Source of the DNA: Streptomyces sp. ICC1
GTDB lineage: Bacteria > Actinomycetota > Actinomycetes > Streptomycetales > Streptomycetaceae
Reading direction: 5' to 3'
NCBI RefSeq assembly: GCF_003287935.1
Contig: NZ_CP030287.1
Span: forward strand, 4,616,267 to 4,680,266
DNA length: 64,000 nt
The position numbers and the translations under genes are program-made. The notes under the pieces are model-generated. The model saw nothing but the letters and a program-made list of their open reading frames with translations, did not search any database and was not told the DNA's origin. Position 1 is the first letter of the stretch. Each line of letters starts with the position of its first letter. This document shows positions 1-64,000 of this stretch, piece by piece.

Positions 1-675
1 AGCCGGTGTGACGGGCGTGGTGGGGATGCGGGCGGGCACGGGGCAGGGGCACGAGGCCGACTTCTCCCGTTCGTCGCTGGCGACTTCCTGGGGGCACGGC
101 GCGCGGTGGGGGTGTACGGCCTGCCGGTCGGCGAGCCCGTTGCGGACGTGCCGCAGGTCAGAGGTGATGACGCGGAGCCGTTCGTCGACCAGGTAGTGCA
201 GCCGCGCGGCGGTGTGCGGGTCGATGGGCTCCCCGAGGTCCTGCAGGAAGTCGGCCGTGGCGGCGAGGACTTCGGCGAGGGCCGGGAGGACACCGTCGTG
301 GGTGGCGGTCAGCTCCGTCAGGGCGTCGCTGACTTCCTCGGTGGTCTCCGCTTCCCGGATCCGGGTCGCGAGGTGTGCGACCTGGGCGCCGAGAGAGAGG
401 TAGTGCGGTTCGTGTTGCTCGGTGGCAAAGGCGGGGTCCGCGGTCAGGTCGTAGCCGACGGCTTGGAGGCGGGCTACGGCGCGGGTGGCCAGGCGGATCT
501 CCTCTTCCTGGTCAAGGCCGGTAGGAAGACGGTGGTACGTCTCGTGGCGGCGGACGACTGGGACGAATCCGGTGCGTTCCAGGAGGCTGTGGGCTTCCGG
601 GTCGCCCCCACGGGCGAGGACTTCCCCGGAGCCCGGATCGCGTCGGACGGTCAGTACACGGTGGGCGAGGGCCAA
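1..675 (-). CDS. Hypothetical protein, C-terminus beyond left window edge
   Basis: About 225 residues are visible and the frame is still open at the window edge. The protein is mostly helical, rich in Leu, Glu and Arg, with a cysteine-containing tail close to the edge (ASCPCPVP). I do not recognise a family. It follows the relaxase-like gene in the same reading frame, separated by a single TGA at 709-711. No ATG or GTG exists between that stop and clearly protein-like sequence (ESILFLALAHRV). TTG at 673-675 is the only usual start and already lies inside it, so the true start is uncertain. It is the last visible gene of the 1988-to-left-edge operon. Confidence 0.55.
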   Translation of the reverse strand, partial: MALAHRVLTVRRDPGSGEVLARGGDPEAHSLLERTGFVPVVRRHETYHRLPTGLDQEEEIRLATRAVARLQAVGYDLTADPAFATEQHEPHYLSLGAQVAHLATRIREAETTEEVSDALTELTATHDGVLPALAEVLAATADFLQDLGEPIDPHTAARLHYLVDERLRVITSDLRHVRNGLADRQAVHPHRAPCPQEVASDEREKSASCPCPVPARIPTTPVTPA

Positions 676-708
676 GAAGAGAATGCTTTCTGCGGTAGAG
701 GCGGCCGG

Positions 709-1572
709 TCAGCGCCTCCGGGTGGCCCGGGACGGGAGCCCGGCGGAGGCACCTGTGGTGGCGACTCCGGCCGGGGTGCCAGGGTGCCCGGGGACGATCT
801 CGGCGAGGTCGGATTCAAGGGCGTGGGATCGGCGGGCGATCCACTCCAGCTGGTGCGCGAGCTCCGGCCAGCCCGACGGCGCACTACCCAGCTGGTGCGC
901 GGCCTTCTCCACGAGACGGCGGGCGGCGGCGAAATGCTGGTGCGCGCCGTTGGACAAGTCCGCCACGAAGTTGGTGCCGGGAATTTCGACGGTGGGCCGT
1001 GCCGCCGCCAGCATGTTCGCCTTGAAGGGGGCGGCGTGGTGGTCTGGCGGGGAGAGAAGGCGGAGGTCGGCTTCGATGCGCCGGCATTCCGCGGCCAGGG
1101 CGTGGGGGAGTTGCCTGGGCACGGGCGCCCGGACGCCGTCCTCCCGGACCAGATTGGCGACCAGGTCGAGGCGGTGGGGCAGGTCGCGGAGGGCGATCCA
1201 CCTGCACGGATTCGGGTCGCCGGGCGGGGCGATTCTTGAGACGCGGGCGAGCCGGTGGCCGACCTCGGACCATTCGGCCGGCGTGAGCTCCCGGTCCTCG
1301 GGGTGCAGGCGGACGCTGACGTGGAGGATGACGCGGGGATCACCACGGTAGGTGGCGGCGAAGGGGTGCTCCCGGTGCGATTCGTCGAGGTGCTGGGCCC
1401 ACTCCACCGAGGTCCATATCCGGTCCTCGTCGGTGAAGTAGTCGAGCTGCGACCAGTACGCGACGATCGTGCCGTCGGTGGTCAGGCCCTCCTGGTCGCT
1501 GACGGGCCGGCCCAGAGCCGCGGCGAGTGCGTGGGCGGACGTGGTGTCCAACTCGTGGAGTGTGGGGATCAT
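709..1572 (-). CDS. Relaxase-like protein lacking the HIH metal motif
   Basis: 287 residues. The middle (about residues 75-170) resembles the HUH relaxase fold of actinobacterial MobA/VirD2-type relaxases: a strand HVSVRLHPEDRELT followed by a helix AEWSEVGHRLA, then RWIALRDLPHRLDLVANLV where relaxases have RWVAVRHGxxxDHIHVVxxLV. The histidine triad region is replaced (HRLDLVANL), so it is probably not an active nickase. It may be an accessory or DNA-binding derivative. The start ATG overlaps the stop of the upstream 139-residue gene by 4 bp (ATGA). Seen: the sequence pattern. Inferred: homology to relaxases. The C-terminal 100 residues are helical and unassigned. Confidence 0.5.
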   Translation of the reverse strand: MIPTLHELDTTSAHALAAALGRPVSDQEGLTTDGTIVAYWSQLDYFTDEDRIWTSVEWAQHLDESHREHPFAATYRGDPRVILHVSVRLHPEDRELTPAEWSEVGHRLARVSRIAPPGDPNPCRWIALRDLPHRLDLVANLVREDGVRAPVPRQLPHALAAECRRIEADLRLLSPPDHHAAPFKANMLAAARPTVEIPGTNFVADLSNGAHQHFAAARRLVEKAAHQLGSAPSGWPELAHQLEWIARRSHALESDLAEIVPGHPGTPAGVATTGASAGLPSRATRRR

Positions 1573-1988
1573 CGGCTGCCGGCCCGGCCGTCGGCGACGT
1601 GGACGAGCTGGTTCAGTTCGGTGATCGAGTACCAGCCGACATCGACGGGCTTGCTGTCGGTGAACCGGGGCACGAGGTAGTCCTGCAGGGCCCGCTGGTA
1701 GATCAGGCAGTCGGGGCAGCGCGTGGAGAGGTGGACGAGGTAGCGGGGGTGTCCGGTGACGAAGCTGCGGGCGCCGCCGTCAGGGTTGCGCAGGCGCCAT
1801 CCGTCCTCGTTGGTCGGGGTGTGCCAGGACGGGGTGACCACCGTCATGGCGTCGCCCCACAGGATGCCGTCGTCCACTCCCTTGATGACCACGATCCGGT
1901 CGCCGGGAGCGAAGTGTCCGTGGGTGATGTCCCGGTCGGGGGTGATGGCGTCAGCGGGTATGAACGCGGCACGGATGGCGTCGGGCAC
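1569..1988 (-). CDS. Hypothetical 139-residue protein with CxxC
   Basis: First gene of the operon that runs to the left edge. It has the composition of a soluble protein (GDRIVVIKGVDDGILWGDA near residue 30-50) and one CxxC pair in STRCPDCLIYQ around residue 95. I do not recognise the family. ATG start at 1988; its stop overlaps the relaxase-like gene by 4 bp, implying coupled translation. The shared CCCCGG operator lies about 70-90 bp upstream. Confidence 0.6.
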   Translation of the reverse strand: MPDAIRAAFIPADAITPDRDITHGHFAPGDRIVVIKGVDDGILWGDAMTVVTPSWHTPTNEDGWRLRNPDGGARSFVTGHPRYLVHLSTRCPDCLIYQRALQDYLVPRFTDSKPVDVGWYSITELNQLVHVADGRAGSR

Positions 1989-2054
1989 GGCAGAAGTCCT
2001 TCCACGAAGGTGCCGCAGTTTCGCGGCGGGTGAAGTACTTCAATGGTCTGGAGA

Positions 2055-2080
2055 ATCCCCGGTTTGGCTGACCGGGGATC
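2055..2080. promoter_or_regulatory. Palindromic operator in front of the 1988 operon
   Basis: Inverted repeat CCCCGGT / ACCGGGG with a 7-base centre. On the minus strand it is preceded by an AT-rich TATATA hexamer (2087-2092 area), plausibly the -10 of the promoter for the gene starting at 1988. The reverse complement of this 26-bp site matches the site at 18059-18084 at nearly every position, and its half-sites match those at 17002-17017 and 17066-17081. Confidence 0.6.
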
Positions 2081-2105
2081 GTCGGCTATATATGTCCGCC
2101 CACGG

Positions 2106-2606
2106 TTACCGGAACGGGTTCTCCGTCCCCCGGTCATCAGCGGTGGCCGCGTCCAGCAGCTCGGGAAGGTCAGTGCCCTCGGCGTCGCGCTGGTCGATCC
2201 ACCACCCGGCCCGCGTGACCGTGCGGATCTTCTCCTCCAGCGCGGCCCAGTCGGCCTCGTCCCAGGTCCCGCTCTCGGTGACCAGCGCGGTGTACGCGGC
2301 CGTCACCAGCTGGAACCGGGAACGCTCACCCCAGGCAAGAGCCCGCTCGGGACCCTCCAGCGCCGGCATGTCGAACTGCGTCGCCCAGTCCAATGCGGCC
2401 TGCTGCTCCTCGGCCCGCTTCGCCGCCAGCCACACTTCCTTCGTGGCGCTGTCGGAGTCCCGGGAGGCCTTCCAGCAGTCGGTGCAGTCACGGCCGCCGA
2501 GCCAGCGGGCGAATCCGGCCCGCTTGTCGGCGGGACGGTCGGACAGGTTGGCCGTGCTCTCGTGTCCACAGCTGTGGATGATCTTCCATTCGGTTCGGAT
2601 AGCCAT
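2106..2606 (-). CDS. Hypothetical 166-residue protein, putative zinc site
   Basis: ATG at 2606 with a good ribosome binding site (AAGGAG) 8 bases upstream. The N-terminus has HSCGHE and, about 30 residues on, DCTDCW, a spacing that could bind zinc. The rest is helical and charged. The frame is open upstream into the MFS transporter gene without a stop, so a fusion product is formally possible, but the strong ribosome binding site argues for an independent protein. Last gene of the long minus-strand conjugation operon. Function unknown. Confidence 0.6.
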   Translation of the reverse strand: MAIRTEWKIIHSCGHESTANLSDRPADKRAGFARWLGGRDCTDCWKASRDSDSATKEVWLAAKRAEEQQAALDWATQFDMPALEGPERALAWGERSRFQLVTAAYTALVTESGTWDEADWAALEEKIRTVTRAGWWIDQRDAEGTDLPELLDAATADDRGTENPFR

Positions 2607-3893
2607 AGATGAATCTCCTTCTGATGCAGGGAAGTTGATGTGGTCGGGCTGGTTGTGGCGGGAGCGCCGGTGGCGGCCGGGGCGACGGCCGGGGCCGAGC
2701 TTGCGGCGGGCGAGGGCGAGGATGGCCAGCGAGAGGGCGGCGCCGGCGGCGGGAAGAGCAGCGAGTACGTACGGGCGCTCGGCGAGGGCTCCGGCGAGCG
2801 CGGTTCCGGCGGCCTGGCCGGTACCGACGGACAGGATCAGCCAGGCGTACGCCTCGGTGGTGCGTGAGGCGGGTGCCAGGGTGTCCACGGTGTGGAAGCC
2901 GTTGGTGATGATCAGGGTGAGGAACAGCCCCGGGACGACGGCCAGGGCGATGGCTGAGCGCGGTCCGGGCTGGATGAGCAGGGGTATCCAGCCGAGGAGG
3001 AACAGGCCGGCGGTCGCGAGGAGCTGAGTGGTGGTCGTGCCGGGCCATGTCCGTCGGGCGTAGACCAGGCCGCCGAGGACGCTGCCGGTGGAGAACGCGG
3101 CGGGGAGCATCCCGGAGAGCATGGCCATCCCGTGAGTGGTGGCCATGCCCGCTGCCCACACGTTCATCGCACCGAGCGCGAACCCCGTCCCCGCAAGCGC
3201 GGTGAACAGCAGGACCAGACCGGCCCCCGCCAGACGGCCGCCTCCCACCGCCCCACCAGTGGTGGCCGGCCGCCAGGTCCGTGACGGGGCAGCGGTCAGG
3301 ACCACGACCGTTCCCACAAGGGTGAGTGCGGCGGCGGCGTTCAGGGCCATGTCGGGCCCGTATGCGGTGGCCAGCCACGAGGCGAGCAAGGGACCCACGA
3401 TGTAGAGGAGGCCCTGAGACCCGGTGTCGAGGGCCTGGACGACCCGCCGCCGGCCCAGGTCGGGAAGAACCGTCGGCCACAACGCGCGCAGCCCGGATTC
3501 CAAAGGCGGGGTGAACAGACCCGCGAGCCCCACGGCGGCGGTCACGGCCGCCGGATGCCCGCTCGCCCCGATCCACGGGAGCGAGGCCAGGTAACCGGAG
3601 TTGAACACGACGGCCGGTGCGGAGATACGGGTCTGCCCGTACCGGTCCATCAGCCTGCCCTTGATCGGCTGGGACAGCCCGGACGCCAGCCCGTACAGCG
3701 CGGCGAGGAGGCCGGCGAAGGCCAGGGAACCGCCCCCGCCGGTGATCCACAACACGAGCCCGACGGGCACCATGCCGTTGGGCAGACGACCGGTCAGGGT
3801 GCCGCCGAGCAGGCGGACAACATGGCGGCTGCCCAGGACGGCGCCGTACGTGGCTGGTGGTGGGGTGGTGTTCGGGTGATCGGCCAGGGTCAA
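2607..3893 (-). CDS. MFS-type membrane transporter, no in-frame stop before next gene
   Basis: Roughly 12 hydrophobic segments, with the MFS loop 2-3 type motif GLASGLSQPIKGRLMDR after the second helix, and a basic C-terminal tail rich in Arg/His. The family exports small molecules using proton motive force; the substrate is not predictable. Chosen start is TTG at 3893, preceded by GGAAAG; no ATG is available near the first helix. The reading frame continues without a stop into the 166-residue gene at 2606, so the end given here is that gene's start and not a real terminator of translation. It sits at the distal end of the T4SS operon, an unusual place for a transporter. Confidence 0.7.
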
Positions 3894-3949
3894 CAGGGCA
3901 GGGCTTTCCGTCAGAGAGGGCGAGGCGGAGTGGGACCGGGCGCGGGGCG

Positions 3950-5044
3950 CTACCGGCGGGGTGCGGAAGCGGCGGAGACCGGCGGGGTCGGCACGACCGG
4001 TGTGGTGCCTACAGCGGGCGGGCGCGGTACGGGCAGGTGGTGGGGTGCGGGGGTGCGGTGCGGCGGCAGGACCGCCACCGCGTCCTCCAGCTGTTCGCCG
4101 ATCTGCGCGAGGTCCTGGATCAGGTGGGTGGTCTGCGCGGAGAGCATCCGCAGTCGCACGGAGATCTCCTGGCCTGCCCGGGTGTCCATGGCGGTCGCCC
4201 AGGCGGCGCAGGTGTCGAGGAAGACCGTGAGCTGCGCGATGTGTCCGGCGGGAGCATGGGGCGGCAGGTCGGTGACGTAGGAGATCGCCTCGGCGACGGA
4301 GGCGCTGTGCTGCGCGTCGATGACGTCGCGGATCAGCTGTTCCAGTGGCACCCCGGGTGGTGACGCGCTGTCCGGCGGGGGGCCGTTGGGATAGAGCACG
4401 CCGGGTGGGACTGCTGGTGGGAGGTGGCGGATCGCTTCGTCGTCGGTGTCGTAGCGCCCGAGCACGCTCATTTCGGGGCCGTCGATGTCCCCGGCGAGGA
4501 TCACGACCATCTCCTCCTCGTCGTCGACCGGGTGCGGGACGAAGGCGAGGGTGAGCTGGCGGCCAGCGGCGTCGTAGCGAGATTCCTGGGGCTGGAGCAG
4601 GCCGCGGCTGCGGGCCGAGCGGGCCCAGGCGGTCCATGCCTCCTGTTCCTCCGTACCGAGCCCGGGGTTCGGCTCCGGTGGGTGGGCGGGCTGGAGGGCG
4701 AGGTCGCGCAGCAGGACGTCGTGCTCGCCCCAGGTCTGCATGTAGGGCCACAGCAGAGCGTCGCGGCTGGTGGTGTCCTGGCCGTCGGGGTGCTCGTCCA
4801 GGATGCGTACGGCCTGGTCCGCGGCATGGGCGAGGTCGGAGATCAGCAGGTGCCAGCGGGCATGGTGCCGGGCAGGGGGCATGGCCCGCACGCCAGCGCT
4901 GGCGTGGACGATCAGGGTGCTGAGGTGGGGGCGGAGTTCGACGAAGAGCTCGGCGAGCTCCCGGTTGCGCTCGGCTTCGGCGGCCTGGGCGGCCGGGGCG
5001 TCGGTGATGTCTCCGTGGCGGGTACGGAGGTGGTCCACGGCCAT
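3950..5044 (-). CDS. Hypothetical 364-residue protein
   Basis: Soluble protein with a helical N-terminal half, a short beta-rich stretch around residues 165-205 (LTLAFVPHPV..., EEMVVILAGDIDG, VLGRYDTDDEA), a second helical region and a Pro-rich C-terminus. Family not recognised. ATG at 5044 is used, but the frame is open and protein-like for about 20 further codons upstream (LTGWAVQFSVITLR) with no standard start. Located between the MFS gene and another unknown of the conjugation operon. Confidence 0.6.
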   Translation of the reverse strand: MAVDHLRTRHGDITDAPAAQAAEAERNRELAELFVELRPHLSTLIVHASAGVRAMPPARHHARWHLLISDLAHAADQAVRILDEHPDGQDTTSRDALLWPYMQTWGEHDVLLRDLALQPAHPPEPNPGLGTEEQEAWTAWARSARSRGLLQPQESRYDAAGRQLTLAFVPHPVDDEEEMVVILAGDIDGPEMSVLGRYDTDDEAIRHLPPAVPPGVLYPNGPPPDSASPPGVPLEQLIRDVIDAQHSASVAEAISYVTDLPPHAPAGHIAQLTVFLDTCAAWATAMDTRAGQEISVRLRMLSAQTTHLIQDLAQIGEQLEDAVAVLPPHRTPAPHHLPVPRPPAVGTTPVVPTPPVSAASAPRR

Positions 5045-5152
5045 CTCGCAGCGGAGCGTGATGACCGAGAACTGGACGGCCCAGCCGGTCAGAGCATTAA
5101 CCGCCTCGTGCGGAGGTGGGGTCGGGGGGAGGGGAATAGCGGCTCCAGGGGG

Positions 5153-6070
5153 CTATCTGCGGTTGAGGGCGGCGCCGACCCGCGGGGGAGGAGAGGGGAG
5201 CACCCCGGGTGTGTCCACGGCACAGACGAGGCCGAGGGCGGTCGGCGCGGGTGCTGTGCGGACGGCGGCCCGGGCCAGGTCGACCAGACCCTCGCCCTCG
5301 CTCATCCACATCGACAGCAGATCGAGACTCGGGTTCTCCGCTGCCTTCCCCGCGTTCTCGGCGCCCGGGCTGGGCTGGCCGAACGCGGCCTCCATGTCCT
5401 CCAGGAACGCTGCCTGGTGCGGGTCGAGGGAGTGAAGGCCGCTGGTGCGCAGGGAAGCGATGATGCGTGGTGCGATGGTGGCGAAGCGGTCGAAGGCCTC
5501 GGCCAGGTCACGCTGGGGAGGATCCTGGACGGTGCCCGGTTCGAACTCCTCCTGCGCCCATGCCAGGTCATCGCCGAGATGGTTCAACTGCATTTCGAAG
5601 ACGGCCCGGTAATAGTCGGCGAGCAGGCTGGAGACGATCTTGCGGGCGGCGGGGACGGGCGCCGAATGCACGGTGATCATGGACGGCGGTACGACGGCCT
5701 CGTCCAGGTACATGTCCTGCGGGGCGAGCATCCCGACGTCGTACACGTCGTGGCGGGGGTTGTAGATGATGGCGAGTTCGGCTCCGTTCTCGGACTGCAA
5801 GATCGCAGCAGAGGACACGCGCCGGTTTTCAAGGAGGCGGAGGTTGGGGCCAGTCGCCCACAGGCACGAGAAGAGGTCGCCCTGCGTAGCCGGGTGCCCA
5901 TAGTTCTCGACCTGCACCTTCCACTGGCCGGGCAGGTCCTTGCTGACTTCGAGGGCGAAGTCGCCGATGTAGCTCTGGTTGGTCGCGGTGACCTTGCTCT
6001 GCAAGGCCGCCGCCGTCTCTCTGAGGTTGGTCAGGGCCTCGCGGACGCGGCCGGCGTCCGTCAGGGGCAT
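5153..6070 (-). CDS. Hypothetical 305-residue protein
   Basis: ATG at 6070 gives 305 residues. Visible features: a beta-rich central part (residues about 75-135, containing SAAILQSENGAELAIIYNP) and a helical C-terminal half. No family recognised. The frame is open and protein-like upstream of the ATG (EITLYTSQYHGIVALVSGES) back to the stop of the 144-residue gene at about 6205, yet no ATG, GTG or TTG exists there. The true start is probably an unusual codon near 6190, or the sequence has been altered. Confidence 0.6.
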   Translation of the reverse strand: MPLTDAGRVREALTNLRETAAALQSKVTATNQSYIGDFALEVSKDLPGQWKVQVENYGHPATQGDLFSCLWATGPNLRLLENRRVSSAAILQSENGAELAIIYNPRHDVYDVGMLAPQDMYLDEAVVPPSMITVHSAPVPAARKIVSSLLADYYRAVFEMQLNHLGDDLAWAQEEFEPGTVQDPPQRDLAEAFDRFATIAPRIIASLRTSGLHSLDPHQAAFLEDMEAAFGQPSPGAENAGKAAENPSLDLLSMWMSEGEGLVDLARAAVRTAPAPTALGLVCAVDTPGVLPSPPPRVGAALNRR

Positions 6071-6204
6071 GACGTAGTTGCCGCCACCGTCCTTCTCGAA
6101 TCCCGCGAGTTGAAGGGCGGTGCGAGCCCACCGGGACGATTCGCCGGAGACGAGGGCGACGATTCCGTGGTATTGGCTGGTGTAGAGGGTGATCTCGGAG
6201 GACG

Positions 6205-6639
6205 TCAGGTGGACGCTCCCTCGTCGTGGCCGACGGGCGTCAGGCAGGGGGCGGCGGTGTCCGGCGCGGTGTCGTACTGGGTGGTCAGCAGGTCGACGCC
6301 GAGCTGGAAGAGAGCCCGGTCGGCGATGTCGAGGAGGTCGCTCGTGCGCTCGTAGCGGGTGGCGAGCTGGATCTCGCCGTGCTCCCGGCAGCGGGCGCCG
6401 GCGGCGCGCAGGAGGTTCCGCAGCGCGATCAGCCCGGCTTCCTCGCCACCGGCCGCCAGCTCGGTCAGCGCGTGGACTTCGGCGGGCGTGGACGCCTGGG
6501 ACATCGCCTCCGCGCAGGTGCGCAACGAGGCGGCCGGATCTGCCGGGACCGGGAGGCCTCGAAGGAATTCCGCGGCCTCCCGTCGGGCCCGCAGCCGCAG
6601 CTCGCTGCTGCTGGGACGGTGGTGGACGGTGTGGGTCAT
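6205..6639 (-). CDS. Hypothetical 144-residue helical protein
   Basis: ATG at 6639 (MTHTVHHRPSSS) with AAGGAC upstream. All-helical prediction with a Glu/Ala/Leu-rich core (ALTELAAGGEEAGLIALRN). No recognised domain, no membrane segment. In the middle of the minus-strand operon, it follows the 6663-7097 gene with a short gap. Likely cytoplasmic accessory protein of the conjugation module; function unknown. Confidence 0.6.
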   Translation of the reverse strand: MTHTVHHRPSSSELRLRARREAAEFLRGLPVPADPAASLRTCAEAMSQASTPAEVHALTELAAGGEEAGLIALRNLLRAAGARCREHGEIQLATRYERTSDLLDIADRALFQLGVDLLTTQYDTAPDTAAPCLTPVGHDEGAST

Positions 6640-6662
6640 GGGGGGAACGGGTCCTTCTCTCA

Positions 6663-7097
6663 TCAGTGGGTGCGGCTCGTGTGGGTGGTTGCGCTCGGTG
6701 CGGGACTCGCCGGCGTGGTCTTCGGGGGCCTGGAGCCCCAGGCCCGTGTGGTGGCGTATTGGGGCGAGGGGGTGGCGGCGGCCTGCGAGACTCCGGTCCG
6801 GTACCACTCGCGCGGGTCCCGAACGGGCTTGGCCTGCACCGGCTTGGTGTTGGCGGGGTCCAGGGAGTAGTCGGCGTGGACCTTGTATCCGCTGCTGCGC
6901 AGGCTCTCGATGGCCTGGCGGATGCGCCGGGGTCCTTCGTGGGTGGGGGCCGGCAGGAGGTAGACGCCGTGCAGGCCGAGCAGTGGCTGGAAGCCGAGAC
7001 GGTTCAGGTACCACTGGCTTATGTGGTGGGGGATTCCTTGGGCGGAGGCGACGTACCCGTACTGCGGGTGCGTGCCGACGACGAACTGGCCAGGCAG
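6663..7097 (-). CDS. Hypothetical protein, apparent CTG start
   Basis: Protein-like from LPGQFVVGTHPQYGYVASAQ onward, ending in a Thr/Pro/Ser-rich tail. AAAGGAG stands 5 bases ahead of a CTG codon at 7095-7097, exactly where a start codon would be expected; no ATG/GTG/TTG is close. The upstream in-frame ATG at 7259 would add about 50 low-complexity Pro/Arg residues and is less likely. No family recognised. The short residues-per-strand pattern and the aromatic-rich QWYLNRLGFQPLLGLHGVYL suggest a compact alpha/beta domain. Confidence 0.5.
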   Translation of the reverse strand: MPGQFVVGTHPQYGYVASAQGIPHHISQWYLNRLGFQPLLGLHGVYLLPAPTHEGPRRIRQAIESLRSSGYKVHADYSLDPANTKPVQAKPVRDPREWYRTGVSQAAATPSPQYATTRAWGSRPPKTTPASPAPSATTHTSRTH

Positions 7098-7301
7098 GAG
7101 GGCTCCTTTCGAATCAGCGGCGGGCGGCAGACGGCACGGTGGCCGAGATGGGCTCGCGGGCGGAGACGGGGGCGGGGGACAATTTCGGTGCGGTCCGCGG
7201 AGGCTGGCCCGGGGCAGGCTGGGACGACCGCGACATCGCTGGGTGTGGCGGTGGGCCATGGCAGGCGAAAGGTGGAGTTCGTTGCCACCAGCTGTTCCAG
7301 G

Positions 7302-8120
7302 TCAGCGGTTCCGGCTCCGGCTCGGGCTTCCGGGCCGTGTGGACGGCAGGCCGGCCACCGGAGCGGGGATCGCGGGGTGCTGCGAGCGGAAGTACAACTC
7401 CAGCGGATGCTGGTCGCTGCGGATGACCTCGAAGCCGAGTCCGCCGAGCCGGTCGGCGGCGTCCTGGACGAGGACCTCGGGGGCGCAGGCGGAGTGGGCA
7501 GCCGGCACGCACAGACCGGTGCCGGGGTCCAGGTGCCAGCGGCCGTCCTCGTGGAGCAGGGCCCGCACGGCGCGGGGCATGAGCACGTCGGCGATCGGTC
7601 GCCCGTCCGTAGACCGGCCGATGGTGACCCGCTGGGCCTGCCTGAACCTGGTACTGCTGGCCACGCGCATCGACGCGAGCCGGTAGTACGGAAGGAGGCG
7701 GCGCCGTACCGCGGCGGCGGCACGGGCGGGGTCACCGGGAACCGAGACGGCCTGCGGGCGCGGTGCCGTGTCGTACTCGTAGACGCCCGCCGGCAGCACC
7801 GTGCCAACCAGGAACTCGCCCGGCCGATGCGGCCGCTGGATGACGCAAAGCTGGAGGCCGTGGGCGTGGGTGAGGAAGGCCCGCGCATGCTGATGGTCGC
7901 CGTCCCGGCGCAGCGCACGCCACAGCACTCCCTCCTCCCGCTCCCAGATCCGGTCGTCCGCATGGCTCCACCGATACGGAGTCGGCAGGACACGGGGGCT
8001 CCATGCCCCGCCCAGGCGCGGTGCCAGCCCGGCCGTGAATTGCTCCAGGCCGGCGGTGACGGCTCTGGAACGTCTGAGCGTCTCCCGCTCGAAGGGGAGC
8101 AGGGGATCATATTGGGTCAT
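7302..8120 (-). CDS. Hypothetical 272-residue protein
   Basis: ATG at 8120, overlapping the 82-residue upstream gene by 4 bp (ATGA). Mixed alpha/beta; central part has FLVGTVLPAGVYEYDTAP and a basic helix ARAAAAVRRRLLPYYRLA, then a C-terminal domain with VQDAADRLGGLGFEVIRS. No recognised family, though this general type of protein is common beside plasmid-borne transfer genes in Streptomyces (inference). Ends in a basic Arg/Ser-rich tail. Confidence 0.6.
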   Translation of the reverse strand: MTQYDPLLPFERETLRRSRAVTAGLEQFTAGLAPRLGGAWSPRVLPTPYRWSHADDRIWEREEGVLWRALRRDGDHQHARAFLTHAHGLQLCVIQRPHRPGEFLVGTVLPAGVYEYDTAPRPQAVSVPGDPARAAAAVRRRLLPYYRLASMRVASSTRFRQAQRVTIGRSTDGRPIADVLMPRAVRALLHEDGRWHLDPGTGLCVPAAHSACAPEVLVQDAADRLGGLGFEVIRSDQHPLELYFRSQHPAIPAPVAGLPSTRPGSPSRSRNR

Positions 8121-8365
8121 GCCGAGGGCGCCGGGTGGTGGAGGTGTGCGACGGGGAGGCCGAGCGGCTGCAGCGCGTGCACGGCCTGGTGCACGAGATG
8201 CTCCTGCTGCTCAACCGGCAGCGACGCCGGCGCGGTGTATGCGTCCAGCCGCGAGCAGTAGGCGAACCCCCTTGACCACAAAAGCCGTTGGACCGGGTCG
8301 GAGAGAGGCAGGGAAATCGGACCGGCGACATGCAGTCCTATGTGGATGCTGACGGGGTGGTACAC
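8117..8365 (-). CDS. Small 82-residue hypothetical protein
   Basis: GTG at 8365 preceded by AGGAGG 7 bases upstream, a clear start. Compact sequence beginning VYHPVSIHIGLHVAGP and containing QRLLWSRGFAYCSRLDAY. 4-bp overlap with the next gene shows coupling. No family recognised. Confidence 0.6.
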   Translation of the reverse strand: MYHPVSIHIGLHVAGPISLPLSDPVQRLLWSRGFAYCSRLDAYTAPASLPVEQQEHLVHQAVHALQPLGLPVAHLHHPAPSA

Positions 8366-8402
8366 GGGAAGCCCTCCTGAAGAACGAAGTTGCGGGTGGG
8401 GA

Positions 8403-8870
8403 TCAACGGCTGCGGGTGCCGCGCGCGACCGGTGCAGGGGTCTGGACCCCAGTGACGTGCACGCTGGCAGGCGCCGGTGTCGACGGGGCACGGGGAAGCC
8501 GTGCGAGAAGGGCGTCGATCGCGGAGAGCAGAGGACCGACATCGTGAGGGCCGACAGAATGGGTGGAGTCGTAGAGGACCGTCATCGAGGTCCGGTCTTC
8601 GGCGGGAGCCTCGTGTGTGGCCAGCCAGCCGCCTCGCGTCCCGATGAGGACGACGGAGTCGTGTCCGGGCGGCCAGGCGTAGACGAGCCAGTCGTCCATC
8701 CCGTACTGGACGTCGCAGACCAGCCCGCGCTCGCGCAGTGGGGTGATCACGTGGGCGAAGTCCGCCCAGGCTCGCTGCCAGCTGGGGTCGAGGACGTTGC
8801 GGTGATCCGGCAACGGCGCCAGGAGGCGGGTCGACGGACCCTCCGCCTCCGGCGCTTGATGCAAGGTCAT
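8403..8870 (-). CDS. Hypothetical 155-residue protein
   Basis: ATG at 8870, overlapping the upstream gene's stop by 4 bp. Core looks like a small alpha/beta domain (DPSWQRAWADFAHVITPL, then VCDVQYGMDDWLVYAWPPG, VVLIGTRGGWLATHEAP). No recognised family. Part of the unbroken chain of coupled genes in the T4SS operon. Confidence 0.6.
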   Translation of the reverse strand: MTLHQAPEAEGPSTRLLAPLPDHRNVLDPSWQRAWADFAHVITPLRERGLVCDVQYGMDDWLVYAWPPGHDSVVLIGTRGGWLATHEAPAEDRTSMTVLYDSTHSVGPHDVGPLLSAIDALLARLPRAPSTPAPASVHVTGVQTPAPVARGTRSR

Positions 8871-9427
8871 CGGATCCGGCCGGGCATGGGTATGACGGCC
8901 GGTGGCCCCGTGACGGGTGCGTAGCGGGCGAGCATGGCGGCTGTCCGGGTAGGGAACACGCGAGTGATCTCTGTCGCCTTGCCGCGCAGTTGCTGGGCGG
9001 TGGAGCGCAGGGCGGTATTGGCCTTGTCGAGTTGGTCCTGGATGACGACCCGTACGTCCCCCGGCGGGGGCGTGCGCTCGGTGGAGGAGTGCCTGATGGT
9101 CTCGTGGAGGAAGCCGAGAAGGTCTACTACATGGCTGAGGTGGGCGAGGGCGGTGCCGAGCGGGGGAGCGCACTGGGCGAGGGCCGCGGTGCCGAAGCGT
9201 TCGGCGCGGCTGTAGCCGGTGAGGTTCTCGGACTCGTGGCGGTTGCTGGTGGCCAGTTCCTCGCAGATTTCGGCCAGGATGACGCCGATGTCGCCGACCA
9301 CGGTGTGGAGGTCCGGGGTGATGTCGTCGCCTCGACGTAGTTCTTCGGCCTTCGGAACGTCGTCGAAGACTCGGTCCACAGTTCGCGCGAGCTGGAGGAA
9401 GTAGTCCGGGCTGGTGATGTCGGGAAT
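8867..9427 (-). CDS. Hypothetical helical protein, apparent ATT start
   Basis: Long amphipathic helices (YFLQLARTVDRVFDDVPKAE; LGTALAHLSHVVDLLGFLHE), probably a coiled-coil or bundle protein of about 186 residues. Sequence is protein-like from SIPDITSPDYF, just after the VirB4 gene ends, but the only codon at the expected place is ATT (9425-9427) behind ATAGGA. An in-frame ATG at 9550 lies inside the VirB4 gene. Coupled by 4 bp to the next gene. Function unknown. Confidence 0.5.
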   Translation of the reverse strand: MPDITSPDYFLQLARTVDRVFDDVPKAEELRRGDDITPDLHTVVGDIGVILAEICEELATSNRHESENLTGYSRAERFGTAALAQCAPPLGTALAHLSHVVDLLGFLHETIRHSSTERTPPPGDVRVVIQDQLDKANTALRSTAQQLRGKATEITRVFPTRTAAMLARYAPVTGPPAVIPMPGRIR

Positions 9428-9446
9428 CGAGCTATTCCTATCGTTT

Positions 9447-10964
9447 TCAATGCATACGGGAGTCGGTATCGAACAGGGTCTGTTCGGCTGGGTGGAGCAG
9501 GTGTTGGACGATGAAGGACCGGCCGGCGACCTTCCAGAGGCCGCGTCCACGGCTGAGGTGGGAGATGGCTTCGGTCTCCACGGAGGTCAGCCCGAGCAGG
9601 GAGGCCGCGGCGTGGAGCTGGTCGGTTTCCTGGCGGTAGATGATGCGGGTGGAGCAGTCCGCGAGGAGTCCTTCGGCCAGGGCTCGGCCCTGGGATCCGG
9701 CGTCGCCGGCGGTGAGCAAGTCGGAGAGCCGGTGGATGACCATCAAGTTGGCGATGCCGAGTCCGCGGGAGAGCTTCCACTGGGCCTGCATGCGCTGCAG
9801 CAGGGGGCCGTGGCGCATCAGTCGCCATGCCTCGTCGTAGACGATCCACCGCCGGCCGCCGCGCGGGTCGGTGAGGGCGGACTCCATCCAGGCGGAGGCG
9901 CAGGTCATGGCGAGGACGAGAGCGGTGTCGTCGCCGGATCCACCGAGGCGGGACAGGTCGATCGACAGCATCGGGGTGGCCGGGTCGAATGCGACGGTGG
10001 AGGGGGCGTCGAACATGCCGGCCAGGTCGCCGTGGACCAGGCGGCGCATGGCGTGGGCGAGGTCGCGGGCTGCCTCTCCGAGGTGGCCTGAGACGGTGCC
10101 GGCGGCCTGGTCGAGGAGGGCGGGCTGGGCCAGGGTGTGGGCGATGTCGCCGAGGAGCGGGGTCCGGCCGGCTGCAGCTGCGGCCTTCACGACGCCGTCG
10201 AGGGCGATGTCGAGGGCGGTGTGCTCCATCGGCATCAGGTCGCGGCCCAGGACGGTGCGGGCGAGGGAGCCGAGCAGGAGCAGGCGGCGCTTGCGCACCT
10301 CGCCGGCCCAGTCCGCCTCCACGACGGACGGAGGCCGAGGGGCCGCGTCCAGGGGGTTGAGACGGCCGGGCAGGCCGGGGCCGAGTGCGATCGAGGTGCC
10401 GCCGAGGGCCTGGGCGACGGGAGTCCATTCGCCCTTGGGGTCGCAGGGGACGTACACGCGGTACCCGAAGGCCACCGACCGCAGCGCGAAGGACTTCGCG
10501 AGGGCGCTCTTGCCCTGGCCGATCACTCCGGCGAGCAGGACGTTCGGGTTGGTGAAGCCGTCGATCTTGCCGTACAGGGTGAAGGGGTCGAAGACGAAGG
10601 CGGCTTCGGCGTGGACGTCGCGGCCGATGTAGATGCCGTCGGCGCCCAGGCCACCTTCGGCCAGGAACGGGTACGCGCCGGCGGCGACGGCGGTGGTCAT
10701 GCGGTGGGCGGGCAGGCGCAGCCGGTTGCCGCGGGCCGAGGCGCTGCCGGGCCGCCCGGCGGACGGGTAGGCGGAGCGAGGCATCTCCTGCTCGGCCGGT
10801 GGGTGTTCGCCGGAGGTGGAGGTGGCTTCGGCGCGGGCCTTGGCCTGGGCTTCGGCGAGCTGGCGGCGGGCTGCCCTGCGGGTGGAGCGGTCGGTGCCGT
10901 GGGGCGTGAACAGGGGGCTGGCGGAGGCGCGGCGGGCGCGGCGGCCGGGACGGTGCTGGGACAT
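9447..10964 (-). CDS. VirB4/TraC-like T4SS ATPase
   Basis: 505 residues. Walker A GVIGQGKSALAKS near residue 150 and Walker B RRWIVYDEAWRL near residue 373, with the VirB4-type follow-on motif SRGLGIANLMVIHRL in the C-terminal ATPase lobe. In this family the ATPase powers substrate transfer or assembly at the inner face of the membrane in conjugative type IV secretion. It is shorter than classical VirB4 (about 800), as expected for the actinobacterial version where the N-terminal part is reduced. Neighbours (SCO6880-like, polytopic and hydrolase genes) support a conjugation role. ATG start at 10964 with a basic, low-complexity first 70 residues. Confidence 0.85.
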   Translation of the reverse strand: MSQHRPGRRARRASASPLFTPHGTDRSTRRAARRQLAEAQAKARAEATSTSGEHPPAEQEMPRSAYPSAGRPGSASARGNRLRLPAHRMTTAVAAGAYPFLAEGGLGADGIYIGRDVHAEAAFVFDPFTLYGKIDGFTNPNVLLAGVIGQGKSALAKSFALRSVAFGYRVYVPCDPKGEWTPVAQALGGTSIALGPGLPGRLNPLDAAPRPPSVVEADWAGEVRKRRLLLLGSLARTVLGRDLMPMEHTALDIALDGVVKAAAAAGRTPLLGDIAHTLAQPALLDQAAGTVSGHLGEAARDLAHAMRRLVHGDLAGMFDAPSTVAFDPATPMLSIDLSRLGGSGDDTALVLAMTCASAWMESALTDPRGGRRWIVYDEAWRLMRHGPLLQRMQAQWKLSRGLGIANLMVIHRLSDLLTAGDAGSQGRALAEGLLADCSTRIIYRQETDQLHAAASLLGLTSVETEAISHLSRGRGLWKVAGRSFIVQHLLHPAEQTLFDTDSRMH

Positions 10965-10994
10965 GAGGGCGGATCGTTTCTGCGGGGGCTGCCT

Positions 10995-11441
10995 TCAGGC
11001 GGTGCGTGCCGGGCGGGGGCCGTGGTCGGCGGGGGTGGTCTTGCGGCGGATGGCGTGGCCGGAGGCGAGCTGGCGCTGGCAGATGGTGAGGACCGGTGGC
11101 CCCTCGGGCAGCGCGTCGGGGCGGCAGACCGGGTCGGCGCCGGTGCGTTCGGCTGCGGGCAGGGTGTGGAAGGCGTCGTGGAGGCTGGTCGCGGCCTGCC
11201 ACAGGCGCAGGTGGGCGGAGTCCAGGTGCCGTCCGGCGGCCGGATGCTGGGGCCGGGTGGTGTCCGCGAGCCGGTCCATAAGGAGGTGGAGACCGGTGAG
11301 GTGGCTGTGCAGGACGTCCAGGTGTACGCGGTCGGCGGTGGTGGTGCTCCATGCCGCCTGGCGGGTGTGGTGGCGGATTCCGGCGGTCGCGGCCCGCAGG
11401 TAGGGGTGGGCGTCGCCGGGCGGGATCGTGGGGTTGGTCAA
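10995..11441 (-). CDS. Hypothetical 148-residue protein between T4SS genes
   Basis: TTG start at 11441 behind AAGGAC. Helical: DVLHSHLTGLHLLMDRLADT and LRLWQAATSLHDAFHTLPA, then a basic C-terminus. No family recognised. Its position between the SCO6880-family gene and the VirB4 gene, with short gaps, suggests a dedicated accessory of the transfer apparatus. Confidence 0.55.
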   Translation of the reverse strand: MTNPTIPPGDAHPYLRAATAGIRHHTRQAAWSTTTADRVHLDVLHSHLTGLHLLMDRLADTTRPQHPAAGRHLDSAHLRLWQAATSLHDAFHTLPAAERTGADPVCRPDALPEGPPVLTICQRQLASGHAIRRKTTPADHGPRPARTA

Positions 11442-11485
11442 GTGGTGGGTCCTTGCTGCCGCAGCGGGGTGCGGCGGGGGTTCGG

Positions 11486-12997
11486 CTACAGGGCGGTGCG
11501 GGCCAGGGGGAGTGCGCCGAGGGTGAGGGCTTCGGGCTGCTGGTAGATCAGGCGCCGGAGGTCGACCTGGGCGCTGACGGCGGCGGTCTCGATCTGTGCG
11601 CACGCGGCGTCGAGCTGTGCGTCGCTCTCGGCGGAGACGGTCAGCAGGCCGGTCAGCGCGACGTCGGCGTGCCCGGCGATGAGCTGGCGTTCGCGTTCCT
11701 TGACGTCGCCGTACTCGACGGAGTCGGCCTCGGAGTCGACCTGGCCGCGGCGCTGGCGCTCGGATGCGTCCGCGATGATCGTGGCCTTGGTGCGCTGGAC
11801 GTCGCGCAGCGCGGATTCGAGCCCCTGGGGTACGTAGATAAGGGAGAAGGAGCGGCGCACGCCGGCGGTGAACATCAGCCCGTGCAGGAATCCGGCGCCG
11901 GTCTCGGTCCGCGGCCAGTTCTCGACCCAGTAGGTGGCGTGGCGGGCCGAGTCGGTGATGACCCGGTCGTACTCCTCGACCTGGACCACGGGACCGGCGG
12001 CAGCGGGGTCGGCTTCGGCCCGGCCGTGCTCGGACCACTGCTGCAGGCCGGCCAGGGCCTTGGGGTCGTACGCGGTGCGGACCACCGCGGCGATCTCGCG
12101 GGCGGTGAGCCACCCGGTGACCATCAATCCGGCGCCGCGCGCGGCCTGGGCGACGGAGGCGGTGGTCTGCCCCAGCACGGTGAAGGCGCCGGGCAGTCCG
12201 CCGCCGGCCTGGGAGATCAGGCGTTTGGCGGCCTTCATGTCCAGGGAGATCGCCAGATAGCTCTCGTGCGGGGCGGCGGCGGGCCCTGCGGAGGCGACGA
12301 GTTCGGAGTACACCTGACCGGCGACCGGCGTCTGGGGCTGGCCGTGGGTGGTCCAGTGGCGGGTGAGGGTGTCCCCGGAGTCGGGGACGGTGCGCTCCAG
12401 GACCTGCACGGTGGCGATGTGCCCGGATCGGGCGATGCCGGCCAGTGCCCGGCCCCACGAGGTGACGTTGGAGTTCTGGGTTGCGGGGTCCAAGAGGGCG
12501 AAGGCCCTGCTGGAGACGCGGGCGATGGCGGTCAGGGTCTGGGTGTGGGGGTCGTGGACGGCGGCGGCCTGCGATCCGGACGGGGTGACGACGCGGAGCG
12601 AGGCGGCGGTGCCGGGCAGGTGGAGCATGCCGTCGGTGCGGGGTCGGGAGACCGCGCGGGCCAGCCACAGGGTCTGGCCTGTTTGGCGGCGCTGGGCGTA
12701 GCGCAGGACGATCGGCGCCCAGTCGATGAGGGAGCGGCCGTGGCGGCGGATGACGACGAGGGCGCCGACGCCGGCCCAGAGCGGGGTCAGGGCGAGGGCG
12801 CCGACCAGGCCGGTGGACACCACCGTGGCCAGAAGCAGGGCCAGGGCCGTGGAGGTGAGGACGAGCTGGGGCAGGGACAGGCCGAGCAGGACGCCGCGCC
12901 GCGACCGGTGGGGGAATTTGATCGTGAGGGGGAGGACAAGGTCAGACAAGGCAGAAGCCGCCTTCGGAGCACGGGGGTTGGAACCCGGGCGGGACAC
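11486..12997 (-). CDS. SCO6880-family T4SS protein
   Basis: 503 residues. N-terminal basic stretch followed by two close hydrophobic segments (about residues 35-82: LPQLVLTSTALALLLATVV, GLVGALALTPLWAGVGALVV), then a large soluble domain. This matches the SCO6880 family, a PrgI-like two-helix module fused to a VirB4-like N-terminal domain, found next to VirB4 ATPases in actinobacterial conjugative elements. It probably couples the ATPase to the membrane channel. No Walker motifs of its own. ATG start at 12997. Confidence 0.75.
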   Translation of the reverse strand: MSRPGSNPRAPKAASALSDLVLPLTIKFPHRSRRGVLLGLSLPQLVLTSTALALLLATVVSTGLVGALALTPLWAGVGALVVIRRHGRSLIDWAPIVLRYAQRRQTGQTLWLARAVSRPRTDGMLHLPGTAASLRVVTPSGSQAAAVHDPHTQTLTAIARVSSRAFALLDPATQNSNVTSWGRALAGIARSGHIATVQVLERTVPDSGDTLTRHWTTHGQPQTPVAGQVYSELVASAGPAAAPHESYLAISLDMKAAKRLISQAGGGLPGAFTVLGQTTASVAQAARGAGLMVTGWLTAREIAAVVRTAYDPKALAGLQQWSEHGRAEADPAAAGPVVQVEEYDRVITDSARHATYWVENWPRTETGAGFLHGLMFTAGVRRSFSLIYVPQGLESALRDVQRTKATIIADASERQRRGQVDSEADSVEYGDVKERERQLIAGHADVALTGLLTVSAESDAQLDAACAQIETAAVSAQVDLRRLIYQQPEALTLGALPLARTAL

Positions 12998-13039
12998 GGC
13001 AGAGGGTGCGGCGTGTCCCGCCCGGGTGGCGTGGACGGG

Positions 13040-14404
13040 TCAGGAACCGGTGGGCGGGGGGCCGCTCGCGAAGGGACTGCTCGCGACGGCCGGGCCCTGT
13101 GCGGGCGCGCCCTGCGGCGGGCCCTGGGTGCTGCGCGGAACGGGACCCGTGCCGCCGGAACCGGACGGACCGGGGGGCTCGGACGGGGCGCCTGAGCTAG
13201 TACCAATGCTTCCGCCGAGGTGCCCGCTGGTGTCCTGGCTCACGCTGGTTGGCGGAGGCTGGACGGCCTTGGACAGCGCGTCGGTGGCCGCACCTCCGCC
13301 GGAGGACGGCATCGGGGAGCTGTTCTGCTCGCCTCCGGAGCCGCCGGTGGGGTTGGCGGCGATGTCGCCGGGGAAGCTGGCCGGGCCCTGGGGGGATGCC
13401 CCGGCTCCGGCTCCGGCCGCTGCGCCGGCTCCGCCCGTGGCGGCCATCGCGGCGGCCTTGCGGGCTGCCTGCTCGGTGTGCTGTTTGGCCATCTGAGCGC
13501 CGGTACCGCCGGCCCGGTGGATCGACTCGCCGTCGGTGCCCTCAGCCGCCCAGTGGACGAACTTGAACGTGGCGTACGGGCAGAGCAGGACCATCATCAT
13601 GATCACGACTCCGGCGAGGCAGTCGGCGAGGGCGCCGAGTCCGTCCTTGGCCTGGGTCTGGCCGAGGGCGGAGATGCCCAGGAGGAACACGATCGTCATC
13701 AGCAGCTTGCTGACCACGAGCGTGGCGGTGGCTTCGATCCAGCCCCGGCGCCAGCGCCGTGCGGCTTCCCAGCCGCCGCCGGCCCCGGCGAACACGGCGA
13801 GCGTGACCAGCACGAGGATGCCGACCTTGCGGACCATCATCACGCACCAGTAGAGGATGGCCCCGGTGCCGGCTCCGATGCCGACGATGCCGGGGATCAT
13901 CCAGCCCAGCGGGACCATGGAGGCGACGGAGCTGGCCTTGACCATGCGCCGCACCGCCTCTTCGATGGAGGTGCCCGCTGCCGCGAACAGGCCGTCGGAC
14001 AGGGCGTCGACGACTTCGATGGCGATGGTGGTGCCGGCGATGGCGACGAAGCAGAAGATGACGCCGCTGGCGGTGCCCGTGAAGGCCTGGGCCAGGGCCT
14101 GGCCGTCGCGCTTGACGGCGGCCCGGATGAGCTGGGCGCAGAACGTGGCGACCAGGAGGGTCAGGCCGATCGGCAGGAGCAGTTCGTAGTTGGCGACGAA
14201 CCAGCCGGCCCGCAGGTCGACTTTGGTGGTGGCGTTGACGGCTTCGGCGGCGAGGTCGGCGGATGCGGCGGCGAACTCGCCGGCCGACTTGGCGATCCAG
14301 TTGCCGATGCCCTCGGTGATCGCCTTGCCCGGATCGTTGACGAAGTCGATGGCGTCGGCGGCGCTGCACAGTTTGCTGGCGAGGGGAATGGAACAGAAGT
14401 CCAC
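13040..14404 (-). CDS. TrbL/VirB6-like polytopic T4SS membrane protein
   Basis: 454 residues. About six transmembrane helices between residues 70 and 290 (for example LLLPIGLTLLVATFCAQLI, GVIFCFVAIAGTTIAIEVV, LGWMIPGIVGIGAGTGAIL, VGILVLVTLAVFAGAGGG), then a long Gly/Ala/Pro/Ser-rich disordered C-terminus (residues 320-454). This layout fits TrbL/VirB6 channel components. ATG at 14404 with AAGGAGG upstream. Flanked by other transfer genes, in the same direction. Confidence 0.75.
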   Translation of the reverse strand: MDFCSIPLASKLCSAADAIDFVNDPGKAITEGIGNWIAKSAGEFAAASADLAAEAVNATTKVDLRAGWFVANYELLLPIGLTLLVATFCAQLIRAAVKRDGQALAQAFTGTASGVIFCFVAIAGTTIAIEVVDALSDGLFAAAGTSIEEAVRRMVKASSVASMVPLGWMIPGIVGIGAGTGAILYWCVMMVRKVGILVLVTLAVFAGAGGGWEAARRWRRGWIEATATLVVSKLLMTIVFLLGISALGQTQAKDGLGALADCLAGVVIMMMVLLCPYATFKFVHWAAEGTDGESIHRAGGTGAQMAKQHTEQAARKAAAMAATGGAGAAAGAGAGASPQGPASFPGDIAANPTGGSGGEQNSSPMPSSGGGAATDALSKAVQPPPTSVSQDTSGHLGGSIGTSSGAPSEPPGPSGSGGTGPVPRSTQGPPQGAPAQGPAVASSPFASGPPPTGS

Positions 14405-14436
14405 TGGAGGGATACCTCCTTGTCTTCAGTGGCGTG

Positions 14437-15120
14437 TTACGGGGCGACGCTCGGGGCGAGGGAGACCAGGGCGCAATCGGTGCTGGGGCGGCACTGGACG
14501 GCGAGGGTGACGGCGCGGTCCTCGGCGCCGCCTCCGCCGTTCCTCCAGGCGATGGTCTGCTTGCCGGTGACGGTGACCGCGTAGATGTACGCCTCGGTGA
14601 TCGCGGAGGGGTTCTCGGCGAGGGCTTGCTTGAACGCCGAGGGGAAGTGGGCCTCGCCCACGGCGGCGGTGGCGTACTGGGCGTTGTCGGCCATCCGCGA
14701 CCACAGCACCGGGTCCGGGATCTGTCCGGAGATCGCCGTCCAGTCGGTGTACTTCGTCTCGCGGGTCATCCACGCGTTCATGCCGGCGAGATGCTGGTCG
14801 CGGCTGGTGGTGCGGGTGTCGTACGACCAGAGCAGCACCGCCGCCGCCCTGGCGTAGGCGAGCGGATCGGTGACCTTGGGTGGAGCCGGGACCGAGCCCG
14901 TTCCGACGGACGTCTTCGGGGCCGTCCCGGCGGGCGAGCTCGGCGCTGGGGCTGCGGGCGAGGCACCTGTCTCGGACTTGCCGCTGCGGGAGGTGAACCA
15001 GGCAGTCAGTCCGGCGGCCCCGAGGAGGGCTGTGATGACCACGGCGGCGACGAGGATCCGTCGGCCGGTCGTCCAGTGGGTGGTGGCCCGGTGCAAGGGG
15101 GAGAGGGAACGTTTCGGCAC
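14437..15120 (-). CDS. Single-pass membrane protein of T4SS locus
   Basis: 227 residues from GTG at 15120, which overlaps the stop of the upstream small gene (TAGTG). One N-terminal transmembrane helix (RRILVAAVVITALLGAAGL, residues about 20-38), a Ser/Pro/Ala linker, and an external domain of about 150 residues. Topology is that of VirB8 or TcpC-like periplasmic-domain proteins; similarity to VirB8 itself is inferred from position and topology only. Confidence 0.65.
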   Translation of the reverse strand: MPKRSLSPLHRATTHWTTGRRILVAAVVITALLGAAGLTAWFTSRSGKSETGASPAAPAPSSPAGTAPKTSVGTGSVPAPPKVTDPLAYARAAAVLLWSYDTRTTSRDQHLAGMNAWMTRETKYTDWTAISGQIPDPVLWSRMADNAQYATAAVGEAHFPSAFKQALAENPSAITEAYIYAVTVTGKQTIAWRNGGGGAEDRAVTLAVQCRPSTDCALVSLAPSVAP

Positions 15121-15434
15121 TAGTGGACCTGGGTCCCGAGTCCCGAGAAGAAGGCGACGATGCCGTTGGCGGCGCCCAGGCCCAGGGCCGCGCCGGCCGA
15201 GACGACGGCGCCCTTCTTGCCGTTGGCCTCGGCCTGGTGGCCGCCGCTGTGGTGGCCCCAGGCCCATACGCCGAGGGAGATGGCGAGGGCGCCGACGACG
15301 GCGATGATGCCGAACATGTTGATCGAGTTGACGACCTTCTTCAGGACGTCGAGCCCGGGAAGGCCGCCCTCCTTTGGAGTGATTCCGGGGTCGTAGGCGA
15401 GGTAGAGGACGCGGTCTGCGAGTGAAATGGGTAT
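15120..15434 (-). CDS. Small T4SS membrane protein, apparent ATA start
   Basis: Two hydrophobic stretches (GIIAVVGALAISLGVWAWG and VVSAGAALGLGAANGIVAF) separated by a polar loop GGHQAEANGKKG, like the small pilin-like or channel membrane proteins of actinobacterial transfer loci (DUF6112-type, inferred). From the first ATG (15317) the product is 65 residues, but protein-like sequence (ISLADRVLYLAYDPGITPKE) extends upstream to an ATA codon at 15432-15434 placed 7 bases after AAGGAG. Either a rare start is used or the start codon is altered. Confidence 0.6.
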   Translation of the reverse strand: MPISLADRVLYLAYDPGITPKEGGLPGLDVLKKVVNSINMFGIIAVVGALAISLGVWAWGHHSGGHQAEANGKKGAVVSAGAALGLGAANGIVAFFSGLGTQVH

Positions 15435-15548
15435 GGCGAAGCTCCTTGCGGGCGCAGGCCTAAGAGGCCCTGCGGCTGTGCGGGGAAGGGGGAGGGGCGC
15501 TCTGGGCGAAGAGGGGCCCGGCGCAGGCCCGCATCGGCGGGCGGTGGT

Positions 15549-16688
15549 CTAGCTGTTGAGCGCGGGGATTCGGCGGACCGCGAGGATCTGCCAGTCGCCG
15601 ACCTTCTCGATCCGCACCGGCTTCGTTGTGCGCGGTGCGTTGATCACCAGGCCGGCGCCGATGTACATGCCGACGTGCTCGGGGACGGCGGCGGTGCCGC
15701 GGGTGAAGAGCAGGTCACCGGGGATCAGGGTGTTCGCCGGTACGGCGTCACCCTCCTTGACCTGCGTGTACGTGGTGCGGGTGAGCTGGATGCCAGCCTT
15801 GGCGTAGGCCTGCTGCATGAGGCTGGAGCAGTCGCAGCGGCCCATGGGGTCGGGGCCGTGCGGCGCGGTGCAGGTGCCGCCCCACTGGTAGAGGGTGCCG
15901 AGCTGGTGCATCGCCCAGTCGATGGCGATGCGGACCTTCGGCGAGGCGTCGGCGGGGATCTTGTATCCGGCGGGGACGGTCCCTTCGGGGATGGAGCCCC
16001 AGCCGGCTCCGTCCTCGCCCGGCTTGCAGCCTCCGGCGCCGCCCGGAGCGGTACCCGGTTCCTGGCCGGTCTGGCCTGTGCCGCCGTTCGGCAGGGTTTG
16101 GACGATGGCCTGCTGCAGTGCCCGGGCCAGCGGCTCCCACTGCGCGTACGCGTTCGGGAAACCGGAGAGCTGCACGGCCTGGGCGGCCTGGGTGATGGTC
16201 ATCTGCTGCCAGCCCTTGACGGCCAGCAGCCCCTTGTAGAACTTGGTGGCGGCGTAAACGGGGTCGCGGATCTGCTCGGGGGTGCCCCAGCCCTGGCTGG
16301 GCCGTTGCTGGAACAGCCCGAGGCTGTCGCGGTCGCCGGAGTTGAGGTTGCGGAGCCGGGATTCCTGGATGGCGGTGGCGAGCGCGACGACCTGTCCGCG
16401 CTCGGGGACCTTCAGGGCGATGCCGGTGGCGACGATGGTCTTGGCGTGGGGGATCTGCTCGGCGGGCAGTTCCAGGCCTTCGACGCGGATCGAGCCGTCG
16501 CCGCCCTGGCCGCCGAGGATCGCCGCGACCTGCTTGGCGACCGCGGCGGCATCGACGCTGCTGCCGCCGGGCGCGCAGGCGGCGCCCTTGGAGGCTGCGC
16601 CGCTTCCGGCTGCGGCCATGGTGGCGGTGGTGGCGAGGACGAGGGGGGAGAGGCAGAGGACGCCGATGGCGGCGGCTACGGCCTTCAA
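15549..16688 (-). CDS. Bifunctional peptidoglycan hydrolase: lysozyme-like domain plus NlpC/P60
   Basis: 379 residues, TTG start at 16688. Signal-type hydrophobic N-terminus (residues 3-27). Residues about 80-175 form a lytic-transglycosylase-like domain with the catalytic-type Glu in ATAIQESRLRNLNSGD and the LGLFQQRPSQGWG motif. After a Gly-rich linker, residues about 245-379 are an NlpC/P60 endopeptidase with Cys in GRCDCSSLMQQAY and His in VPEHVGMYIG, both intact. Such enzymes open the cell wall locally for the conjugation channel. First large gene of the T4SS operon, translationally coupled (TTGA) to a 25-residue leader ORF. Confidence 0.85.
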   Translation of the reverse strand: MKAVAAAIGVLCLSPLVLATTATMAAAGSGAASKGAACAPGGSSVDAAAVAKQVAAILGGQGGDGSIRVEGLELPAEQIPHAKTIVATGIALKVPERGQVVALATAIQESRLRNLNSGDRDSLGLFQQRPSQGWGTPEQIRDPVYAATKFYKGLLAVKGWQQMTITQAAQAVQLSGFPNAYAQWEPLARALQQAIVQTLPNGGTGQTGQEPGTAPGGAGGCKPGEDGAGWGSIPEGTVPAGYKIPADASPKVRIAIDWAMHQLGTLYQWGGTCTAPHGPDPMGRCDCSSLMQQAYAKAGIQLTRTTYTQVKEGDAVPANTLIPGDLLFTRGTAAVPEHVGMYIGAGLVINAPRTTKPVRIEKVGDWQILAVRRIPALNS

Positions 16689-16762
16689 CCCGGGGTGCCT
16701 CCGCGCTCGCCGGTCACGGTCGGCGGCGGGGTTTCAGGCAGGGGAGGGCGCAGGGATGGCAT
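16685..16762 (-). CDS. Possible 25-residue leader ORF
   Basis: ATG at 16762 with AAGGAC 6 bases upstream; reads a short Pro-rich peptide and its TGA overlaps the TTG start of the hydrolase gene. Most likely serves translational coupling and not a functional peptide. Seen: start, ribosome binding site and overlap. Role inferred. Confidence 0.35.
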   Translation of the reverse strand: MPSLRPPLPETPPPTVTGERGGTPG

Positions 16763-16980
16763 GGCGGTGTCCTTGAAGTGTGTGAAGTCCCGGCCGCGCG
16801 GTGCCGTGGAGATGTGAGAAGGAGCGCGGTAGGCCGGGTGATGGGTGAGCTGTGCCTCGGGGCGTCGGCGCGAGTTCCCGCTCGCGATGACGTCCGGGCG
16901 GTCAGGTGTGCCGGGACAAGGGGGTGCCTCCGTGTGGGCATGACGGGGGATTACAGCCATCGACGCTGTGTGCACCGGGC

Positions 16981-17101
16981 AGTTCCAAAACAGTAAGCGG
17001 CGATCCCCGGTTGACCAAGAAAAAGATGATCAAGGCTCTATTTCAAGGGTTTTCGCGGCGACCGTGGTCAACCGGGGATCGTGCCCTACTGTTTTGGAAC
17101 T
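16981..17101. promoter_or_regulatory. Face-to-face promoter/operator inverted repeat
   Basis: Two 37-bp arms in inverted orientation: plus-strand arm 16981-17017 and minus-strand arm 17101-17065 share AGTTCCAAAACAGTA and GATCCCCGGTTGACCA exactly, differing only in the 6 bases between. Each arm reads like a promoter (-10-like CAGTAA or CAGTAG) followed by a half operator. They point towards each other, so transcripts for the methyltransferase (plus) and the T4SS operon (minus) would overlap across the 47-bp centre. The half-sites match those at 2055 and 18059. Confidence 0.65.
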
Positions 17102-17222
17102 CCCCTCGCACAACCGCCCTGTGGCCCTATGGCACCCCTATGTCCGCATCCGGACAGGGGCGGCATTGCCGCGAGCTGGAGCCCACTCCCGCCCTTTCCC
17201 GAACCGATATTGGGGTACCTCT

Positions 17223-17978
17223 TTGCCTTTCTCCCTGCACCAGGGCGACGCCCTCAGCGTCCTGTCCGGCCTCCCCGACAACTGCGTCGACTCCGTCATC
17301 ACCGACCCGCCGTACAACTCGGGCGGGCGGACGGCGAAGGAGCGCACGAGCCGCACGGCCCGACAGAAGTACACCTCGGGCGACGCCGGCCACACCCTGG
17401 CCGACTTCACCGGCGAGAACATGGATCAGAGGTCGTACGGCTTCTGGCTGACGCAGATCATGACCGAAGCCCAGCGGGCCACCCGCCCCGGAGGCACGGC
17501 GCTGCTGTTCACCGACTGGCGCCAGCTGCCCATCACCACGGATGCGATCCAGGCCGCCGGCTGGACGTGGCGCGGGGTCCTGGCCTGGCACAAGCCCGCC
17601 GCCCGCCCGCAGAAGGGGCGCTTCACCCAGAACTGCGAGTTCATCGTCTGGGGGTCCAACGGCGACATGGACGGCTCCCGGAACGAGGTCTACCTCCCGG
17701 GCCTGTACTCCGGCTCGCAGCCGGCGGGCAAGAAGAGGCAGCACATCACGCAGAAGCCGGTCGAGGTGATGCGCGAGCTCGTCAAGATCAGCCCGCCCGG
17801 CGGAACCGTCCTCGACTTCTGCGCCGGATCCGGCAGCACAGGTGTCGCAGCCCTACTGGAGGGCCGGGACTTCATCGGCGTCGAGAAGACCAGACACTAC
17901 GCCGAGATCGCCTCCGACCGTCTCACCGAAGCCCTCCAGCAGACGTACTCCCAGGACGACTTCGTCCTCACAGCCTGA
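17223..17978 (+). CDS. DNA adenine-type methyltransferase (beta class)
   Basis: 251 residues from TTG at 17223 (LPFSLHQGDALSVL). Motif IV DPPY in ITDPPYNSGGR near residue 30 comes before motif I DFCAGSGSTGVAA near residue 200, the order of class beta N6-adenine (or N4-cytosine) methyltransferases; DPPY favours N6-adenine. The SAM-binding and catalytic motifs are intact. No restriction endonuclease is adjacent, so it is an orphan that could protect the element from host restriction during transfer. Upstream ATGs in the same frame (from 16968) lie in the promoter repeat and are not credible. Confidence 0.8.
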   Translation: MPFSLHQGDALSVLSGLPDNCVDSVITDPPYNSGGRTAKERTSRTARQKYTSGDAGHTLADFTGENMDQRSYGFWLTQIMTEAQRATRPGGTALLFTDWRQLPITTDAIQAAGWTWRGVLAWHKPAARPQKGRFTQNCEFIVWGSNGDMDGSRNEVYLPGLYSGSQPAGKKRQHITQKPVEVMRELVKISPPGGTVLDFCAGSGSTGVAALLEGRDFIGVEKTRHYAEIASDRLTEALQQTYSQDDFVLTA

Positions 17979-18058
17979 CCCAAACGCCATGTGGCGGGGA
18001 CAGGGAGACGGCCTCTCGTATTCCTGTCCCCGCCGTGCGCCGGGCTTTGTAGCACGAC

Positions 18059-18084
18059 ATCCCCGGTCAGCCAAACCGGGGAAT
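18059..18084. promoter_or_regulatory. Palindromic operator upstream of the DUF4913 gene
   Basis: CCCCGGT / ACCGGGG dyad, nearly identical to the reverse complement of 2055-2080, with TTTGTA a few bases before it as a possible -10. Lies about 75 bp ahead of the GTG at 18158. Confidence 0.6.
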
Positions 18085-18157
18085 GTGCGGATCGTTGAAC
18101 TCCAGCCCCTTTTACGAATTCCGACGTGCCGCATGCGGCTGCGAGGAGAGACCTTTC

Positions 18158-18796
18158 GTGCTCGAACCCATAGACGGCCACGACGGCCAGGAGATGGACC
18201 CGATCCGCGTCCCCGACGCCGACCTGGAGAGCATCGAGGCCAGCGTCCGCAAGCTCCTGGACCAGTCGGCCCAGCAGGCTCGGCAGCTTGACAGCCTGTC
18301 CTCCGCACCCGACCCGATGCCCTTCGCCGGGTTCACGATGCCGGGCCTGCCCGGCATGCCCGCCCCCGTGCTGCCGCCCGAGCCGAAGCCGATCCTGGAG
18401 CTGGACGGCGAAGATCGGGAAAACGAACTGGACTCCCTGACCGACTGGGTGGAGGACTTCCTCATGCCGGTTTACGGCGCGGAGATCACCACATCCGCGC
18501 CGTGGTGCGAACAGTGGCAGGAACACCTCGACGTCGTGGCGTGGCTGCACGCCCTGTGGATGGCCTACCAGCAGCACAAAGACCCCGAAGCCGGACCCAG
18601 CGGCATGTTCGTGTGGCACCGGGACTTCCTCAGCCACGCGATGGCCGCCGTCCGCGCAGCCGGCGGACCGCTGTCGGCCTGCCAGACCGACCCCGACCGC
18701 CCCGCCCACCGCCTGCTGCGAGGCCCCGGCCGATCCACCCGCCCGGTGGCCACCGCGGCAGACGACACGGAGCACGGCGTCGAGGCGGCCTCGTGA
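18158..18796 (+). CDS. DUF4913 domain protein
   Basis: 212 residues from GTG at 18158, preceded by GAGGAGAG. Acidic, Pro-rich N-terminal half with a helix (LESIEASVRKLLDQSAQQ), then the DUF4913-type core (LTDWVEDFLMPVYG, WCEQWQEHLDVVAWLHALW) at residues about 90-170. The family is common on actinobacterial plasmids and integrative elements; function unknown. Its stop overlaps the GTG of the RelE-like gene, so the two are coupled. Confidence 0.7.
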   Translation: MLEPIDGHDGQEMDPIRVPDADLESIEASVRKLLDQSAQQARQLDSLSSAPDPMPFAGFTMPGLPGMPAPVLPPEPKPILELDGEDRENELDSLTDWVEDFLMPVYGAEITTSAPWCEQWQEHLDVVAWLHALWMAYQQHKDPEAGPSGMFVWHRDFLSHAMAAVRAAGGPLSACQTDPDRPAHRLLRGPGRSTRPVATAADDTEHGVEAAS

Positions 18797-19231
18797 GCGG
18801 CCACGAACAACCCGCCTTCGGCCTGACCTTCGACCCGCGCGCTCTGACCGACCTTCTCCAAGCGCCCAGCGACATCCGCGACCTCGCGCTCGCCAAGATC
18901 CAAGACGTCGTCAACGCGAACCTGTTCGGCGGGAAGCTCACCCACGAACTCGACGGGCTCCGCAAGGTCTATGTCGACTCACGCGCGGCCTGGCGCATCG
19001 TCTACGCCACGCGCCTGGCTCCCGAAGGATCCGCGTTCCGCAGCGAGATCCACGTCGTCGCAGTCCGTCCCCGGGAACAGAGCGACGTCTACCGGACCGC
19101 CGCCGCCCGCCTGGGCATCAAGCGCCGGCCTGTCGACGCCCTCACCCATGCCGCCAGGGGCCGGTCTCCCCAGCTCGGCACCACCCGCACCATCCCCAAG
19201 CCCGGACCCCAGCCCTACGCGGTCCCCGGAC
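18793..19231 (+). pseudogene. RelE/ParE-like protein, cut at adapter-like junction
   Basis: GTG at 18793 overlaps the DUF4913 stop. Residues about 10-105 have the RelE/ParE layout: LTFDPRALTDLLQAP, a helix IRDLALAKIQDVVNANL, GGKLTHELDGLRKVYVD, WRIVYATRLA, EIHVVAVRPREQSDVYRTAA. The paired upstream gene could be its antitoxin or partner, but DUF4913 is not a known antitoxin, so toxin function is only a guess. After about residue 146 the frame enters adapter-like sequence; the native C-terminus is not present here. Confidence 0.55.
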
Positions 19232-19329
19232 CTGCCTCTCATACACATCTGACGCGCCCGACGAACTACTCTGAGTATATCGACTGCCTTCCCCAGTCTC
19301 TGGGGCCTCGAGAGGTGTATAATGTACAT
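19232..19329. other. Adapter-like chimeric junction
   Basis: 19232-19264 matches the Nextera transposase Read 1 adapter, reverse orientation, at 29 of 33 bases, including most of the 19-bp mosaic end (here CTGCCTCTCATACACATCT). 19296-19329 matches the Read 2 adapter in the opposite orientation (GTCTC..TGGG..CTCG then AGAGGTGTATAA). On the minus strand the first arm reads [10 protein letters not shown], close to the known adapter peptide SDVYKRQ. This is most simply a library artefact joining two unrelated fragments. Match percentages are by eye against remembered adapter sequences. Confidence 0.8.
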
Positions 19330-19350
19330 TTGCCACCCCTCCCCCCGGAC

Positions 19351-19394
19351 ACCGTCCGGCCGTGCCGCCACCCCCGTCGGCACGGCCGGACGGT
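19351..19394 (+). terminator. Strong hairpin terminator before hisC
   Basis: 17-bp perfect stem (ACCGTCCGGCCGTGCCG and its complement) with a 10-base loop, followed by GTTTTA. It lies between the adapter-like junction and the hisC start, so it probably ends a gene that is no longer in this assembly. Confidence 0.75.
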
Positions 19395-19438
19395 GTTTTA
19401 CTCCGCCCTGGCCCCTTCCTCGTCAAAGGAATCCCGCG

Positions 19439-20575
19439 ATGTCCGATCCGAACTCCGCGACCGCCGGTCCGACCGCCGGTCCGACCGCCGGTCCGACCGA
19501 TGGTCTGACCGATGGTCCGGCCTTCCCGCGGCTGCGCGCCGACGTCTCCACGCTCCCCCGCTACGTGCCGGGCAAGGCCGCCGCCGACGAGTTCGTCGAC
19601 AAGCTCTCCTCCAACGAGAACCCGTACCCGCCGCTGCCGTCGGTGATCGGCGCGGTCGAGAGCTGGCTGGGCCGGCTCAACCGCTACCCCGACCCCTCCT
19701 CCGCCGAGCTGACCGCCGAGCTCTCCGCGCGCCTGGGCGTGCCCGCCGACCACCTGGTCCTGGGCACCGGCTCCGTGGGCATCACCCAGCACCTGGTCGC
19801 GGCCGCCGCGGGCCCCGGCGACGAGGTCGTCTTCGCCTGGCGCTCCTTCGAGGCGTACCCGCTGCTGGCGTGGGCCGCCGGGGCGACCTCCGTACAGGTG
19901 CCGCTGCGCGACGAGACGCACGACCTGGACGCGCTGGCCGACGCGGTCACCGACCGCACCCGCATCGTCTTCGTCTGCAACCCGAACAACCCGACGGGCA
20001 CCGCCGTGCGCCGCGCCGAGCTGGAGCGGTTCCTGGACCGGGTGCCGCCCGAGGTGCTGGTCGTCATCGACGAGGCGTACCGGGAGTTCGTCGGGGACGA
20101 AGAGGTGCCCGACGGCATCGAGCTGTACCGGGACCGCCCCAACGTCGCCGTCCTGCGCACCTTCTCCAAGGCGTACGGGCTGGCCGCGCTCCGCGTCGGC
20201 TACGCGGTGGCCCACCCCCGGGTGACGGCCGCGCTGCGCGCCTGCTCCGTACCGCTCGGGGTGAGCGGCCCCGCCCAGGCGGCCGCGCTGGCCTCGCTGC
20301 GCGCCACGGAGGAGCTGCGCGAGCGGGTCGCCGACCTGGTGGCCGAGCGCGAGCGGGTCAGCGCCGGCCTGCGCGCCGAGGGCTACGAGGTCCCCGAGAG
20401 CCACGCCAACTTCGTCTGGCTGCGCCTGGGTTCCCGTACGGCCTACTTCGCGGACGCCTGCGAGGCGGCCGGCCTGATGGTCCGCCCCTTCGGCGACGAG
20501 GGCGTGCGCATCACGATCGGCTCCCCGGACGCGAACGACCGCCTCCTGAAGACGGCGGCCCACTGGGACCGGTAA
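19439..20575 (+). CDS. hisC: Histidinol-phosphate / aromatic aminotransferase
   Basis: 378 residues, ATG at 19439 with AAAGGA upstream. Fold type I PLP aminotransferase: substrate-loop SSNENPY near residue 58, NPNNPTG, the Asp of [13 protein letters not shown]-lysine in [16 protein letters not shown], and the C-terminal Arg of [10 protein letters not shown]. Transfers the amino group to imidazole-acetol phosphate in histidine synthesis, or acts on aromatic keto acids; Streptomyces often has a second such gene away from the his operon, and this solitary copy fits that. Residues 8-27 are a low-complexity TAGP/TDGP repeat from five 12-bp units (19461-19520). Its last 150 bp are duplicated at 24301. 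Confidence 0.8.
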
Positions 20576-20637
20576 CCCGGCACACGGTCGCGAGCAACGA
20601 GGAATCCCCGGGGCGGCTTACGGACCGGTGTTCACCC

Positions 20638-20724
20638 TCAGGTGCGAGTGGTGCCGAGGATGATGACGGCGAGGCCGCCGAGCAGGATCACGACGTAGAG
20701 GACCTGCCGGGCGTACTCGGTCAT
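20638..20724 (-). CDS. 28-residue single-span membrane peptide
   Basis: ATG at 20724 overlaps the upstream stop (TGATG). The peptide is almost all one hydrophobic helix (VLYVVILLGGLAVIIL) with a short charged N-terminus MTEYAR and a polar tail. Last gene of a three-gene coupled set next to the hisC 3' end. Function unknown; size resembles regulatory or holin-like small membrane peptides. Confidence 0.45.
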   Translation of the reverse strand: MTEYARQVLYVVILLGGLAVIILGTTRT

Positions 20725-20900
20725 CAGCAGGTCCGACGGGGCGCTGTGCCCCGAGCCGGCTTGCACGGGCCAGTGGGGCCGATCGGGTGGGCAAACAGGA
20801 CGGGGCGGCCGCCGGAGGCCGACTCGAAGGGGATCCGCTCGGCCGCCCCACGGATGGCCTGGTCGCAGAACACGCAGAACCGTCCGCCCTCGTACCTCAT
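20724..20900 (-). CDS. 58-residue Cys-containing protein
   Basis: ATG at 20900 in a 4-bp overlap with the 113-residue gene; its TGA overlaps the next ATG. Starts MRYEGGRFCVFCDQAI, with a CxxC knuckle at residues 9-12 and two more Cys near the C-terminus (GPCKPA, RRTC), so a zinc-bound mini-domain is plausible. No family recognised. Confidence 0.55.
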   Translation of the reverse strand: MRYEGGRFCVFCDQAIRGAAERIPFESASGGRPVLFAHPIGPTGPCKPARGTAPRRTC

Positions 20901-21238
20901 CCGGTCGCCTCATCGCCTCGTACCGGCTCCCGGTATTGGCTGGCTTCCGCGAGGTTCCGCAGGATGCGGGCCAGGGCCCTCGCGTGGTTCCAGTTCACGT
21001 GGTCGCCGTGGCTCGACGGGCCTACGTCGATGAAGTACGACCACTCGCTCAGCGCGGCTCCCGCACGTTCGGTCCTCTGGGCCGCCGGAACCTGAGACAC
21101 CTCGGTGTGAAGTTCGTATCCCACGGTGATCAGATCATCGACCAGGCGGGCCACACTTTCGGCGTCGGGGCGCTCCGAATAGGGAGCTAGAGCGCGCGCA
21201 GTGAGCTCCTCAACCGTCGGCGTCTTGCTGGGGTTCAT
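20897..21238 (-). CDS. Hypothetical 113-residue helical protein
   Basis: ATG at 21238. Helical and acidic (PDAESVARLVDDLITVGYEL; WNHARALARILRNLAEASQ). Couples by ATGA to the 58-residue gene. It lies downstream of the XRE regulator in the same direction and is probably co-transcribed with it. Function unknown. Confidence 0.6.
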   Translation of the reverse strand: MNPSKTPTVEELTARALAPYSERPDAESVARLVDDLITVGYELHTEVSQVPAAQRTERAGAALSEWSYFIDVGPSSHGDHVNWNHARALARILRNLAEASQYREPVRGDEATG

Positions 21239-21326
21239 CCTGATGCTCCCTACCGTCGTCAGCGGGTGGTGGAACCAGGGTGACGGCGAGGCAACTGAAG
21301 AAGGGGCCCGATTTGGGCCCCTCTCC

Positions 21327-22583
21327 CTACGCGGCCAGCATGCCGATATCGACAGCCAGTCGGCTTGCCCGTTGTCGGCGCTCCGGCACCCGTGACGTGG
21401 TCTCCTCCAGCACGATGGAGCGGGCGTACCCGTTGTAGCGGATCGTCTCCGGAGCGGCCGCGTGCGCCTGCTCCAACGTGGCCAGCGCAGTCTCGCGCTG
21501 CCCATCCAGGTAGTAGGCGCGGGCCTGCTCGATGCGGTGCCGGGCCCGGCGCGGCCGGGACGGGATCGCGCTGGTCTCAGCCCGGTTGGCCTGCCGTACG
21601 GACTCTCCGCCGGCTCGAAGCTCAACCGCGACGGTGACTCCGTGGGCCCCCATCACAGCTCGGCCGAAGGACGTCACCCGATGGAAGTAGTTGGCGGGCA
21701 GCTGGCGGGAAATACCGCCTGCCCGGTCCCACCATCCCCACGCGGTGCCGGTGTCACGGCGTTTCGCAGCAGTGAGTCCGGCCTCGACGCGGAGGGCTCC
21801 CGTGATCGCCTGCACGTCGAGCGGGGCGTCGGGTAGCCCGGGCTCCAAAAGTTGCAGCGCTTGCATGACGAGGTCGTCCGCCTCGTCGTAGTGACCCGGA
21901 CCGGAGTCCCGGTGAGCCTGCGCAGCCAGCCACGCTGCCACGCCGATCGCATGCAGGTCCTCGGATTCCTGCGCGGCGACCATGCCACGCTCGGCCACCC
22001 GCCACAACAGGGAGGGGTCCGGCTGGTAGGCGACGAAGAACTGGGCGAGGAAGAACGTCTCAGCCTGGAGGGCGAGGGCTGCGCGCCGGTCGCTCGCGGT
22101 ATCAGCCTGGCGGACGCCGAGCTGTGCGTCACGGACCAGCCCGGGCAGCAACTGGCCCAGGATCTCGCGGTGGTTGGGCGCCTCATGTCGGGCGGCCCAG
22201 GCGGCATCCAGCGCGGCCCGCAGATACACCTTCGTGGGTGCCTCCCGGGCGCCGGGCGCCGGGTATGCAGACAGCGCAGCGCGGACTGCGGGGAGACGAT
22301 CATGACCGGGCCCGAGGAACAGGTCGGTGTGTGGTTCGGCGCCGACATCGCCCACGAGGTCGTTCAGGCGGCGGACGCGGAGCACTTCGGCGATGCGGAG
22401 GATCTCCGGCAGGCGCGGCATTCCCATGGTGCCGGTCTCGATCTTCTTGACCCACGAGGCGTGGTGGCCGAGGAGGCCAGCCAGTTGCTCGCGGGTCATG
22501 CCTCGGCGGTTGCGGTAGATCTGGACACGTTGCCCGAACGCGACGGGGTTGTCGTACGGGTCGGGCGTAGCATCGGATGACAC
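21327..22583 (-). CDS. XRE-family regulator with TPR-like C-terminus (element 1)
   Basis: 418 residues from GTG at 22583 (AAGGGG upstream). N-terminal HTH: FGQRVQIYRNRRGMTREQLA and HHASWVKKIETG at residues about 14-55. The rest is an all-helical repeat region (ALALQAETFFLAQFFVAYQ; AWLAAQAHRDSGPGHYDEA), typical of Streptomyces XRE/TPR regulators. Genes of this type in the genus often control adjacent small genes. Here it is the regulator of element 1, divergent from the A1/B1 genes. Confidence 0.75.
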   Translation of the reverse strand: MSSDATPDPYDNPVAFGQRVQIYRNRRGMTREQLAGLLGHHASWVKKIETGTMGMPRLPEILRIAEVLRVRRLNDLVGDVGAEPHTDLFLGPGHDRLPAVRAALSAYPAPGAREAPTKVYLRAALDAAWAARHEAPNHREILGQLLPGLVRDAQLGVRQADTASDRRAALALQAETFFLAQFFVAYQPDPSLLWRVAERGMVAAQESEDLHAIGVAAWLAAQAHRDSGPGHYDEADDLVMQALQLLEPGLPDAPLDVQAITGALRVEAGLTAAKRRDTGTAWGWWDRAGGISRQLPANYFHRVTSFGRAVMGAHGVTVAVELRAGGESVRQANRAETSAIPSRPRRARHRIEQARAYYLDGQRETALATLEQAHAAAPETIRYNGYARSIVLEETTSRVPERRQRASRLAVDIGMLAA

Positions 22584-22628
22584 GGCCTTGCCCCTTCGTT
22601 GTACAGCTCGACACTGACCAGCGTAGGG

Positions 22629-22676
22629 GGCTGGGCCTTTCTTGTGCGCCCGTGGACGCACAAGAAAGGCCCAGCC
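22629..22676. terminator. 20-bp perfect hairpin
   Basis: Arms 22629-22648 and 22657-22676 are perfectly complementary (GGCTGGGCCTTTCTTGTGCG) with an 8-base loop. Lies just upstream of the XRE gene, so it could end transcription entering element 1 from the right, or be a regulatory stem in the XRE leader. Too symmetrical to decide direction. Confidence 0.6.
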
Positions 22677-22684
22677 AGGTTCGG

Positions 22685-22822
22685 TTCGATGGCCCGCCTG
22701 GAAGCCAAAACCCGTGTCGGGCCCAGCCACAGAAGGTGCGCCCAGTGCAGCCCGCACCACGTATCCGGCGTACGGGCGCTACTCCGCACCACAGACGGCA
22801 TCAGCCACTGTGCTGCTTGCCT
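22685..22822 (-). repeat. H segment, element 1 copy
   Basis: On the minus strand shares GTGGCTGATGCCG, CACCTTCTGTGGC and the spacing between them with the plus strand of 34107-34240. It reads WLMPSVVRS...CGLHWAHLLWLGP, but the counterpart at 34107 is frameshifted between the two motifs, so coding is doubtful. The remaining gap up to the A1 gene (to 23263) holds the palindromes listed separately and no credible gene. Confidence 0.5.
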
Positions 22823-23008
22823 CCGAGGGAACCCCACTCGTCCTGCCACCGGATATCCGACCCGTACCGACGAAGCGAGCACCGGAGCGCAGCGCAGGGC
22901 GCAGCCAACCCGTGGAGTCCGCAGACGCACACCGGCATCAGTGGGCTCTTATGGAAAAGAGGGCAGTTCCGAAAAACCTGCTCTGACCTGTGAGTTCACC
23001 AACGTCGG

Positions 23009-23208
23009 TGTGTCAGCGCTGACACATCGGCAGGCGAGGATGTGTCGCCGGGCAGCACCAACGACACTATTTCCTCCCAGTGAAGTGGGAGAAAAATACA
23101 AATACCCTGGTCAGTCAAGGGGAGGTCTCCGGCGCCCGCGGAGAGCGTGTCGGCGCCAACACGCAAAAGTCACACCGGCTGGGAGGATTTGTCCCAGTGC
23201 ACTGGGAC
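23009..23208. repeat. Palindromes upstream of A1, origin- or operator-like
   Basis: Perfect 18-bp palindromes TGTGTCAGCGCTGACACA (23009-23026) and GTCCCAGTGCACTGGGAC (23191-23208), plus a related TCCCA..TGGGA dyad at 23075-23090 beside an A-rich stretch (GAAAAATACAAATA). The arrangement directly upstream of a RepL-like gene resembles a replication origin or autoregulatory operator. Confidence 0.5.
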
Positions 23209-23263
23209 AACCCATTAGGCTGCGTGACGACTTCCCCCTTGAGTGAGGACGGAACCCACGCAC

Positions 23264-23890
23264 ATGCCGCGCCCCCAGCCCATTCGTCGAGCGTCCGGCT
23301 CGCAGCCTCCGCTCGTGCCCGTCTCCGACACCGGCGAGGAGTTCAGGGAGACGCTGACCGAGAAGTTCGCGGACCTCATCGGGAAGACGCCGGTGCGGGG
23401 CCGGCCGGTCCAGCAGGTGGACGTCAGTGTCCGGGTCACTCAGCGGGCCCCACACGAGATGTACGGGACGGCCGGCTTCAGCGCCGTCAGCAACGAGTTC
23501 CTCAGCGAGGTCCTCGCCGTCCTCATCGCCCAACACGGCATGTCCCCGATCCAGTCCGCCGTCCTGGTCTGGTGCATCGGCAAGCAGAAGGAGGGCTGGG
23601 TCAAGGCGACGCACAAGCTGATCGCCGAACGACTCGGGGTCGAGCGGGCCAACGTCACCCGGGCCGTCAGCCGCCTGGAAGAGTGGCACATGATCCAGAA
23701 GGTCCGCCCCGGTGTCCTCTTCGTGAATCCCCTGATCGGCTTCATGGGCAACGGCGACCGTCAGCAGGAGATCCTGGCTAAGCTGCGGCAAGGGACCCCA
23801 GAGAACGCGTTTCCCCTGCTCAACGCTCCACCCGCCCCACGAAGCGCGCAGTTGGAACTCGGTCAGGACCAGGAGGAGGCGGCATGCTGA
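23264..23890 (+). CDS. RepL-like winged-helix protein A1 (element 1)
   Basis: 208 residues from ATG at 23264 (GTG at 23243 would add 7). After a disordered start and a strand-rich segment comes a winged-helix domain at residues about 85-165: SPIQSAVLVWCIGKQ, THKLIAERLGVERANVTRAV, SRLEEWHMIQKVRPG, then VLFVNPLIGFMGNGDRQQEI. The final NP..xxGNGD signature matches the end of plasmid initiator/RepL-type wing domains (established pattern; assignment inferred). Its stop overlaps the B1 start by 7 bases. No catalytic recombinase residues are visible. Confidence 0.6.
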   Translation: MPRPQPIRRASGSQPPLVPVSDTGEEFRETLTEKFADLIGKTPVRGRPVQQVDVSVRVTQRAPHEMYGTAGFSAVSNEFLSEVLAVLIAQHGMSPIQSAVLVWCIGKQKEGWVKATHKLIAERLGVERANVTRAVSRLEEWHMIQKVRPGVLFVNPLIGFMGNGDRQQEILAKLRQGTPENAFPLLNAPPAPRSAQLELGQDQEEAAC

Positions 23891-24294
23891 TCCAGGCGAC
23901 CTTCGGACACGGAATGCTGCACAAGCTGAAGCTCTCCCGCGGCGCCCAAGACCTCCTGAGCGTGCTGATCGAGCTCCAGGAGCCGGGCGGCGAGGTACGG
24001 ATGTCCCAGCAGGAGCTCGCCGCTCGTGTGGGCCTCGGCAAGAACGCCGCCTCGACCGCCATGGCCTCACTAGTCGACCGGCACCTCGTTCTGCGACCGG
24101 AGAACAGCTACCGCACCTACATCCTGCATCCCTACATCGCGGGCTACGAGACCATCGAAGCCCTCGCGGCCGCAGTGCAGGAAGCAGCCCGCCGCATCCA
24201 GAACGGCACGCTCGACGAACCATCGGCCCCCCGCTACGAAACCGCGCCCCCCAAGAGGCAGCACCGGGAACTCCGAGCCGTCAGCGGCGCGTAG
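23884..24294 (+). CDS. Winged-helix protein B1 (element 1)
   Basis: 136 residues, ATG at 23884 inside the A1 3' end. Winged-helix core: LSRGAQDLLSVLIELQEPGG, SQQELAARVGLGKNAASTA, LVDRHLVLRPENSYRTYIL, then HPYIAGYET. B2 has the equivalent YRLHPLAAKYES, so the two B proteins are related. The gene ends 6 bases before the hisC 3' duplicate begins, placing it at the very edge of element 1. Confidence 0.6.
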   Translation: MLIQATFGHGMLHKLKLSRGAQDLLSVLIELQEPGGEVRMSQQELAARVGLGKNAASTAMASLVDRHLVLRPENSYRTYILHPYIAGYETIEALAAAVQEAARRIQNGTLDEPSAPRYETAPPKRQHRELRAVSGA

Positions 24295-24300
24295 CTGCCG

Positions 24301-24453
24301 CCCGAAAGCGACGCCAACTTCGTCTGGCTGCGCCTGGGTTCCCGTACGGCCTACTTCGCGGACGCCTGTGAGGCGGCCGGCCTGATGGTCCGCCCCTTCG
24401 GCGACGAGGGCCTGCGCATCACGATCGGCTCGCCGCACACGAACGAGGCGGCG
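24301..24453 (+). pseudogene. Duplicate of hisC 3' end
   Basis: About 147 bases align without gaps to 20393-20539 of hisC with 7 mismatches by eye (roughly 95 percent). In frame it reads [18 protein letters not shown] and on to [20 protein letters not shown], i.e. the PLP-enzyme C-terminal domain only. No start or upstream hisC sequence. Marks the right edge of element 1. Downstream to 24529 I see nothing else. Confidence 0.85.
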
Positions 24454-24529
24454 CACTCCGACGTGTTGTCGGGGTACGCCGCCTTCGGACGGGACGGCTT
24501 GCGGGAGCGGGCCCGCGCTGTCACGACCG

Positions 24530-25315
24530 CTACTTCGGGTCGCTGTTGAACTTCGAGGCCGACCAGAAGTAGCCGAGCACCGCGAGGCCCACGCACCAGG
24601 CGACCGCGAGCCACCCGTTGTGGCCGATCTCGCTGCCGAGCAGCAGCCCGCGCAGGGTCTCGATGGCCGGGGTGAACGGCTGGTACTCGGCGATCGGCTG
24701 GAACCAGCCCGGCATCCCCTCGACCGGGACGAAGGCACTGGACAGCAGCGGCAGGAGGATCATCGGCAGCGCGTTGTTGGAGGCGGCCTCGGCGTTCGGG
24801 CTGATCAGGCCCATGCCGACGGCGATCCAGGTGAACGCCAGGGCGAACAGGACGAGCAGCCCGAAGGCGGCCAGCCATTCCAGGGCGGTGGCGTCCGTGG
24901 ACCGGAAGCCGATGGCCACGCCCACGGCGCCCACGAGGACCACGCTCGCGATCGACTGGAGCACGCTGCCGATGACGTGCCCGATGAGCACCGATCCGCG
25001 GTGGATCGCCATCGTGCGGAAGCGGGCGATGATGCCCTCGGTCATGTCGTTGGAGACGGACACCGCGGTGCCGATCGTGGTGGAGCCGATGGTCATCAGC
25101 AGGAGGCCCGGCACGAGGTAGGCGATGTAGTCGGACCGGTCGCCGCCGCCGATGCCCGCGCTCATCACGTCGCCGAAGATGTAGACGAAGAGCAGCAGCA
25201 GCATGATCGGCGTGAGCAGCAGGTTCAGGGTGAGGGACGGGTAGCGCCGCGCGTGCAGGAGGTTGCGGCGCAGCATCGTGGCCGAGTCGCGGACGGCGAG
25301 GGAGATCGAGCTCAT
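24530..25315 (-). CDS. ABC-2 type exporter permease (DrrB-like)
   Basis: 261 residues, ATG at 25315 in a 4-bp overlap with the ATPase gene. Six hydrophobic helices with the ABC-2 signature region ([56 protein letters not shown]). Exports a lipophilic compound together with the adjacent ATPase; DrrAB-type pairs give self-resistance or lipid export. Substrate unknown. Confidence 0.85.
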
Positions 25316-26337
25316 CGGACAGCCTCCTCGGGCTGGTCGGTCTTGCCTGTCTGGTCGGTCTGGCCGGTCTTGCCGGTCTGATCGGTCTGGCCGGAGCGGC
25401 CGTGCCGCGGGTCGGTGCCGGTCAGGGCGAAGAACACGTCGTCGAGGTCGGGGGTGTGGACGGTGAGCTCGTCGGCCTCGATGCCGGCGGAGTCCAGCCG
25501 GTCGAGCACGGAGCGCAGCTCGCGCTGGCTGCCGTCGCTGGGGAGCTGCAGCGTCAGCGCCTCGTCGTCCCGGGTGGCCTCGCGCAGGGTGGCGGCGGCG
25601 AACTGGTACGCGGACGGGACGGAGAAGCGGAGCCGGATGTGGCCGCCGGGGATCAGCCGCTTGAGCTGGTCGGCGGTGCCCTGGGCGGCGATCTTGCCGT
25701 CGTTGAGCACCGCGATGCGGTCGGCGAGCTGGTCGGCCTCCTCCAGGTACTGGGTGGTGAGGAAGACGGTGACGCCGTCGGAGACGAGCCCGCGGATGAT
25801 CTGCCACATGTTGTGGCGGGCCCGGGGGTCGAGGCCGGTGGTCGGTTCGTCGAGGAAGATGATCCTCGGGTCGCCGACCAGGGTCATGGCGATGTCGAGG
25901 CGGCGCTTCATGCCGCCGGAGTAGGTGGAGGCGGGCTTCTTCGCGGCCTCCACCAGGTCGAAGCGCTCCAGGAGTTCGGCGGCGACCCGCCGCCCTTCCC
26001 GCCTGGACAGGTGGTGCAGGTCGGCCATGAGGAGCATGTTCTCCTCGCCGGTGATCAGCCCGTCGACGGCGGAGAACTGGCCGGTGACTCCGATCGCGGC
26101 GCGGACCGCCTGCGGGTCGGCGGCGAGGTCGTGGCCGCCGACGCGGATCGGGCCGGAGGCGGGGTCGGGGGAGACTAGGGTGGAGAGGATCTTGACGGCG
26201 GTGGTCTTGCCGGCGCCGTTCGGGCCGAGGAGGGAGAAGACCGTTCCCTCGGGGACGCTCAGGTCGATGCCGTCGAGCACGACCTTGTCCCCGTAGGACT
26301 TGCGCAGCCCGTTCGCGGTGATGGCGGGGTTCGTCAT
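25312..26337 (-). CDS. ABC transporter ATPase (DrrA-like)
   Basis: 341 residues. Walker A GPNGAGKTTA near residue 40, Q-loop GVTGQFSAVDGL, signature STYSGGMKRRL, Walker B IIFLDEPTTGLD, switch His replaced by Gln in FLTTQYLEEAD, as in DrrA proteins. C-terminal DrrA-type domain, then an odd GQTDQTGKT-type repeat tail (residues about 316-336) encoded by an imperfect 18-24 bp DNA repeat at 25333-25395. Works with the permease. The upstream DUF4097 gene and divergent regulator complete the locus. Confidence 0.85.
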   Translation of the reverse strand: MTNPAITANGLRKSYGDKVVLDGIDLSVPEGTVFSLLGPNGAGKTTAVKILSTLVSPDPASGPIRVGGHDLAADPQAVRAAIGVTGQFSAVDGLITGEENMLLMADLHHLSRREGRRVAAELLERFDLVEAAKKPASTYSGGMKRRLDIAMTLVGDPRIIFLDEPTTGLDPRARHNMWQIIRGLVSDGVTVFLTTQYLEEADQLADRIAVLNDGKIAAQGTADQLKRLIPGGHIRLRFSVPSAYQFAAATLREATRDDEALTLQLPSDGSQRELRSVLDRLDSAGIEADELTVHTPDLDDVFFALTGTDPRHGRSGQTDQTGKTGQTDQTGKTDQPEEAVR

Positions 26338-26358
26338 GGAGGGTGCTCCTTTTCAGGT

Positions 26359-27030
26359 TTACAGGCTGCGGGCGGTGACGTTGCCGTAGGCGGTGGTCGC
26401 GTGGATGTTGAGGCCGGCGGCGGCGCCGTCGGTGTTGCCGAGGGCGTTGTGGATCCGGCCGTACGAGGTGCCGGCATCGAGGGTGGCGGACACCCCGCGG
26501 GCGGCACCGACCGAGATCTCGCCGTACTCGGTGCGCAGTTCGACGGTGCCGTGCACGGCCTCGGTGATGGAGAGGTCGCCCTTCTGCGTGCTGATCCGGG
26601 CGGACCCGCCCAGATGCCCGACCGAGACGTCACCGGCCATCAGCGTCAGCTGGACGCTCTGCGCCTCGTCGAGCTTGACGGAACCCTGCGCGCCCTCGAA
26701 GGCGACGTCACCGAGGCGTCCGACGCCCCGGAGTTCGGCGCTGGCCGCCTTCGCCTCGACGCGGGAGCCGGCCGGCAGCTGGACGGTGACCTCGACGGAT
26801 CCGGAGGAACCCAGGATCTGGTTCTTCGCCTCCGGGGCCTTAATCCGCAGGACGCCGTCGCCGTACTCGACGGTGGTCTGCTCGGCCGCCTTCACGTCGC
26901 GGCCCTTGGAGGCGTCCGCCGGGCGGACCTCGACCGCGGTGTCCGCCCGGTCGGTGGCGATGAACCGGACGCTTCCCGCGGGGATGTCCAGGACGGCCGA
27001 GATGGGGGCGGGGGTGACGAACTTCTGCAT
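26359..27030 (-). CDS. DUF4097 family beta-helix protein
   Basis: 223 residues, ATG at 27030 with CAGGAG upstream. Repeating short beta strands (VRFIATDRADTAVEV, VEVTVQLPAGSRVEAKAAS, VKLDEAQSVQLTLMAGDVSV) typical of DUF4097 adhesin-like right-handed beta-helix proteins. In Streptomyces such genes frequently sit between a GbsR/MarR regulator and an ABC exporter, as here. Role not known; no signal peptide seen. Confidence 0.8.
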   Translation of the reverse strand: MQKFVTPAPISAVLDIPAGSVRFIATDRADTAVEVRPADASKGRDVKAAEQTTVEYGDGVLRIKAPEAKNQILGSSGSVEVTVQLPAGSRVEAKAASAELRGVGRLGDVAFEGAQGSVKLDEAQSVQLTLMAGDVSVGHLGGSARISTQKGDLSITEAVHGTVELRTEYGEISVGAARGVSATLDAGTSYGRIHNALGNTDGAAAGLNIHATTAYGNVTARSL

Positions 27031-27191
27031 GATGTTCTCCTGCGACTCGTTGTTTCCGATGAGTGAAAAGCTACGTTGCTTTCCAACTCCCGACAAGAAC
27101 TTCATTGCGCAGAATCCACATCTCCGCAGCTCAGAGCCCAGATTTCGTTGCGAAGGACCACAATCAAACGCAACGACGAACCCGCCAACCG

Positions 27192-27221
27192 TTGCAATGA
27201 ACTGAAAGTGAACGCTATACT
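27192..27221 (+). promoter_or_regulatory. Promoter of GbsR/MarR gene
   Basis: TTGCAA (27192-27197) and TATACT (27216-27221) with an 18-bp spacer, 68 bp before the ATG. Short GTTGC/GCAAC elements recur around it (27071, 27147, 27171, 27191) and may be binding sites for the regulator controlling the divergent genes. Confidence 0.65.
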
Positions 27222-27288
27222 GGAGCCATCGGCCACCCCGGAACAGACCAGGGAACTGGTCACGGGCCGGACCACGAAGGAGACCGCG

Positions 27289-28026
27289 ATGCCGGGAGGC
27301 AGACTCACCCAGCAGGAACGCCAGCAGATCGCGCTGGGGGTGGCCGACGGCCTCGCCTACGCGGAGATCGCCAGGCGCCTCGACCGTCCGACCTCGACGA
27401 TCACGCGCGAGGTCATGCGCAACGGGGGCCCCACCGGCTACCGCGCCGACCAGGCCCACCGCGCCACCGAACGCCGCGCACACCGGACCAGGCAGCCCGC
27501 GCCGCGGGGCGCGGGAACGGCCCCGCAGGCCTACGGCCGCGACGCCGACGCGGTGCGCGCGTACGAGGAGGTGTTCACCAACGTCATCGTCGCCTCGGGC
27601 ATGCCCAAGATGACGGCCCGGGTGATGGCCGCCCTCACCCTCACCGACGCGGGCAGCCTCACCGCGTCCGAACTCGTCCAGCAGCTCCAGGTCAGCCCGG
27701 CGTCCGTCTCCAAGGCGATCACGTTCCTCGACGAGCAGGGCCTCGTCCGCCGGGAACGCGACGAAGGCCGCCGCGAGCGCTACGTCGTCGACGACGACGT
27801 CTGGTACCAGTCGATGATGGCCAGCGCCCGCTCCACCGCCCTGATAGTGGAGACCACCCGCCAGGGCGTCGCCGTCCTCGGCTCCGACACCCCGGCCGGC
27901 ACCCGCATGGAGAACATCGCCCGCTTCCTCGACTTCGTCACCGAGAGCATCACCCGCGCCGCGGAACAGGCCCGCGAGATCCTCCACGCAAAGCCGGAAC
28001 CGCCCCCGGGCGCCGAGCGCGGATAG
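27289..28026 (+). CDS. GbsR/MarR-type regulator with IS30-like HTH
   Basis: 245 residues from ATG at 27289 (AAGGAGA upstream). Residues about 5-45 are a HTH of the type seen in IS30 transposases (LTQQERQQIALGVADGLAYA, RLDRPTSTITREVM); residues about 95-170 are a MarR-like winged helix (LTASELVQQLQVSPASVSKA, FLDEQGLVRRERDEGRRERY). Likely represses the divergent DUF4097/exporter operon. Its last part from 27907 is duplicated at 32663, and the final residues (PPPGAERG) differ from the duplicate (PPQGNDRP), consistent with its 3' end having been replaced by element 2. Confidence 0.8.
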   Translation: MPGGRLTQQERQQIALGVADGLAYAEIARRLDRPTSTITREVMRNGGPTGYRADQAHRATERRAHRTRQPAPRGAGTAPQAYGRDADAVRAYEEVFTNVIVASGMPKMTARVMAALTLTDAGSLTASELVQQLQVSPASVSKAITFLDEQGLVRRERDEGRRERYVVDDDVWYQSMMASARSTALIVETTRQGVAVLGSDTPAGTRMENIARFLDFVTESITRAAEQAREILHAKPEPPPGAERG

Positions 28027-28029
28027 ACA

Positions 28030-28467
28030 GCCGCCTTGGTGGTCACAGCCAGCGCAGGATCCACGGGAACGTCTCGCCCGTGACTCCCGGCTTCGGGCGG
28101 CCGGAGTCGGCAGCTTCAGGTTGGGCAGGTCACCCGCCTGGATGCGGACGAAGGCCACGCGGAACGCCACCTCCATGGTCTCGGGGCTCTCGTACTTCGC
28201 CGCGAGCGGGTGAAGCCGGTACGAGTTGCCCTGACGCTCCTCACTGCGCGGCCTGAGGACGATGTTCAGGTCGCACAGGGGTGCCATGAGCCCGCTGACG
28301 GCTTGGGGCGTGACCCCGTACTCGACCGCCATGTCCTTCTGGCGGACCGGCAGCACTCCCCCGAAGTCACTGCGGGAGACGAGGTACTGGAGGAACTTCA
28401 CGGCGGACCCTGACAGAGGCAGGGCCCAGATCCGCTCGGCGATGATCGGAGACATGACGTGAGGCAT
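28030..28467 (-). CDS. Winged-helix protein B2 (element 2), no stop codon at element edge
   Basis: ATG at 28467 with AGAGGAAGG upstream. Winged-helix: SGSAVKFLQYLVSRSDFGG, RQKDMAVEYGVTPQAVSGLM, LCDLNIVLRPRSEERQGNSY then RLHPLAAKYES, parallel to B1. The reading frame stays open across the element boundary into antisense of the GbsR/MarR gene for over a kilobase, so the native C-terminus and stop appear to have been lost when the element joined the chromosome. End coordinate given is the boundary. Confidence 0.55.
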
Positions 28468-28518
28468 GGGACAGCCTTCCTCTGGGAGAGGCAACCGTAC
28501 GGGGGTCAAGCAGCGCGA

Positions 28519-29223
28519 TCACCCGGTGCGCCTCCTGCCGCGCACAGCCTCTTTGACGGCGAAGCCGAGGTCGAGCTCTTCCTGATGGGCGCCTTGCGGA
28601 CCCACCGCGTACGGGAACGCCTCGGTGTCGTGCCCGTGGCGGTCGGCGATCTCTGCGAGCACGGCGTGCTGGGCCGTGCTGTTGCCGTGGAACCACAGGC
28701 GCACGTTGATCTGGACACGGCCGTTGCCGGCTTTCTCCACCCAGTTGTAGCCGCACAGCGCCTGAACGGCGCGGTTGACCGTGGACCGCGTGATCATCTT
28801 GCCGCCCTTCTGCGCGGCGATCCTGTTCAGCCCGTCCGTGATCTCCTGCTGCGTGTACTGGGTGATGCCGGTCCCCGGAAGCTGTCCGCCGGCCACGAAG
28901 AGGAACACGCAGAGCTGGGACTTGGTGATGCTGTTCGCGACGGCCAGCTGCGCCAGCAACTGTGTGAACCAGTTGCTGGCCAGGCTGTATCCGGCGTCTC
29001 CGGCCATGTCGTGGACGGCTCTCGGATCCGCCGCGTACTCGAAGTGGACTCCCGTGAGTCGGCGGCGACCACCGGGGTCGGCGGCGTGTGCCGCCTGCTG
29101 CCCGAGCTGTTGGCCCAGGACGGCCAGGATGTCTCCGTACTCGGCTTCGTCCCCCGCGGCCGTGGCAGCGGGAACAGGCCGGGGCCCGCGCTGCCGATGA
29201 CGGGCGGGCGGATCAGATGTCAC
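28519..29223 (-). CDS. RepL-like winged-helix protein A2 (element 2)
   Basis: 234 residues, ATG at 29223. Long Ala/Gln-rich N-terminal part, then winged-helix segment: SITKSQLCVFLFVAGGQLPG, YTQQEITDGLNRIAAQKGG, ITRSTVNRAVQALCGYNWV, AGNGRVQINVRLWFHGNST. The R..VNRAVQAL helix and terminal N..xxFHGN match the A1 pattern. Co-directional with B2, 51 bp gap. Proposed initiator or autoregulator of element 2. Confidence 0.6.
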   Translation of the reverse strand: MTSDPPARHRQRGPRPVPAATAAGDEAEYGDILAVLGQQLGQQAAHAADPGGRRRLTGVHFEYAADPRAVHDMAGDAGYSLASNWFTQLLAQLAVANSITKSQLCVFLFVAGGQLPGTGITQYTQQEITDGLNRIAAQKGGKMITRSTVNRAVQALCGYNWVEKAGNGRVQINVRLWFHGNSTAQHAVLAEIADRHGHDTEAFPYAVGPQGAHQEELDLGFAVKEAVRGRRRTG

Positions 29224-30137
29224 AGGACCTCCTAGTGGCTCAGGCGGTCCGAGACATCCAAAAAATCAACGTGTGCTTGTCTTTTCGCATACAGGCGCAC
29301 CGGAGCCACCTCTGCGCGGAACCCCGTTCGATCGGGGCGCCAAAACTCCACAACACGTGAAGTTATTTTGCCGTCAAGGGCCAAAAATCCATGGCTCCTT
29401 GATTTACACGTGTCGCAATGACGACACATTCGCAAGCCTCGGCGTTCGATCGAAGGCGTCGCGCCACCTCCCTGCCCGACTCGCTGACCTGCACCGTTCG
29501 GCGGCCGATCAGCGCCACCAAAAAGTTCACGATCAATTGAGTTTTCCACGAAATGTGCTTGCCGGGAACACATTCCAGAGGTCCAAATGTGTCCTGGGGG
29601 ACACATACCGTCAGACAAACCAGCAGGTCAGGAGCTTAAGTTGGCGGCGCCCTCTTACCAAAGAGCAACGTGAGCGACGGCATCAACGGGCGCCGGCCCT
29701 CTGTGAGCTGTACTCCCGCGCATCTTCCGCCCGACGCACCGACAACAGGCAGCTGCCATACGGCTCCCCTCCCTGGACCTCAGCCGACACACCCTGGCTT
29801 CCTCCGGCCCTCTCGCTCCGTACGGCCCGCACTCCCCCTCCTCAGCCCGATCCAAGCTGGACCACGTTTTCCCGCGTCCCTCATGCCCAGTGAGGGCGCC
29901 CCGCGCCCGAGGGGTGCACCGGCGACCGTCAGGGAGCCGGGGCAGGGCATGAGGGGGAGCGGGTCCAGGGCGCCCGAGCGCCTGGCGAGGGGGTCTGGGG
30001 GGCGAGTAGCCCCCCATGCCAAGGCCGGTCCAGCGCGGCCAGGCGCTGGCGGGGTCCAGGGGCTGGCCCCTGGGATTCACGGTCCGCGGCCGAGGACGTA
30101 AGAGAACCCGGATCCGGAAAGGGGTGTCCCGGGGGCG
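29224..30137. other. Origin-like noncoding region of element 2
   Basis: No credible gene in 900 bp. The left half is AT-richer than the surroundings (for example CCAAAAAATCAAC; GTTATTTTGCC) and contains TGTGTC-N6-GACACA at 29588-29605, the same palindrome class as 23009, and TGTCG-N6-CGACA at 29411-29426. The right half (29880-30110) is a run of G-rich/C-rich stem-loops. This fits a replication origin or control region upstream of A2. Confidence 0.45.
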
Positions 30138-30989
30138 TCAGGAGGCGAGCGAACGTCGAACCCTGCTGATCGCGTGCTGAGCACCAGCCCCGAAGACGGC
30201 GGACTCTCGCAGCGTCTTCCACACGCGCAGGTGGGTGGCGATGCTGTCAGCGTCGTCCAGCCACATTTCGGCATGCCAGGTCTCGGTGGTCACCAGCCGG
30301 TCGTCGTAGATCCAGAAGCCAGCACCAGGGGGAAGCTTCAAGGGGGCCCCGAGCGGGACGATCCCCAACTCCACGGTGTCGAGGCCGACCACACCCAAGA
30401 GGCGGTCAAGCTGGGCCGCGAGTACCGGGGGCGGGCAGATCTGGGCGTGCAACACGGCTTCCCAGAGCAAGATCTCGTACCGCTTACCCGCGGCGTACAG
30501 ACCCTCTTGCCGCCTCATCCGGGAGCGTACGGCCTCTTCGATGTCCCTTGGCGTGTGGTGCAGTTCGGCAAAGTGGGTGAGCATGGCACGGGCGTAGTCA
30601 GGCGTTTGGAGTACACCCACGACCCACGACGATTCCCACGCCCTGAGGACCGTCGAGCTTGCCTGCACAACGTTGTGAGCGTCCTGGACGGGCTTTTGCC
30701 CGGCGGCGAGTTGGCGGCGCCACGAACGCATGTGGGACTCGAACCCGCGGAGCCGGCTCAGCAGCTCCGCGTACGCATCCGGCTGTCCGGTCGCCTCAGT
30801 CCACTCACGCAGGTCGTCAGGGGTCGCCGTCTGCCTGCCGTTCTCAAGCTTGCTGACCTTGCTCTGCCCCCAGCCAAGGCGCTGGGACAGAGCTGTACCG
30901 GTGATACGGCCCTGCGGCCCCGACTCGCGTAGTTCACGCAGCCGGAGCCCCAATGCCTCGCGCGCCTTCTGAAAGTCCGTCACCGGCAC
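30138..30989 (-). CDS. XRE regulator, DUF5753 type (element 2)
   Basis: 283 residues. HTH at residues about 15-60 (GTALSQRLGWGQSKVSKLEN), then the DUF5753 region: RAWESSWVVGVLQTPDYARA, MRRQEGLYAAGKRYEILLWE, GAGFWIYDDRLVTTETW. Member of the very large Streptomyces family that pairs with small DUF397 or DUF6879 proteins. Reads towards A2/B2 and follows the DUF6879 gene. Confidence 0.85.
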   Translation of the reverse strand: MPVTDFQKAREALGLRLRELRESGPQGRITGTALSQRLGWGQSKVSKLENGRQTATPDDLREWTEATGQPDAYAELLSRLRGFESHMRSWRRQLAAGQKPVQDAHNVVQASSTVLRAWESSWVVGVLQTPDYARAMLTHFAELHHTPRDIEEAVRSRMRRQEGLYAAGKRYEILLWEAVLHAQICPPPVLAAQLDRLLGVVGLDTVELGIVPLGAPLKLPPGAGFWIYDDRLVTTETWHAEMWLDDADSIATHLRVWKTLRESAVFGAGAQHAISRVRRSLAS

Positions 30990-31007
30990 CTGCTCTGTCC
31001 TATTTCC

Positions 31008-31763
31008 CTACGGGGCTGCCGTGAGGCCGGCCTCGAACGTCTTGTACGGGACCGCGTAGTGCCACGCGGCATCCCTCACCTGGGCGTAGCGGTTGACCTC
31101 AACCGGCTCCGTGATCAGCTCAACATCGACCAAGTTGTCGGCCTCATCGAAATTGAGGACGGCGACGATCCTGGAGTCAAAGATCCAGAAGTCCTCGGCC
31201 GGCAGCTGGAGCCGCTCGGCGTCCTTCCTCCACAGGTTGCGGATGTCCTCCCCCAGCGCCGCATTCTTGTCGGCGTGCGCCAGGAGGTATCGCTGCCCCA
31301 CGGTCACGGGGTCGTCCACGATGCGCACGCGGCCGACAGTCACACCTCTCTGCGTCTTCTCCCGAATGGTGACGCTCCACGGGGTGCCCAGGTCCCATGC
31401 CGGAGTCTCGCCCCGCAGGAACTGGGTGTACGTCTCGGTGCCCTCGTCGGACGCGTACCGGGACCGTGTCTCCAGCCTCCAGGCAGTGTGCTGGAAGTTC
31501 TCGAACAGCTTGCCGAAGGCGTCCAGGTCGATGATGCGGGGCACGCGAGAGACCTCCTTCGGGCCGAAGTCCACCAGCAGCTCACGCGGGACCACGATCG
31601 GCACCTCACCGTCAGACAGGTGCCGGAGCTGGGCAATGTCCTCAGGGTCTGTGAGCGGCGTTCCGTGGACGATGATCTCCTTGCTGTCCAGATCCTCGTG
31701 CACAGCCGGGCAGCCACCCTCGCCGCTACCCGTGCCGTTGAGCCGCAACCTACGTGCCATCAC
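31008..31763 (-). CDS. DUF6879 family protein
   Basis: 251 residues (GTG 31763 or ATG 31760). First 85 residues are a strand-rich extra segment; the family core follows: DLDAFGKLFENFQHTAWRLE, TQFLRGETPAWDL, GVTVGRVRIVDDPVT, YLLAHADKNAALGEDIRNL, LPAEDFWIFDSRIV. DUF6879 genes sit beside XRE/DUF5753 regulators, as here. Biochemical role unknown. Confidence 0.75.
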   Translation of the reverse strand: MMARRLRLNGTGSGEGGCPAVHEDLDSKEIIVHGTPLTDPEDIAQLRHLSDGEVPIVVPRELLVDFGPKEVSRVPRIIDLDAFGKLFENFQHTAWRLETRSRYASDEGTETYTQFLRGETPAWDLGTPWSVTIREKTQRGVTVGRVRIVDDPVTVGQRYLLAHADKNAALGEDIRNLWRKDAERLQLPAEDFWIFDSRIVAVLNFDEADNLVDVELITEPVEVNRYAQVRDAAWHYAVPYKTFEAGLTAAP

Positions 31764-31857
31764 GCTGACCTCTCGCCGGAAGGACGGGGACTCCTGTCAA
31801 GCGTCCCCGCCGCCGCTCCGGAATGTCGAGGCATACCAGCACACTGCGCGAGAATAA

Positions 31858-31873
31858 TTGAGAATAGTCTCAA
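31858..31873. promoter_or_regulatory. TTGAGA-N4-TCTCAA operator-like palindrome
   Basis: Perfect dyad in the divergent gap between the DUF6879 gene and the small plus-strand genes, overlapping an AT-rich AATAATTG stretch. A likely binding site for the element 2 XRE regulator. Confidence 0.5.
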
Positions 31874-31939
31874 CATGGCCCAACTCCACCTCCCTACCGT
31901 TCCGTTCATCAGCACGAGACGGGCAGCAGCGGAGGCGAC

Positions 31940-32179
31940 ATGGCTGTGACCACAACCAAGAAGCGCAACGGGACTTGGAGCGGCATGTGGCAACAGGTTC
32001 CGCAGCGTGATCCGTTCCCCAGAGCTGACGCCGTCACGGTCGCAGGGTGCGCCGACTGCTCAGAGCTGATCGCCCTTCGCTCTGCCGCACGCAAGATCCT
32101 GGACGCGAGTACGGCAACCGACTGCAACATCCGGATCCGGCTCCACTCCGAGGAACACGGACGGAAGGCTCAGGCATGA
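31940..32179 (+). CDS. Small CxxC protein 1 (element 2)
   Basis: 79 residues, ATG at 31940 behind GGAGGC. VAGCADCSELIALRSAARKI and a later Cys (ATDCNIRIRLH) suggest a zinc or redox site. The next gene has the matching pattern, so they are a tandem pair. 4-bp overlap with it. Confidence 0.6.
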   Translation: MAVTTTKKRNGTWSGMWQQVPQRDPFPRADAVTVAGCADCSELIALRSAARKILDASTATDCNIRIRLHSEEHGRKAQA

Positions 32180-32352
32180 CTGCCCCCGCCTCTCAGGCCG
32201 AGCCGACTCACGTCCCCAAACCTGTACCGGGCTGTAAGACCTGCGCCCATGAAGCGATCTTCCGACGGGCGGCGATCAAAGCCGGTGACGAGTCCATCGT
32301 GGCCGACTGCGACACCCGAATCAGGGAGCACGGTACCGGGCACCGCGGGTGA
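32176..32352 (+). CDS. Small CxxC protein 2 (element 2)
   Basis: 58 residues, ATG at 32176. PGCKTCAHEAIFRRAAIKAG then VADCDTRIREH, the same CxxC...DC layout as the preceding protein. Coupled by GTGA to the next gene. Function unknown. Confidence 0.6.
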   Translation: MTAPASQAEPTHVPKPVPGCKTCAHEAIFRRAAIKAGDESIVADCDTRIREHGTGHRG

Positions 32353-32585
32353 CCGCCGGGGAGACAGTCGCCGACGAGCAGTTGACGTACCCAGGCGGCC
32401 CGTACGCGGACTCTCCGGCCGGTTGGTGGACTGAGTACGGCGGGGTGCTGGACAGACGATCAGGGGTCATCTTCTGGCCCCCGGGCAGTAGTCGCCCCCG
32501 TCCGTGCTTCGACTGTGACTGCGAACGCGGCAGGAAGGCTCGTGACGATTCAGAGGTGCGCGGCCCAGACACGGGCACCCGCTGA
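32349..32585 (+). CDS. Hypothetical 78-residue protein (element 2)
   Basis: GTG at 32349 overlapping the previous stop. Contains aromatic-rich PAGWWTEYGGVLDRRSGVIFW and a CFDCDC cluster near the C-terminus, so again a possible metal site. Last gene before the terminator and the gene-fragment boundary. Confidence 0.55.
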   Translation: MTAGETVADEQLTYPGGPYADSPAGWWTEYGGVLDRRSGVIFWPPGSSRPRPCFDCDCERGRKARDDSEVRGPDTGTR

Positions 32586-32600
32586 TCCCTTGATCGGCAG

Positions 32601-32641
32601 CGCCATGGAGGACCAGGCCGGCGGGGCCGTCCTCCATGGCG
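32601..32641. terminator. Terminator at the right end of element 2
   Basis: 13-bp stem CGCCATGGAGGAC / GTCCTCCATGGCG with a GC-rich 15-base loop, 16 bp after the last small gene and 21 bp before the duplicated gene fragment. Confidence 0.6.
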
Positions 32642-32662
32642 GGGGCGCCGCAGGACCGGTCA

Positions 32663-32782
32663 ATGGAGAACATCGCCCGCTTCCTCGACTTCGTCACCGA
32701 GAGCATCACCCGCGCCGCGGAACAGGCCCGCGAGATCCTCCACGCAAAACCGGAACCGCCGCAGGGCAACGACCGCCCATAA
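32663..32782 (+). pseudogene. Duplicate of GbsR/MarR 3' end
   Basis: First 98 bases match 27907-28004 with one mismatch; then the ends diverge, reading PQGNDRP before TAA here versus PGAERG before TAG at 28026. A good terminator follows directly, so this is probably the native chromosomal 3' end, separated from the gene by element 2. Confidence 0.85.
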
Positions 32783-32814
32783 CCGCCCGCCCGTCCCGCA
32801 CGAGGGGCGGGCGG
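32783..32814. terminator. Terminator after the GbsR/MarR 3' fragment
   Basis: 10-bp GC stem CCGCCCGCCC / GGGCGGGCGG right after the TAA, followed within 20 bases by GGGGTTT. Serves the displaced 3' end. Confidence 0.6.
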
Positions 32815-32839
32815 CCCCAACGGGCGGGGTTTCGTGGCC

Positions 32840-33163
32840 TCAGTTGTTGACGACCCTCAGGTGCGCGGCCGGCTGCTCGCGCTCCGCCTCCACCGTCGGC
32901 GTCAGCCGGAAGACCTTCACCGGGCCGACACTGTCCACGACTTCGAGCCACCCGAGCGCCTCGAGCTCCTTGCGTGTCCGGGAGAAGACCGGGGCGCTCA
33001 TGCCCGCGGTCTCGGCGAGTTCGGTGGCCTTGATCCAGACCGACCCGTCCGGTCGCTGCTCGGCGGCCGCGTACAGCATGACGACGATCCGCTGGTTCGG
33101 GTTCAGAACCCGTCCCGTGCGCTTGAGGACGTACAGCACGTCCTCGCTGCCGTGGACCTTCAT
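32840..33163 (-). CDS. Winged-helix protein B3 (element 3)
   Basis: 107 residues, ATG at 33163 in a 4-bp overlap with A3. Winged helix: NPNQRIVVMLYAAAEQRPDG, IKATELAETAGMSAPVFSRT, RKELEALGWLEVVDSVGPVK. Ends 26 bp from the terminator of the GbsR/MarR fragment, so B is again at the element's edge. Shorter than B1 at the C-terminus. Confidence 0.6.
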   Translation of the reverse strand: MKVHGSEDVLYVLKRTGRVLNPNQRIVVMLYAAAEQRPDGSVWIKATELAETAGMSAPVFSRTRKELEALGWLEVVDSVGPVKVFRLTPTVEAEREQPAAHLRVVNN

Positions 33164-33648
33164 GTCGCGTCTCTCCTCGTCTTCTTGCGTTGGCGGTCTC
33201 TCGGCTTCGGAATCCTCATCTCCGGGGGGTTCCAGTCGGAAACCGCCTCACGGTGTTCGAAGCCCGTTCCGATGAACGCAAGGTACGGGGTCGTTCGATA
33301 GAACTTCGTACGGCCGATCCCACCGGACTCGACCAGCAGGCGAGCTCCCTTGAGGACCTTGATGGTCCTGGACAGGGAGTCCGGACTCATATTGAGTTCG
33401 GACGCGACGGCCACACCGGTCATCTGGACGGGCCCCTGGCGCTCCTCCGTCGCGAACCAGTACCAGACCAGCACCCGGAACTCGCGGTCGCTCAGACCTG
33501 AGTCGGCTGAGGCCAGTTGGCGGCCTCGGCGGATCCCGACGTTGATGTGGGGTCCGTCGAAGGCGTACGGGGCACGGGGAACCTCCTCCATGTCGCCCGT
33601 GTCTGGATCGACGAGGGCGAGGACCTTGCTCCGTGCCGACTCCGCCAT
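33160..33648 (-). CDS. RepL-like winged-helix protein A3 (element 3)
   Basis: 162 residues from ATG at 33648 (GTG at 33678 also possible). LSDREFRVLVWYWFATEERQ, MTGVAVASELNMSPDSLSRT, IKVLKGARLLVESGGIGRTK, then FYRTTPYLAFIGTG, the same order of elements as A1 and A2 and a basic C-terminal tail. The A3/B3 pair and the palindromic iterons 190 bp upstream look like a plasmid replication module. Confidence 0.6.
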   Translation of the reverse strand: MAESARSKVLALVDPDTGDMEEVPRAPYAFDGPHINVGIRRGRQLASADSGLSDREFRVLVWYWFATEERQGPVQMTGVAVASELNMSPDSLSRTIKVLKGARLLVESGGIGRTKFYRTTPYLAFIGTGFEHREAVSDWNPPEMRIPKPRDRQRKKTRRDAT

Positions 33649-33838
33649 CTGCGAACCGCCCCATCCCTTAGCCACGAGCCACGCGGCCCTTCCCCAGACC
33701 GACGCACTTAGCACATTGCACATTACCGCATGGCTAATCAACACCCACCCCGAACGGGACATTCTTTGCTCATCGCTAATCAACCGAGCCTCGGGACTGG
33801 AGCGCCCGTCAAGACAACGATGTGCACATAGCTAACTG

Positions 33839-33923
33839 ACCCGACCCCAGGATCTACTCAACCCGATCCCAGGATCGGGTTACCTGATTCCAGGATCGGG
33901 TTACCCGATCCCAGGATCGGGTT
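33839..33923. repeat. Palindromic 21-bp iterons upstream of A3
   Basis: Tandem units at 33839-33859 (degenerate), 33861-33881, 33882-33902 and 33903-33923. Consensus ACCCGATCCCAGGATCGGGT; each is itself a near-perfect dyad of AACCCGATCC around a CA centre. Two units are identical. This is the organisation of initiator-bound iterons at plasmid origins. Confidence 0.75.
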
Positions 33924-34106
33924 GCATTAGACGTTTCCGCAGGTCAAAAGCGTGCGGGGGCTGCGTCCTCTTAATACATGGAAAGGCCCGTGCCCACCCG
34001 GCGGCTCTCGACGGGTGGCTGCTCGCCCTGTCGCTCCGCTCCAGCGCTCCCAGGTGGGTCCACCTCTTGGACTTCGGCTGCCCGATCACGGGGGTCGCCG
34101 ACCGGG

Positions 34107-34240
34107 ACAAGCAGCAGCGTGGCTGATGCCGGACGGGGCTGAGCGAATCCGTGGGCGCCGGTGGGCACAGGTGCGGGCTTCGTCTGGGCACACCTTCTGT
34201 GGCCGGGGTCGCATCTGGTTTGCCCCGGTGCGGAATCGAG
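34107..34240 (+). repeat. H segment, element 3 copy
   Basis: Shares motifs and spacing with the minus strand of 22685-22822. The distance from the A start is 459 bp here and 442 bp in element 1, with the same relative orientation, so it is a conserved part of the element. No credible gene between 33649 and 34333; a GC hairpin near 34270-34295 (GGGCCCCCTGG..CCAGGGCCCC) probably terminates the glycosyltransferase gene. Confidence 0.5.
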
Positions 34241-34333
34241 GGTCCCCCGCGCGAACCGCTGCCCGAACCGGGCCCCCTGGCCCCCAGGGCCCCTATCGGC
34301 CGCGCCTGGCGGGCTGAGCGAGGAAGCCGCCGG

Positions 34334-35209
34334 TCAGATGACCGGCGGGCGGCCCAGGCGGGTCATGCGGGCCGCCGTGCGCCAGGACATCGGGCGCCGG
34401 GGGCCTCCGCTCGTGCGCACGCCTTCGGCGAAGCCGGCGGACCAGGCGCGCAGACCCGCGGCCGACCGGGTGCGGGCGAGCGTCAGCAGCGTCCACACGC
34501 CGAGGTAGACGGGGACCAACAGGGCCGGCAGACGCCGCTTCGCGAGCCACACCCGGTTGCGTGCGGTCATCCGGAAGTAGACCGCGTGGCGGGCCGGGGA
34601 GGTCTTGGGGTGCTGGAGCACGAGCGCCGGTTCGTAGAGGATGTCCCAGCCGGCGTCCAGGGCCCGCCACGCCAGGTCGGTCTCCTCATGGGTGAAGAAG
34701 AACGGGTCCGGCCAGCCCCCCGTCCGCTCCAGCATCCGCATGGACAGGGCATGGCCGCCGCCGAGGAAGGCCGTCACCAGGCCCCGTTTCATCGGGTCCT
34801 TGGCCCTCAGCCGGGGCACGTGCCGGCGCTGCGTCTCGCCGTGCTCGTCGGCGATCCGGAAGCTGACGATGCCGAGCCGGACGTCGGCCGCGTACAAGTC
34901 GGCGATCCGGCGGACCACGTCGGTGTCGACCAGCAGGCCGTCGTCGTCCAGGTCCACGAGGACGTCGACGTCGCCGGACTCCCGCAGTTCGCGCCAGGCG
35001 ACGTTGCGGCCCCCGGACACGCCCAGGTTCTCCGCCAGCTCGATCACGGTCACACCGTCCGGCAGCCCGGGAAGCGCGCAGCCGTTGCCGACCACCACGA
35101 CGCGGACCGAGGGCTCGTCCTGCGCGGCCACCGAGGCCAGCAGGGCCCGCAGTTCGGGCATCCGGTCGCCCATGGTCAGCACGGCCACGCCCACCCTCGG
35201 TCTGCTCAC
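34334..35209 (-). CDS. Family 2 glycosyltransferase
   Basis: 291 residues, GT-A fold: VGVAVLTMGDRMPELRALLA at the N-terminus, ELAENLGVSGGRNVAWRELR, the metal-binding Asp cluster VLVDLDDDGLL near residue 88, and HEETDLAWRALDAGW near residue 172, as in rhamnosyl-type GT2 enzymes. C-terminal hydrophobic stretch (LPALLVPVYLGVWTLLTLA) suggests membrane association. Likely cell-wall glycopolymer synthesis; acceptor unknown. ATG at 35209. Confidence 0.85.
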   Translation of the reverse strand: MSRPRVGVAVLTMGDRMPELRALLASVAAQDEPSVRVVVVGNGCALPGLPDGVTVIELAENLGVSGGRNVAWRELRESGDVDVLVDLDDDGLLVDTDVVRRIADLYAADVRLGIVSFRIADEHGETQRRHVPRLRAKDPMKRGLVTAFLGGGHALSMRMLERTGGWPDPFFFTHEETDLAWRALDAGWDILYEPALVLQHPKTSPARHAVYFRMTARNRVWLAKRRLPALLVPVYLGVWTLLTLARTRSAAGLRAWSAGFAEGVRTSGGPRRPMSWRTAARMTRLGRPPVI

Positions 35210-35309
35210 TGCCCACCACTTCCCTCCGGCTCCGGACGAAGGAGTGAGCGTACCGGCGCCCGGCAGGGGGTGCCGGGGCCGGGCGCCGGAGCCGGGTGGC
35301 CGGTGCGGG

Positions 35310-36584
35310 TCAGGCGAAGAGGCGGGTCAGTTCCTCGTGGAAGGCCGGGAAGGTCTTGGCCACGCACGACGGGTCGTCGAGGGTGATGCCGGGCGCGCGC
35401 AGGCCGAGCACCGAGAAGGACATCGCGATCCGGTGGTCGCGGTGGCAGGCGATGGTGGCCGGGGCCGCGGTCCCCGGGTGGACCGTGATCCGGTCCGGGC
35501 CCTCCTCCACCCGGATGCCGAGCGCGCGCAGGTTGCCCGCGACGGCGGCGATCCGGTCGGACTCCTTCAGGCGGGCATGGGCGATGCCGGTGATGGTGAT
35601 CTCGGCATCGGCCAGCGGGGCGATCGCGGCCATCGTCATGAAGGTGTCGGAGATGTCGCCCATGTCGACGGTGAACCCGCCGCGCAGCGGGCCCGTGCCC
35701 GTGACCTCCGTCCAGTCCGCGGTCGTCGTCACCCGCGCCCCGGCCAGCCGCAGCACGTCCACGAACGCCGTGTCGCCCTGCAGGCTCCCGGTGCCCAGGC
35801 CCTGCACCCGTACGGTGCGGCCGGTGACGGCCGCCGCCGCGAAGAAGTACGAGGCGGTCGAGGCGTCCGGTTCGATGTCGAGGTCGGCGGGCGCGTAGCC
35901 GCCCGAGTGGACGGTGATCGCGCCGTCCGCCTCCTCCACGCGCGCCCCGAAGTGCCGCATCAGGGCCAGGGTCATGTCCACGTACGGCCGGCTGACCAGG
36001 CGCGGTACGTCCACCGTGAGCGGCCCGGCCATCAGCGGGGCGGCCATCAGCAGACCGGAGAGGTACTGGCTGCTGAGCCCGGAGTCCAGCTCGATCCGGC
36101 CGCCGGCGAGCCCGTTCGAGGTGAGGGTGAAGGGCAGCCCCGCGGCGCTCGTCCTGGCCCCGAGGCGGGTCAGCGCCTCCAGCAGCGGGCCGAGCGGGCG
36201 GGCCCGCAGCTGGTCGGAGCCGTCGAAGGAGACGTCGCCGTACCCGGTGGCCGCGAAGGGCGGCAGGAAGCGGGCGGCGGTGCCGGCGTCCGCGCACCAC
36301 ACCCGGACGGGGCCCGCCGGGCCGGTGCCGCGGCCGGTGACCTGCCAGACCTCGCCGGATCCGTCGCCGTACCCGGAGCCGTCGCCGTAGCCGTACCCGG
36401 CGTCCCCGACGTCGCGGACGCTGGTGCCCAGGTCCGTCAGCGCGGCCCGGAAGGCGAGGGTGTCGTCGCTGACCAGCGGCGCGCCGAGGCGGCTGCGCCC
36501 GGGGGCGGCGGCCGCGAGCAGCAGCGCCCGGTTGGTGATGCTCTTGGAGCCCGGGATCCGGGCCTCGAGCACGGTGGCGGTCAT
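35310..36584 (-). CDS. aroA: 3-phosphoshikimate 1-carboxyvinyltransferase (EPSP synthase)
   Basis: 424 residues, ATG at 36584 in a 4-bp overlap with the transketolase gene. PGSKSITNRALLL with the active-site Lys, CADAGTAARFLPP in place of the commoner GLAGTVMRF, SSQYLSGLLMAAP, the catalytic Asp in VDMGDISDTFMTM, RLKESDRI and CHRDHRIAMSF. Joins shikimate-3-phosphate to phosphoenolpyruvate. The divergent substrate-loop motif and an inserted Gly/Tyr repeat (residues about 60-77) suggest a paralogue for secondary metabolism, not the housekeeping enzyme. Confidence 0.85.
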   Translation of the reverse strand: MTATVLEARIPGSKSITNRALLLAAAAPGRSRLGAPLVSDDTLAFRAALTDLGTSVRDVGDAGYGYGDGSGYGDGSGEVWQVTGRGTGPAGPVRVWCADAGTAARFLPPFAATGYGDVSFDGSDQLRARPLGPLLEALTRLGARTSAAGLPFTLTSNGLAGGRIELDSGLSSQYLSGLLMAAPLMAGPLTVDVPRLVSRPYVDMTLALMRHFGARVEEADGAITVHSGGYAPADLDIEPDASTASYFFAAAAVTGRTVRVQGLGTGSLQGDTAFVDVLRLAGARVTTTADWTEVTGTGPLRGGFTVDMGDISDTFMTMAAIAPLADAEITITGIAHARLKESDRIAAVAGNLRALGIRVEEGPDRITVHPGTAAPATIACHRDHRIAMSFSVLGLRAPGITLDDPSCVAKTFPAFHEELTRLFA

Positions 36585-38716
36585 CGGACCGTGGAGTTGC
36601 GGCGGGCGGCGCGCTCGAAGCTCGCGCGGGCGGCGGCGGCGACCTTGGGAGCGGTCAGCCCGTGCAGCTCGTACAGGGACTGGTACGGGGCGGAGGCGCC
36701 GAAGGAGTCGATGCCCAGCGAGGTGCCGGCCGCGCCGACCAGGGCGTACCAGCCGAGGCTGGAGCCGGCCTCGACGGAGACGCGGGCCTCGACACCGGAC
36801 GGCAGCACCTCCTCGCGGTACGCCTCCTCCTGCGCCTGGAACCACTCCAGGCAGGGCATGGAGACCACGCGGGTGGCGAGGCCCCCGTCCTGCAGGATGC
36901 GCCGGGCGTCGAGGGCGATGGGCACCTCGCTGCCGGTGGCGATGAGGATGGCCTCGGGGCGGCCGCCGTCGGCCTCGGCCAGGACGTAGCCGCCTCGCGC
37001 CGCGCCTTCGGCGGGGGACAGTCCGCTCTCCCCGCCGCGTTCCAGGACGGGCAGGTTCTGCCGGGACAGGCACAGGCCCGCCGGGCGGTCGTCGTTCTCC
37101 AGGATGGTGCGCCAGGCGATGACGGTCTCGTTGGCGTCGGCGGGCCGGACCACGTCCAGGCCGGGGATGGCGCGCAGCGACCAGAGGTGCTCGATCGGCT
37201 GGTGGGTGGGGCCGTCCTCGCCGAGTCCGATGGAGTCGTGGGTCCAGACGTAGGTGACGGGCAGCTTCATCATGGCCGCGAGGCGGACGGCGGGGCGCAT
37301 GTAGTCGGAGAAGACGAGGAAGGTGCCGCCGTAGGGGCGGGTCCCACCGTGCAGGGCGATGCCGTTGAGGATGGCGCCCATGGCGTGCTCGCGGATGCCG
37401 AAGTGCAGGGTCCGGCCGTACTGGTGGCCGGAGTAGGCCTCGGTCGACAGTTCCTCGGGGATGAAGGACGGTTCGCCCTTCATGGTGGTGAGGTTGGACT
37501 CGGCGAGGTCCGCGGAGCCGCCCCACAGTTCGGGCAGTACGGAGGCCAGCGCGTTCAGCACCTCGCCCGACGCCTTGCGGGTGGCGATCTGGCCGCCGGC
37601 GGGGAAGACCGGCAGGTGCTCCTGCCAGCCCTCGGGCAGCCGGCGCTCGGAGAGCCGGTCGAAGAGCTCGGCGCGGTCGGGGTTCAGGGCGCGCCAGTCG
37701 GCGAGGGTCTTGTCCCACTGGCGGTGCGCCTCGGCTCCGCGGTCGGCCACCTGGCGGGCGTGGGCCAGGACTTCGGCGGGGACCTGGAAGGAGAGGGAGG
37801 GGTCGAGGCCCATCGCGGCCTTGGCGCCGGCGGCCTCCTCGGCGCCGAGGGCGGATCCGTGGATGCCGCCGGTGTTGCGCTTCTTCGGCGCGGGCCAGCC
37901 GATGATCGTGCGCAGCGATACGAGGGAGGGTCGGTCGGTGGTCTCGCGGGCCGTGGTGAGCGCCCGGTGCAGGGCCCGCACGTCCTCGCGGTACTCGCCT
38001 CCGGCGGTCCAGTCGACCTCCTGGACGTGCCAGCCGTACGCGCGGTAGCGGGCGAGGGTGTCCTCGGAGTGCGCGATCTGCCGGTCGTCCTCGATGGAGA
38101 TGCGGTTCTCGTCGTAGAGGACGACGAGGTTGCCCAGGCGCTGGTGGCCGGCGAGCGAGCTGGCCTCGTGCGCGACGCCCTCCTCCAGGTCCCCCTCGGA
38201 GGCGATGGCCCAGACGGTGTGGTCGAAGGGGCTCTCACCCGCGCGCGCCTCCGGGTCGAACAGGCCGCGCTCGCGGCGGGCGGCCATGGCCATGCCCACG
38301 GCGTTGGCGAGGCCCTGGCCGAGGGGGCCGGTGGTGGTCTCCACGCCGGGGGTGTGCCCGTACTCGGGGTGCGCGGGGGTCAGACTGCCCTCGGTGCGCA
38401 GGCCCTTGAGGTCGTCGAGGGTGAGCCCGTAGCCCGACAGGTAGAGCTGCGTGTAGAGGGTCAGGCTGGCGTGGCCGCAGGACAGGACGAAGCGGTCGCG
38501 GCCGGCCCAGCGCGGGTCCCGCGGGTCGTGCCGCAGGAGCTGCTGGAAGAGCAGGTACGCGGCCGGCGCGAGGCTCATGGCGGTGCCGGGGTGGCCGTGG
38601 CCGGCCGCCTCGACGGCGTCCACGGTCAGCGCGCGGGCGACCTCGACGGCCCGGCGGTCGGCGTCCTCCCAGAGCAGGGCGGGCGCGGTGCCCTGCGGGG
38701 CTGTGGCGACGGTCAT
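36581..38716 (-). CDS. tkt: Transketolase
   Basis: 711 residues, ATG at 38716 with AGGAAGG upstream. Thiamine diphosphate enzyme: GHGHPGTAMSLAP, GPLGQGLANAVGMA, the diphosphate motif ASEGDLEEGVAHEA...YDENRISIEDD, pyrimidine-domain HFGIREHAMGAILNGI and THDSIGLGEDGPTHQP. Full length for the family. Interconverts pentose phosphates and, in this operon, could raise erythrose-4-phosphate for the shikimate pathway. Its linkage to aroC, aroB and aroA is the reason to think the operon boosts precursor supply. Confidence 0.9.
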   Translation of the reverse strand: MTVATAPQGTAPALLWEDADRRAVEVARALTVDAVEAAGHGHPGTAMSLAPAAYLLFQQLLRHDPRDPRWAGRDRFVLSCGHASLTLYTQLYLSGYGLTLDDLKGLRTEGSLTPAHPEYGHTPGVETTTGPLGQGLANAVGMAMAARRERGLFDPEARAGESPFDHTVWAIASEGDLEEGVAHEASSLAGHQRLGNLVVLYDENRISIEDDRQIAHSEDTLARYRAYGWHVQEVDWTAGGEYREDVRALHRALTTARETTDRPSLVSLRTIIGWPAPKKRNTGGIHGSALGAEEAAGAKAAMGLDPSLSFQVPAEVLAHARQVADRGAEAHRQWDKTLADWRALNPDRAELFDRLSERRLPEGWQEHLPVFPAGGQIATRKASGEVLNALASVLPELWGGSADLAESNLTTMKGEPSFIPEELSTEAYSGHQYGRTLHFGIREHAMGAILNGIALHGGTRPYGGTFLVFSDYMRPAVRLAAMMKLPVTYVWTHDSIGLGEDGPTHQPIEHLWSLRAIPGLDVVRPADANETVIAWRTILENDDRPAGLCLSRQNLPVLERGGESGLSPAEGAARGGYVLAEADGGRPEAILIATGSEVPIALDARRILQDGGLATRVVSMPCLEWFQAQEEAYREEVLPSGVEARVSVEAGSSLGWYALVGAAGTSLGIDSFGASAPYQSLYELHGLTAPKVAAAARASFERAARRNSTVR

Positions 38717-38794
38717 CTCAGGCCTTCCTGTTCGGGGGATACGGGGACGGGTCGGGTGCGGATGCGAGTGCGAGTGCGACTGCCCCGGCGGGTA

Positions 38795-38836
38795 CGGGGA
38801 CTGCGGCGCGGGCACCGGGGACTGCGGCGCGGGCAC
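38795..38836. repeat. 21-bp direct repeat in aroB-tkt spacer
   Basis: Two exact copies of a 21-bp unit starting CGGGGACTGCGGCGCGGGC, with a partial third, inside the 255-bp spacer between aroB and the transketolase gene. A trinucleotide-like GAGTGC run precedes it (38764-38780). The spacer has no gene. Confidence 0.6.
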
Positions 38837-38971
38837 GGGGAACTGCGGCCCCGGCGGGACCCGCGGCGGGCAGCAGGAGCGGGGCCGGGAAGGGGAACCG
38901 GGCCGCTGCGCCCGCCGCGGCGCGGGCGCAGCGGCGCGCGCGGGCGCGGGCGTAGCGGACGGCGGGCCGGG

Positions 38972-40072
38972 TCACCGGCTCAGCCGCTCGTAGGCCGCGG
39001 CGAGGAGGGCCTCGTCCGGGGCGGTGAGCAGGGCGGGGCGGCCGATGGCGTCGAGGACGACCAGGCGCAGCCGGTTGCCGCGGGTCTTCTTGTCGATGCT
39101 CATCGCGTCGCGCAGCGGCGCCCAGGCCCCGGTGTGGCCGGTGGGCAGGCCGGCGGCGGCGAGGAGGGTGCGGTGGCGCTGCGCCTCGGCGGCGGACAGC
39201 CGGCCGTCGAGGCGGGCGAGTTCGGCGGCGAAGACCATGCCGGCGGCCACCGCGTGGCCGTGGCGGACGCGGTAGCCGGCGACGCGCTCGATGGCGTGGC
39301 CGAGGGTGTGGCCGTAGTTGAGGTGTTCGCGGCGGCCGTCTTCCCTGAAGTCCTCGGTGACGACCTCCGCCTTGACGCGGATGGCGCGTTCCACGAGCTC
39401 GCGGGTGTGGAAGGCGCCGGCCGGGTCCTCCTCGACCAGGCGCAGGATCTCCGGGTCGGCGATGAAGCCGGCCTTGATGACCTCGGCGAGGCCGCTGGCG
39501 TAGTCGGCGGGGGGCAGGGTGTCCAGCAGGTCCAGGTCGCACAGGACCCCGGCGGGCGGGTGGAAGGCGCCGACGAGGTTCTTGCCCTGGGGCAGGTTGA
39601 CGGCGGTCTTCCCGCCGATGGCGGCGTCGACCATGCCGAGCAGGGTGGTCGGCACGAGCACGAGCCGTACGCCGCGCAGCCAGCCGGCGGCGGCGAAACC
39701 GGCGAGGTCGGTGGTGGCCCCGCCGCCGACGGCCACGACGGCGTCGGAACGGGTGAACCCGGCGTCCGCGAGGGCTCGCCACAGGCCCACCACGACGGTC
39801 ATGTCCTTGGCGGCTTCGCCCTCGGGCACTTCGAGGGAGACGACGATGCGTCCCTCGTCGGTGAGTTCGCGTGCGATCGCGCGGGCCGTGGTCAGCAGGG
39901 TCCTGGAGTGGACGACGGCCACCCGCAGCGGTCCGGCGCCCAGCACGCGGCCGGTCTCGCCGGTCAGGCCGCGGCCCACTACGGCCTCGTACGGCCGTTC
40001 GCCGCCGATGGGGATGCGGGTGCGTCCCGTGGTGCTTCCCGTCGGGCTCCCCGCCAGGGTCGGGGCGCTCAC
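38972..40072 (-). CDS. aroB: 3-dehydroquinate synthase
   Basis: 366 residues, GTG at 40072 overlapping the aroC stop (GTGA). NAD-binding [40 protein letters not shown], zinc ligands in the [11 protein letters not shown] region, [11 protein letters not shown] and [10 protein letters not shown]. Converts DAHP to 3-dehydroquinate. The sequence looks like canonical AroB; I see no evidence that it is an aminodehydroquinate synthase. Confidence 0.9.
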
Positions 40073-41253
40073 CGGACGGCCAGGTTCTCGAGGTAGCCCC
40101 GGTGGTTGCGGGAGGTCTCGGCGAGGGAGTCGCCGCCGAACTTCTCCAGCGCGGCGTGGGCGAGGACCAGCGCGGTCATGGCCTCGGCGACGACGGCCGC
40201 GGCGGGCACCGCGCAGACGTCGGAGCGCTGGTGGTGGGCGGCGGCTGGCTCGCCGGTGGCGACGTCGATCGTGGCCAGGGCGCGCGGCACGGTGGCGATG
40301 GGCTTCATCGCGGCGCGCACGCGCAGCGGTTCGCCGGTGGTCATGCCGCCTTCGACGCCGCCGGAGCGGGCGGTGCGGCGGCGGATGCCGTCCTCGCCCC
40401 GCTCGATCTCGTCGTGCGCCAGGGAGCCGGGGACCCGGGCGAGGCCGAAGCCGTCGCCGAACTCGACGCCCTTGATGGCCTGGATGCCCATGAGGGCGGC
40501 GGCCAGCCGGGAGTCGATGCGCCGGTCGCCGTGGACGTGGCTGCCCAGGCCCGGCGGCAGCCCGTAGGCGAGGACCTCGACGACTCCGCCGAGGGTGTCC
40601 CCGTCCTGGTGGGCCCGGTCGACCTCGGCGACCATGGCGGCGGAGGCCTCGGGGTCGAGGCAGCGCACCGGGTCGGAGTCGACGCGTTCGGTGTCGCCGG
40701 GGCCGGGCACCACGCCCTCGGGGGCGGCGGCCGCGCCGAGGGAGACGACGTGGCTGACGACGGTGATCCCGTACGCCTGCCACAGGAGGGCGCGGGCGAC
40801 CTCTCCGAGGGCGACGCGGGCGGCGGTCTCGCGGGCGCTGGCCCGCTCCAGCACCGGCCGGGCGTCGTCGAATCCGTACTTCTGCATGCCGGCGAGGTCG
40901 GCGTGGCCGGGTCGGGGGCGGGAGAGCGGGGCGTTGCGCGCCCGGCCGGCGAGGACTTCCGCGTCGACGGGGTCGGCGGACATCACCGTCTGCCACTTGG
41001 GCCATTCGGTGTTGCCGATCTGGATCGAGACCGGTCCGCCCTGGGTGAGGCCGTGGCGGACGCCGCCGAGGAAGGCCACCTCGTCCCGCTCGAAGGCCAT
41101 CCGGGCGCCCCGGCCGTGGCCGAGGCGGCGGCGGGCCAGGGAGTCGGCGACCGCTTTGGTGGAGATCTCCACTCCGGCGGGCAGGCCTTCGAGGACGGCG
41201 GTGAGTGCGGGGCCGTGCGATTCGCCCGCGGTGAGCCATCGCAAAGTGCTCAA
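40069..41253 (-). CDS. aroC: Chorismate synthase
   Basis: 394 residues from TTG at 41253 ([15 protein letters not shown]), the usual Streptomyces start, with AGGATC upstream. Signatures: [66 protein letters not shown] and [20 protein letters not shown]-dependent conversion of EPSP to chorismate. The frame is open upstream into a damaged XRE regulator, so longer in-frame products are possible, but the TTG start gives a standard-length enzyme. First enzyme gene of the aroC-aroB-tkt-aroA operon. Confidence 0.9.
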
Positions 41254-41343
41254 GGGTGATCCTCTGTCGTGCGGCGCGCGCTGCGCCGGCGGGGTGTGCG
41301 GTGCGGGGGGCGGTGCCGTGTGCGGCGGGGGCGGTGCCGTGTG

Positions 41344-41398
41344 CGCTTCGACGACGCCCGCTCGCACTACGCGGAGGCGCTCGCCACGGCCCGGGTGG
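41344..41398. repeat. 55-bp inverted copy of part of the XRE/TPR gene
   Basis: Perfect match, in inverted orientation, to 41835-41889 inside the regulator gene. On the plus strand it reads [17 protein letters not shown], the same peptide that the regulator encodes on the minus strand. The switch occurs at the shared CCACCCGGGCC, i.e. a microhomology fold-back. Between it and aroC are short GGTGCCGTGTGCG repeats. Confidence 0.85.
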
Positions 41399-42573
41399 GC
41401 CAGGTCGCCGGCCAACTCGGCGGTGTAGAAGGCGACGTTGCGGGCGAAGTGCGGATCCTGGAGGTCCGCCGCCCGGCGCGCGTGCCGGGCCGCGCGGGCG
41501 TGCTCGCCGAGCGCCGCCCAGCAGCGGGACTCCAGGGACTCCAGCTCGGCCTCGCCGAAGAAGGACATCCACTCCGGGTCCGCCGCCGCGGGGCCCCGCG
41601 AGAACTCCGTGTGCGCCCGGGTCAGCGCCTCCTCGCAGGCCTTGCGGTCCGCGAGCCCCGCCCAGCCCCCGGCCTCCCGCAGGGCCAGCAGGGACAGCAG
41701 CCGCGGGGACCCGAGGGCCCGGGCGGCGCGGCGGCCCGCCTGGGCCGCCCGTACCGACTCGCGGGGACGCCCGCAGTCCCGGGCGAGGAAGGCCATGTTG
41801 CTGAACGCGTGGGCCTCCAGGGCGGCGTCCCCCGCCACCCGGGCCGTGGCGAGCGCCTCCGCGTAGTGCGAGCGGGCGTCGTCGAAGCGGCCCGAGTCGT
41901 GTGCGAGCCAGCCGACCGAGACGGCCAGCTCGCCCGCGCCCGCGTGCAGCCGGTCCTCGGTGGACTGGCGGGTGGCCCCCGCGTCGAGCAACGCGTAGGC
42001 GGTGCGCAGCGGTTCCGCGGCCCGCCGGTACAGGGCGTCCGCCCCGTGCCGGTCGTCCAGCAGCCGGATCTGGCGTACGGCGTCCTCGACCGCGGCCGCC
42101 TCGGACTCGCCGGCGCGGGAGGGGAGCCGGCGGGTGTCGCCGAGCAGGGTGAGGCTGAGCGTCGCGGCCGCCACGGTCGCGGAGCCGCCCGCCATGAACG
42201 CGCGACGCAGCACGTCGCTCTCCTTGGAACGCGAAGGGGAACCGGCGGTGGGGCGCCGGGTGAAGGGGGAGAACGGCGAGGAGGGCGAGGGACGTTCGCG
42301 CTGCGCGAGCCGGCCGCGGACGCTCTCGCGCGGGGAGAAGCCGAGATCGGCCAGGGTGCGGCCGGGGAACATGTGGAGGAAGACCCGCTCGTAGGCGTAG
42401 TTGGGGCAGCGGATCTCGCCGGACTCGACCCGGCCGACGTAACGGGCGTCGCAGGAAACCGTTTCTCCGATTTCCTTCGCCGCCCTGCGCACCATCGCGG
42501 CGAACTCGGCCGGGGAGTGCTGACCGCGCAGCCGCCGGAAGGGGGTGTTGGGTGAGTGGGGGGACGCCGCCAT
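41399..42573 (-). pseudogene. XRE regulator with TPR region, 3' end damaged
   Basis: ATG at 42573 (AAGGGA upstream). HTH-type N-terminus ([36 protein letters not shown]), a hydrophobic segment ([20 protein letters not shown], about residue 125) and TPR-like helices to about residue 390. At 41398 the coding sequence runs into an inverted copy of its own middle, then continues without a stop into aroC. The native C-terminus is absent. It may have been the local regulator of the shikimate operon, but this is only positional. Confidence 0.65.
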
Positions 42574-42960
42574 CAGTTCCCTTGCTCTCTGGTAGTTTCC
42601 CTCTGCCCCGCTAAGGGGTCGGCTCGGGCTGGACCGCAGCCCTCGGGTTGGAAGCCCCCCTCCGTGTAGGTGGGGGAGCGGAGTCACGGACGTGGCCTCT
42701 CTGGCTGCGAACCATCCCCATGACGGGTGAGCTTCAGCGGCATGAAAGTACCGCTGGAGCTGGGATGCCCACCCCGGGTTTGGCTACAAAACGGATATCT
42801 CACCCGCGATCCGCCATGAACTGCCATCCTTTGCAGCGTCTTGCCGCCGCACCTGTTGACGCCCCCGTGCGTTGAACCCATGCGGAGTGGGAGGAAGCTT
42901 CCTGGCTTCCGGCATCCACTCCCGCGAGGTTCGTACGCGGATCGAGGAGGGGTTCCCTTG
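42574..42960. other. Intergenic region, no gene seen
   Basis: Divergent gap between the XRE/TPR gene and the 156-residue gene. Contains small dyads (GAAGCTTC at 42896; a GGAGGGG..CCCCC pair near 42655) but no convincing promoter consensus or gene. Confidence 0.5.
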
Positions 42961-43431
42961 GTGGAGGGCGGCATGGAGAGCACTGGAACGAACACCGCGC
43001 CCGAGCCCGGCGCGCCCCTGATCACCGGCTCATACCTGATCACCGGCGCGCCCTCGGTCGCCGGAGCCCCGGACCTCGTCACCGTGCCCACCCGGCAGGG
43101 CCTGGAGGCCGTCGACATCATCCGCCGGGCCGCCGGCCAGGCCAGCGCCAGCCGGGCCGGCGGCGTCGGCCCGGTCCTGCACGACGGCTCCGGCAGCACC
43201 CTCGGCTTCCTCGTCCCGCCCGGCACCGCCGACGCCTGGGACCTCCCGGGCAGCGCCTGTACGCACACCAACGGGCGCGGCATGCGCTTCGGCGACACCT
43301 CGCCGACCGCGGGCGACACCGGCTGGCTGCTGCCGCCGGAGGCCGTCGGGCCGGTCACCGATCCGGAGGTGCTGCGCGCGGCACTCGGCGAGGCGGCCCG
43401 GCTGATCGAGGCCGCCGACAACTGCCGCTGA
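42961..43431 (+). CDS. Conserved hypothetical 156-residue protein
   Basis: GTG at 42961 with GAGGAGGGG 8 bases upstream; an ATG four codons later is weaker. Begins with an ITGS/ITGAP-type repeat and contains GPVLHDGSGSTLGFLVPPGT, DLPGSACTHTNGRG and a C-terminal helix EVLRAALGEAARLIEAAD. A type seen widely in Streptomyces with no assigned function. Ends 34 bp before the spermidine-synthase-like gene. Confidence 0.7.
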   Translation: MEGGMESTGTNTAPEPGAPLITGSYLITGAPSVAGAPDLVTVPTRQGLEAVDIIRRAAGQASASRAGGVGPVLHDGSGSTLGFLVPPGTADAWDLPGSACTHTNGRGMRFGDTSPTAGDTGWLLPPEAVGPVTDPEVLRAALGEAARLIEAADNCR

Positions 43432-43465
43432 CCCCCCACGGTCCCTGACCAGCCATAATGAGGAC

Positions 43466-44338
43466 GTGGCAGGCAAGGGCAAGGACAAGCGGCGCGGGCG
43501 CGACACCTCCGAGGCGCAGCTCGGGCAGGTGGACGGCGGCCAGGCCGTGCTGGAGCCCGACCGGGAGCGGTCGCGCGCCTGGACCCTGCTGATCGACGGC
43601 GCCCCGCAGTCGCACGTGGACCTGGACGACCCCGGACACCTGGACTTCTCCTACCAGCGCCGGATCGGCCACCTGATCGACCTCGTCGCGCCCGCCCGCC
43701 AGCCCCTGAACGTCCTCCACCTCGGCGGCGGCGCCTTCACCCTCGCGCGCTACACGGCCGCCGCGCGCCCCCGCTCGACGCAGCAGGTCGTGGAGATCGA
43801 CGCCGGGCTCGTGGCCTTCGTACGGGAGCACCTGCCGCTGGACCCGCAGGCGCGCATCCGGGTCCGGTCGGTCGACGCCCGGGCCGGGCTGGCCAAGATC
43901 CCCGACGGCTGGGCCGACCTGGTGATCGCGGACGTGTTCAGCGGCGCCCGCACCCCCGCGCACCTGACGAGCACCGAGTTCCTGGACGACGTACGCCGGG
44001 CCCTGGCGCCGGGCGGCTGGTACGTGGCGAACCTCGCGGACGGGCCGCCCCTCACCCACCTGCGGGGCCAGATCGCGACGGCCGCGTCGCGCTTCACGGA
44101 GCTGGCGCTCGCCGCCGATCCGGTGGTGTGGCGGGGCAAACGATTCGGCAACGCCGTCCTGGTGGCCGCCGACCGTGAGCTCCCGCTCGCCGAGTTCACC
44201 CGCCGCGTCGCGAGCGACCCGCACCCCGGCCGGGTCGAACACGGCCGCGCCCTCATCGATTTCGCGGGCGGCGCCGTCCCCGTCTCGGACGCCTCGGCGG
44301 TCGCCTCGCCGGAGCCCCCGCCGTCGGTCTTCCGCTGA
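43466..44338 (+). CDS. Spermidine synthase-like methyltransferase-fold protein
   Basis: 290 residues, GTG at 43466. Basic N-terminus, then SYQRRIGHLIDLVA, the nucleotide-binding loop VLHLGGGAFTLARYTA, VVEIDAGLVAFVREHL, DLVIADVFSGARTPAHLTS and LAPGGWYVANLADGPP. The aminopropyltransferase-like fold is clear; the polyamine substrate residues are not obviously conserved, as usual for actinobacterial members, so activity is uncertain. Confidence 0.8.
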   Translation: MAGKGKDKRRGRDTSEAQLGQVDGGQAVLEPDRERSRAWTLLIDGAPQSHVDLDDPGHLDFSYQRRIGHLIDLVAPARQPLNVLHLGGGAFTLARYTAAARPRSTQQVVEIDAGLVAFVREHLPLDPQARIRVRSVDARAGLAKIPDGWADLVIADVFSGARTPAHLTSTEFLDDVRRALAPGGWYVANLADGPPLTHLRGQIATAASRFTELALAADPVVWRGKRFGNAVLVAADRELPLAEFTRRVASDPHPGRVEHGRALIDFAGGAVPVSDASAVASPEPPPSVFR

Positions 44339-44378
44339 CCCTCGGCTCGGGGGTCGCTCAGCTCGGGGGTCGCTCGGC

Positions 44379-44936
44379 TCAGGGGTCGACGATCTCCACC
44401 AGCGGGGGGTGGTCGTGCCACGTGCAGAACACCGACACCTCCCGGCCGTCGCGGGTGAAGGTGACGCGGATCCAGGACTCGTGCTTCCACACCTGCATCC
44501 GCCAGCCGGCCGCCGGGGTCGCCGAGACCAGCTCGCCCGAGGAGGCGCCGAGGTCGAAGACGACCCGCCCGCCGGAGACGCTGTACGACTTCACGTTCCC
44601 GCTCGCGCCCGCGCCGCCCTGACCGTTCGAACGCGCGGCGGGCGCCGGCCGCGACGGCGGCGTCGACGCCTTGGCGGAGGCGGACGGGGCGGACTCCGAG
44701 GGGGACGCCGGGGCGGAGGCCGAGGGCGAGGAGGACGGGTCCGGGTCCGGGGGCAGCGCCTGGTGCGTCGAGGAGGAGAGCGGCCGCGTGGTCAGCGGCA
44801 CCGCGAGCGGGGGATCGTAGGCCGTGCCGGACATGACCGTGTGCACGCCCCACCACGACAGCGTCACCGCAGCCCCGGTCGCCAGCGTCCACGCTCCCGC
44901 ATGGCTGACTGCTCTACCGACATGTCCTCGTCGCAT
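44379..44936 (-). CDS. Membrane-anchored secreted protein
   Basis: 185 residues, ATG at 44936. N-terminal hydrophobic helix (AWTLATGAAVTLSWWGV), a Ser/Pro/Ala-rich linker (residues about 60-95), then a compact beta-rich C-terminal domain (VVFDLGASSGELVSATPAAG, WIRVTFTRDGREVSVFCTWH). Exported and probably cell-wall associated. Convergent with the spermidine-synthase-like gene and divergent from the response regulator, so it might be a target or sensor partner of that system. A 16-bp direct repeat follows the stop (44343-44375). Confidence 0.65.
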   Translation of the reverse strand: MRRGHVGRAVSHAGAWTLATGAAVTLSWWGVHTVMSGTAYDPPLAVPLTTRPLSSSTHQALPPDPDPSSSPSASAPASPSESAPSASAKASTPPSRPAPAARSNGQGGAGASGNVKSYSVSGGRVVFDLGASSGELVSATPAAGWRMQVWKHESWIRVTFTRDGREVSVFCTWHDHPPLVEIVDP

Positions 44937-45015
44937 CGGGGGACATCCTGCCCCACCCGTCCCAGACCTGGACCGGCACCCTCGGGCATCCCCCGAATGG
45001 GCTACGGTGCGGGCC

Positions 45016-45705
45016 ATGGCTAGTGTGCTCGTGGTCGAGGACGACCAGTTCGTACGTTCCGCCCTCATCCGGCACCTGACCGAGGCCTCGCACACCGTGC
45101 GCAGCGTCGGCACCGCCCTGGAGGCACTGCGCGAGGTCGCGCACCACCGCTTCGACGTGGTCATCCTCGACCTCGGGCTGCCCGACCTGGACGGGTCCGA
45201 GGCGCTGAAGATGCTGCGCGGCATCACCGATGTGCCCGTGATCATCGCGACTGCCCGGGACGACGAGGCGGAGATCGTCCGGCTGCTCAACGACGGCGCC
45301 GACGACTACCTGACCAAACCCTTCTCCGTGGAGCACCTCTCCGCCCGGATGGCCGCCGTGCTGCGCCGCGCGCGCTCCGCCGCCGGGGCCGAGCCGCCCT
45401 CGCGGGTCCTGCGCGTCGGCGGCCTGGCCATCGACCCGCTGCGGCGCCAGGCCGAGCTGGACGGGACGGTACTGGACCTCACGCGGCGGGAGTTCGACCT
45501 GCTGGCCTTCCTCGCGGGGCGGCCGGGCGTGGTCGTGGCCCGCCGGGAGCTGCTCGCGGAGGTCTGGCAGCAGTCCTACGGCGACGACCAGACCATCGAC
45601 GTCCACCTGTCGTGGCTGCGCCGCAAGCTCGGCGAGACCGCCGCGAGCCCGCGCTACCTGCACACGCTGCGGGGTGTGGGAGTCAAGCTGGAGCCGCCTC
45701 AGTGA
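45016..45705 (+). CDS. OmpR-family response regulator
   Basis: 229 residues, ATG at 45016. Receiver: acidic pair at Glu8-Asp9-Asp10, phospho-acceptor Asp52 in VVILDLGLPDLDG, switch Thr in IIATARDD and Lys in LTKPFS. C-terminal winged helix (LDLTRREFDLLAFLAGRPG, TIDVHLSWLRRKLGE). Paired with the histidine kinase gene 109 bp downstream. The signal is unknown; the divergent exported protein is a candidate regulon member. Confidence 0.9.
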   Translation: MASVLVVEDDQFVRSALIRHLTEASHTVRSVGTALEALREVAHHRFDVVILDLGLPDLDGSEALKMLRGITDVPVIIATARDDEAEIVRLLNDGADDYLTKPFSVEHLSARMAAVLRRARSAAGAEPPSRVLRVGGLAIDPLRRQAELDGTVLDLTRREFDLLAFLAGRPGVVVARRELLAEVWQQSYGDDQTIDVHLSWLRRKLGETAASPRYLHTLRGVGVKLEPPQ

Positions 45706-45814
45706 GCGGCGCACGCGCGGCCACCGGGCCGCGGGCGGGCACGACGGCCGCACCTCCGCGCCGCGCGGGCGACCGCGACGACAGCCGCTGCCGCGGCGGA
45801 GCGAGCCGACGGAG

Positions 45815-47194
45815 ATGAGGTGGGCGCTGGTCAAGGTGTGCCTCGCGGTCACCGTCATGGTGGTCGTGGCGTTCGCCGTGCCGCTCGGGCTGGTCGTCCA
45901 GGAGATGGCCAGCGACCGGGCGTTCTCCAACGCCGAGCGGCAGGCCGCCACCATCGGGCCGACGCTGTCGATCACGACGGACCCGGTCCAGCTGCGCAAG
46001 GCGGTGGAGTCCACGCAGATGGGCGCCGCCCGGCGGATGGCCGTGCACGTCCCGGCCGTCGCAGACACCCCGCGCGTGGACATCGGCGACGGCTGGGCCG
46101 GGGAGCACGCCGTCGCCGAGACCCGGCGGATCGGGCGGGCGGCCACGGCCCCGGTGTCGGGCGGCGGCTCGGCGCTGCTCCAGCCCATCGCGCTCGGCTC
46201 CGGGGACATCGCGGTGGTGGAGATCCTCGTCCCGGAGAGCGAGGTCAGCAACGGCGTCGCCACCGCCTGGGTGGTCCTCGCGGGCGTCGGCCTCGCCCTG
46301 GTCGTGGGCTCGGTGGCGGTGGCGGACCGGCTCGGCGCCCGCCTGGTGCGGCCGGCCGAGCGGCTCGCGGACGCCGCGCACCGGCTGGGCGAGGGACGGC
46401 TGGGCGCGCGGGTCCCCGAGGAGGGGCCGAAGGAACTCCGCTCGGCGGCCGTCGCGTTCAACTCGATGGCGGACCAGGTGGTGGAGCTCCTCGCCAACGA
46501 GCGGGAGTTGGCCGCCGACCTCTCGCACCGGCTGCGGACGCCGCTGACGGTGCTGCGGCTCAACGCGGCCTCGCTCGGCGACGGTCCGGCGGCGGAGCAG
46601 ACCCGGGCGGCCGTGGAGCAACTGGAGCGCGAGGTCGACACGATCATCCGTACGGCCCGCGAGCAGCGCGCGCCCGCCTCCGCCACGGGCGGCGGCGGTG
46701 CCGGCTGCGACGCCTCCGAGGTGATCCGCGACCGGATGGACTTCTGGTCGGCGCTGGCGGAGGACGAGGGCCGGGAGGTGCGGCTCGCGGGGGTCGACCG
46801 CACGGTACGGATCCCCGTGGCCCGGCCCGAGCTCGCGGCCGCGCTGGACGCCATGCTCGGCAACGTCTTCCGGCACACCCCGGAGGGCACTCCCTTCGCG
46901 GTGGACGTCCACGACGCGGGGGACGCGGTGATCGTGCTCGTCTCGGACGCGGGGGGCGGCATCGCCGATCCGGACGCGGCCCTGCGGCGCGGCAACGACG
47001 GCGGCCGGGACGGTTCGACGGGCCTCGGCCTGGACATCGTGCGGCGCGTCGCCGAATCGACGGGCGGTGACGTGCGGCTGGGGCGCTCGGTGCTCGGCGG
47101 CACCGAGGTGCGGGTGTGGATCGCCCTGGACGGCCGCACGCGGGGCGGGTCCGCCCGCGCGGGGCGCGGCCGGCGCAAGCGGCGGGGCGACTGA
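45815..47194 (+). CDS. Sensor histidine kinase
   Basis: 459 residues, ATG at 45815 behind GACGGAG. Two transmembrane helices (residues about 8-27 and 150-172) flank an external domain; HAMP follows, then the H-box with His238 in DLSHRLRTPLTVL, where HR replaces the usual HE, a variant common in Streptomyces. N-box GNVFRHTPEG, G1 VSDAGGGI, G2 GLGLDIVRRV. Phosphorylates the upstream regulator. Confidence 0.85.
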   Translation: MRWALVKVCLAVTVMVVVAFAVPLGLVVQEMASDRAFSNAERQAATIGPTLSITTDPVQLRKAVESTQMGAARRMAVHVPAVADTPRVDIGDGWAGEHAVAETRRIGRAATAPVSGGGSALLQPIALGSGDIAVVEILVPESEVSNGVATAWVVLAGVGLALVVGSVAVADRLGARLVRPAERLADAAHRLGEGRLGARVPEEGPKELRSAAVAFNSMADQVVELLANERELAADLSHRLRTPLTVLRLNAASLGDGPAAEQTRAAVEQLEREVDTIIRTAREQRAPASATGGGGAGCDASEVIRDRMDFWSALAEDEGREVRLAGVDRTVRIPVARPELAAALDAMLGNVFRHTPEGTPFAVDVHDAGDAVIVLVSDAGGGIADPDAALRRGNDGGRDGSTGLGLDIVRRVAESTGGDVRLGRSVLGGTEVRVWIALDGRTRGGSARAGRGRRKRRGD

Positions 47195-47237
47195 CGGCAC
47201 GGGCGACCGGCGGGGACCCCGCGGGGCGACCGGCCGC

Positions 47238-47285
47238 GCGGGTGGCTGACCGTGCGGGTGGCTGACCGTGCGGGTGGCTGACCGT
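47238..47285. repeat. Three 16-bp tandem repeats
   Basis: Exact tandem copies of GCGGGTGGCTGACCGT directly downstream of the kinase gene, with a partial fourth. Noncoding; possibly a variable-number repeat. Confidence 0.75.
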
Positions 47286-47366
47286 GCGGGGCAACCGACG
47301 TAACCCCGGAGCGGTCGGGGGCGCGCCGCGCGCCCGGTATGTCCCCATGTCGATACGGTCCGCGCC

Positions 47367-47531
47367 ATGGACACCCTCATCTTCGGCGGCCTCCTCGCCA
47401 CCCTGATCGCGATGTACCGGGACGCGTCGCGGTTCGTGGTGCTCGGTGCCTGGTGGCTGATGCTGCTCGCCGTGATCCTGCTGATGGCGCACCACATCAC
47501 CAGCGGCCTCGCCCTCACCCTGAGCTACTGA
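47367..47531 (+). CDS. DUF5993 small membrane protein
   Basis: 54 residues, ATG at 47367. Two hydrophobic helices (LIFGGLLATLIAMY and FVVLGAWWLMLLAVILLM) with HHITSGLALTLSY at the end. Pairs with DsbB-like genes in actinobacteria and is immediately followed by one here; probably functions with it in the membrane. Confidence 0.75.
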   Translation: MDTLIFGGLLATLIAMYRDASRFVVLGAWWLMLLAVILLMAHHITSGLALTLSY

Positions 47532-47542
47532 CGGTGGCCGCG

Positions 47543-48184
47543 ATGTCCAGCCTCCTCCCGGAGGCGCCGCTGGAGGGCGGGCTGCTGGGGCGCGTCCAGT
47601 ACTGGTTCGCGTGCGCCTTCGCCATCGGCTGGACGGGTGTGGTCTGCGGCGGGCTCTTCTACCAGTTCGGGCTGTGGGAGTACCCGTGCCCGCTCTGCAT
47701 CGTGCAGCGGATGTTCATGCTGCTGGCGGCGATCGGGGCCGGGCACGTCATCCGTACGGCGCTGACGCACGGGGCGGTCACCGGCCGCGACTACATGATG
47801 GGCTGGGGCCTCACGCTCGTCGCGGTGATCGCGGGCTCCTTCGCCTCGTGGCGCCAGACGATGCTGCACATCCTGCCGGGCGACAAGGGGTTCGGGAGCG
47901 AGGTGTTCGGCCTGCACCTGTACGTATGGGCGTGGATCCTCTTCCAGGCCTCGGTGGTCGCCGTCGGGATCGTCCTCGCCTTCGCCCACTCCACGGCCGA
48001 CCGGGTCATTCCGGCCGACGGGCCGGGTGCGTACCGCACGGTGGGGCTGGCCGCGCTGTGGTTCCTGGGGCTGGTGATCGCCGTGAACATCGTGGCGGTC
48101 TTCCTCGAAGAGGGATTCCACTGGTTCCTCCCGGACGACCCCTCGCGCTACCAGTTCTTCCACGATGTGGGGATCATCGACTAG
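47543..48184 (+). CDS. DsbB-family disulfide bond formation protein
   Basis: 213 residues from ATG at 47543 (GTG at 47534 possible). Four or five transmembrane helices; the first loop carries CPLCIVQR, the redox CxxC of DsbB, after FAIGWTGVVCGGLFYQ. Reoxidises an extracytoplasmic thiol oxidase using quinone in the classical family. The second DsbB cysteine pair is not obvious, so the mechanism may differ. Follows the DUF5993 gene with 11 bp. Confidence 0.8.
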   Translation: MSSLLPEAPLEGGLLGRVQYWFACAFAIGWTGVVCGGLFYQFGLWEYPCPLCIVQRMFMLLAAIGAGHVIRTALTHGAVTGRDYMMGWGLTLVAVIAGSFASWRQTMLHILPGDKGFGSEVFGLHLYVWAWILFQASVVAVGIVLAFAHSTADRVIPADGPGAYRTVGLAALWFLGLVIAVNIVAVFLEEGFHWFLPDDPSRYQFFHDVGIID

Positions 48185-48338
48185 TGCCGTGCCGTGCCGT
48201 GCCGGGCGCCGTGACCCGGTGAACCCTGCCCGTCACAGCACTAGCGGAGGTTGGCGGGGAGTCGACGCCGCCCGCGCGCGAACGCGGCGGAACTGCTTGA
48301 GTACTCGCGCCCGCACCCCTATCGGATGGGAACCCGCC

Positions 48339-49028
48339 ATGCGCTACGCAGTTCTCGGCACCGGCATCGTCGGCCGTACGGTGGCCGCCCGGCTGCTCTC
48401 CCTGGACCACGAGGTCGTCATCGGCACCCGCGACCCCGTGGCCACCCTCGCCCGCGGCGAGTACGCCGAGTGGCAGGCGGCCCACCCGCGAGCGGGGCTC
48501 GCCCGCTTCGCGGAAGCGGCGCGCGGCGGCGAGACGCTGGTCAACGCCACGGGCGGGCGGGTCAGCGTGGCCGCCCTGACGGCGGCGGACGCCTCGCACC
48601 TGGACGGCAAGATCCTGATCGACATCGCGAACCCGCTGGACTTCTCGCACGGCTTCCCGCCGGGGCTCGACCCGGTGGACGGCGACAGCCTGGGCGAGCT
48701 GATCCAGCGGACCTTCCCGGGGCTGCGCGTGGTCAAGACGCTGAACACGATGAACTGCCAGGTCATGGTCGACCCGGCCAGGGTTCCCGGCGACCACACC
48801 GTCTTCCTCTCGGGCGAGGACGCCGAGGCGAAGAAGGCCGTGCGCGAGCTCCTGTACTCCTTCGACTGGCGCGAGCACACCGTCATCGACCTGGGCGGGA
48901 TCGAGACGGCGCGCGGCACGGAGATGCTGCTGCCGATCTGGCTCCGGCTGATGGGGGCCCTCGGCCACACGGACTTCAACTTCCACATCCAGGGCGCGCG
49001 GCGTACGGAGCCGGGCCCGCAGGTCTGA
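48339..49028 (+). CDS. NADP/F420-type oxidoreductase
   Basis: 229 residues, ATG at 48339. Rossmann GxGxxG in YAVLGTGIVGRTVAARLL and the next-strand basic motif VIGTRDP, then LVNATGGRVSVAAL, ILIDIANPLDFSHGFPPG and VVKTLNTMNCQVMVDP, the layout of the NADPH:F420 oxidoreductase-like family. Substrate unknown. Stands alone. Confidence 0.8.
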   Translation: MRYAVLGTGIVGRTVAARLLSLDHEVVIGTRDPVATLARGEYAEWQAAHPRAGLARFAEAARGGETLVNATGGRVSVAALTAADASHLDGKILIDIANPLDFSHGFPPGLDPVDGDSLGELIQRTFPGLRVVKTLNTMNCQVMVDPARVPGDHTVFLSGEDAEAKKAVRELLYSFDWREHTVIDLGGIETARGTEMLLPIWLRLMGALGHTDFNFHIQGARRTEPGPQV

Positions 49029-49066
49029 CCCGGGGCCGGGCTCCGGGGGGCCGGGGTGCCCCTCAG

Positions 49067-49567
49067 TCAGTCGGTGGCGCTCGAGGCCAGCCGCTCGGCC
49101 TGGGCGCGGCCGACCTCGGCGGCGCGGTGCAGGTAGTCGCCGATGACGGCGAGCTCGGCGTCGGAGTAGCCCTCCAGTACGGCGCCGAAGGCGCGGCCCG
49201 GGGTCTCCCAGGCCGCGCCGATCCGGTCGCGGGCGGCGGGGGCGAGGGCGACGAGGGAGCGGCGGCGGTCGTTCGGGTCGGCGCGGCGCTCGACGATGCC
49301 GGCCTTGACCAGGCGGTCGACGAGCCGGGTAGCCGAACCGGACGTCAGGCCGGTGAGGCGGGCGACGTCACCGGTGCTGACCGGTTCGGGCTCCATGTCG
49401 AGGAGGGCGACGCACTGCAGGTCGGTGGGGTGCAGGCCGACGTGGTCGGCCATGGCCTGGCTGAAGAGCGAGTAGTCGGCGTAGTGCCGCTGGCTTTCGG
49501 TGACGATGCGCGCGAGCAGCTCGGCGCGGGTCCACTCCGCACTCGAACGGGGGTTGTTGGTTGACAT
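49067..49567 (-). CDS. MarR-family regulator
   Basis: 166 residues, ATG at 49567. Winged-helix core: HPTDLQCVALLDMEPEPVST, DVARLTGLTSGSATRLVDRL, VERRADPNDRRRSLVALA. Divergent from a truncated NAD(P)-binding gene with palindromic sites between them, so it likely repressed that gene and itself. Confidence 0.85.
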   Translation of the reverse strand: MSTNNPRSSAEWTRAELLARIVTESQRHYADYSLFSQAMADHVGLHPTDLQCVALLDMEPEPVSTGDVARLTGLTSGSATRLVDRLVKAGIVERRADPNDRRRSLVALAPAARDRIGAAWETPGRAFGAVLEGYSDAELAVIGDYLHRAAEVGRAQAERLASSATD

Positions 49568-49592
49568 CGGCTTCTCCGTGCTTCAAATTTGT

Positions 49593-49650
49593 CTGTGTGA
49601 CACAGGAAATGCGTAACGCAGAGAATGTGTCACACGGAATCTGTGTCACG
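49593..49650. promoter_or_regulatory. Operator cluster for the MarR regulator
   Basis: CTGTGTGACACAG (perfect dyad, 49593-49605), TGTGTCACAC (49626-49635) and TGTGTCACG (49642-49650) in the divergent gap. Three related sites in 58 bp are typical of MarR autoregulation. Confidence 0.65.
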
Positions 49651-49688
49651 TCCTCAGTCTAGAACAGGAACGAGAACAGGAAGAAGCC

Positions 49689-49844
49689 ATGTCGAAGATC
49701 CTCGTCACCGGCGGCCGCGGCGCCGTCGCCCGCGGTCTCACCGCCCTCCTCGCCACCGACGGCGTCCCGCACCGCCTCGCATCCCGCGAGCCCGACAAAC
49801 CCGGCACCGTCCACTGCGACCTCCCACCACCTGACCGTGCCTGA
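49689..49844 (+). pseudogene. Truncated NmrA/SDR-like NAD(P)-binding gene
   Basis: ATG at 49689 gives 51 residues: KILVTGGRGAVARGLTALLA is a Rossmann start, then HRLASREPDKPGTVHCDLPP and a stop. Members are normally 250-290 residues, so the 3' four-fifths are missing. Target of the divergent MarR gene by position. Confidence 0.75.
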
Positions 49845-49862
49845 CGGGCCCCGGGTACGCGA

Positions 49863-49896
49863 AAGGCCCCGCTCCGCTTTCGCGGAACGAGGCCTT
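49863..49896. terminator. Bidirectional terminator by tRNA-His
   Basis: Stem AAGGCCCCGCTCCGC / GCGGAACGAGGCCTT around a TTTC loop, with one mismatch, 8 bp after the tRNA 3' end. Confidence 0.65.
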
Positions 49897-49903
49897 CTCG
49901 CAG

Positions 49904-49977
49904 GGTGAGTGACGGGACTTGAACCCGCGGCCACCTGGACCACAACCAGGTGCTCTACCAACTGAGCTACACCCACC
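49904..49977 (-). tRNA. tRNA-His (GTG)
   Basis: Cloverleaf on the minus strand: acceptor GTGGGTG/CACTCAC with one G-U pair, D-arm GCTC..GAGC, anticodon stem CCTGG/CCAGG around TTGTGGT giving anticodon GTG, and T-arm with GTTCAAGTC. The extra G at -1 (49977) opposite C73 is the identity mark of tRNA-His. No encoded CCA. Located just downstream of orn, as in other Streptomyces. Confidence 0.92.
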
Positions 49978-50082
49978 ATGTCCGGTCGGAAAACCGACCG
50001 GCCGAAGAAAAGGTTACAGGGTCCGGGAGGGTGCTCGCTCCCCCCTTTCCCCGTGCCCCTCGCTGTCGGGTACTACGGGGTG

Positions 50083-50685
50083 CTACGCGCCGGGGACGAC
50101 GTGCTTGGCGGCGATGGTCCGCGCCGTGTCCGAGTCCGGACCGGGCTGCGGCACGAAGACGGCCTCCCGGTAGTAGCGCAGCTCGGCGATGGACTCCTTG
50201 ATGTCCGCGAGCGCCCGGTGGTTGCCGTTCTTCGGGGGGCTGTTGAAGTACGCGCGCGGGTACCAGCGGCGCGCCAGCTCCTTGATCGAGGAGACGTCCA
50301 CGATCCGGTAGTGCAGGTACCCCTCCAGCGCGGCCATGTCGCGCAGCAGGAAACCGCGGTCGGTGCCGACCGTGTTTCCGCAGAGCGGGGCCTTGCGGGG
50401 GTCCTTCACGTGTTCCCGTACGTAGGCCAGGACCTGCGCCTCGGCGTCCGCGAGGGTGGTCCCGCCGGCCAGCTCTTCGAGCAGGCCGGAGGAGGTGTGC
50501 ATCTCGCGCACCACGTCGGGCATGGTCTCCAGGGCCGCGTCCGGCGGGCGGATCACGATGTCCACGCCTTCGCCGAGCACGTTGAGCTCCGAGTCGGTGA
50601 CCAGTGCGGCCACCTCGATAAGTGCGTCGTCCGTCAACGAGAGCCCGGTCATCTCGCAGTCGATCCACACCATGCGATCGTTCAT
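50083..50685 (-). CDS. orn: Oligoribonuclease
   Basis: 200 residues, ATG at 50685 ([15 protein letters not shown]). DEDDh exonuclease: Asp/Glu in IDCEMTGL, Asp in [13 protein letters not shown], and His/Asp in [12 protein letters not shown]. Degrades 2-5 nucleotide RNAs and pGpG from c-di-GMP turnover. Full length. Neighbour of adpA, the arrangement known in S. coelicolor and S. griseus. Confidence 0.95.
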
Positions 50686-50703
50686 GCGCCCCACCTTATG
50701 CGG

Positions 50704-50743
50704 AAGGTCCCCCACATCGGTGACCGCCGATGCGGGGGACCTT
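50704..50743. terminator. Hairpin between adpA and orn
   Basis: 17-bp stem starting AAGGTCCCCC with one mismatch and a 6-base loop, immediately after the adpA stop on the minus strand. Confidence 0.75.
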
Positions 50744-50766
50744 CTTCGAGCGATGCCCGCAAGGGG

Positions 50767-51936
50767 CTACGCGTGCTCGCGCAGCACCCGCCCGGGGGCG
50801 TACAGCTCCGTCACCGTGGGACCGGCCGCGGCCAGTGCGGCCGCGGTCCGCTGGGGCTGAGGAGTGCGCTGGTGCGGTACCGGCGACTCCGACAGCTGCG
50901 CCACCTGGGCCACGTCCGCCTGCGGGCGACGGGCCCGGTAGGCGGAGCGGTAGGCGGCCGGGGAGGACCCCAGCTGGCGGCGGAAGTGCCCGCGCAGCGC
51001 GACCGGCGAACGGAACCCGCAGCGTCCGGCGACCTCGTCGACCGAGTAGTCGGAGGTCTCGAGCAGCCGCTGTGCCTGGAGCACCCGCTGGGTGATCAGC
51101 CACTGCAGCGGTGCGCTGCCGGTGAGCGAGCGGAACCGCCGGTCGAAGGTGCGCCTGCTCATGTAGGCGCGGGCGGCGAGCGTCTCCACGTCGAACTGCT
51201 CGTGGAGGTGCTCCAGTGCCCAGGCGACGACCTCGGCCAGCGGGTCGGCGCCGATCTCCTCCGGCAGAGACCGGTCGAGATAGCGCTCCTGGCCACCCGT
51301 GCGGCGCGGCGGCACGACGAGTCGACGGGCCAGCGCACCGGCCGCCTCGCTGCCGTGGTCCGTGCGCACGATGTGCAGGCACAGGTCAATTCCGGCCGCG
51401 GTGCCCGCGGACGTCAGCACATCGCCGTCGTCGACGAACAGCTCGCGCGGATCGACGTGGACGGACGGGTAGCGCTTGGCCAGCGTCGGCGCGTACATCC
51501 AGTGCGTCGTCGCGGGCCGGCCGTCCAGCAGACCCGCGGCGGCGAGCACGAATGCCCCCGTGCACAGTCCGACGATCCGGGCACCCTCCTCGTGCGCCAG
51601 ACGCAGTGCGTCGAGCGCCTCCGGCGGCGGCGGTGAGGTGATGGAACGCCACGCGGGCACGACGACCGTGCCTGCCCGGGCGATCGCCTCCAACCCGTAT
51701 GGCGCGGTCAGCTCGAGTCCGCCGGTGGTCCTCAGTGGACCGTCTTCACCGGCGCAGACGAGCAATCGATAGCGTGGAACTCCCGCGTCCTGCCGGTCAA
51801 TGCCGAACACGGAAAGTGGAATGGAGCTCTCGAAGATCGGCCCGCCGCTGAAGAGCAGCACCGCGACGATCTCCCTGCGGCGACGCCCCGCGAGCTTCCT
51901 GCCGTCTACGACGACGGCGGTGGAATCCTGGCTCAT
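50767..51936 (-). CDS. adpA: AdpA, global regulator of development and antibiotics
   Basis: 389 residues, ATG at 51936 (MSQDSTAVVVDGRKLAGRRR). N-terminal DJ-1/PfpI-like dimerisation domain (residues about 20-200, GLCTGAFVLAAAGLLDG) and C-terminal AraC-type double HTH (VETLAARAYMSRRTFDRRF; VDEVAGRCGFRSPVALRGHF). Nearly identical in these regions to AdpA as I know it from S. griseus and S. coelicolor. Known to activate hundreds of genes for aerial growth and secondary metabolism. I find no TTA codon anywhere in the gene, whereas most adpA genes carry one that makes translation depend on bldA. Long upstream gap fits its complex control. Confidence 0.95.
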   Translation of the reverse strand: MSQDSTAVVVDGRKLAGRRRREIVAVLLFSGGPIFESSIPLSVFGIDRQDAGVPRYRLLVCAGEDGPLRTTGGLELTAPYGLEAIARAGTVVVPAWRSITSPPPPEALDALRLAHEEGARIVGLCTGAFVLAAAGLLDGRPATTHWMYAPTLAKRYPSVHVDPRELFVDDGDVLTSAGTAAGIDLCLHIVRTDHGSEAAGALARRLVVPPRRTGGQERYLDRSLPEEIGADPLAEVVAWALEHLHEQFDVETLAARAYMSRRTFDRRFRSLTGSAPLQWLITQRVLQAQRLLETSDYSVDEVAGRCGFRSPVALRGHFRRQLGSSPAAYRSAYRARRPQADVAQVAQLSESPVPHQRTPQPQRTAAALAAAGPTVTELYAPGRVLREHA

Positions 51937-52312
51937 GGCGCTAAGCCCCCCTTGGGTGTCGCGACTCCTTGGTCTGGTCGCACCTGCACGTTTCCCCTCG
52001 GCCTTGCACGTGGCTCCCCCGCCGTAAATACATGATCGAATCTACTGCGTCCCGTGGTGTCGGCGTGACAAGTTCAGCACGCAGCGCTATGTCGACTTGG
52101 CAACTTGGCGAAAAGTATTCGATCAGGAAGCGTTCCACTCCGCCACCCGCGAGGGAAGCGCACTGTCCGGCCATGGCCAGTACTCATAGGGTCAGGGACC
52201 CCCTGTGGCGGACTAGTCGCTGATGGTGAGGAGGTTGGGGGGACATTCCGGCAAGGGGGGTGACCTGCCGGGAAGTTGGCTGAAAACGTGCGGGTGTGGA
52301 TGTGCGAATCGG
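51937..52312. other. Upstream region of adpA
   Basis: No gene seen. The first 90 bp are C-rich pyrimidine runs just before the adpA start; AT-richer patches follow at 52025-52120 (GTAAATACATGATCGAATC; GCGAAAAGTATTCGATC), which may hold promoters and AdpA self-binding sites. Exact transcription start not assignable. Confidence 0.4.
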
Positions 52313-52660
52313 TCAGTCGTGAGGGGGCAAACCGGCGGAACCGTGACATCCCCGGTGCACGGAGCCCCCGGCGCGCGAGTGCCGGCCCCGGTGGGCGGGC
52401 GCGGCGCGGTCCTCCACGGGCACCCGGGCGGCATTCCGCTCCTCCTTCTCCGAGTGCCGCAGCAGCACCCGGCAGGCGGCCGTGACGGCGGCCAGGCCGA
52501 GCGTGGCCACCGCTGCCCCGCCGAACGAGGTCCCGTAGACGACCAGGACGACCGGGACGAGCAGGCAGCTGAAAGCCGCCCAGCGCACCACGTCACCCGC
52601 GGGGTCGTCATGAGTACGTCTGGCGGGGTGCACGGAAGAGTGAAGAGGGGGAGGCGACAT
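52313..52660 (-). CDS. Small membrane protein upstream of adpA
   Basis: 115 residues, ATG at 52660 (GAGGGGGAGGC upstream). Two transmembrane helices (VVRWAAFSCLLVPVVLVVYG and AAVATLGLAAVTAACRVLL) followed by a charged, His/Arg-rich tail. Function unknown. Same direction as adpA, but with a 376-bp gap. Confidence 0.65.
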   Translation of the reverse strand: MSPPPLHSSVHPARRTHDDPAGDVVRWAAFSCLLVPVVLVVYGTSFGGAAVATLGLAAVTAACRVLLRHSEKEERNAARVPVEDRAAPAHRGRHSRAGGSVHRGCHGSAGLPPHD

Positions 52661-53107
52661 GTGGACGGACTGCTTCGGCTGAGCGGGCGACTGAGCGGGC
52701 TGGACGGGGTGAACCGGATGACCGGGCACGGCGTGCTCCCTGCGGGCTCTTCCTGGACGGTCGGACTCGTGTCCAACGCCGGGCGGAGCGGCTCGGTCAC
52801 TGCGCGCACGGGTGGCGCCTACCCGGGACGGAGTCATTCGTCACTGCCTGTAGGGGACAGCGGCCATTGCCAAGGCGGCGGCGCTGCGGCATGCTCCCTT
52901 GGACGCTCTCCAAGGGCGGCATGCCCTGTGCAGCACAGGAGTGTCGCCGTACCCTGGTGGGTATGGCTTGGGAAGATGCTTCCCGGACAGAGCTCGGTCA
53001 CACTGAGTTGCCATTCCCGGAATCTTCACCGCTAGAACCGTCGCTTCCGCCTACTGTCGCCACGCCGCCTTGTCCCTTCCCCCGAGGACCTCTTCGTCGA
53101 GACACCC
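52661..53107. other. Intergenic region with one dyad
   Basis: No gene seen. CCCTTGGA-N5-TCCAAGGG at 52896-52916, flanked by GCATGC on both sides, is the only clear structure and could be an operator or weak terminator for the divergent genes. Confidence 0.45.
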
Positions 53108-53638
53108 ATGGCCGGTCACGAATTCTCCGAACCTGCGGACCGCAAGCGCAAACACCTCGCCGATACTGAATCGGCCGACCTGCGCGCGGTGGAACAACCA
53201 CGTCATCCCTGCGACCCGGCCTTCCGGCACGGGGTCGTGGTGGGCTTCGACGGATCCACGTCCAGCGAGCGCGCCCTCGCGTACGCGATCGGGATGGCCC
53301 GTCGCTCAGGATCCGGTCTGATCATCGTCCATGTGGCGAACCGGCTGCCCACCACCGTGTGGGCCGGCTGCGAGCCGCCGGTCTTCGTGGACGTGCCGGA
53401 CCACCGCACCGAGGTGCTGGGCCTGGAGCTGGCGTGCGCCGACTACCTCTCCGAGGTCCCGTGGATCCTCGTCGAGCGCGGCGGGGACATCTGCCACGAG
53501 CTGGAGGAGGTCGGCCGGGAGTATTCGGCGGACGCCATCGTGGTCGGCTCCACGCACGGGATCGTCGGCCGGATCTTCGGCTCGGTGGCGGGCCGGCTGG
53601 CGAAGCGGGCGCAGCGACCCGTCGTTGTCATCCCGTAA
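53108..53638 (+). CDS. Universal stress protein
   Basis: 176 residues. One USP domain: GVVVGFDGSTSSERALAYAI, GLIIVHVANRLP, and the ATP-binding signature GSTHGIVGRIFGSVAGRLAK ending VVVIP. A 35-residue charged N-terminal extension precedes the domain. Likely nucleotide-binding stress adaptor in the cytoplasm. Confidence 0.85.
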   Translation: MAGHEFSEPADRKRKHLADTESADLRAVEQPRHPCDPAFRHGVVVGFDGSTSSERALAYAIGMARRSGSGLIIVHVANRLPTTVWAGCEPPVFVDVPDHRTEVLGLELACADYLSEVPWILVERGGDICHELEEVGREYSADAIVVGSTHGIVGRIFGSVAGRLAKRAQRPVVVIP

Positions 53639-53737
53639 CCGACCGTATGTCGATTGTGTGGTTGTGAACCCCCTTGTAAGGGGTAGATAAAGGCTGCTGG
53701 GACGCAGCAAACAACTGCAGATCGAAGGGAGCCCGCC

Positions 53738-54304
53738 GTGGACAATGGTGTCTCTGCGGGAAGCACGGCCTCGACTTCGACCCTCGGGCACATCGCCCTG
53801 GGTCTCACCCTTCTCGCGTTCGGTATCGGCCACACCGGGATCATCGGCGGTGTGACCGTGGCCAACTCCGTGTCGCTCGCGACCTTCCTCGGCGGCCTCG
53901 CCCTGTTCGTCCTCGGGATCCTCGAATACCGCGGCGGCAACGGCTTCAACGGCACGGCCTTCGCGGGTCTCGGAGCCTTCTGGTTCACCTGGGCCAACGG
54001 CGCCGACGGAAAGGTTTCGGCACACGCGGCCGGACTGTTCCTCGTCCTGTTCGCCATGCTCGCGCTGACCCTCACCGCCGCGGCCTCGGGCGGACTGTTC
54101 GGCCAGGGCGTGTACGGCCTGTTCACCCTCTCGCTCGTACTCCTGGCGATAGGCACCTTCGCCGAGACCGACGGGCTGGCCAAGGCGGCCGGCTGGGTGG
54201 CGGCACTGTCCGGACTGCTGGCCTGGTACGGGGCCACCGCGGCCCTGGCGAGCTGGCCGATGGCGGTCGGCAAGGGCTCGCGCGGCGCGGTCGCCGCGAG
54301 CTGA
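53738..54304 (+). CDS. GPR1/FUN34/YaaH family membrane protein
   Basis: 188 residues, GTG at 53738 behind AAGGGAG. Six transmembrane helices (GHIALGLTLLAFGIGHTGII; ATFLGGLALFVLGILEYRGG; GLFTLSLVLLAIGTFAETDG), with the LEYRGGNGFNGTAFAGLGAF segment typical of acetate/succinate transporters of this family. Full length. Followed by a strong terminator. Confidence 0.8.
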   Translation: MDNGVSAGSTASTSTLGHIALGLTLLAFGIGHTGIIGGVTVANSVSLATFLGGLALFVLGILEYRGGNGFNGTAFAGLGAFWFTWANGADGKVSAHAAGLFLVLFAMLALTLTAAASGGLFGQGVYGLFTLSLVLLAIGTFAETDGLAKAAGWVAALSGLLAWYGATAALASWPMAVGKGSRGAVAAS

Positions 54305-54325
54305 GGAACCCGGCACGCAGCTCAC

Positions 54326-54357
54326 GTGAGGCCCCCGGTACCCACCGGGGGCCTCAC
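54326..54357. terminator. Strong bidirectional terminator
   Basis: 14-bp perfect stem GTGAGGCCCCCGGT with ACCC loop, between the convergent YaaH-type gene and glmS. Confidence 0.85.
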
Positions 54358-54387
54358 GCGTGCCGGCCTCGCTCACGTGCGGGTCGG

Positions 54388-56205
54388 CTACTCGACGGTG
54401 ACGGACTTCGCCAGGTTGCGCGGCTTGTCGATGTCCCGGCCCAGGGCCAGGGCGGTGTGGTACGCCAGCAGCTGCAGCGGGATGCCCATCAGGATCGGGT
54501 CCAGCTCGTCCTCGTTCTTGGGCACGAGGATGGTGTGGTCGGCCTTCTCCTGCTTGGTGTGGGCGACGGCCAGGATCCGGCCGCTGCGGGCCTTGATCTC
54601 CTCCAGCGCCGCGCGGTTCTTCTCCAGCAGGTCGTCGTCCGGGACGATCGCGACCGTCGGCAGCGACGGCTCGATCAGGGCGAGCGGGCCGTGCTTGAGC
54701 TCGGAGGCCGGGTAGGCCTCGGCGTGGATGTAGGAGATCTCCTTGAGCTTCAGGGAGGCCTCCAGGGCCACCGGGTAGCCCCGGACGCGGCCGATGAACA
54801 TCATCGACTTGGCCTCGGCGTACTCGGCGGCCAGCGTCTTGATGTCCTCCTCGCCGTCGAGGATCTCCTGGATCTGCGCGGGCAGCTTGCGCAGGCCGTC
54901 GATGATCCGCTTGCCGTCGGTGACGGACAGGTCGCGGATGCGGCCCAGGTGCACGGCGAGCAGCGCGAAGGCCACGACCGTGTTGGTGAAGCACTTGGTG
55001 GAGACGACGCAGACCTCGGGGCCGGCGTGCACGTACACGCCGCCGTCGGCCGCGCGGGCGATCGCGGAGCCGACCACGTTGACCACGCCGAGGACGCGGG
55101 CGCCCTTGCGCTTGAGCTCCTGCACGGCCGCCAGCACGTCGTAGGTCTCACCGGACTGGGAGACCGCGATGTAGAGGGTGTCGGGGTCCACGACCGGGTT
55201 GCGGTAGCGGAACTCGGAGGCCGGCTCGGCGTCGGCGGGGATCCGGGCCAGGCTCTCGATGAGACCGGCGCCGATCAGGCCGGCGTGGTACGAGGTGCCG
55301 CAGCCCAGGATCTTGACCCGGCGGATGCCGCGCGCCTCGCGCGGGTCCAGGTTCAGGCCGCCCAGGTGGACGGTGTTGAAGCGGTCGTCGATCCGGCCGC
55401 GCAGGACGCGGTCGACCGCGTCCGCCTGCTCGGAGATCTCCTTGTGCATGTACGTGTCGTGGCCGCCCATGTCGTAGGAGGCGGCCTCCCACTCCACGGT
55501 CTCGGGCGTGGCGGTGGTCGTCGTGCCGGAGGTGGTGTAGGTCCGGAAGTCGTCGGCCTTCAGGGTCGCCATCTCGCCGTCGTCGAGGGTGACGATCTGG
55601 CGGGTGTGGGCGACGAGCGCGGCGATGTCCGAGGCGACGAACATCTCCTTCTCGCCGATGCCGAGGACGACGGGGGAGCCGTTGCGGGCCACGACGATGC
55701 GGTCGGAGAAGTCGGCGTGCATGACGGCGATGCCGTAGGTGCCCTCGACGACCTTCAGCGCCTCGCGGACCTTCTCCTCCAGGGTGTCGGCCTGGGCGCG
55801 GGAGATCAGGTGCACGAGCACCTCGGTGTCGGTCTCCGAGAGGAAGACGACCCCGTCGGCCTCCAGCTTGGCGCGCAGCTCGGAGGCGTTGTCGACGATG
55901 CCGTTGTGGACGACGGCGACCTTGTTGTCGGCGTCCAGGTGCGGGTGGGAGTTGATGTCGCTCGGGGCGCCGTGGGTGGCCCAGCGGGTGTGGGCGATGC
56001 CCGTGGTGCCGGCGAAGCGCTTGGGCACCCGGGACTCCAGCTCGCGTACGCGGCCCTTGGCCTTGACGACCTTCAGGGTCGCGGCCTTCGGGCTGTTGAC
56101 GACGATGCCCGCGGAGTCGTAGCCGCGGTACTCCAGTCGCTGCAGGCCCTCCAGCAGCAGCGGTGCCACGTCACGCTTGCCGATGTAACCCACGATTCCG
56201 CACAT
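54388..56205 (-). CDS. glmS: Glutamine-fructose-6-phosphate transaminase (isomerizing)
   Basis: 605 residues, ATG at 56205 with AGGGGAAAG upstream; the processed Cys1 nucleophile follows in MCGIVGYIGKRD. Glutaminase domain to about residue 240 (IAHTRWATHGAPSDINSHPH), two SIS domains (LGCGTSYHAG, AVSQSGETYD, FIGRVRGYPVALEASLKLKE) and the conserved C-terminus LAKSVTVE. Makes glucosamine-6-phosphate for cell wall. Streptomyces often has two glmS genes; this is the one in the adpA neighbourhood. Confidence 0.95.
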   Translation of the reverse strand: MCGIVGYIGKRDVAPLLLEGLQRLEYRGYDSAGIVVNSPKAATLKVVKAKGRVRELESRVPKRFAGTTGIAHTRWATHGAPSDINSHPHLDADNKVAVVHNGIVDNASELRAKLEADGVVFLSETDTEVLVHLISRAQADTLEEKVREALKVVEGTYGIAVMHADFSDRIVVARNGSPVVLGIGEKEMFVASDIAALVAHTRQIVTLDDGEMATLKADDFRTYTTSGTTTTATPETVEWEAASYDMGGHDTYMHKEISEQADAVDRVLRGRIDDRFNTVHLGGLNLDPREARGIRRVKILGCGTSYHAGLIGAGLIESLARIPADAEPASEFRYRNPVVDPDTLYIAVSQSGETYDVLAAVQELKRKGARVLGVVNVVGSAIARAADGGVYVHAGPEVCVVSTKCFTNTVVAFALLAVHLGRIRDLSVTDGKRIIDGLRKLPAQIQEILDGEEDIKTLAAEYAEAKSMMFIGRVRGYPVALEASLKLKEISYIHAEAYPASELKHGPLALIEPSLPTVAIVPDDDLLEKNRAALEEIKARSGRILAVAHTKQEKADHTILVPKNEDELDPILMGIPLQLLAYHTALALGRDIDKPRNLAKSVTVE

Positions 56206-56299
56206 AAGGTCTTTCCCCTCCTGGAGTTCGAATGCTCTTTTGCCACTGCCCGCCCCGGTGCCCGCCCCCCTGTCCGGGGCGGCGCCCCGCCGTGGCCGG

Positions 56300-56575
56300 T
56301 CAGCCGTAGACGATGCGGCGCAGCTGCCGGAGCGAGAGCTCCGGGGGCGCCACGGCGCGGTGCGGCAGTTCGGCCGCGATCCGCTCGAAGATGTCCGCGT
56401 TGACCGCGCCGCCGGACTGGAGCTCACGGTGGCGGCGGCGGACGAACTCCTCGGTGCTCTCGTCGAAGTATGCGAGCACGTCGAGAACCACTCGGGCGGC
56501 CTCGCCCCGCTGGAGCGAGGTGCTGCGCACCAAGTGGTCGACGAGGTCGTCGTGCGACGGGCGGTGGTCGGGCAT
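56300..56575 (-). CDS. Conserved small protein upstream of glmS
   Basis: 91 residues. Helical, acidic/basic (DLVDHLVRSTSLQRGEAARV, YFDESTEEFVRRRHRELQSG). Conserved in this chromosomal position in Streptomyces (from memory). Same direction as glmS, 94 bp upstream. Function unknown. Confidence 0.7.
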   Translation of the reverse strand: MPDHRPSHDDLVDHLVRSTSLQRGEAARVVLDVLAYFDESTEEFVRRRHRELQSGGAVNADIFERIAAELPHRAVAPPELSLRQLRRIVYG

Positions 56576-56682
56576 CCGTCGATATTGGCGGTCAGAGCCG
56601 CAGAACGCAAAGATCCTGCCCGAAATCGGGCAGGATCATGCTGGTCTGGACCAACGGAGTGGTCAATTCCGGTCTTGGTTGA

Positions 56683-57615
56683 TCAGAAACGTCCCAAAAC
56701 TGCCGCTTTCGCCGTGGCGAACTCCTCGGCCGTGAGGATGCCCGCCTGGTGCAGCTCTCCGAGCTCGCGCAGCCGCCGCAGCAGGGCGTCGTGGTCCGCC
56801 GCCCCGGCCACGGCCGGCTCCGCCGCGGGACCGGCGGCCGGGGCGGCCGCCAGGGCCTGCTTCGGCTCGGACCCCGAACCGGGACCGAGATCCGGACCGG
56901 GGCCGGGATCGGGCGCCGCCGGGTGCGGCATGCGTACGGCCACGGCCGCCGCGACCAGCGCCATCAGCGGGTCCTTCTTGAAGCCGAACAGCTCCACCGT
57001 GTGCGGGTCGTACTTCGGTGCGGCGCTCTGCGGGGCACCGGCCAGGACGAAGCGGATCCACCCGTTCTCCAGCCCCCGTGACGGAGCCCACTCCACCGAC
57101 CGCAGGTCCGCGACCCGGAACTCGCGCGCGCCGCCGGATCGTTTGGCCTCCTCCGTCGTCCAGTTCCAGTCCAGCGACACCCGGTCCCCGTCGAAGGCCA
57201 CCGTCCCGTCGCCCGCGCCGACCGTGATCGGCACGGCGGGGCCGGGCACCAGGTAGGAGTCCGCGGGCCCGGGGTCCACCTGGTCCAGCAGCAGGGCGTT
57301 GCGCACCTCGTCCACGAAGTACTCCGCCACCCCCGACCGGTCCGACTCCACGGTCAGCCGGTACGGATCGGAGGCCTCCGGCAGCCGCCCGCCCGTCACC
57401 TGGAGCAGCGGGTCGGCGCCGTCACGCAGCCGCAGGCGCAGCCGGCCCGCCTTGCGCCCCGGTTCGTAGGAGACTCCGGCCAGCGCGCGCAGCGGCACGA
57501 CCACCTCGCCGAGCGTCTGGCGCAGCAGTCCCACCCCCTTGTCGCGGCCCGGCACGATGCGCACCGCGTCCCCGTCGAAGGTCCATGTGCCGTCCTTCTG
57601 GATGATTTCCGCCAT
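56683..57615 (-). CDS. DUF4429 protein with SHOCT tail
   Basis: 310 residues, ATG at 57615 (MAEIIQKDGTWTFDGD). Two DUF4429 PH-like repeats (residues about 1-110 and 125-230; GTWTFDGDAVRIV and GTVAFDGDRVSLDWNW begin each), a Pro/Ala/Gly linker, and a C-terminal SHOCT helix pair (LRELGELHQAGILTAEEFAT). Role unknown. Confidence 0.85.
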   Translation of the reverse strand: MAEIIQKDGTWTFDGDAVRIVPGRDKGVGLLRQTLGEVVVPLRALAGVSYEPGRKAGRLRLRLRDGADPLLQVTGGRLPEASDPYRLTVESDRSGVAEYFVDEVRNALLLDQVDPGPADSYLVPGPAVPITVGAGDGTVAFDGDRVSLDWNWTTEEAKRSGGAREFRVADLRSVEWAPSRGLENGWIRFVLAGAPQSAAPKYDPHTVELFGFKKDPLMALVAAAVAVRMPHPAAPDPGPGPDLGPGSGSEPKQALAAAPAAGPAAEPAVAGAADHDALLRRLRELGELHQAGILTAEEFATAKAAVLGRF

Positions 57616-57678
57616 CCTCGGATTCTCGCACCGCCCGAACGCCCTCCTTCCGGGCCCAGTTGGCCTATACCTGTGCGC

Positions 57679-59271
57679 ATGAGAGTCCCGCGACGCACCC
57701 TCGCCGCCCTCCTCGTCCTCGCCGCCGTCCCCGCGGCCGCCTCCTGCACCGCCGCCCGCGGCGACGACGCCCGGCCCGGCGACGAACCCCCCGCCGCGCT
57801 CGCCCCCTACGAACGGCTCCTGCCGGCGCCCGCCTCCGCGCACGCCGAAGGCCCGGGGTACGCCTTCGGGCCGGGCACGGTCATCCGTACCGGCCCGACC
57901 GGCGACGAGGAGGTCCGCAAGGTCGGCGAACTCCTCGCCGAGCAGCTGCGGGGGCCCAGCGGGCTGCCGCTGCCCGTGGTGGACGGCGCCGAGGGCGACG
58001 GGATCCGCCTCAGGCTCGACGGGGCGGCCGAGGACGCGGGGGAGGAGGGGTACCGGCTGGAGTCCCGACCCGGCGGGGTCACGCTCACCGCCCGCACGCC
58101 CGCCGGGCTCTTCCACGCCGGCCAGACGCTGCGCCAGCTGCTGCCGGTGTCCGGCCCGGGGACGGTGCCGGGCGGGACGGTCACCGACGCGCCGCGCTTC
58201 GCGTACCGGGGGGCGATGCTCGACATCGCCCGCCACTTCTTCACGGTGGAGCAGGTGAAGAGGTACGTGGACCAGCTCGCCCAGTACAAGGTCAACACCC
58301 TGCACCTGCACCTGACCGACGACCAGGGGTGGCGCATCGCGATCGACTCCTGGCCGCGGCTCGCGCAGGTCGGGGGCGCCGGCGAGGTCGGCGGCGGGCC
58401 CGGCGGCCACTGGACGAAGGACGACTACCGGGAGCTGGTGGCCTACGCGGGGGAGCGGTACGTGGACGTGGTCCCGGAGATCGACATGCCGGGGCACGTG
58501 AACGCGGCGCAGGCCGCCTACGCGGAGCTGAACTGCGACGGCAAGGCGCGCGAGCCCTACACCGGGATCAAGGTCGGCTTCAGCTCGCTGTGCGTCGGCG
58601 AGGAGCGGACCTACGAGTTCATCGACCAGGTGCTGGGCGAGCTCGCGGAGCTGACCCCGGGCACGTACCTGCACATCGGCGGCGACGAGGCGCACTCCAC
58701 GCCGGCGGCGGACTACGCGGCCTTCATGGACCGGGCGCAGGCGGTGGTGGCGAAGCACGGCAAGACGGTGGTGGCCTGGCACCAGCTGGCGACGGCCCGT
58801 CCGGCCGGGGGCGCGGTGCTCCAGTACTGGGGACACGACCGCACCCCGGCGCCGGAGAAGGCGGCCGTCGTCGCGGCGGCCAAGGCGGGGAACCCGGTGA
58901 TCCTGTCCCCGGCGGACCGGCTGTACCTGGACATGAAGTACGACAAGGCGACGAAGCCGGGGCTGGCCTGGGCGGGGTACGTGCCGGTGCGCAGGGCCTA
59001 CGACTGGGACCCGGGGAGCTACCTGGCCGGTGGGCTCCCGGAGTCCGCGGTCCTGGGCGTGGAGGCGCCGCTGTGGACCGAGACGGTCGCGACCCGCCTC
59101 GACCTCGAGCTCCTGGCCTTCCCGAGGGTGCTGGGCCTGGCGGAGCTGGGCTGGTCCCCGGCCGCGGCCCGCGACTGGGACTCCTACCGGCTGCGCCTGG
59201 CGGCCCAGGGCCCGCGCCTCGACGCCCAGGACGTCAACTACCACCGGGCCCCGGACGTGCCCTGGTCGTAG
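57679..59271 (+). CDS. Beta-N-acetylhexosaminidase (GH20), lipoprotein
   Basis: 530 residues from ATG at 57679 (GTG at 57673 possible). Lipoprotein signal with lipobox AAASC (residues about 19-23). GH20: N-terminal alpha/beta domain to about residue 160, then the barrel with FAYRGAMLDIARHFF, LHLHLTDDQGWRIAI, DVVPEIDMPGHVNAA and catalytic Asp-Glu in YLHIGGDEAHSTP; WGHD and LGVEAPLWTETV complete the site. Cleaves terminal GlcNAc, e.g. from chitin. Confidence 0.9.
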   Translation: MRVPRRTLAALLVLAAVPAAASCTAARGDDARPGDEPPAALAPYERLLPAPASAHAEGPGYAFGPGTVIRTGPTGDEEVRKVGELLAEQLRGPSGLPLPVVDGAEGDGIRLRLDGAAEDAGEEGYRLESRPGGVTLTARTPAGLFHAGQTLRQLLPVSGPGTVPGGTVTDAPRFAYRGAMLDIARHFFTVEQVKRYVDQLAQYKVNTLHLHLTDDQGWRIAIDSWPRLAQVGGAGEVGGGPGGHWTKDDYRELVAYAGERYVDVVPEIDMPGHVNAAQAAYAELNCDGKAREPYTGIKVGFSSLCVGEERTYEFIDQVLGELAELTPGTYLHIGGDEAHSTPAADYAAFMDRAQAVVAKHGKTVVAWHQLATARPAGGAVLQYWGHDRTPAPEKAAVVAAAKAGNPVILSPADRLYLDMKYDKATKPGLAWAGYVPVRRAYDWDPGSYLAGGLPESAVLGVEAPLWTETVATRLDLELLAFPRVLGLAELGWSPAAARDWDSYRLRLAAQGPRLDAQDVNYHRAPDVPWS

Positions 59272-59335
59272 CGCGGCCCGGAGCGCCGCGGCCGCTGCCG
59301 GGGCCGGGTCGGGCCGGGGTCAGCCGGCCAGTCGG

Positions 59336-60388
59336 TCAGCCGGTCTTCTTGGCGTTCTGGAGGGCCTTCGCGAGGTCTTCCAGGATCTGCGCGCACTTCT
59401 CGTACGAGTAGATCGGCTCGGTCACGCGGGGGGTGACCTGGCCGGCCTTGACGGCGGGCAGCTCGGCCCAGGTCGGCTTGGCCTTCAGCTCGGTCGGCTG
59501 GAGGGTGCCGGTGCGGTTGTCGAGGAGGACGACGTCGGCCTTGTACTTGCCGGCGTTCTCCCAGCTGAGGCTCTCGAAGAAGCCGCCCTCGTCCGTCGTC
59601 TCCGGGGTGACGAACTCGACGCCGAGCGACTGGAAGTACTTCAGGTCGGCGGAGGTGTCGGGGGTGGAGATGTAGAACAGGTCGGCGGAGCCGGAGCCGA
59701 CGAGCACCTTGATGCCCGGGTTCGCCTTGGTGGCCTCGCGGAGCTTCGCGGAGGCCGCCTCGAAGCGGGCCTTGCCGTCGACGGCCTTCTTGGAGTTCAG
59801 GTCGGCGCCCAGGGACTCGGCGAGGGCCGCGGTGCGGGCCAGGGCCTTGTCCATCGAGACGTCGCGGCCCACGCTGACCGCGGCGGCCGGGGCGAGCTTG
59901 AAGATCTTGTCCTTGGAGGCCTCCGGCACGTACCAGTACGTGCCGTCCCAGGTGTTGGTGACCAGCAGGTCGGGCTGGAGCGCGGCGTACTTCTCGACGT
60001 TGAACTCGTCGTAGACGTTGCCGAGGATCTCGACCTTGGAGATGTCCATCGAACCGGCCTGGACGTCGGGCTTGCCGTCGGCGGTCTTCGTCGGACCGAA
60101 GACGCCCTTGACCTTGACGCCGTAGTCGTACAGCGCGGCGGCGGTGCCGGTGAAGGCGACGATGTTCTTCGGCCTCGACTTCGCGGTCAGGGGCTGCTGG
60201 GAGAGGTCGTCCTGGAAGCTCCAGGAACCCGAGCCCGTGCCCTTGTCGCCCGATCCGTCCTTCGCGGAGCCGTTGCCGCCGCAGGCGGTGAGCGCGGCGA
60301 CCAGGCCGAGGGCGCCGCCTGCCGCGATGAGGCCGCGGCGGGTGAGGAGGGAGGATCGGGATCTGGGCATGGCAGTGTCCGCTTTCAT
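59336..60388 (-). CDS. desE: Siderophore-binding lipoprotein (DesE-like)
   Basis: 350 residues from ATG at 60388, or 344 from ATG at 60370 (MPRSRSSLLTRRGLIAAGG). Twin-arginine lipoprotein signal ending LTACGG. Type III periplasmic-binding fold: NIVAFTGTAAALYDYGVKV, QPDLLVTNTWDGTYWYVPE, GIKVLVGSGSADLFYI, VEFVTPETTDEGGFF. Binds hydroxamate-type ferric siderophores in homologues. Iron box in its promoter. The desferrioxamine genes usually next to it are not here. Confidence 0.85.
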   Translation of the reverse strand: MKADTAMPRSRSSLLTRRGLIAAGGALGLVAALTACGGNGSAKDGSGDKGTGSGSWSFQDDLSQQPLTAKSRPKNIVAFTGTAAALYDYGVKVKGVFGPTKTADGKPDVQAGSMDISKVEILGNVYDEFNVEKYAALQPDLLVTNTWDGTYWYVPEASKDKIFKLAPAAAVSVGRDVSMDKALARTAALAESLGADLNSKKAVDGKARFEAASAKLREATKANPGIKVLVGSGSADLFYISTPDTSADLKYFQSLGVEFVTPETTDEGGFFESLSWENAGKYKADVVLLDNRTGTLQPTELKAKPTWAELPAVKAGQVTPRVTEPIYSYEKCAQILEDLAKALQNAKKTG

Positions 60389-60421
60389 GCGTGCGAGGTG
60401 GCGGTGGAGCCGTCGAAGGAA

Positions 60422-60440
60422 AGTTAGCCTAACCTTACCT
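60422..60440 (-). promoter_or_regulatory. Iron box (DmdR/IdeR-type) for desE
   Basis: Minus strand reads TAAGGTTAGGCTAACTTT, close to the actinobacterial consensus TTAGGTTAGGCTCACCTAA. 34-50 bp upstream of the gene, so iron-loaded DmdR1 would repress it. Confidence 0.8.
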
Positions 60441-60450
60441 GAACGTGGTG

Positions 60451-60479
60451 AGGGGCCCCGAGTGCTCGGGGCCCCCTCG
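60451..60479. terminator. Terminator of acyl-CoA dehydrogenase operon
   Basis: GAGGGGCCCCGAG / CTCGGGGCCCCCTC hairpin with a 2-base loop, just beyond the desE iron box and about 90 bp after the dehydrogenase stop. Confidence 0.75.
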
Positions 60480-60498
60480 TCCGCGGTCCGCGGTCCGC

Positions 60499-60540
60499 GA
60501 ACGGCGAACGGCGAACTGTGAACGGCGAACTGTGAACTGC
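60499..60540. repeat. Six tandem heptamers
   Basis: GAACGGC or GAACTGT/C repeated six times without gaps, preceded by two CCGCGGT heptamers. Noncoding microsatellite-like array between the dehydrogenase gene and its terminator. Confidence 0.8.
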
Positions 60541-60568
60541 GGACTTGCGGTGTGCGCACGGCCGTCGG

Positions 60569-61729
60569 TCAGGCGGAGAGCCCCAGTTCACGGGCGATCA
60601 GCATGCGCTGCACCTCGCTCGTGCCCTCGCCGATCTCCAGGATCTTCGAATCGCGCCACATGCGGGCCACCGGGTACTCGTTCATGAACCCGTAGCCGCC
60701 GTGGATCTGCGTGGCGTCGCGCGCGTTGTCGACGGCCACCGTCGAGGAGTACAGCTTCGCGATGGCCGCCTCCTTCTTGAACGGCTCTCCGGCCACGAGC
60801 CGGGAGGCCGCGTCGCGCCAGCCGATCCGGGCCATGTGCGCGCGCATCTCCATGTCCGCCAGCTTGAACTGGATGGCCTGGTTGTCGCCGATCGCCTTGC
60901 CGAAGGCGTGCCGCTCCTTCGCGTACTTGACCGACTCGTCCACGCAGCCCTGCGCGAGCCCGGTGGCGAGCGCCGAGATGGCGATGCGGCCCTCGTCGAG
61001 GATCCGCAGGAACTGGGCGTAACCGCGGCCCTCCTCGCCGACCAGGTTGGCGAGCGGGACCCGTACGTCCTGGAAGGCCAGTTCGCGGGTGTCCGAGGAG
61101 TTCCAGCCCACCTTGGAGTACGGGGCGGCCACCGTGAAGCCGGGGGTGCCGGACGGGACGATGATCGAGGAGATCTCGGGGCGGCCGCCCGCCTTGCGGC
61201 CCGTCACGGCGGTGACGGTGACCAGACCGGTGATGTCCGTACCGGAGTTGGTGATGAAGCACTTGGAGCCGTTGATGACCCACTCGTCGCCGTCCCGGAC
61301 GGCGGTCGTGCGGGTGCCGCCCGCGTCGGAGCCCGCGCCGGGCTCGGTCAGGCCGAAGGCGCCCAGGACCTCCCCGGAGCACATCTTCGGCAGCCACTGC
61401 CGCTTCTGCTCCTCGGTGCCGAAGAGGTAGAGGGGCATCGCGCCCAGCGAGACGCCCGCCTCCAGGGTGATGGCGACCGAGGAGTCGACGCGGGCGAGCT
61501 CCTCCAGGGCGATGCCGAGGGCGAGGTAGTCGCCGCCCATGCCGCCGTACTCCTCGGGGAAGGGCAGGCCGAACAGGCCCATGCGGCCCATCTCGGCGAC
61601 GATCTCGTACGGGAACTCGTGCCGCTCGTACAGGTCGCCGATCTTCGGTGCCACGACATCGTGCGCGAACGCCTCGACGGTGCGGCGGAGTTCCTCGTGC
61701 TCGGGGGTGAGCCGGTGGTCGAGGGCCAT
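60569..61729 (-). CDS. Acyl-CoA dehydrogenase
   Basis: 386 residues, ATG at 61729. FAD motifs AFGLTEPGAGSDAGGTRT and FITNSGTDITG, RHAFGKAIGDNQAIQFKLAD, QIHGGYGFMNEYPVARMWRD and the catalytic-Glu region ILEIGEGTSEVQRM. Full length. Neighbouring HMG-CoA lyase and biotin-dependent carboxylase point to leucine/isovalerate degradation, so isovaleryl-CoA or a related branched acyl-CoA is the likely substrate. Confidence 0.9.
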   Translation of the reverse strand: MALDHRLTPEHEELRRTVEAFAHDVVAPKIGDLYERHEFPYEIVAEMGRMGLFGLPFPEEYGGMGGDYLALGIALEELARVDSSVAITLEAGVSLGAMPLYLFGTEEQKRQWLPKMCSGEVLGAFGLTEPGAGSDAGGTRTTAVRDGDEWVINGSKCFITNSGTDITGLVTVTAVTGRKAGGRPEISSIIVPSGTPGFTVAAPYSKVGWNSSDTRELAFQDVRVPLANLVGEEGRGYAQFLRILDEGRIAISALATGLAQGCVDESVKYAKERHAFGKAIGDNQAIQFKLADMEMRAHMARIGWRDAASRLVAGEPFKKEAAIAKLYSSTVAVDNARDATQIHGGYGFMNEYPVARMWRDSKILEIGEGTSEVQRMLIARELGLSA

Positions 61730-61737
61730 GGTCTTCG

Positions 61738-62670
61738 TTACTCCTTGTGGGAGAGGGCGCGGACGGTACGGGAGGGGCTGGGTCGCCCCAACCGCTCGGC
61801 CATCCACACGCTCGTGGCGGTGAGGGCGGCCAGATCGACCCCGGTCTCGACGCCGAGGCCGTCGAGCATCCAGACGAGGTCCTCGGTCGCGAGATTGCCG
61901 GTGGCGCTCTTGGCGTACGGGCATCCGCCGAGGCCGCCGGCGGAGGCGTCGACGGTGGTCACGCCGTGCTGGAGCGCGGCGAGGGTGTTGGACAGGGCCT
62001 GGCCGTAGGTGTCGTGGAAGTGCACGCCGATCCGGTCGGTGCCGACGCCCTCCTCGTTGAGCGCGGAGAGGAGGGTCCGCACGTGTCCCGGGGTGGCGAC
62101 GCCGATGGTGTCGCCGAGGCTCAGCTCGTCACAGCCGAGGTCGAGCAGGGCCTTGGCGACGCCGACCACCTGGTGGACCGGGACCGGCCCCTCCCAGGGG
62201 TCGCCGAAGCACATCGAGAGATAGCCGCGCACGTGCGCCCCGTGCTCCTTGGCCCGGGCCACGACGGGCTCGAACATGGCGAGGGACTCGGCGACGGTGC
62301 GGTTGAGGTTGCGCGAGGCGAAGGTCTCGGTGGCCGAACCGAACACGGCGATACGGGTGGCACCGAGCGCGAGCGCGCGGTCGAGGCCGCGCTCGTTGGG
62401 CACGAGGACGGGCAGCGCGGCCTTCACGTCGGCGAGGAGCGGGAACAGTTCCTCGGCGTCGGCCAGCTGGGGGACCCACTTGGGGTGCACGAAGCTGGTG
62501 GCCTCGATGGTGGTGAGCCCGGCGGCGGCCAGCCGGTGGACGAACTCGGCCTTGACGGCGGTGGGGACGGCCGTCTTCTCGTTCTGCAGCCCGTCGCGGG
62601 CGCCGACCTCGTGGATGCGGACGCGCGCCGGGAGTCCGGCCGCGGGGACGGTCATGGGCAGCCCGTTCAC
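61738..62670 (-). CDS. Hydroxymethylglutaryl-CoA lyase
   Basis: 310 residues, GTG at 62670 overlapping the carboxylase stop (GTGA). RIHEVGARDGLQNEK with the catalytic Asp, FVHPKWVPQLAD, YLSMCFGDPW, GVHFHDTYGQAL and the signature DASAGGLGGCPYAKSATGN with the active Cys. Splits HMG-CoA to acetoacetate and acetyl-CoA, the last step of leucine breakdown. 8 bp ahead of the acyl-CoA dehydrogenase. Confidence 0.92.
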   Translation of the reverse strand: MNGLPMTVPAAGLPARVRIHEVGARDGLQNEKTAVPTAVKAEFVHRLAAAGLTTIEATSFVHPKWVPQLADAEELFPLLADVKAALPVLVPNERGLDRALALGATRIAVFGSATETFASRNLNRTVAESLAMFEPVVARAKEHGAHVRGYLSMCFGDPWEGPVPVHQVVGVAKALLDLGCDELSLGDTIGVATPGHVRTLLSALNEEGVGTDRIGVHFHDTYGQALSNTLAALQHGVTTVDASAGGLGGCPYAKSATGNLATEDLVWMLDGLGVETGVDLAALTATSVWMAERLGRPSPSRTVRALSHKE

Positions 62671-63261
62671 TTGGCCTCCTCCTCGGTCGCGGGGGTGACC
62701 ACGGCCAGGACCTGGTCCATGGCGACGGTGGTGCCGGGGGTGACGTCGATTTCGGTGACGGTGCCGGCGTGCGGGGCGGAGATGACGTGCTCCATCTTCA
62801 TGGCCTCGACGACGAGCAGGCTCTGCCCGGCGATGACCGTGTCCCCCACGGCCACCTTGACGACGGTGACGGTGCCGGGCATCGGCGCGGCGAGGGTTCC
62901 GGCGCCGGTGTGCCCCCGGCCGCTGAGGGCTGCTGCCACGGGGTCGTGGTCCTGGACGTGCCAGGAGTCGCCGTCGCGCCCGAGCCAGGTCCCCTCCGGG
63001 GAGGTGGCGTGGCTGAACCGGTGGGTGACCCCGTCGAGTTCGACCGTGAGCCGATCGGAGGTCAGCTCGACGATCCGTCCCCGGGCCGGTGCGCTGGGGG
63101 CGTCGCCGTCGAGTGCAGGTGCGAGGAGCAGTTCTGTGTCAGAACCGGACGGCCGGGTGCGGATCGTGACCGGGTCCTGGCCCGGGAGGCGGAAGTGGTG
63201 GACCGTCCAGGCGGGCGTCCCGCCGAGGCGCCAGCCGTTGGCGGAGTCGAACGGGTCGACC
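62667..63261 (-). pseudogene. Acyl-CoA carboxylase alpha subunit, C-terminal part only
   Basis: About 198 residues remain: the BT-type linker (WVDPFDSANGWRL, AWTVHHFRLPG, VELDGVTHRFSHA) and the biotinyl domain with VEAMKMEHVIS. The whole biotin carboxylase domain, more than 1.3 kb, is missing. The coding sequence dissolves at a GC-rich repeat near 63262. Would have carboxylated methylcrotonyl- or propionyl-CoA in the leucine pathway operon. Confidence 0.8.
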
Positions 63262-63345
63262 CACCTCTTCGGCCCGTCCGGCGTTCGAGGACCGGGGTCC
63301 GGGGCGGAGCCCCGGTTTCGGGAAGGGGCGGGGTACCACCACCCC
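63262..63345. other. GC-rich repeat at a gene-to-gene junction
   Basis: Contains CGTCCGGCGTTCGAGGAC, GGGGCGGAGCCCC and GGGAAGGGGCGGGG, the pattern of a dispersed intergenic repeat I know from many Streptomyces genomes. Here it sits exactly where two genes are both broken, so it is a recombination or misassembly point. Confidence 0.65.
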
Positions 63346-64000
63346 CACGCCTGTCCCGCAGGTCCCGGACACCCGTGTCCCGACCGTCATCGCGGACGAC
63401 GTGCACGTGATCTACAAGGTGCACGGCACCGGCGGCCGCAAGGGCGGCGCCACCGCGGCCCTGAGTCGGATCTTCTCCCGCAAGCCCGCCCCCGGCATCC
63501 GCGAGGTGCACGCCGTCAAGGGTGTCAGCTTCACCGCGTACAAGGGCGAGGCCATCGGCCTGATCGGCACCAACGGCTCCGGCAAGTCCACCCTGCTGTC
63601 CGCCATCGCCGGCCTCCAGCCGGTCGCGCGCGGCCGGATCTTCTCGCACGGCCAGCCGTCCCTGCTCGGCGTGAACGCCGCGCTGATGAACGACCTGACC
63701 GGCGAGCGCAACGTCGTCCTCGGCGGCCTCGCGATGGGCATGACCAAGCAGCAGATCCGCGAGCGCTACCAGGGCATCGTCGACTTCTCCGGGATCAACG
63801 AGAAGGGCGACTTCATCTCGCTTCCCATGCGGACCTACTCCTCCGGCATGGGCGCCCGGCTGCGCTTCTCCATCGCCGCCGCCAAGGACCACGACGTCCT
63901 GATGATCGACGAGGCCCTGGCCACGGGCGACGCCGCCTTCCAGCGGCGCAGCCAGGCCCGCATCGAGGAGCTCCGCGAACAGGCCGGCACCGTCTTCCTC
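63346..64000 (+). CDS. Teichoic-acid-type ABC exporter ATPase (TagH/Wzt-like), partial at both ends
   Basis: About 218 residues visible. Walker A LIGTNGSGKSTLL near residue 75, SLLGVNAALMNDLTGERNV, signature TYSSGMGARLRFSIA, Walker B VLMIDEALATGD, typical of the TagH/RfbB class that exports cell-wall glycopolymers. No start codon: the frame enters from the repeat as TTPTPVPQVPDTRVPT, so the first residues are lost. The frame is open at the right edge. Often found with GT2 genes like the one at 34334. Confidence 0.8.

Follow-up and report, generated by a model that had tools for sequence, protein, structure and literature searches.

Gene content of the locus

The window analysed here is a stretch of 64,000 nucleotides from the genome record of Streptomyces sp. 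ICC1. Three pairs of adjacent winged-helix genes, designated E1, E2 and E3 and each in the order A then B, lie within a 22-kb piece of it (19335–41343); the initial annotation had reported this arrangement, and it is present in the sequence at all three places (B2 was not covered by the Pfam scan). The features of the piece and its borders are as follows.

19232..19335, no strand: artificial join between contigs, holding two Nextera-adapter remnants, both degraded
19439..20575, plus: hisC-like aminotransferase of a plasmid-borne aromatic cluster (PF00155)
21327..22580, minus: XRE-type regulator (HTH_31), cargo beside E1; the same segment adjoins E1 in relative G208
22692..23263, no strand: non-coding region upstream of E1, probable origin, conserved with G208
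23264..23890, plus: A1, RepL/MarR-type winged-helix protein, probable replication initiator (PF05732)
23884..24294, plus: B1, second winged-helix protein, following A1
24301..24446, plus: hisC', partial copy of hisC
24530..26337, minus: ABC permease and ATPase, resembling annotated ABC genes on many Streptomyces plasmids
27076..28026, plus: MarR-type regulator adjoining the ABC genes (HTH_38, MarR_2), kept in relative G082
about 28106..28467, minus: B2, with C-terminus and stop lost at the marR junction; 60–93% to B of 20 E2-type loci
28519..29223, minus: A2, winged-helix protein, probable replication initiator, homologous to A1
29224..30117, no strand: non-coding region upstream of E2, probable origin, kept to about 30109–30117 in several relatives
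30138..32585, no single strand: XRE (DUF5753), DUF6879 and small Cys-containing genes
32663..32782, plus: marR', partial copy of a diverged marR allele with its own stop codon
32840..33163, minus: B3, RepL2-like; 90.7% to the annotated RepL2 on NBC_01244
33160..33648, minus: A3, RepL1-like; 72.5% to RepL1 of pSHJG1
33839..33923, no strand: four palindromic iterons of about 21 bp, probable E3 origin
35310..41315, minus: aroA, tkt, aroB and aroC, a plasmid cluster (the name aroB is from plasmid annotation)
41344..41398, no strand: fold-back copy of 41835–41889, second artificial join

The hisC start is our own reading (ATG); the mechanical ORF start at 19322 falls within the join. The backbone genes (hisC, the ABC transporter, marR and aroA-tkt-aroB-aroC) are also found on public plasmids, and hisC together with the aromatic cluster is carried by plasmids NBC_01244, NBC_01298, NBC_00435 and NBC_00335. 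B2 lacks its last codons and stop, and its frame continues through the antisense strand of the neighbouring gene; most of the E2-type B relatives read end in KLxVA followed by a stop, where the frame in the window is open.

The piece is bounded by two artificial contig joins

The ICC1 record consists of contigs strung together, and remnants of sequencing adapter are present at joins. At the left border the adapter mosaic end was matched with two mismatches at 19232–19250, where shuffled sequences are expected to give 0 matches, and the local adapter score over the join was 25, against 11–14 for background matches. The whole record holds 102 adapter-type sites and none of the reversed pattern. 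We conclude that the left flank, 1–19231, is not contiguous with hisC. Rfam returned tRNA alone at the gathering threshold, and the four sub-threshold matches seen in an E-value search of 19100–19450 we take as chance.

The second join, at 41343/41344, is marked by a fold-back, with no recognised adapter there, and beyond it a chromosomal core gene is cut at 41399. The missing end of this gene lies 2.1 Mb away in the same record (6804723 onward, 6.80 Mb), behind an adapter remnant, with about 42 bp absent between the two parts, and core synteny is back at 41387–41399 in two of three relatives. Adapter density rises along the record, which suggests that the contigs were ordered by length. A piece of 22 kb would not fit such an order at 4.6 Mb, so it is on the split gene and the adapters that the join model depends. 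The 22-kb piece lies between two artificial contig joins and does not continue into the flanking DNA at either one; it may exist as a free plasmid in ICC1. It was described at the outset as integrated; as a plasmid-like piece glued between unrelated pieces, it leaves no integrated element to be explained. The single-contig ICC1 record is unfit for neighbourhood or integration arguments, and what had appeared to be an integrase-less mobile element is a false lead arising from contig concatenation.

Other settings for the locus were rejected. A chromosomal hotspot near oriC was discarded with dnaA at 1.98 Mb, and the 75–79% hisC matches of relatives lacked any window flank at 29 loci. As for an island ending at the tRNA-His gene at 49903, synteny resumes well before it, and no copy of the tRNA end beyond a 13-base match was found in the window plus 20 kb either side. 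A phage origin was dismissed: the matches were weak and came from two phage records, each of them of phage Gilgamesh.

The winged-helix pairs resemble plasmid replication loci

Against the Pfam RepL family (PF05732), a Firmicute plasmid replication protein, A1 scored 26.8 bits, above the curated cut-off of 20.3; A2, whose Pfam matches were weak, scored 16.3, below the cut-off, and A3 gave no match at E ≤ 1. In profile comparisons A1 matched A2 (99% probability over 158 columns) and A3 (91% over 102 columns), while homology of B1 to B3 was not supported (12% probability). Plasmid records matching at E ≤ 1e-3 numbered 87 for A1, overlapping with those for A2, 99 for A2, and 112 for A3, including 10 of Escherichia, Klebsiella and Synechocystis.

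It can be seen that E3, with homologous A and B genes in that order on one strand, is arranged like the RepL1/RepL2 loci of linear plasmids. It shares with pSHJG1 (RepL1 and RepL2) and NBC_01244 (RepL2) two small same-strand winged-helix genes and upstream iterons of about 21 bp, in linear-plasmid-type DNA; unlike those loci, it lies in a composite piece, beside the marR' fragment. A3 is 90.7% to its NBC_01244 counterpart, B3 is 60–94% in eight of 11 E3-type pairs and 47–57% in the other three, and the iterons stand upstream of A in all six E3-type loci examined (that of the window and five relatives). We take the RepL1/RepL2 locus of pSHJG1 and NBC_01244 to be of the pSLA2-L type. E1 and E2 would be only distant relatives of it.

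Palindromes or iterons had been proposed upstream of every A gene. Repeated 10-mers there numbered 22 each for E1 and E3, more than in any of 300 shuffles (maximum 8); for E2 six were counted against the same maximum. The E1 repeats listed derive from a 23-nt inverted repeat at 22629–22676, outside the conserved unit. In relatives, upstream repeats exceeded their own shuffles in 6 of 12 regions and did not in the other six.

A possible alternative is that A and B are transcriptional regulators or partition accessories rather than initiators. Many of their relatives are annotated as MarR family, and the fold matches listed for A1 and B1 (50 each) are mostly MarR- or CRP-type regulators, though weak, only two and one, respectively, having E ≤ 0.001. 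The predicted structure of B1 is a winged helix, and the model of A1 has a confident winged-helix core, with 97 of 208 residues at pLDDT <50 and a mean pLDDT of 60.7. Against this alternative stand the E3 iterons, the proximity of parAB to some of the pairs, the location of E1-type pairs close to ends, the names RepL1, RepL2 and RepL given by depositors, and weak matches of A1, B1, A3 and B3 to PHROG replication-initiation families; we regard it as improbable.

The proposal of a two-protein initiator fared well, in that the pairs are RepL-like and each is probably a plasmid initiator beside its own origin. Taken together, we consider it very probable that 19335–41343 is a linear-plasmid-type piece lying between unrelated contigs, with A and B as initiators and the gene copies as by-products. 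A Streptomyces linear-plasmid-type locus would have been put between the two contigs by concatenated assembly. Judging from sequence, A would bind the iterons or palindromes upstream of its own gene, A and B together would open the origin and bring in the replisome of the host, and replication would be theta-type and bidirectional. E3 would represent the pSHJG1 RepL1–RepL2 kind, E1 the kind found beside linear-plasmid ends, and E2 a kind carried by circular as well as linear plasmids, sometimes near parAB. Such modules may have entered and left the intervals that separate hisC, the ABC-marR genes and aroA, leaving the two gene copies as by-products of rearrangement, or of assembly.

Two-gene loci of similar organisation are known: one report (PMC3583192) describes pWTY27, of theta type, with repAB and an iteron that RepA binds, a locus that runs in linear mode once telomeres are attached, and also SCP2 with repI/repII, likewise of theta type. 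The A/B pairs are likened to these by organisation.

The gene copies are not attachment sites

In the window, all three B genes adjoin a copy of a gene 3' end. The first repeat, of 146 bp, pairs 20393–20538 with hisC' (95% identity); the second, of 114–129 bp, pairs 27907–28035 with 32663–32791 (91–95% identity). Both duplications were correctly noticed; however, neither is a clean attachment-site duplication, because hisC' ends short of the last ~45 bp of hisC, abutting the ABC-side DNA directly, and marR' is a diverged allele.

Site-specific mini-elements that insert at the 3' ends of genes, the recombinase being A/B or an enzyme of the host, could account for such copies and for the position of E3 beside the end of hisC, seen in four relatives (G277; G208, in part; NBC_01244, where the RepL1/RepL2 pair is at the hisC 3' end; and G256, where only 83 bp of hisC are present). 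None of these four, NBC_01244 included, has a gene-3'-end duplication of the size seen in the window. More generally, repeats of at least 100 bp were found beside B in none of 65 distinct relative pairs, in a test that did not seek attachment cores below 50 bp as such. The absence of such duplications from relatives is what the initial annotation itself had named as refuting its proposal. The neighbours of B also vary among 13 plasmid regions. Nor do the folds point to a new recombination system, which had been offered as a second role for A and B: both models are winged-helix only, and no recombinase description occurs among the 50 fold matches listed for either A1 or B1. No recombinase gene was found among the scanned ORFs of the piece, which took in all but B2, the ABC genes and a handful of small reading frames. 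A candidate empty site exists in G082, where 36 bp, without any rep unit, separate hisC from the ABC genes; since hisC' lacks the hisC end, this site and that of the window are not precise counterparts. With the piece flanked on both sides by assembly joins as well, we hold site-specific insertion to be extremely improbable, and infer that hisC' and marR' are one-off rearrangements or assembly products.

Two origins of the inner junctions were weighed. The first, quite conceivable if somewhat doubtful, is that related plasmids sharing one host, and differing in the rep units at their hisC and marR ends, were merged in assembly, leaving partial gene copies. The remainder of the record is demonstrably concatenated, and the E1/hisC' junction is spanned by no relative seen, each matching one side only. 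Neither adapter remnants nor long fold-backs were found at 24294/24301 or ~32640/32663, however, so these junctions may be real, and assembler overlaps would be expected to be identical rather than 91–95%. The second origin, towards which we lean slightly, is a real composite plasmid in which homology-assisted or microhomology-mediated recombination between plasmids brought three replicons into a stack, with the partial copies left behind. In G256, E3, E1 and E2 adjoin beside the shortened hisC end; NBC_01267 carries E1- and E2-type loci ~10 kb apart with ABC genes between, in the order of the window; and there is short similarity at the hisC'/ABC joint. Set against this, the E1/hisC' junction is known from the ICC1 assembly only, which is faulty elsewhere.

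Positions of related pairs on plasmids

Upstream of E1, conservation with NBC_01006 and NBC_01205 begins at 22713–22716, and 22947–23027 is 75–77% to linear-plasmid ends. The E1 relatives lie within 2.2 kb of the record end, reading inward, in 28 of the 40 plasmid rows listed (12 do not), and in most listed rows the distance is near-constant, at ~0.9–2.1 kb. Likewise, 18 of 23 draft E1-type loci are no more than 1.6 kb from the end of their contig and five are not; the copy in the window is not itself at an end. This end-proximal habit is the sole departure from the ordinary. It is conceivable, though we think it unlikely, that E1-type pairs form a replication module dedicated to the ends of Streptomyces linear plasmids, in which case initiation beside the telomere, or telomere completion, may be coupled to A/B. 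If true, this could bear on telomere classes with unknown end-patching proteins (PMC8743542). No description of the E1-type pair was found in a literature search of titles and abstract openings.

The parAB genes lie 1–7 kb from the pair in four of 13 plasmid regions examined and are absent from nine; three E2 relatives sit at this distance, on circular plasmids. pFRL1 is said, in work by Zhang, Peng and Qin from 2010, to carry rep1A-ncs1 and rep2A-ncs2, one locus by the telomere and another ~10 kb in; NBC_01267 resembles it in layout. The pattern of related two-gene winged-helix loci on Streptomyces plasmids, some near an end, some linked to partition genes and some internal, is worth study. 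As at 30138–32585, an HTH regulator and DUF6879 occur as a set near an E3-type pair on NBC_00466.

Artificial joins around the segment that carries the A-B pairs

A copy, with 2 mismatches, of what we take to be the Nextera mosaic end lies at 19232-19250 of the window (0 expected, 100 shuffles). The ICC1 record (G000) is a single contig of 9.03 Mb, and when up to 3 mismatches were allowed the adapter pattern was matched 44 + 58 times across it, more densely towards the record end, while the reversed pattern gave 0 + 0. Adapter remnants were present at 6 sites read of 10 sampled, and long hairpins adjoin two. With ~100 such remnants in a 'single contig' genome, for example at window 19232-19335, gene neighbourhoods spanning them are unreliable.

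On the right, two of the three single-contig relatives compared regain chromosomal synteny with the window at 41387-41399, and the match of the third begins at 49902. A chromosomal gene that is intact in the relative G005 is truncated at 41399; of the G005 stretch compared, positions 124-1274 lie in the window and 1317 onward lies behind G000 6804723, where the remainder of the cut gene directly follows an adapter remnant. From the left adapter copy and the gene cut at 41399 we conclude that the plasmid-like piece at 19335-41343 has artificial joins at both ends. The initial annotation had called its elements integrated; because of these joins, chromosomal integration is unreadable from the window. 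Window 1-19231 forms a contig of its own; its content, an NlpC/P60 gene, a DNA methylase, DUF4913 and a weak, sub-threshold match to EccE, is reminiscent of a conjugative element.

The A-B pairs and their repeats

The loci E1, E2 and E3 each hold two adjacent winged-helix genes, A then B. All three pairs are genuine open frames, with a third-position GC of 0.77-0.93 in the five intact genes; B2 lacks its C-terminus and stop. Two direct repeats were prominent when 18-37 kb was searched for repeats without bias, one of 146 bp (95% identity) and one of 129 bp (91%). The positions originally assigned proved accurate. When the window, extended by 20 kb on each side, was compared with itself, both direct repeats, one inverted repeat and nothing else were listed.

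41344-41398 / 41835-41889, 55-bp inverted repeat (self-comparison)

Four iterons of ~21 bp each lie upstream of A3. Repeats upstream of A exceeded shuffles at E1 and E3 and not at E2, and did so in 6/12 relatives; the excess at E1 comes via an inverted repeat that the conserved unit does not include.

A1 scored above the Pfam RepL cut-off, which neither A2 nor A3 attained. A1, B1, A3 and B3 gave weak matches to PHROG replication-initiation families, and A2 gave none. Profile comparison linked A1 firmly to A2 and probably to A3, and did not join B1 and B3. The predicted structure of B1 (pLDDT 81.9) is a winged helix, as is the confident core of that of A1; the fold matches listed for A1/B1 are weak, chiefly of MarR/CRP type.

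Relatives on plasmids and a probable role in replication

A3 shares 72.5% identity with pSHJG1 RepL1 and 90.7% with the corresponding protein of plasmid NBC_01244, where the adjoining gene is annotated RepL2. Iterons of ~20-22 bp were seen upstream of A in all six E3-type loci examined, the window included. A2 has a match in 99 plasmid records. Among 13 fetched plasmid regions, parA/parB lay 1-7 kb from the pair in four (three E2-type pairs on circular plasmids and one E3-type on a linear plasmid); none was found within the fetched stretch in the other nine.

A1 has a match in 87 plasmid records, of which some are E2-type. Among the matches listed, 28/40 lie 32-2135 bases from a record end and read inward (12/40 do not), where random placement would put ~2% that near an end. 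E1-type pairs keep a near-constant distance to linear-plasmid ends, facing inward, in most of the matches listed. In draft genomes (L194-L216), A1 lies <1.6 kb from a contig end, reading inward, in 18/23 loci and not in 5/23. Several of nine ends inspected look palindrome-rich. Telomere classes lacking known end proteins are described in PMC8743542. In pSGRIFU2 (L184), B and several neighbours flank A on both sides as mirror images, as though the record had fused two plasmid ends head to head.

A would bind the iterons or palindromes, assisted by B; the host replisome would then be loaded and replication could proceed in both directions, as PMC3583192 reports for pWTY27, whose locus has two genes and carries an iteron. 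With this inferred mechanism, no way of integrating has to be assumed for the A-B pairs.

Repeats beside B

We compared 65 distinct relative pairs (34 E1-, 20 E2- and 11 E3-type, from sets of 45 and 23 in which 3 records were matched by length), searching 500 bp beside B in fetched loci of 5.5-40 kb. A direct repeat of at least 100 bp was found in 0/65. Shorter repeats (50-88 bp, 72-100% identity) occurred in 8/65, one an 88-bp tandem.

The partial hisC copy beside B1 (hisC', 24301-24446) ends ~45 bp short of the stop and passes into ABC-side DNA, a short stretch of similarity lying where they meet. The partial marR copy beside B3 (marR', 32663 on) is a different allele with its own stop. The E1/hisC' stretch was matched in 7/353 genomes, its junction being spanned by the ICC1 record only and by none of the best 10 of 29 plasmid matches; the marR' junction was spanned by none of the best 10 of 70 matches.

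Variable content beside hisC

The backbone order of the piece is hisC ... ABC-marR ... aroA-tkt-aroB-aroC. This hisC is scarce (6/392 genomes at E<=1e-180, ICC1 counted), and the cluster is carried by NBC_01244 (300 kb) and NBC_01298 (161 kb), both public linear plasmids, as well as by the plasmid records NBC_00435 (178 kb) and NBC_00335 (297 kb).

Content between hisC and the next genes in relatives
G082: no insert, 36 bp
G277 and NBC_01244: E3
G208: E3 remnant-XRE-E1
G256: E3-E1-E2, after a hisC end of only 83 bp
G073: 3.9 kb

In NBC_01244 the coding ends of hisC and RepL2 overlap by 11 bp. From this variable content we conclude that replicon modules enter and leave beside hisC without long flanking duplications.

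A tRNA-Trp-like sequence, read by eye, adjoins the rep unit in G277 (L134) and G208 (L073), before the next plasmid genes. Two linear plasmids, L143 (NZ_CP108489 36000-76000) and L144 (NZ_CP108416), have an aromatic cluster in common:

L143/L144: DAHP synthase, aroA, aroB, aroC, aroH, prephenate dehydrogenase, tkt, hisC, 4-hydroxyphenylacetate hydroxylase
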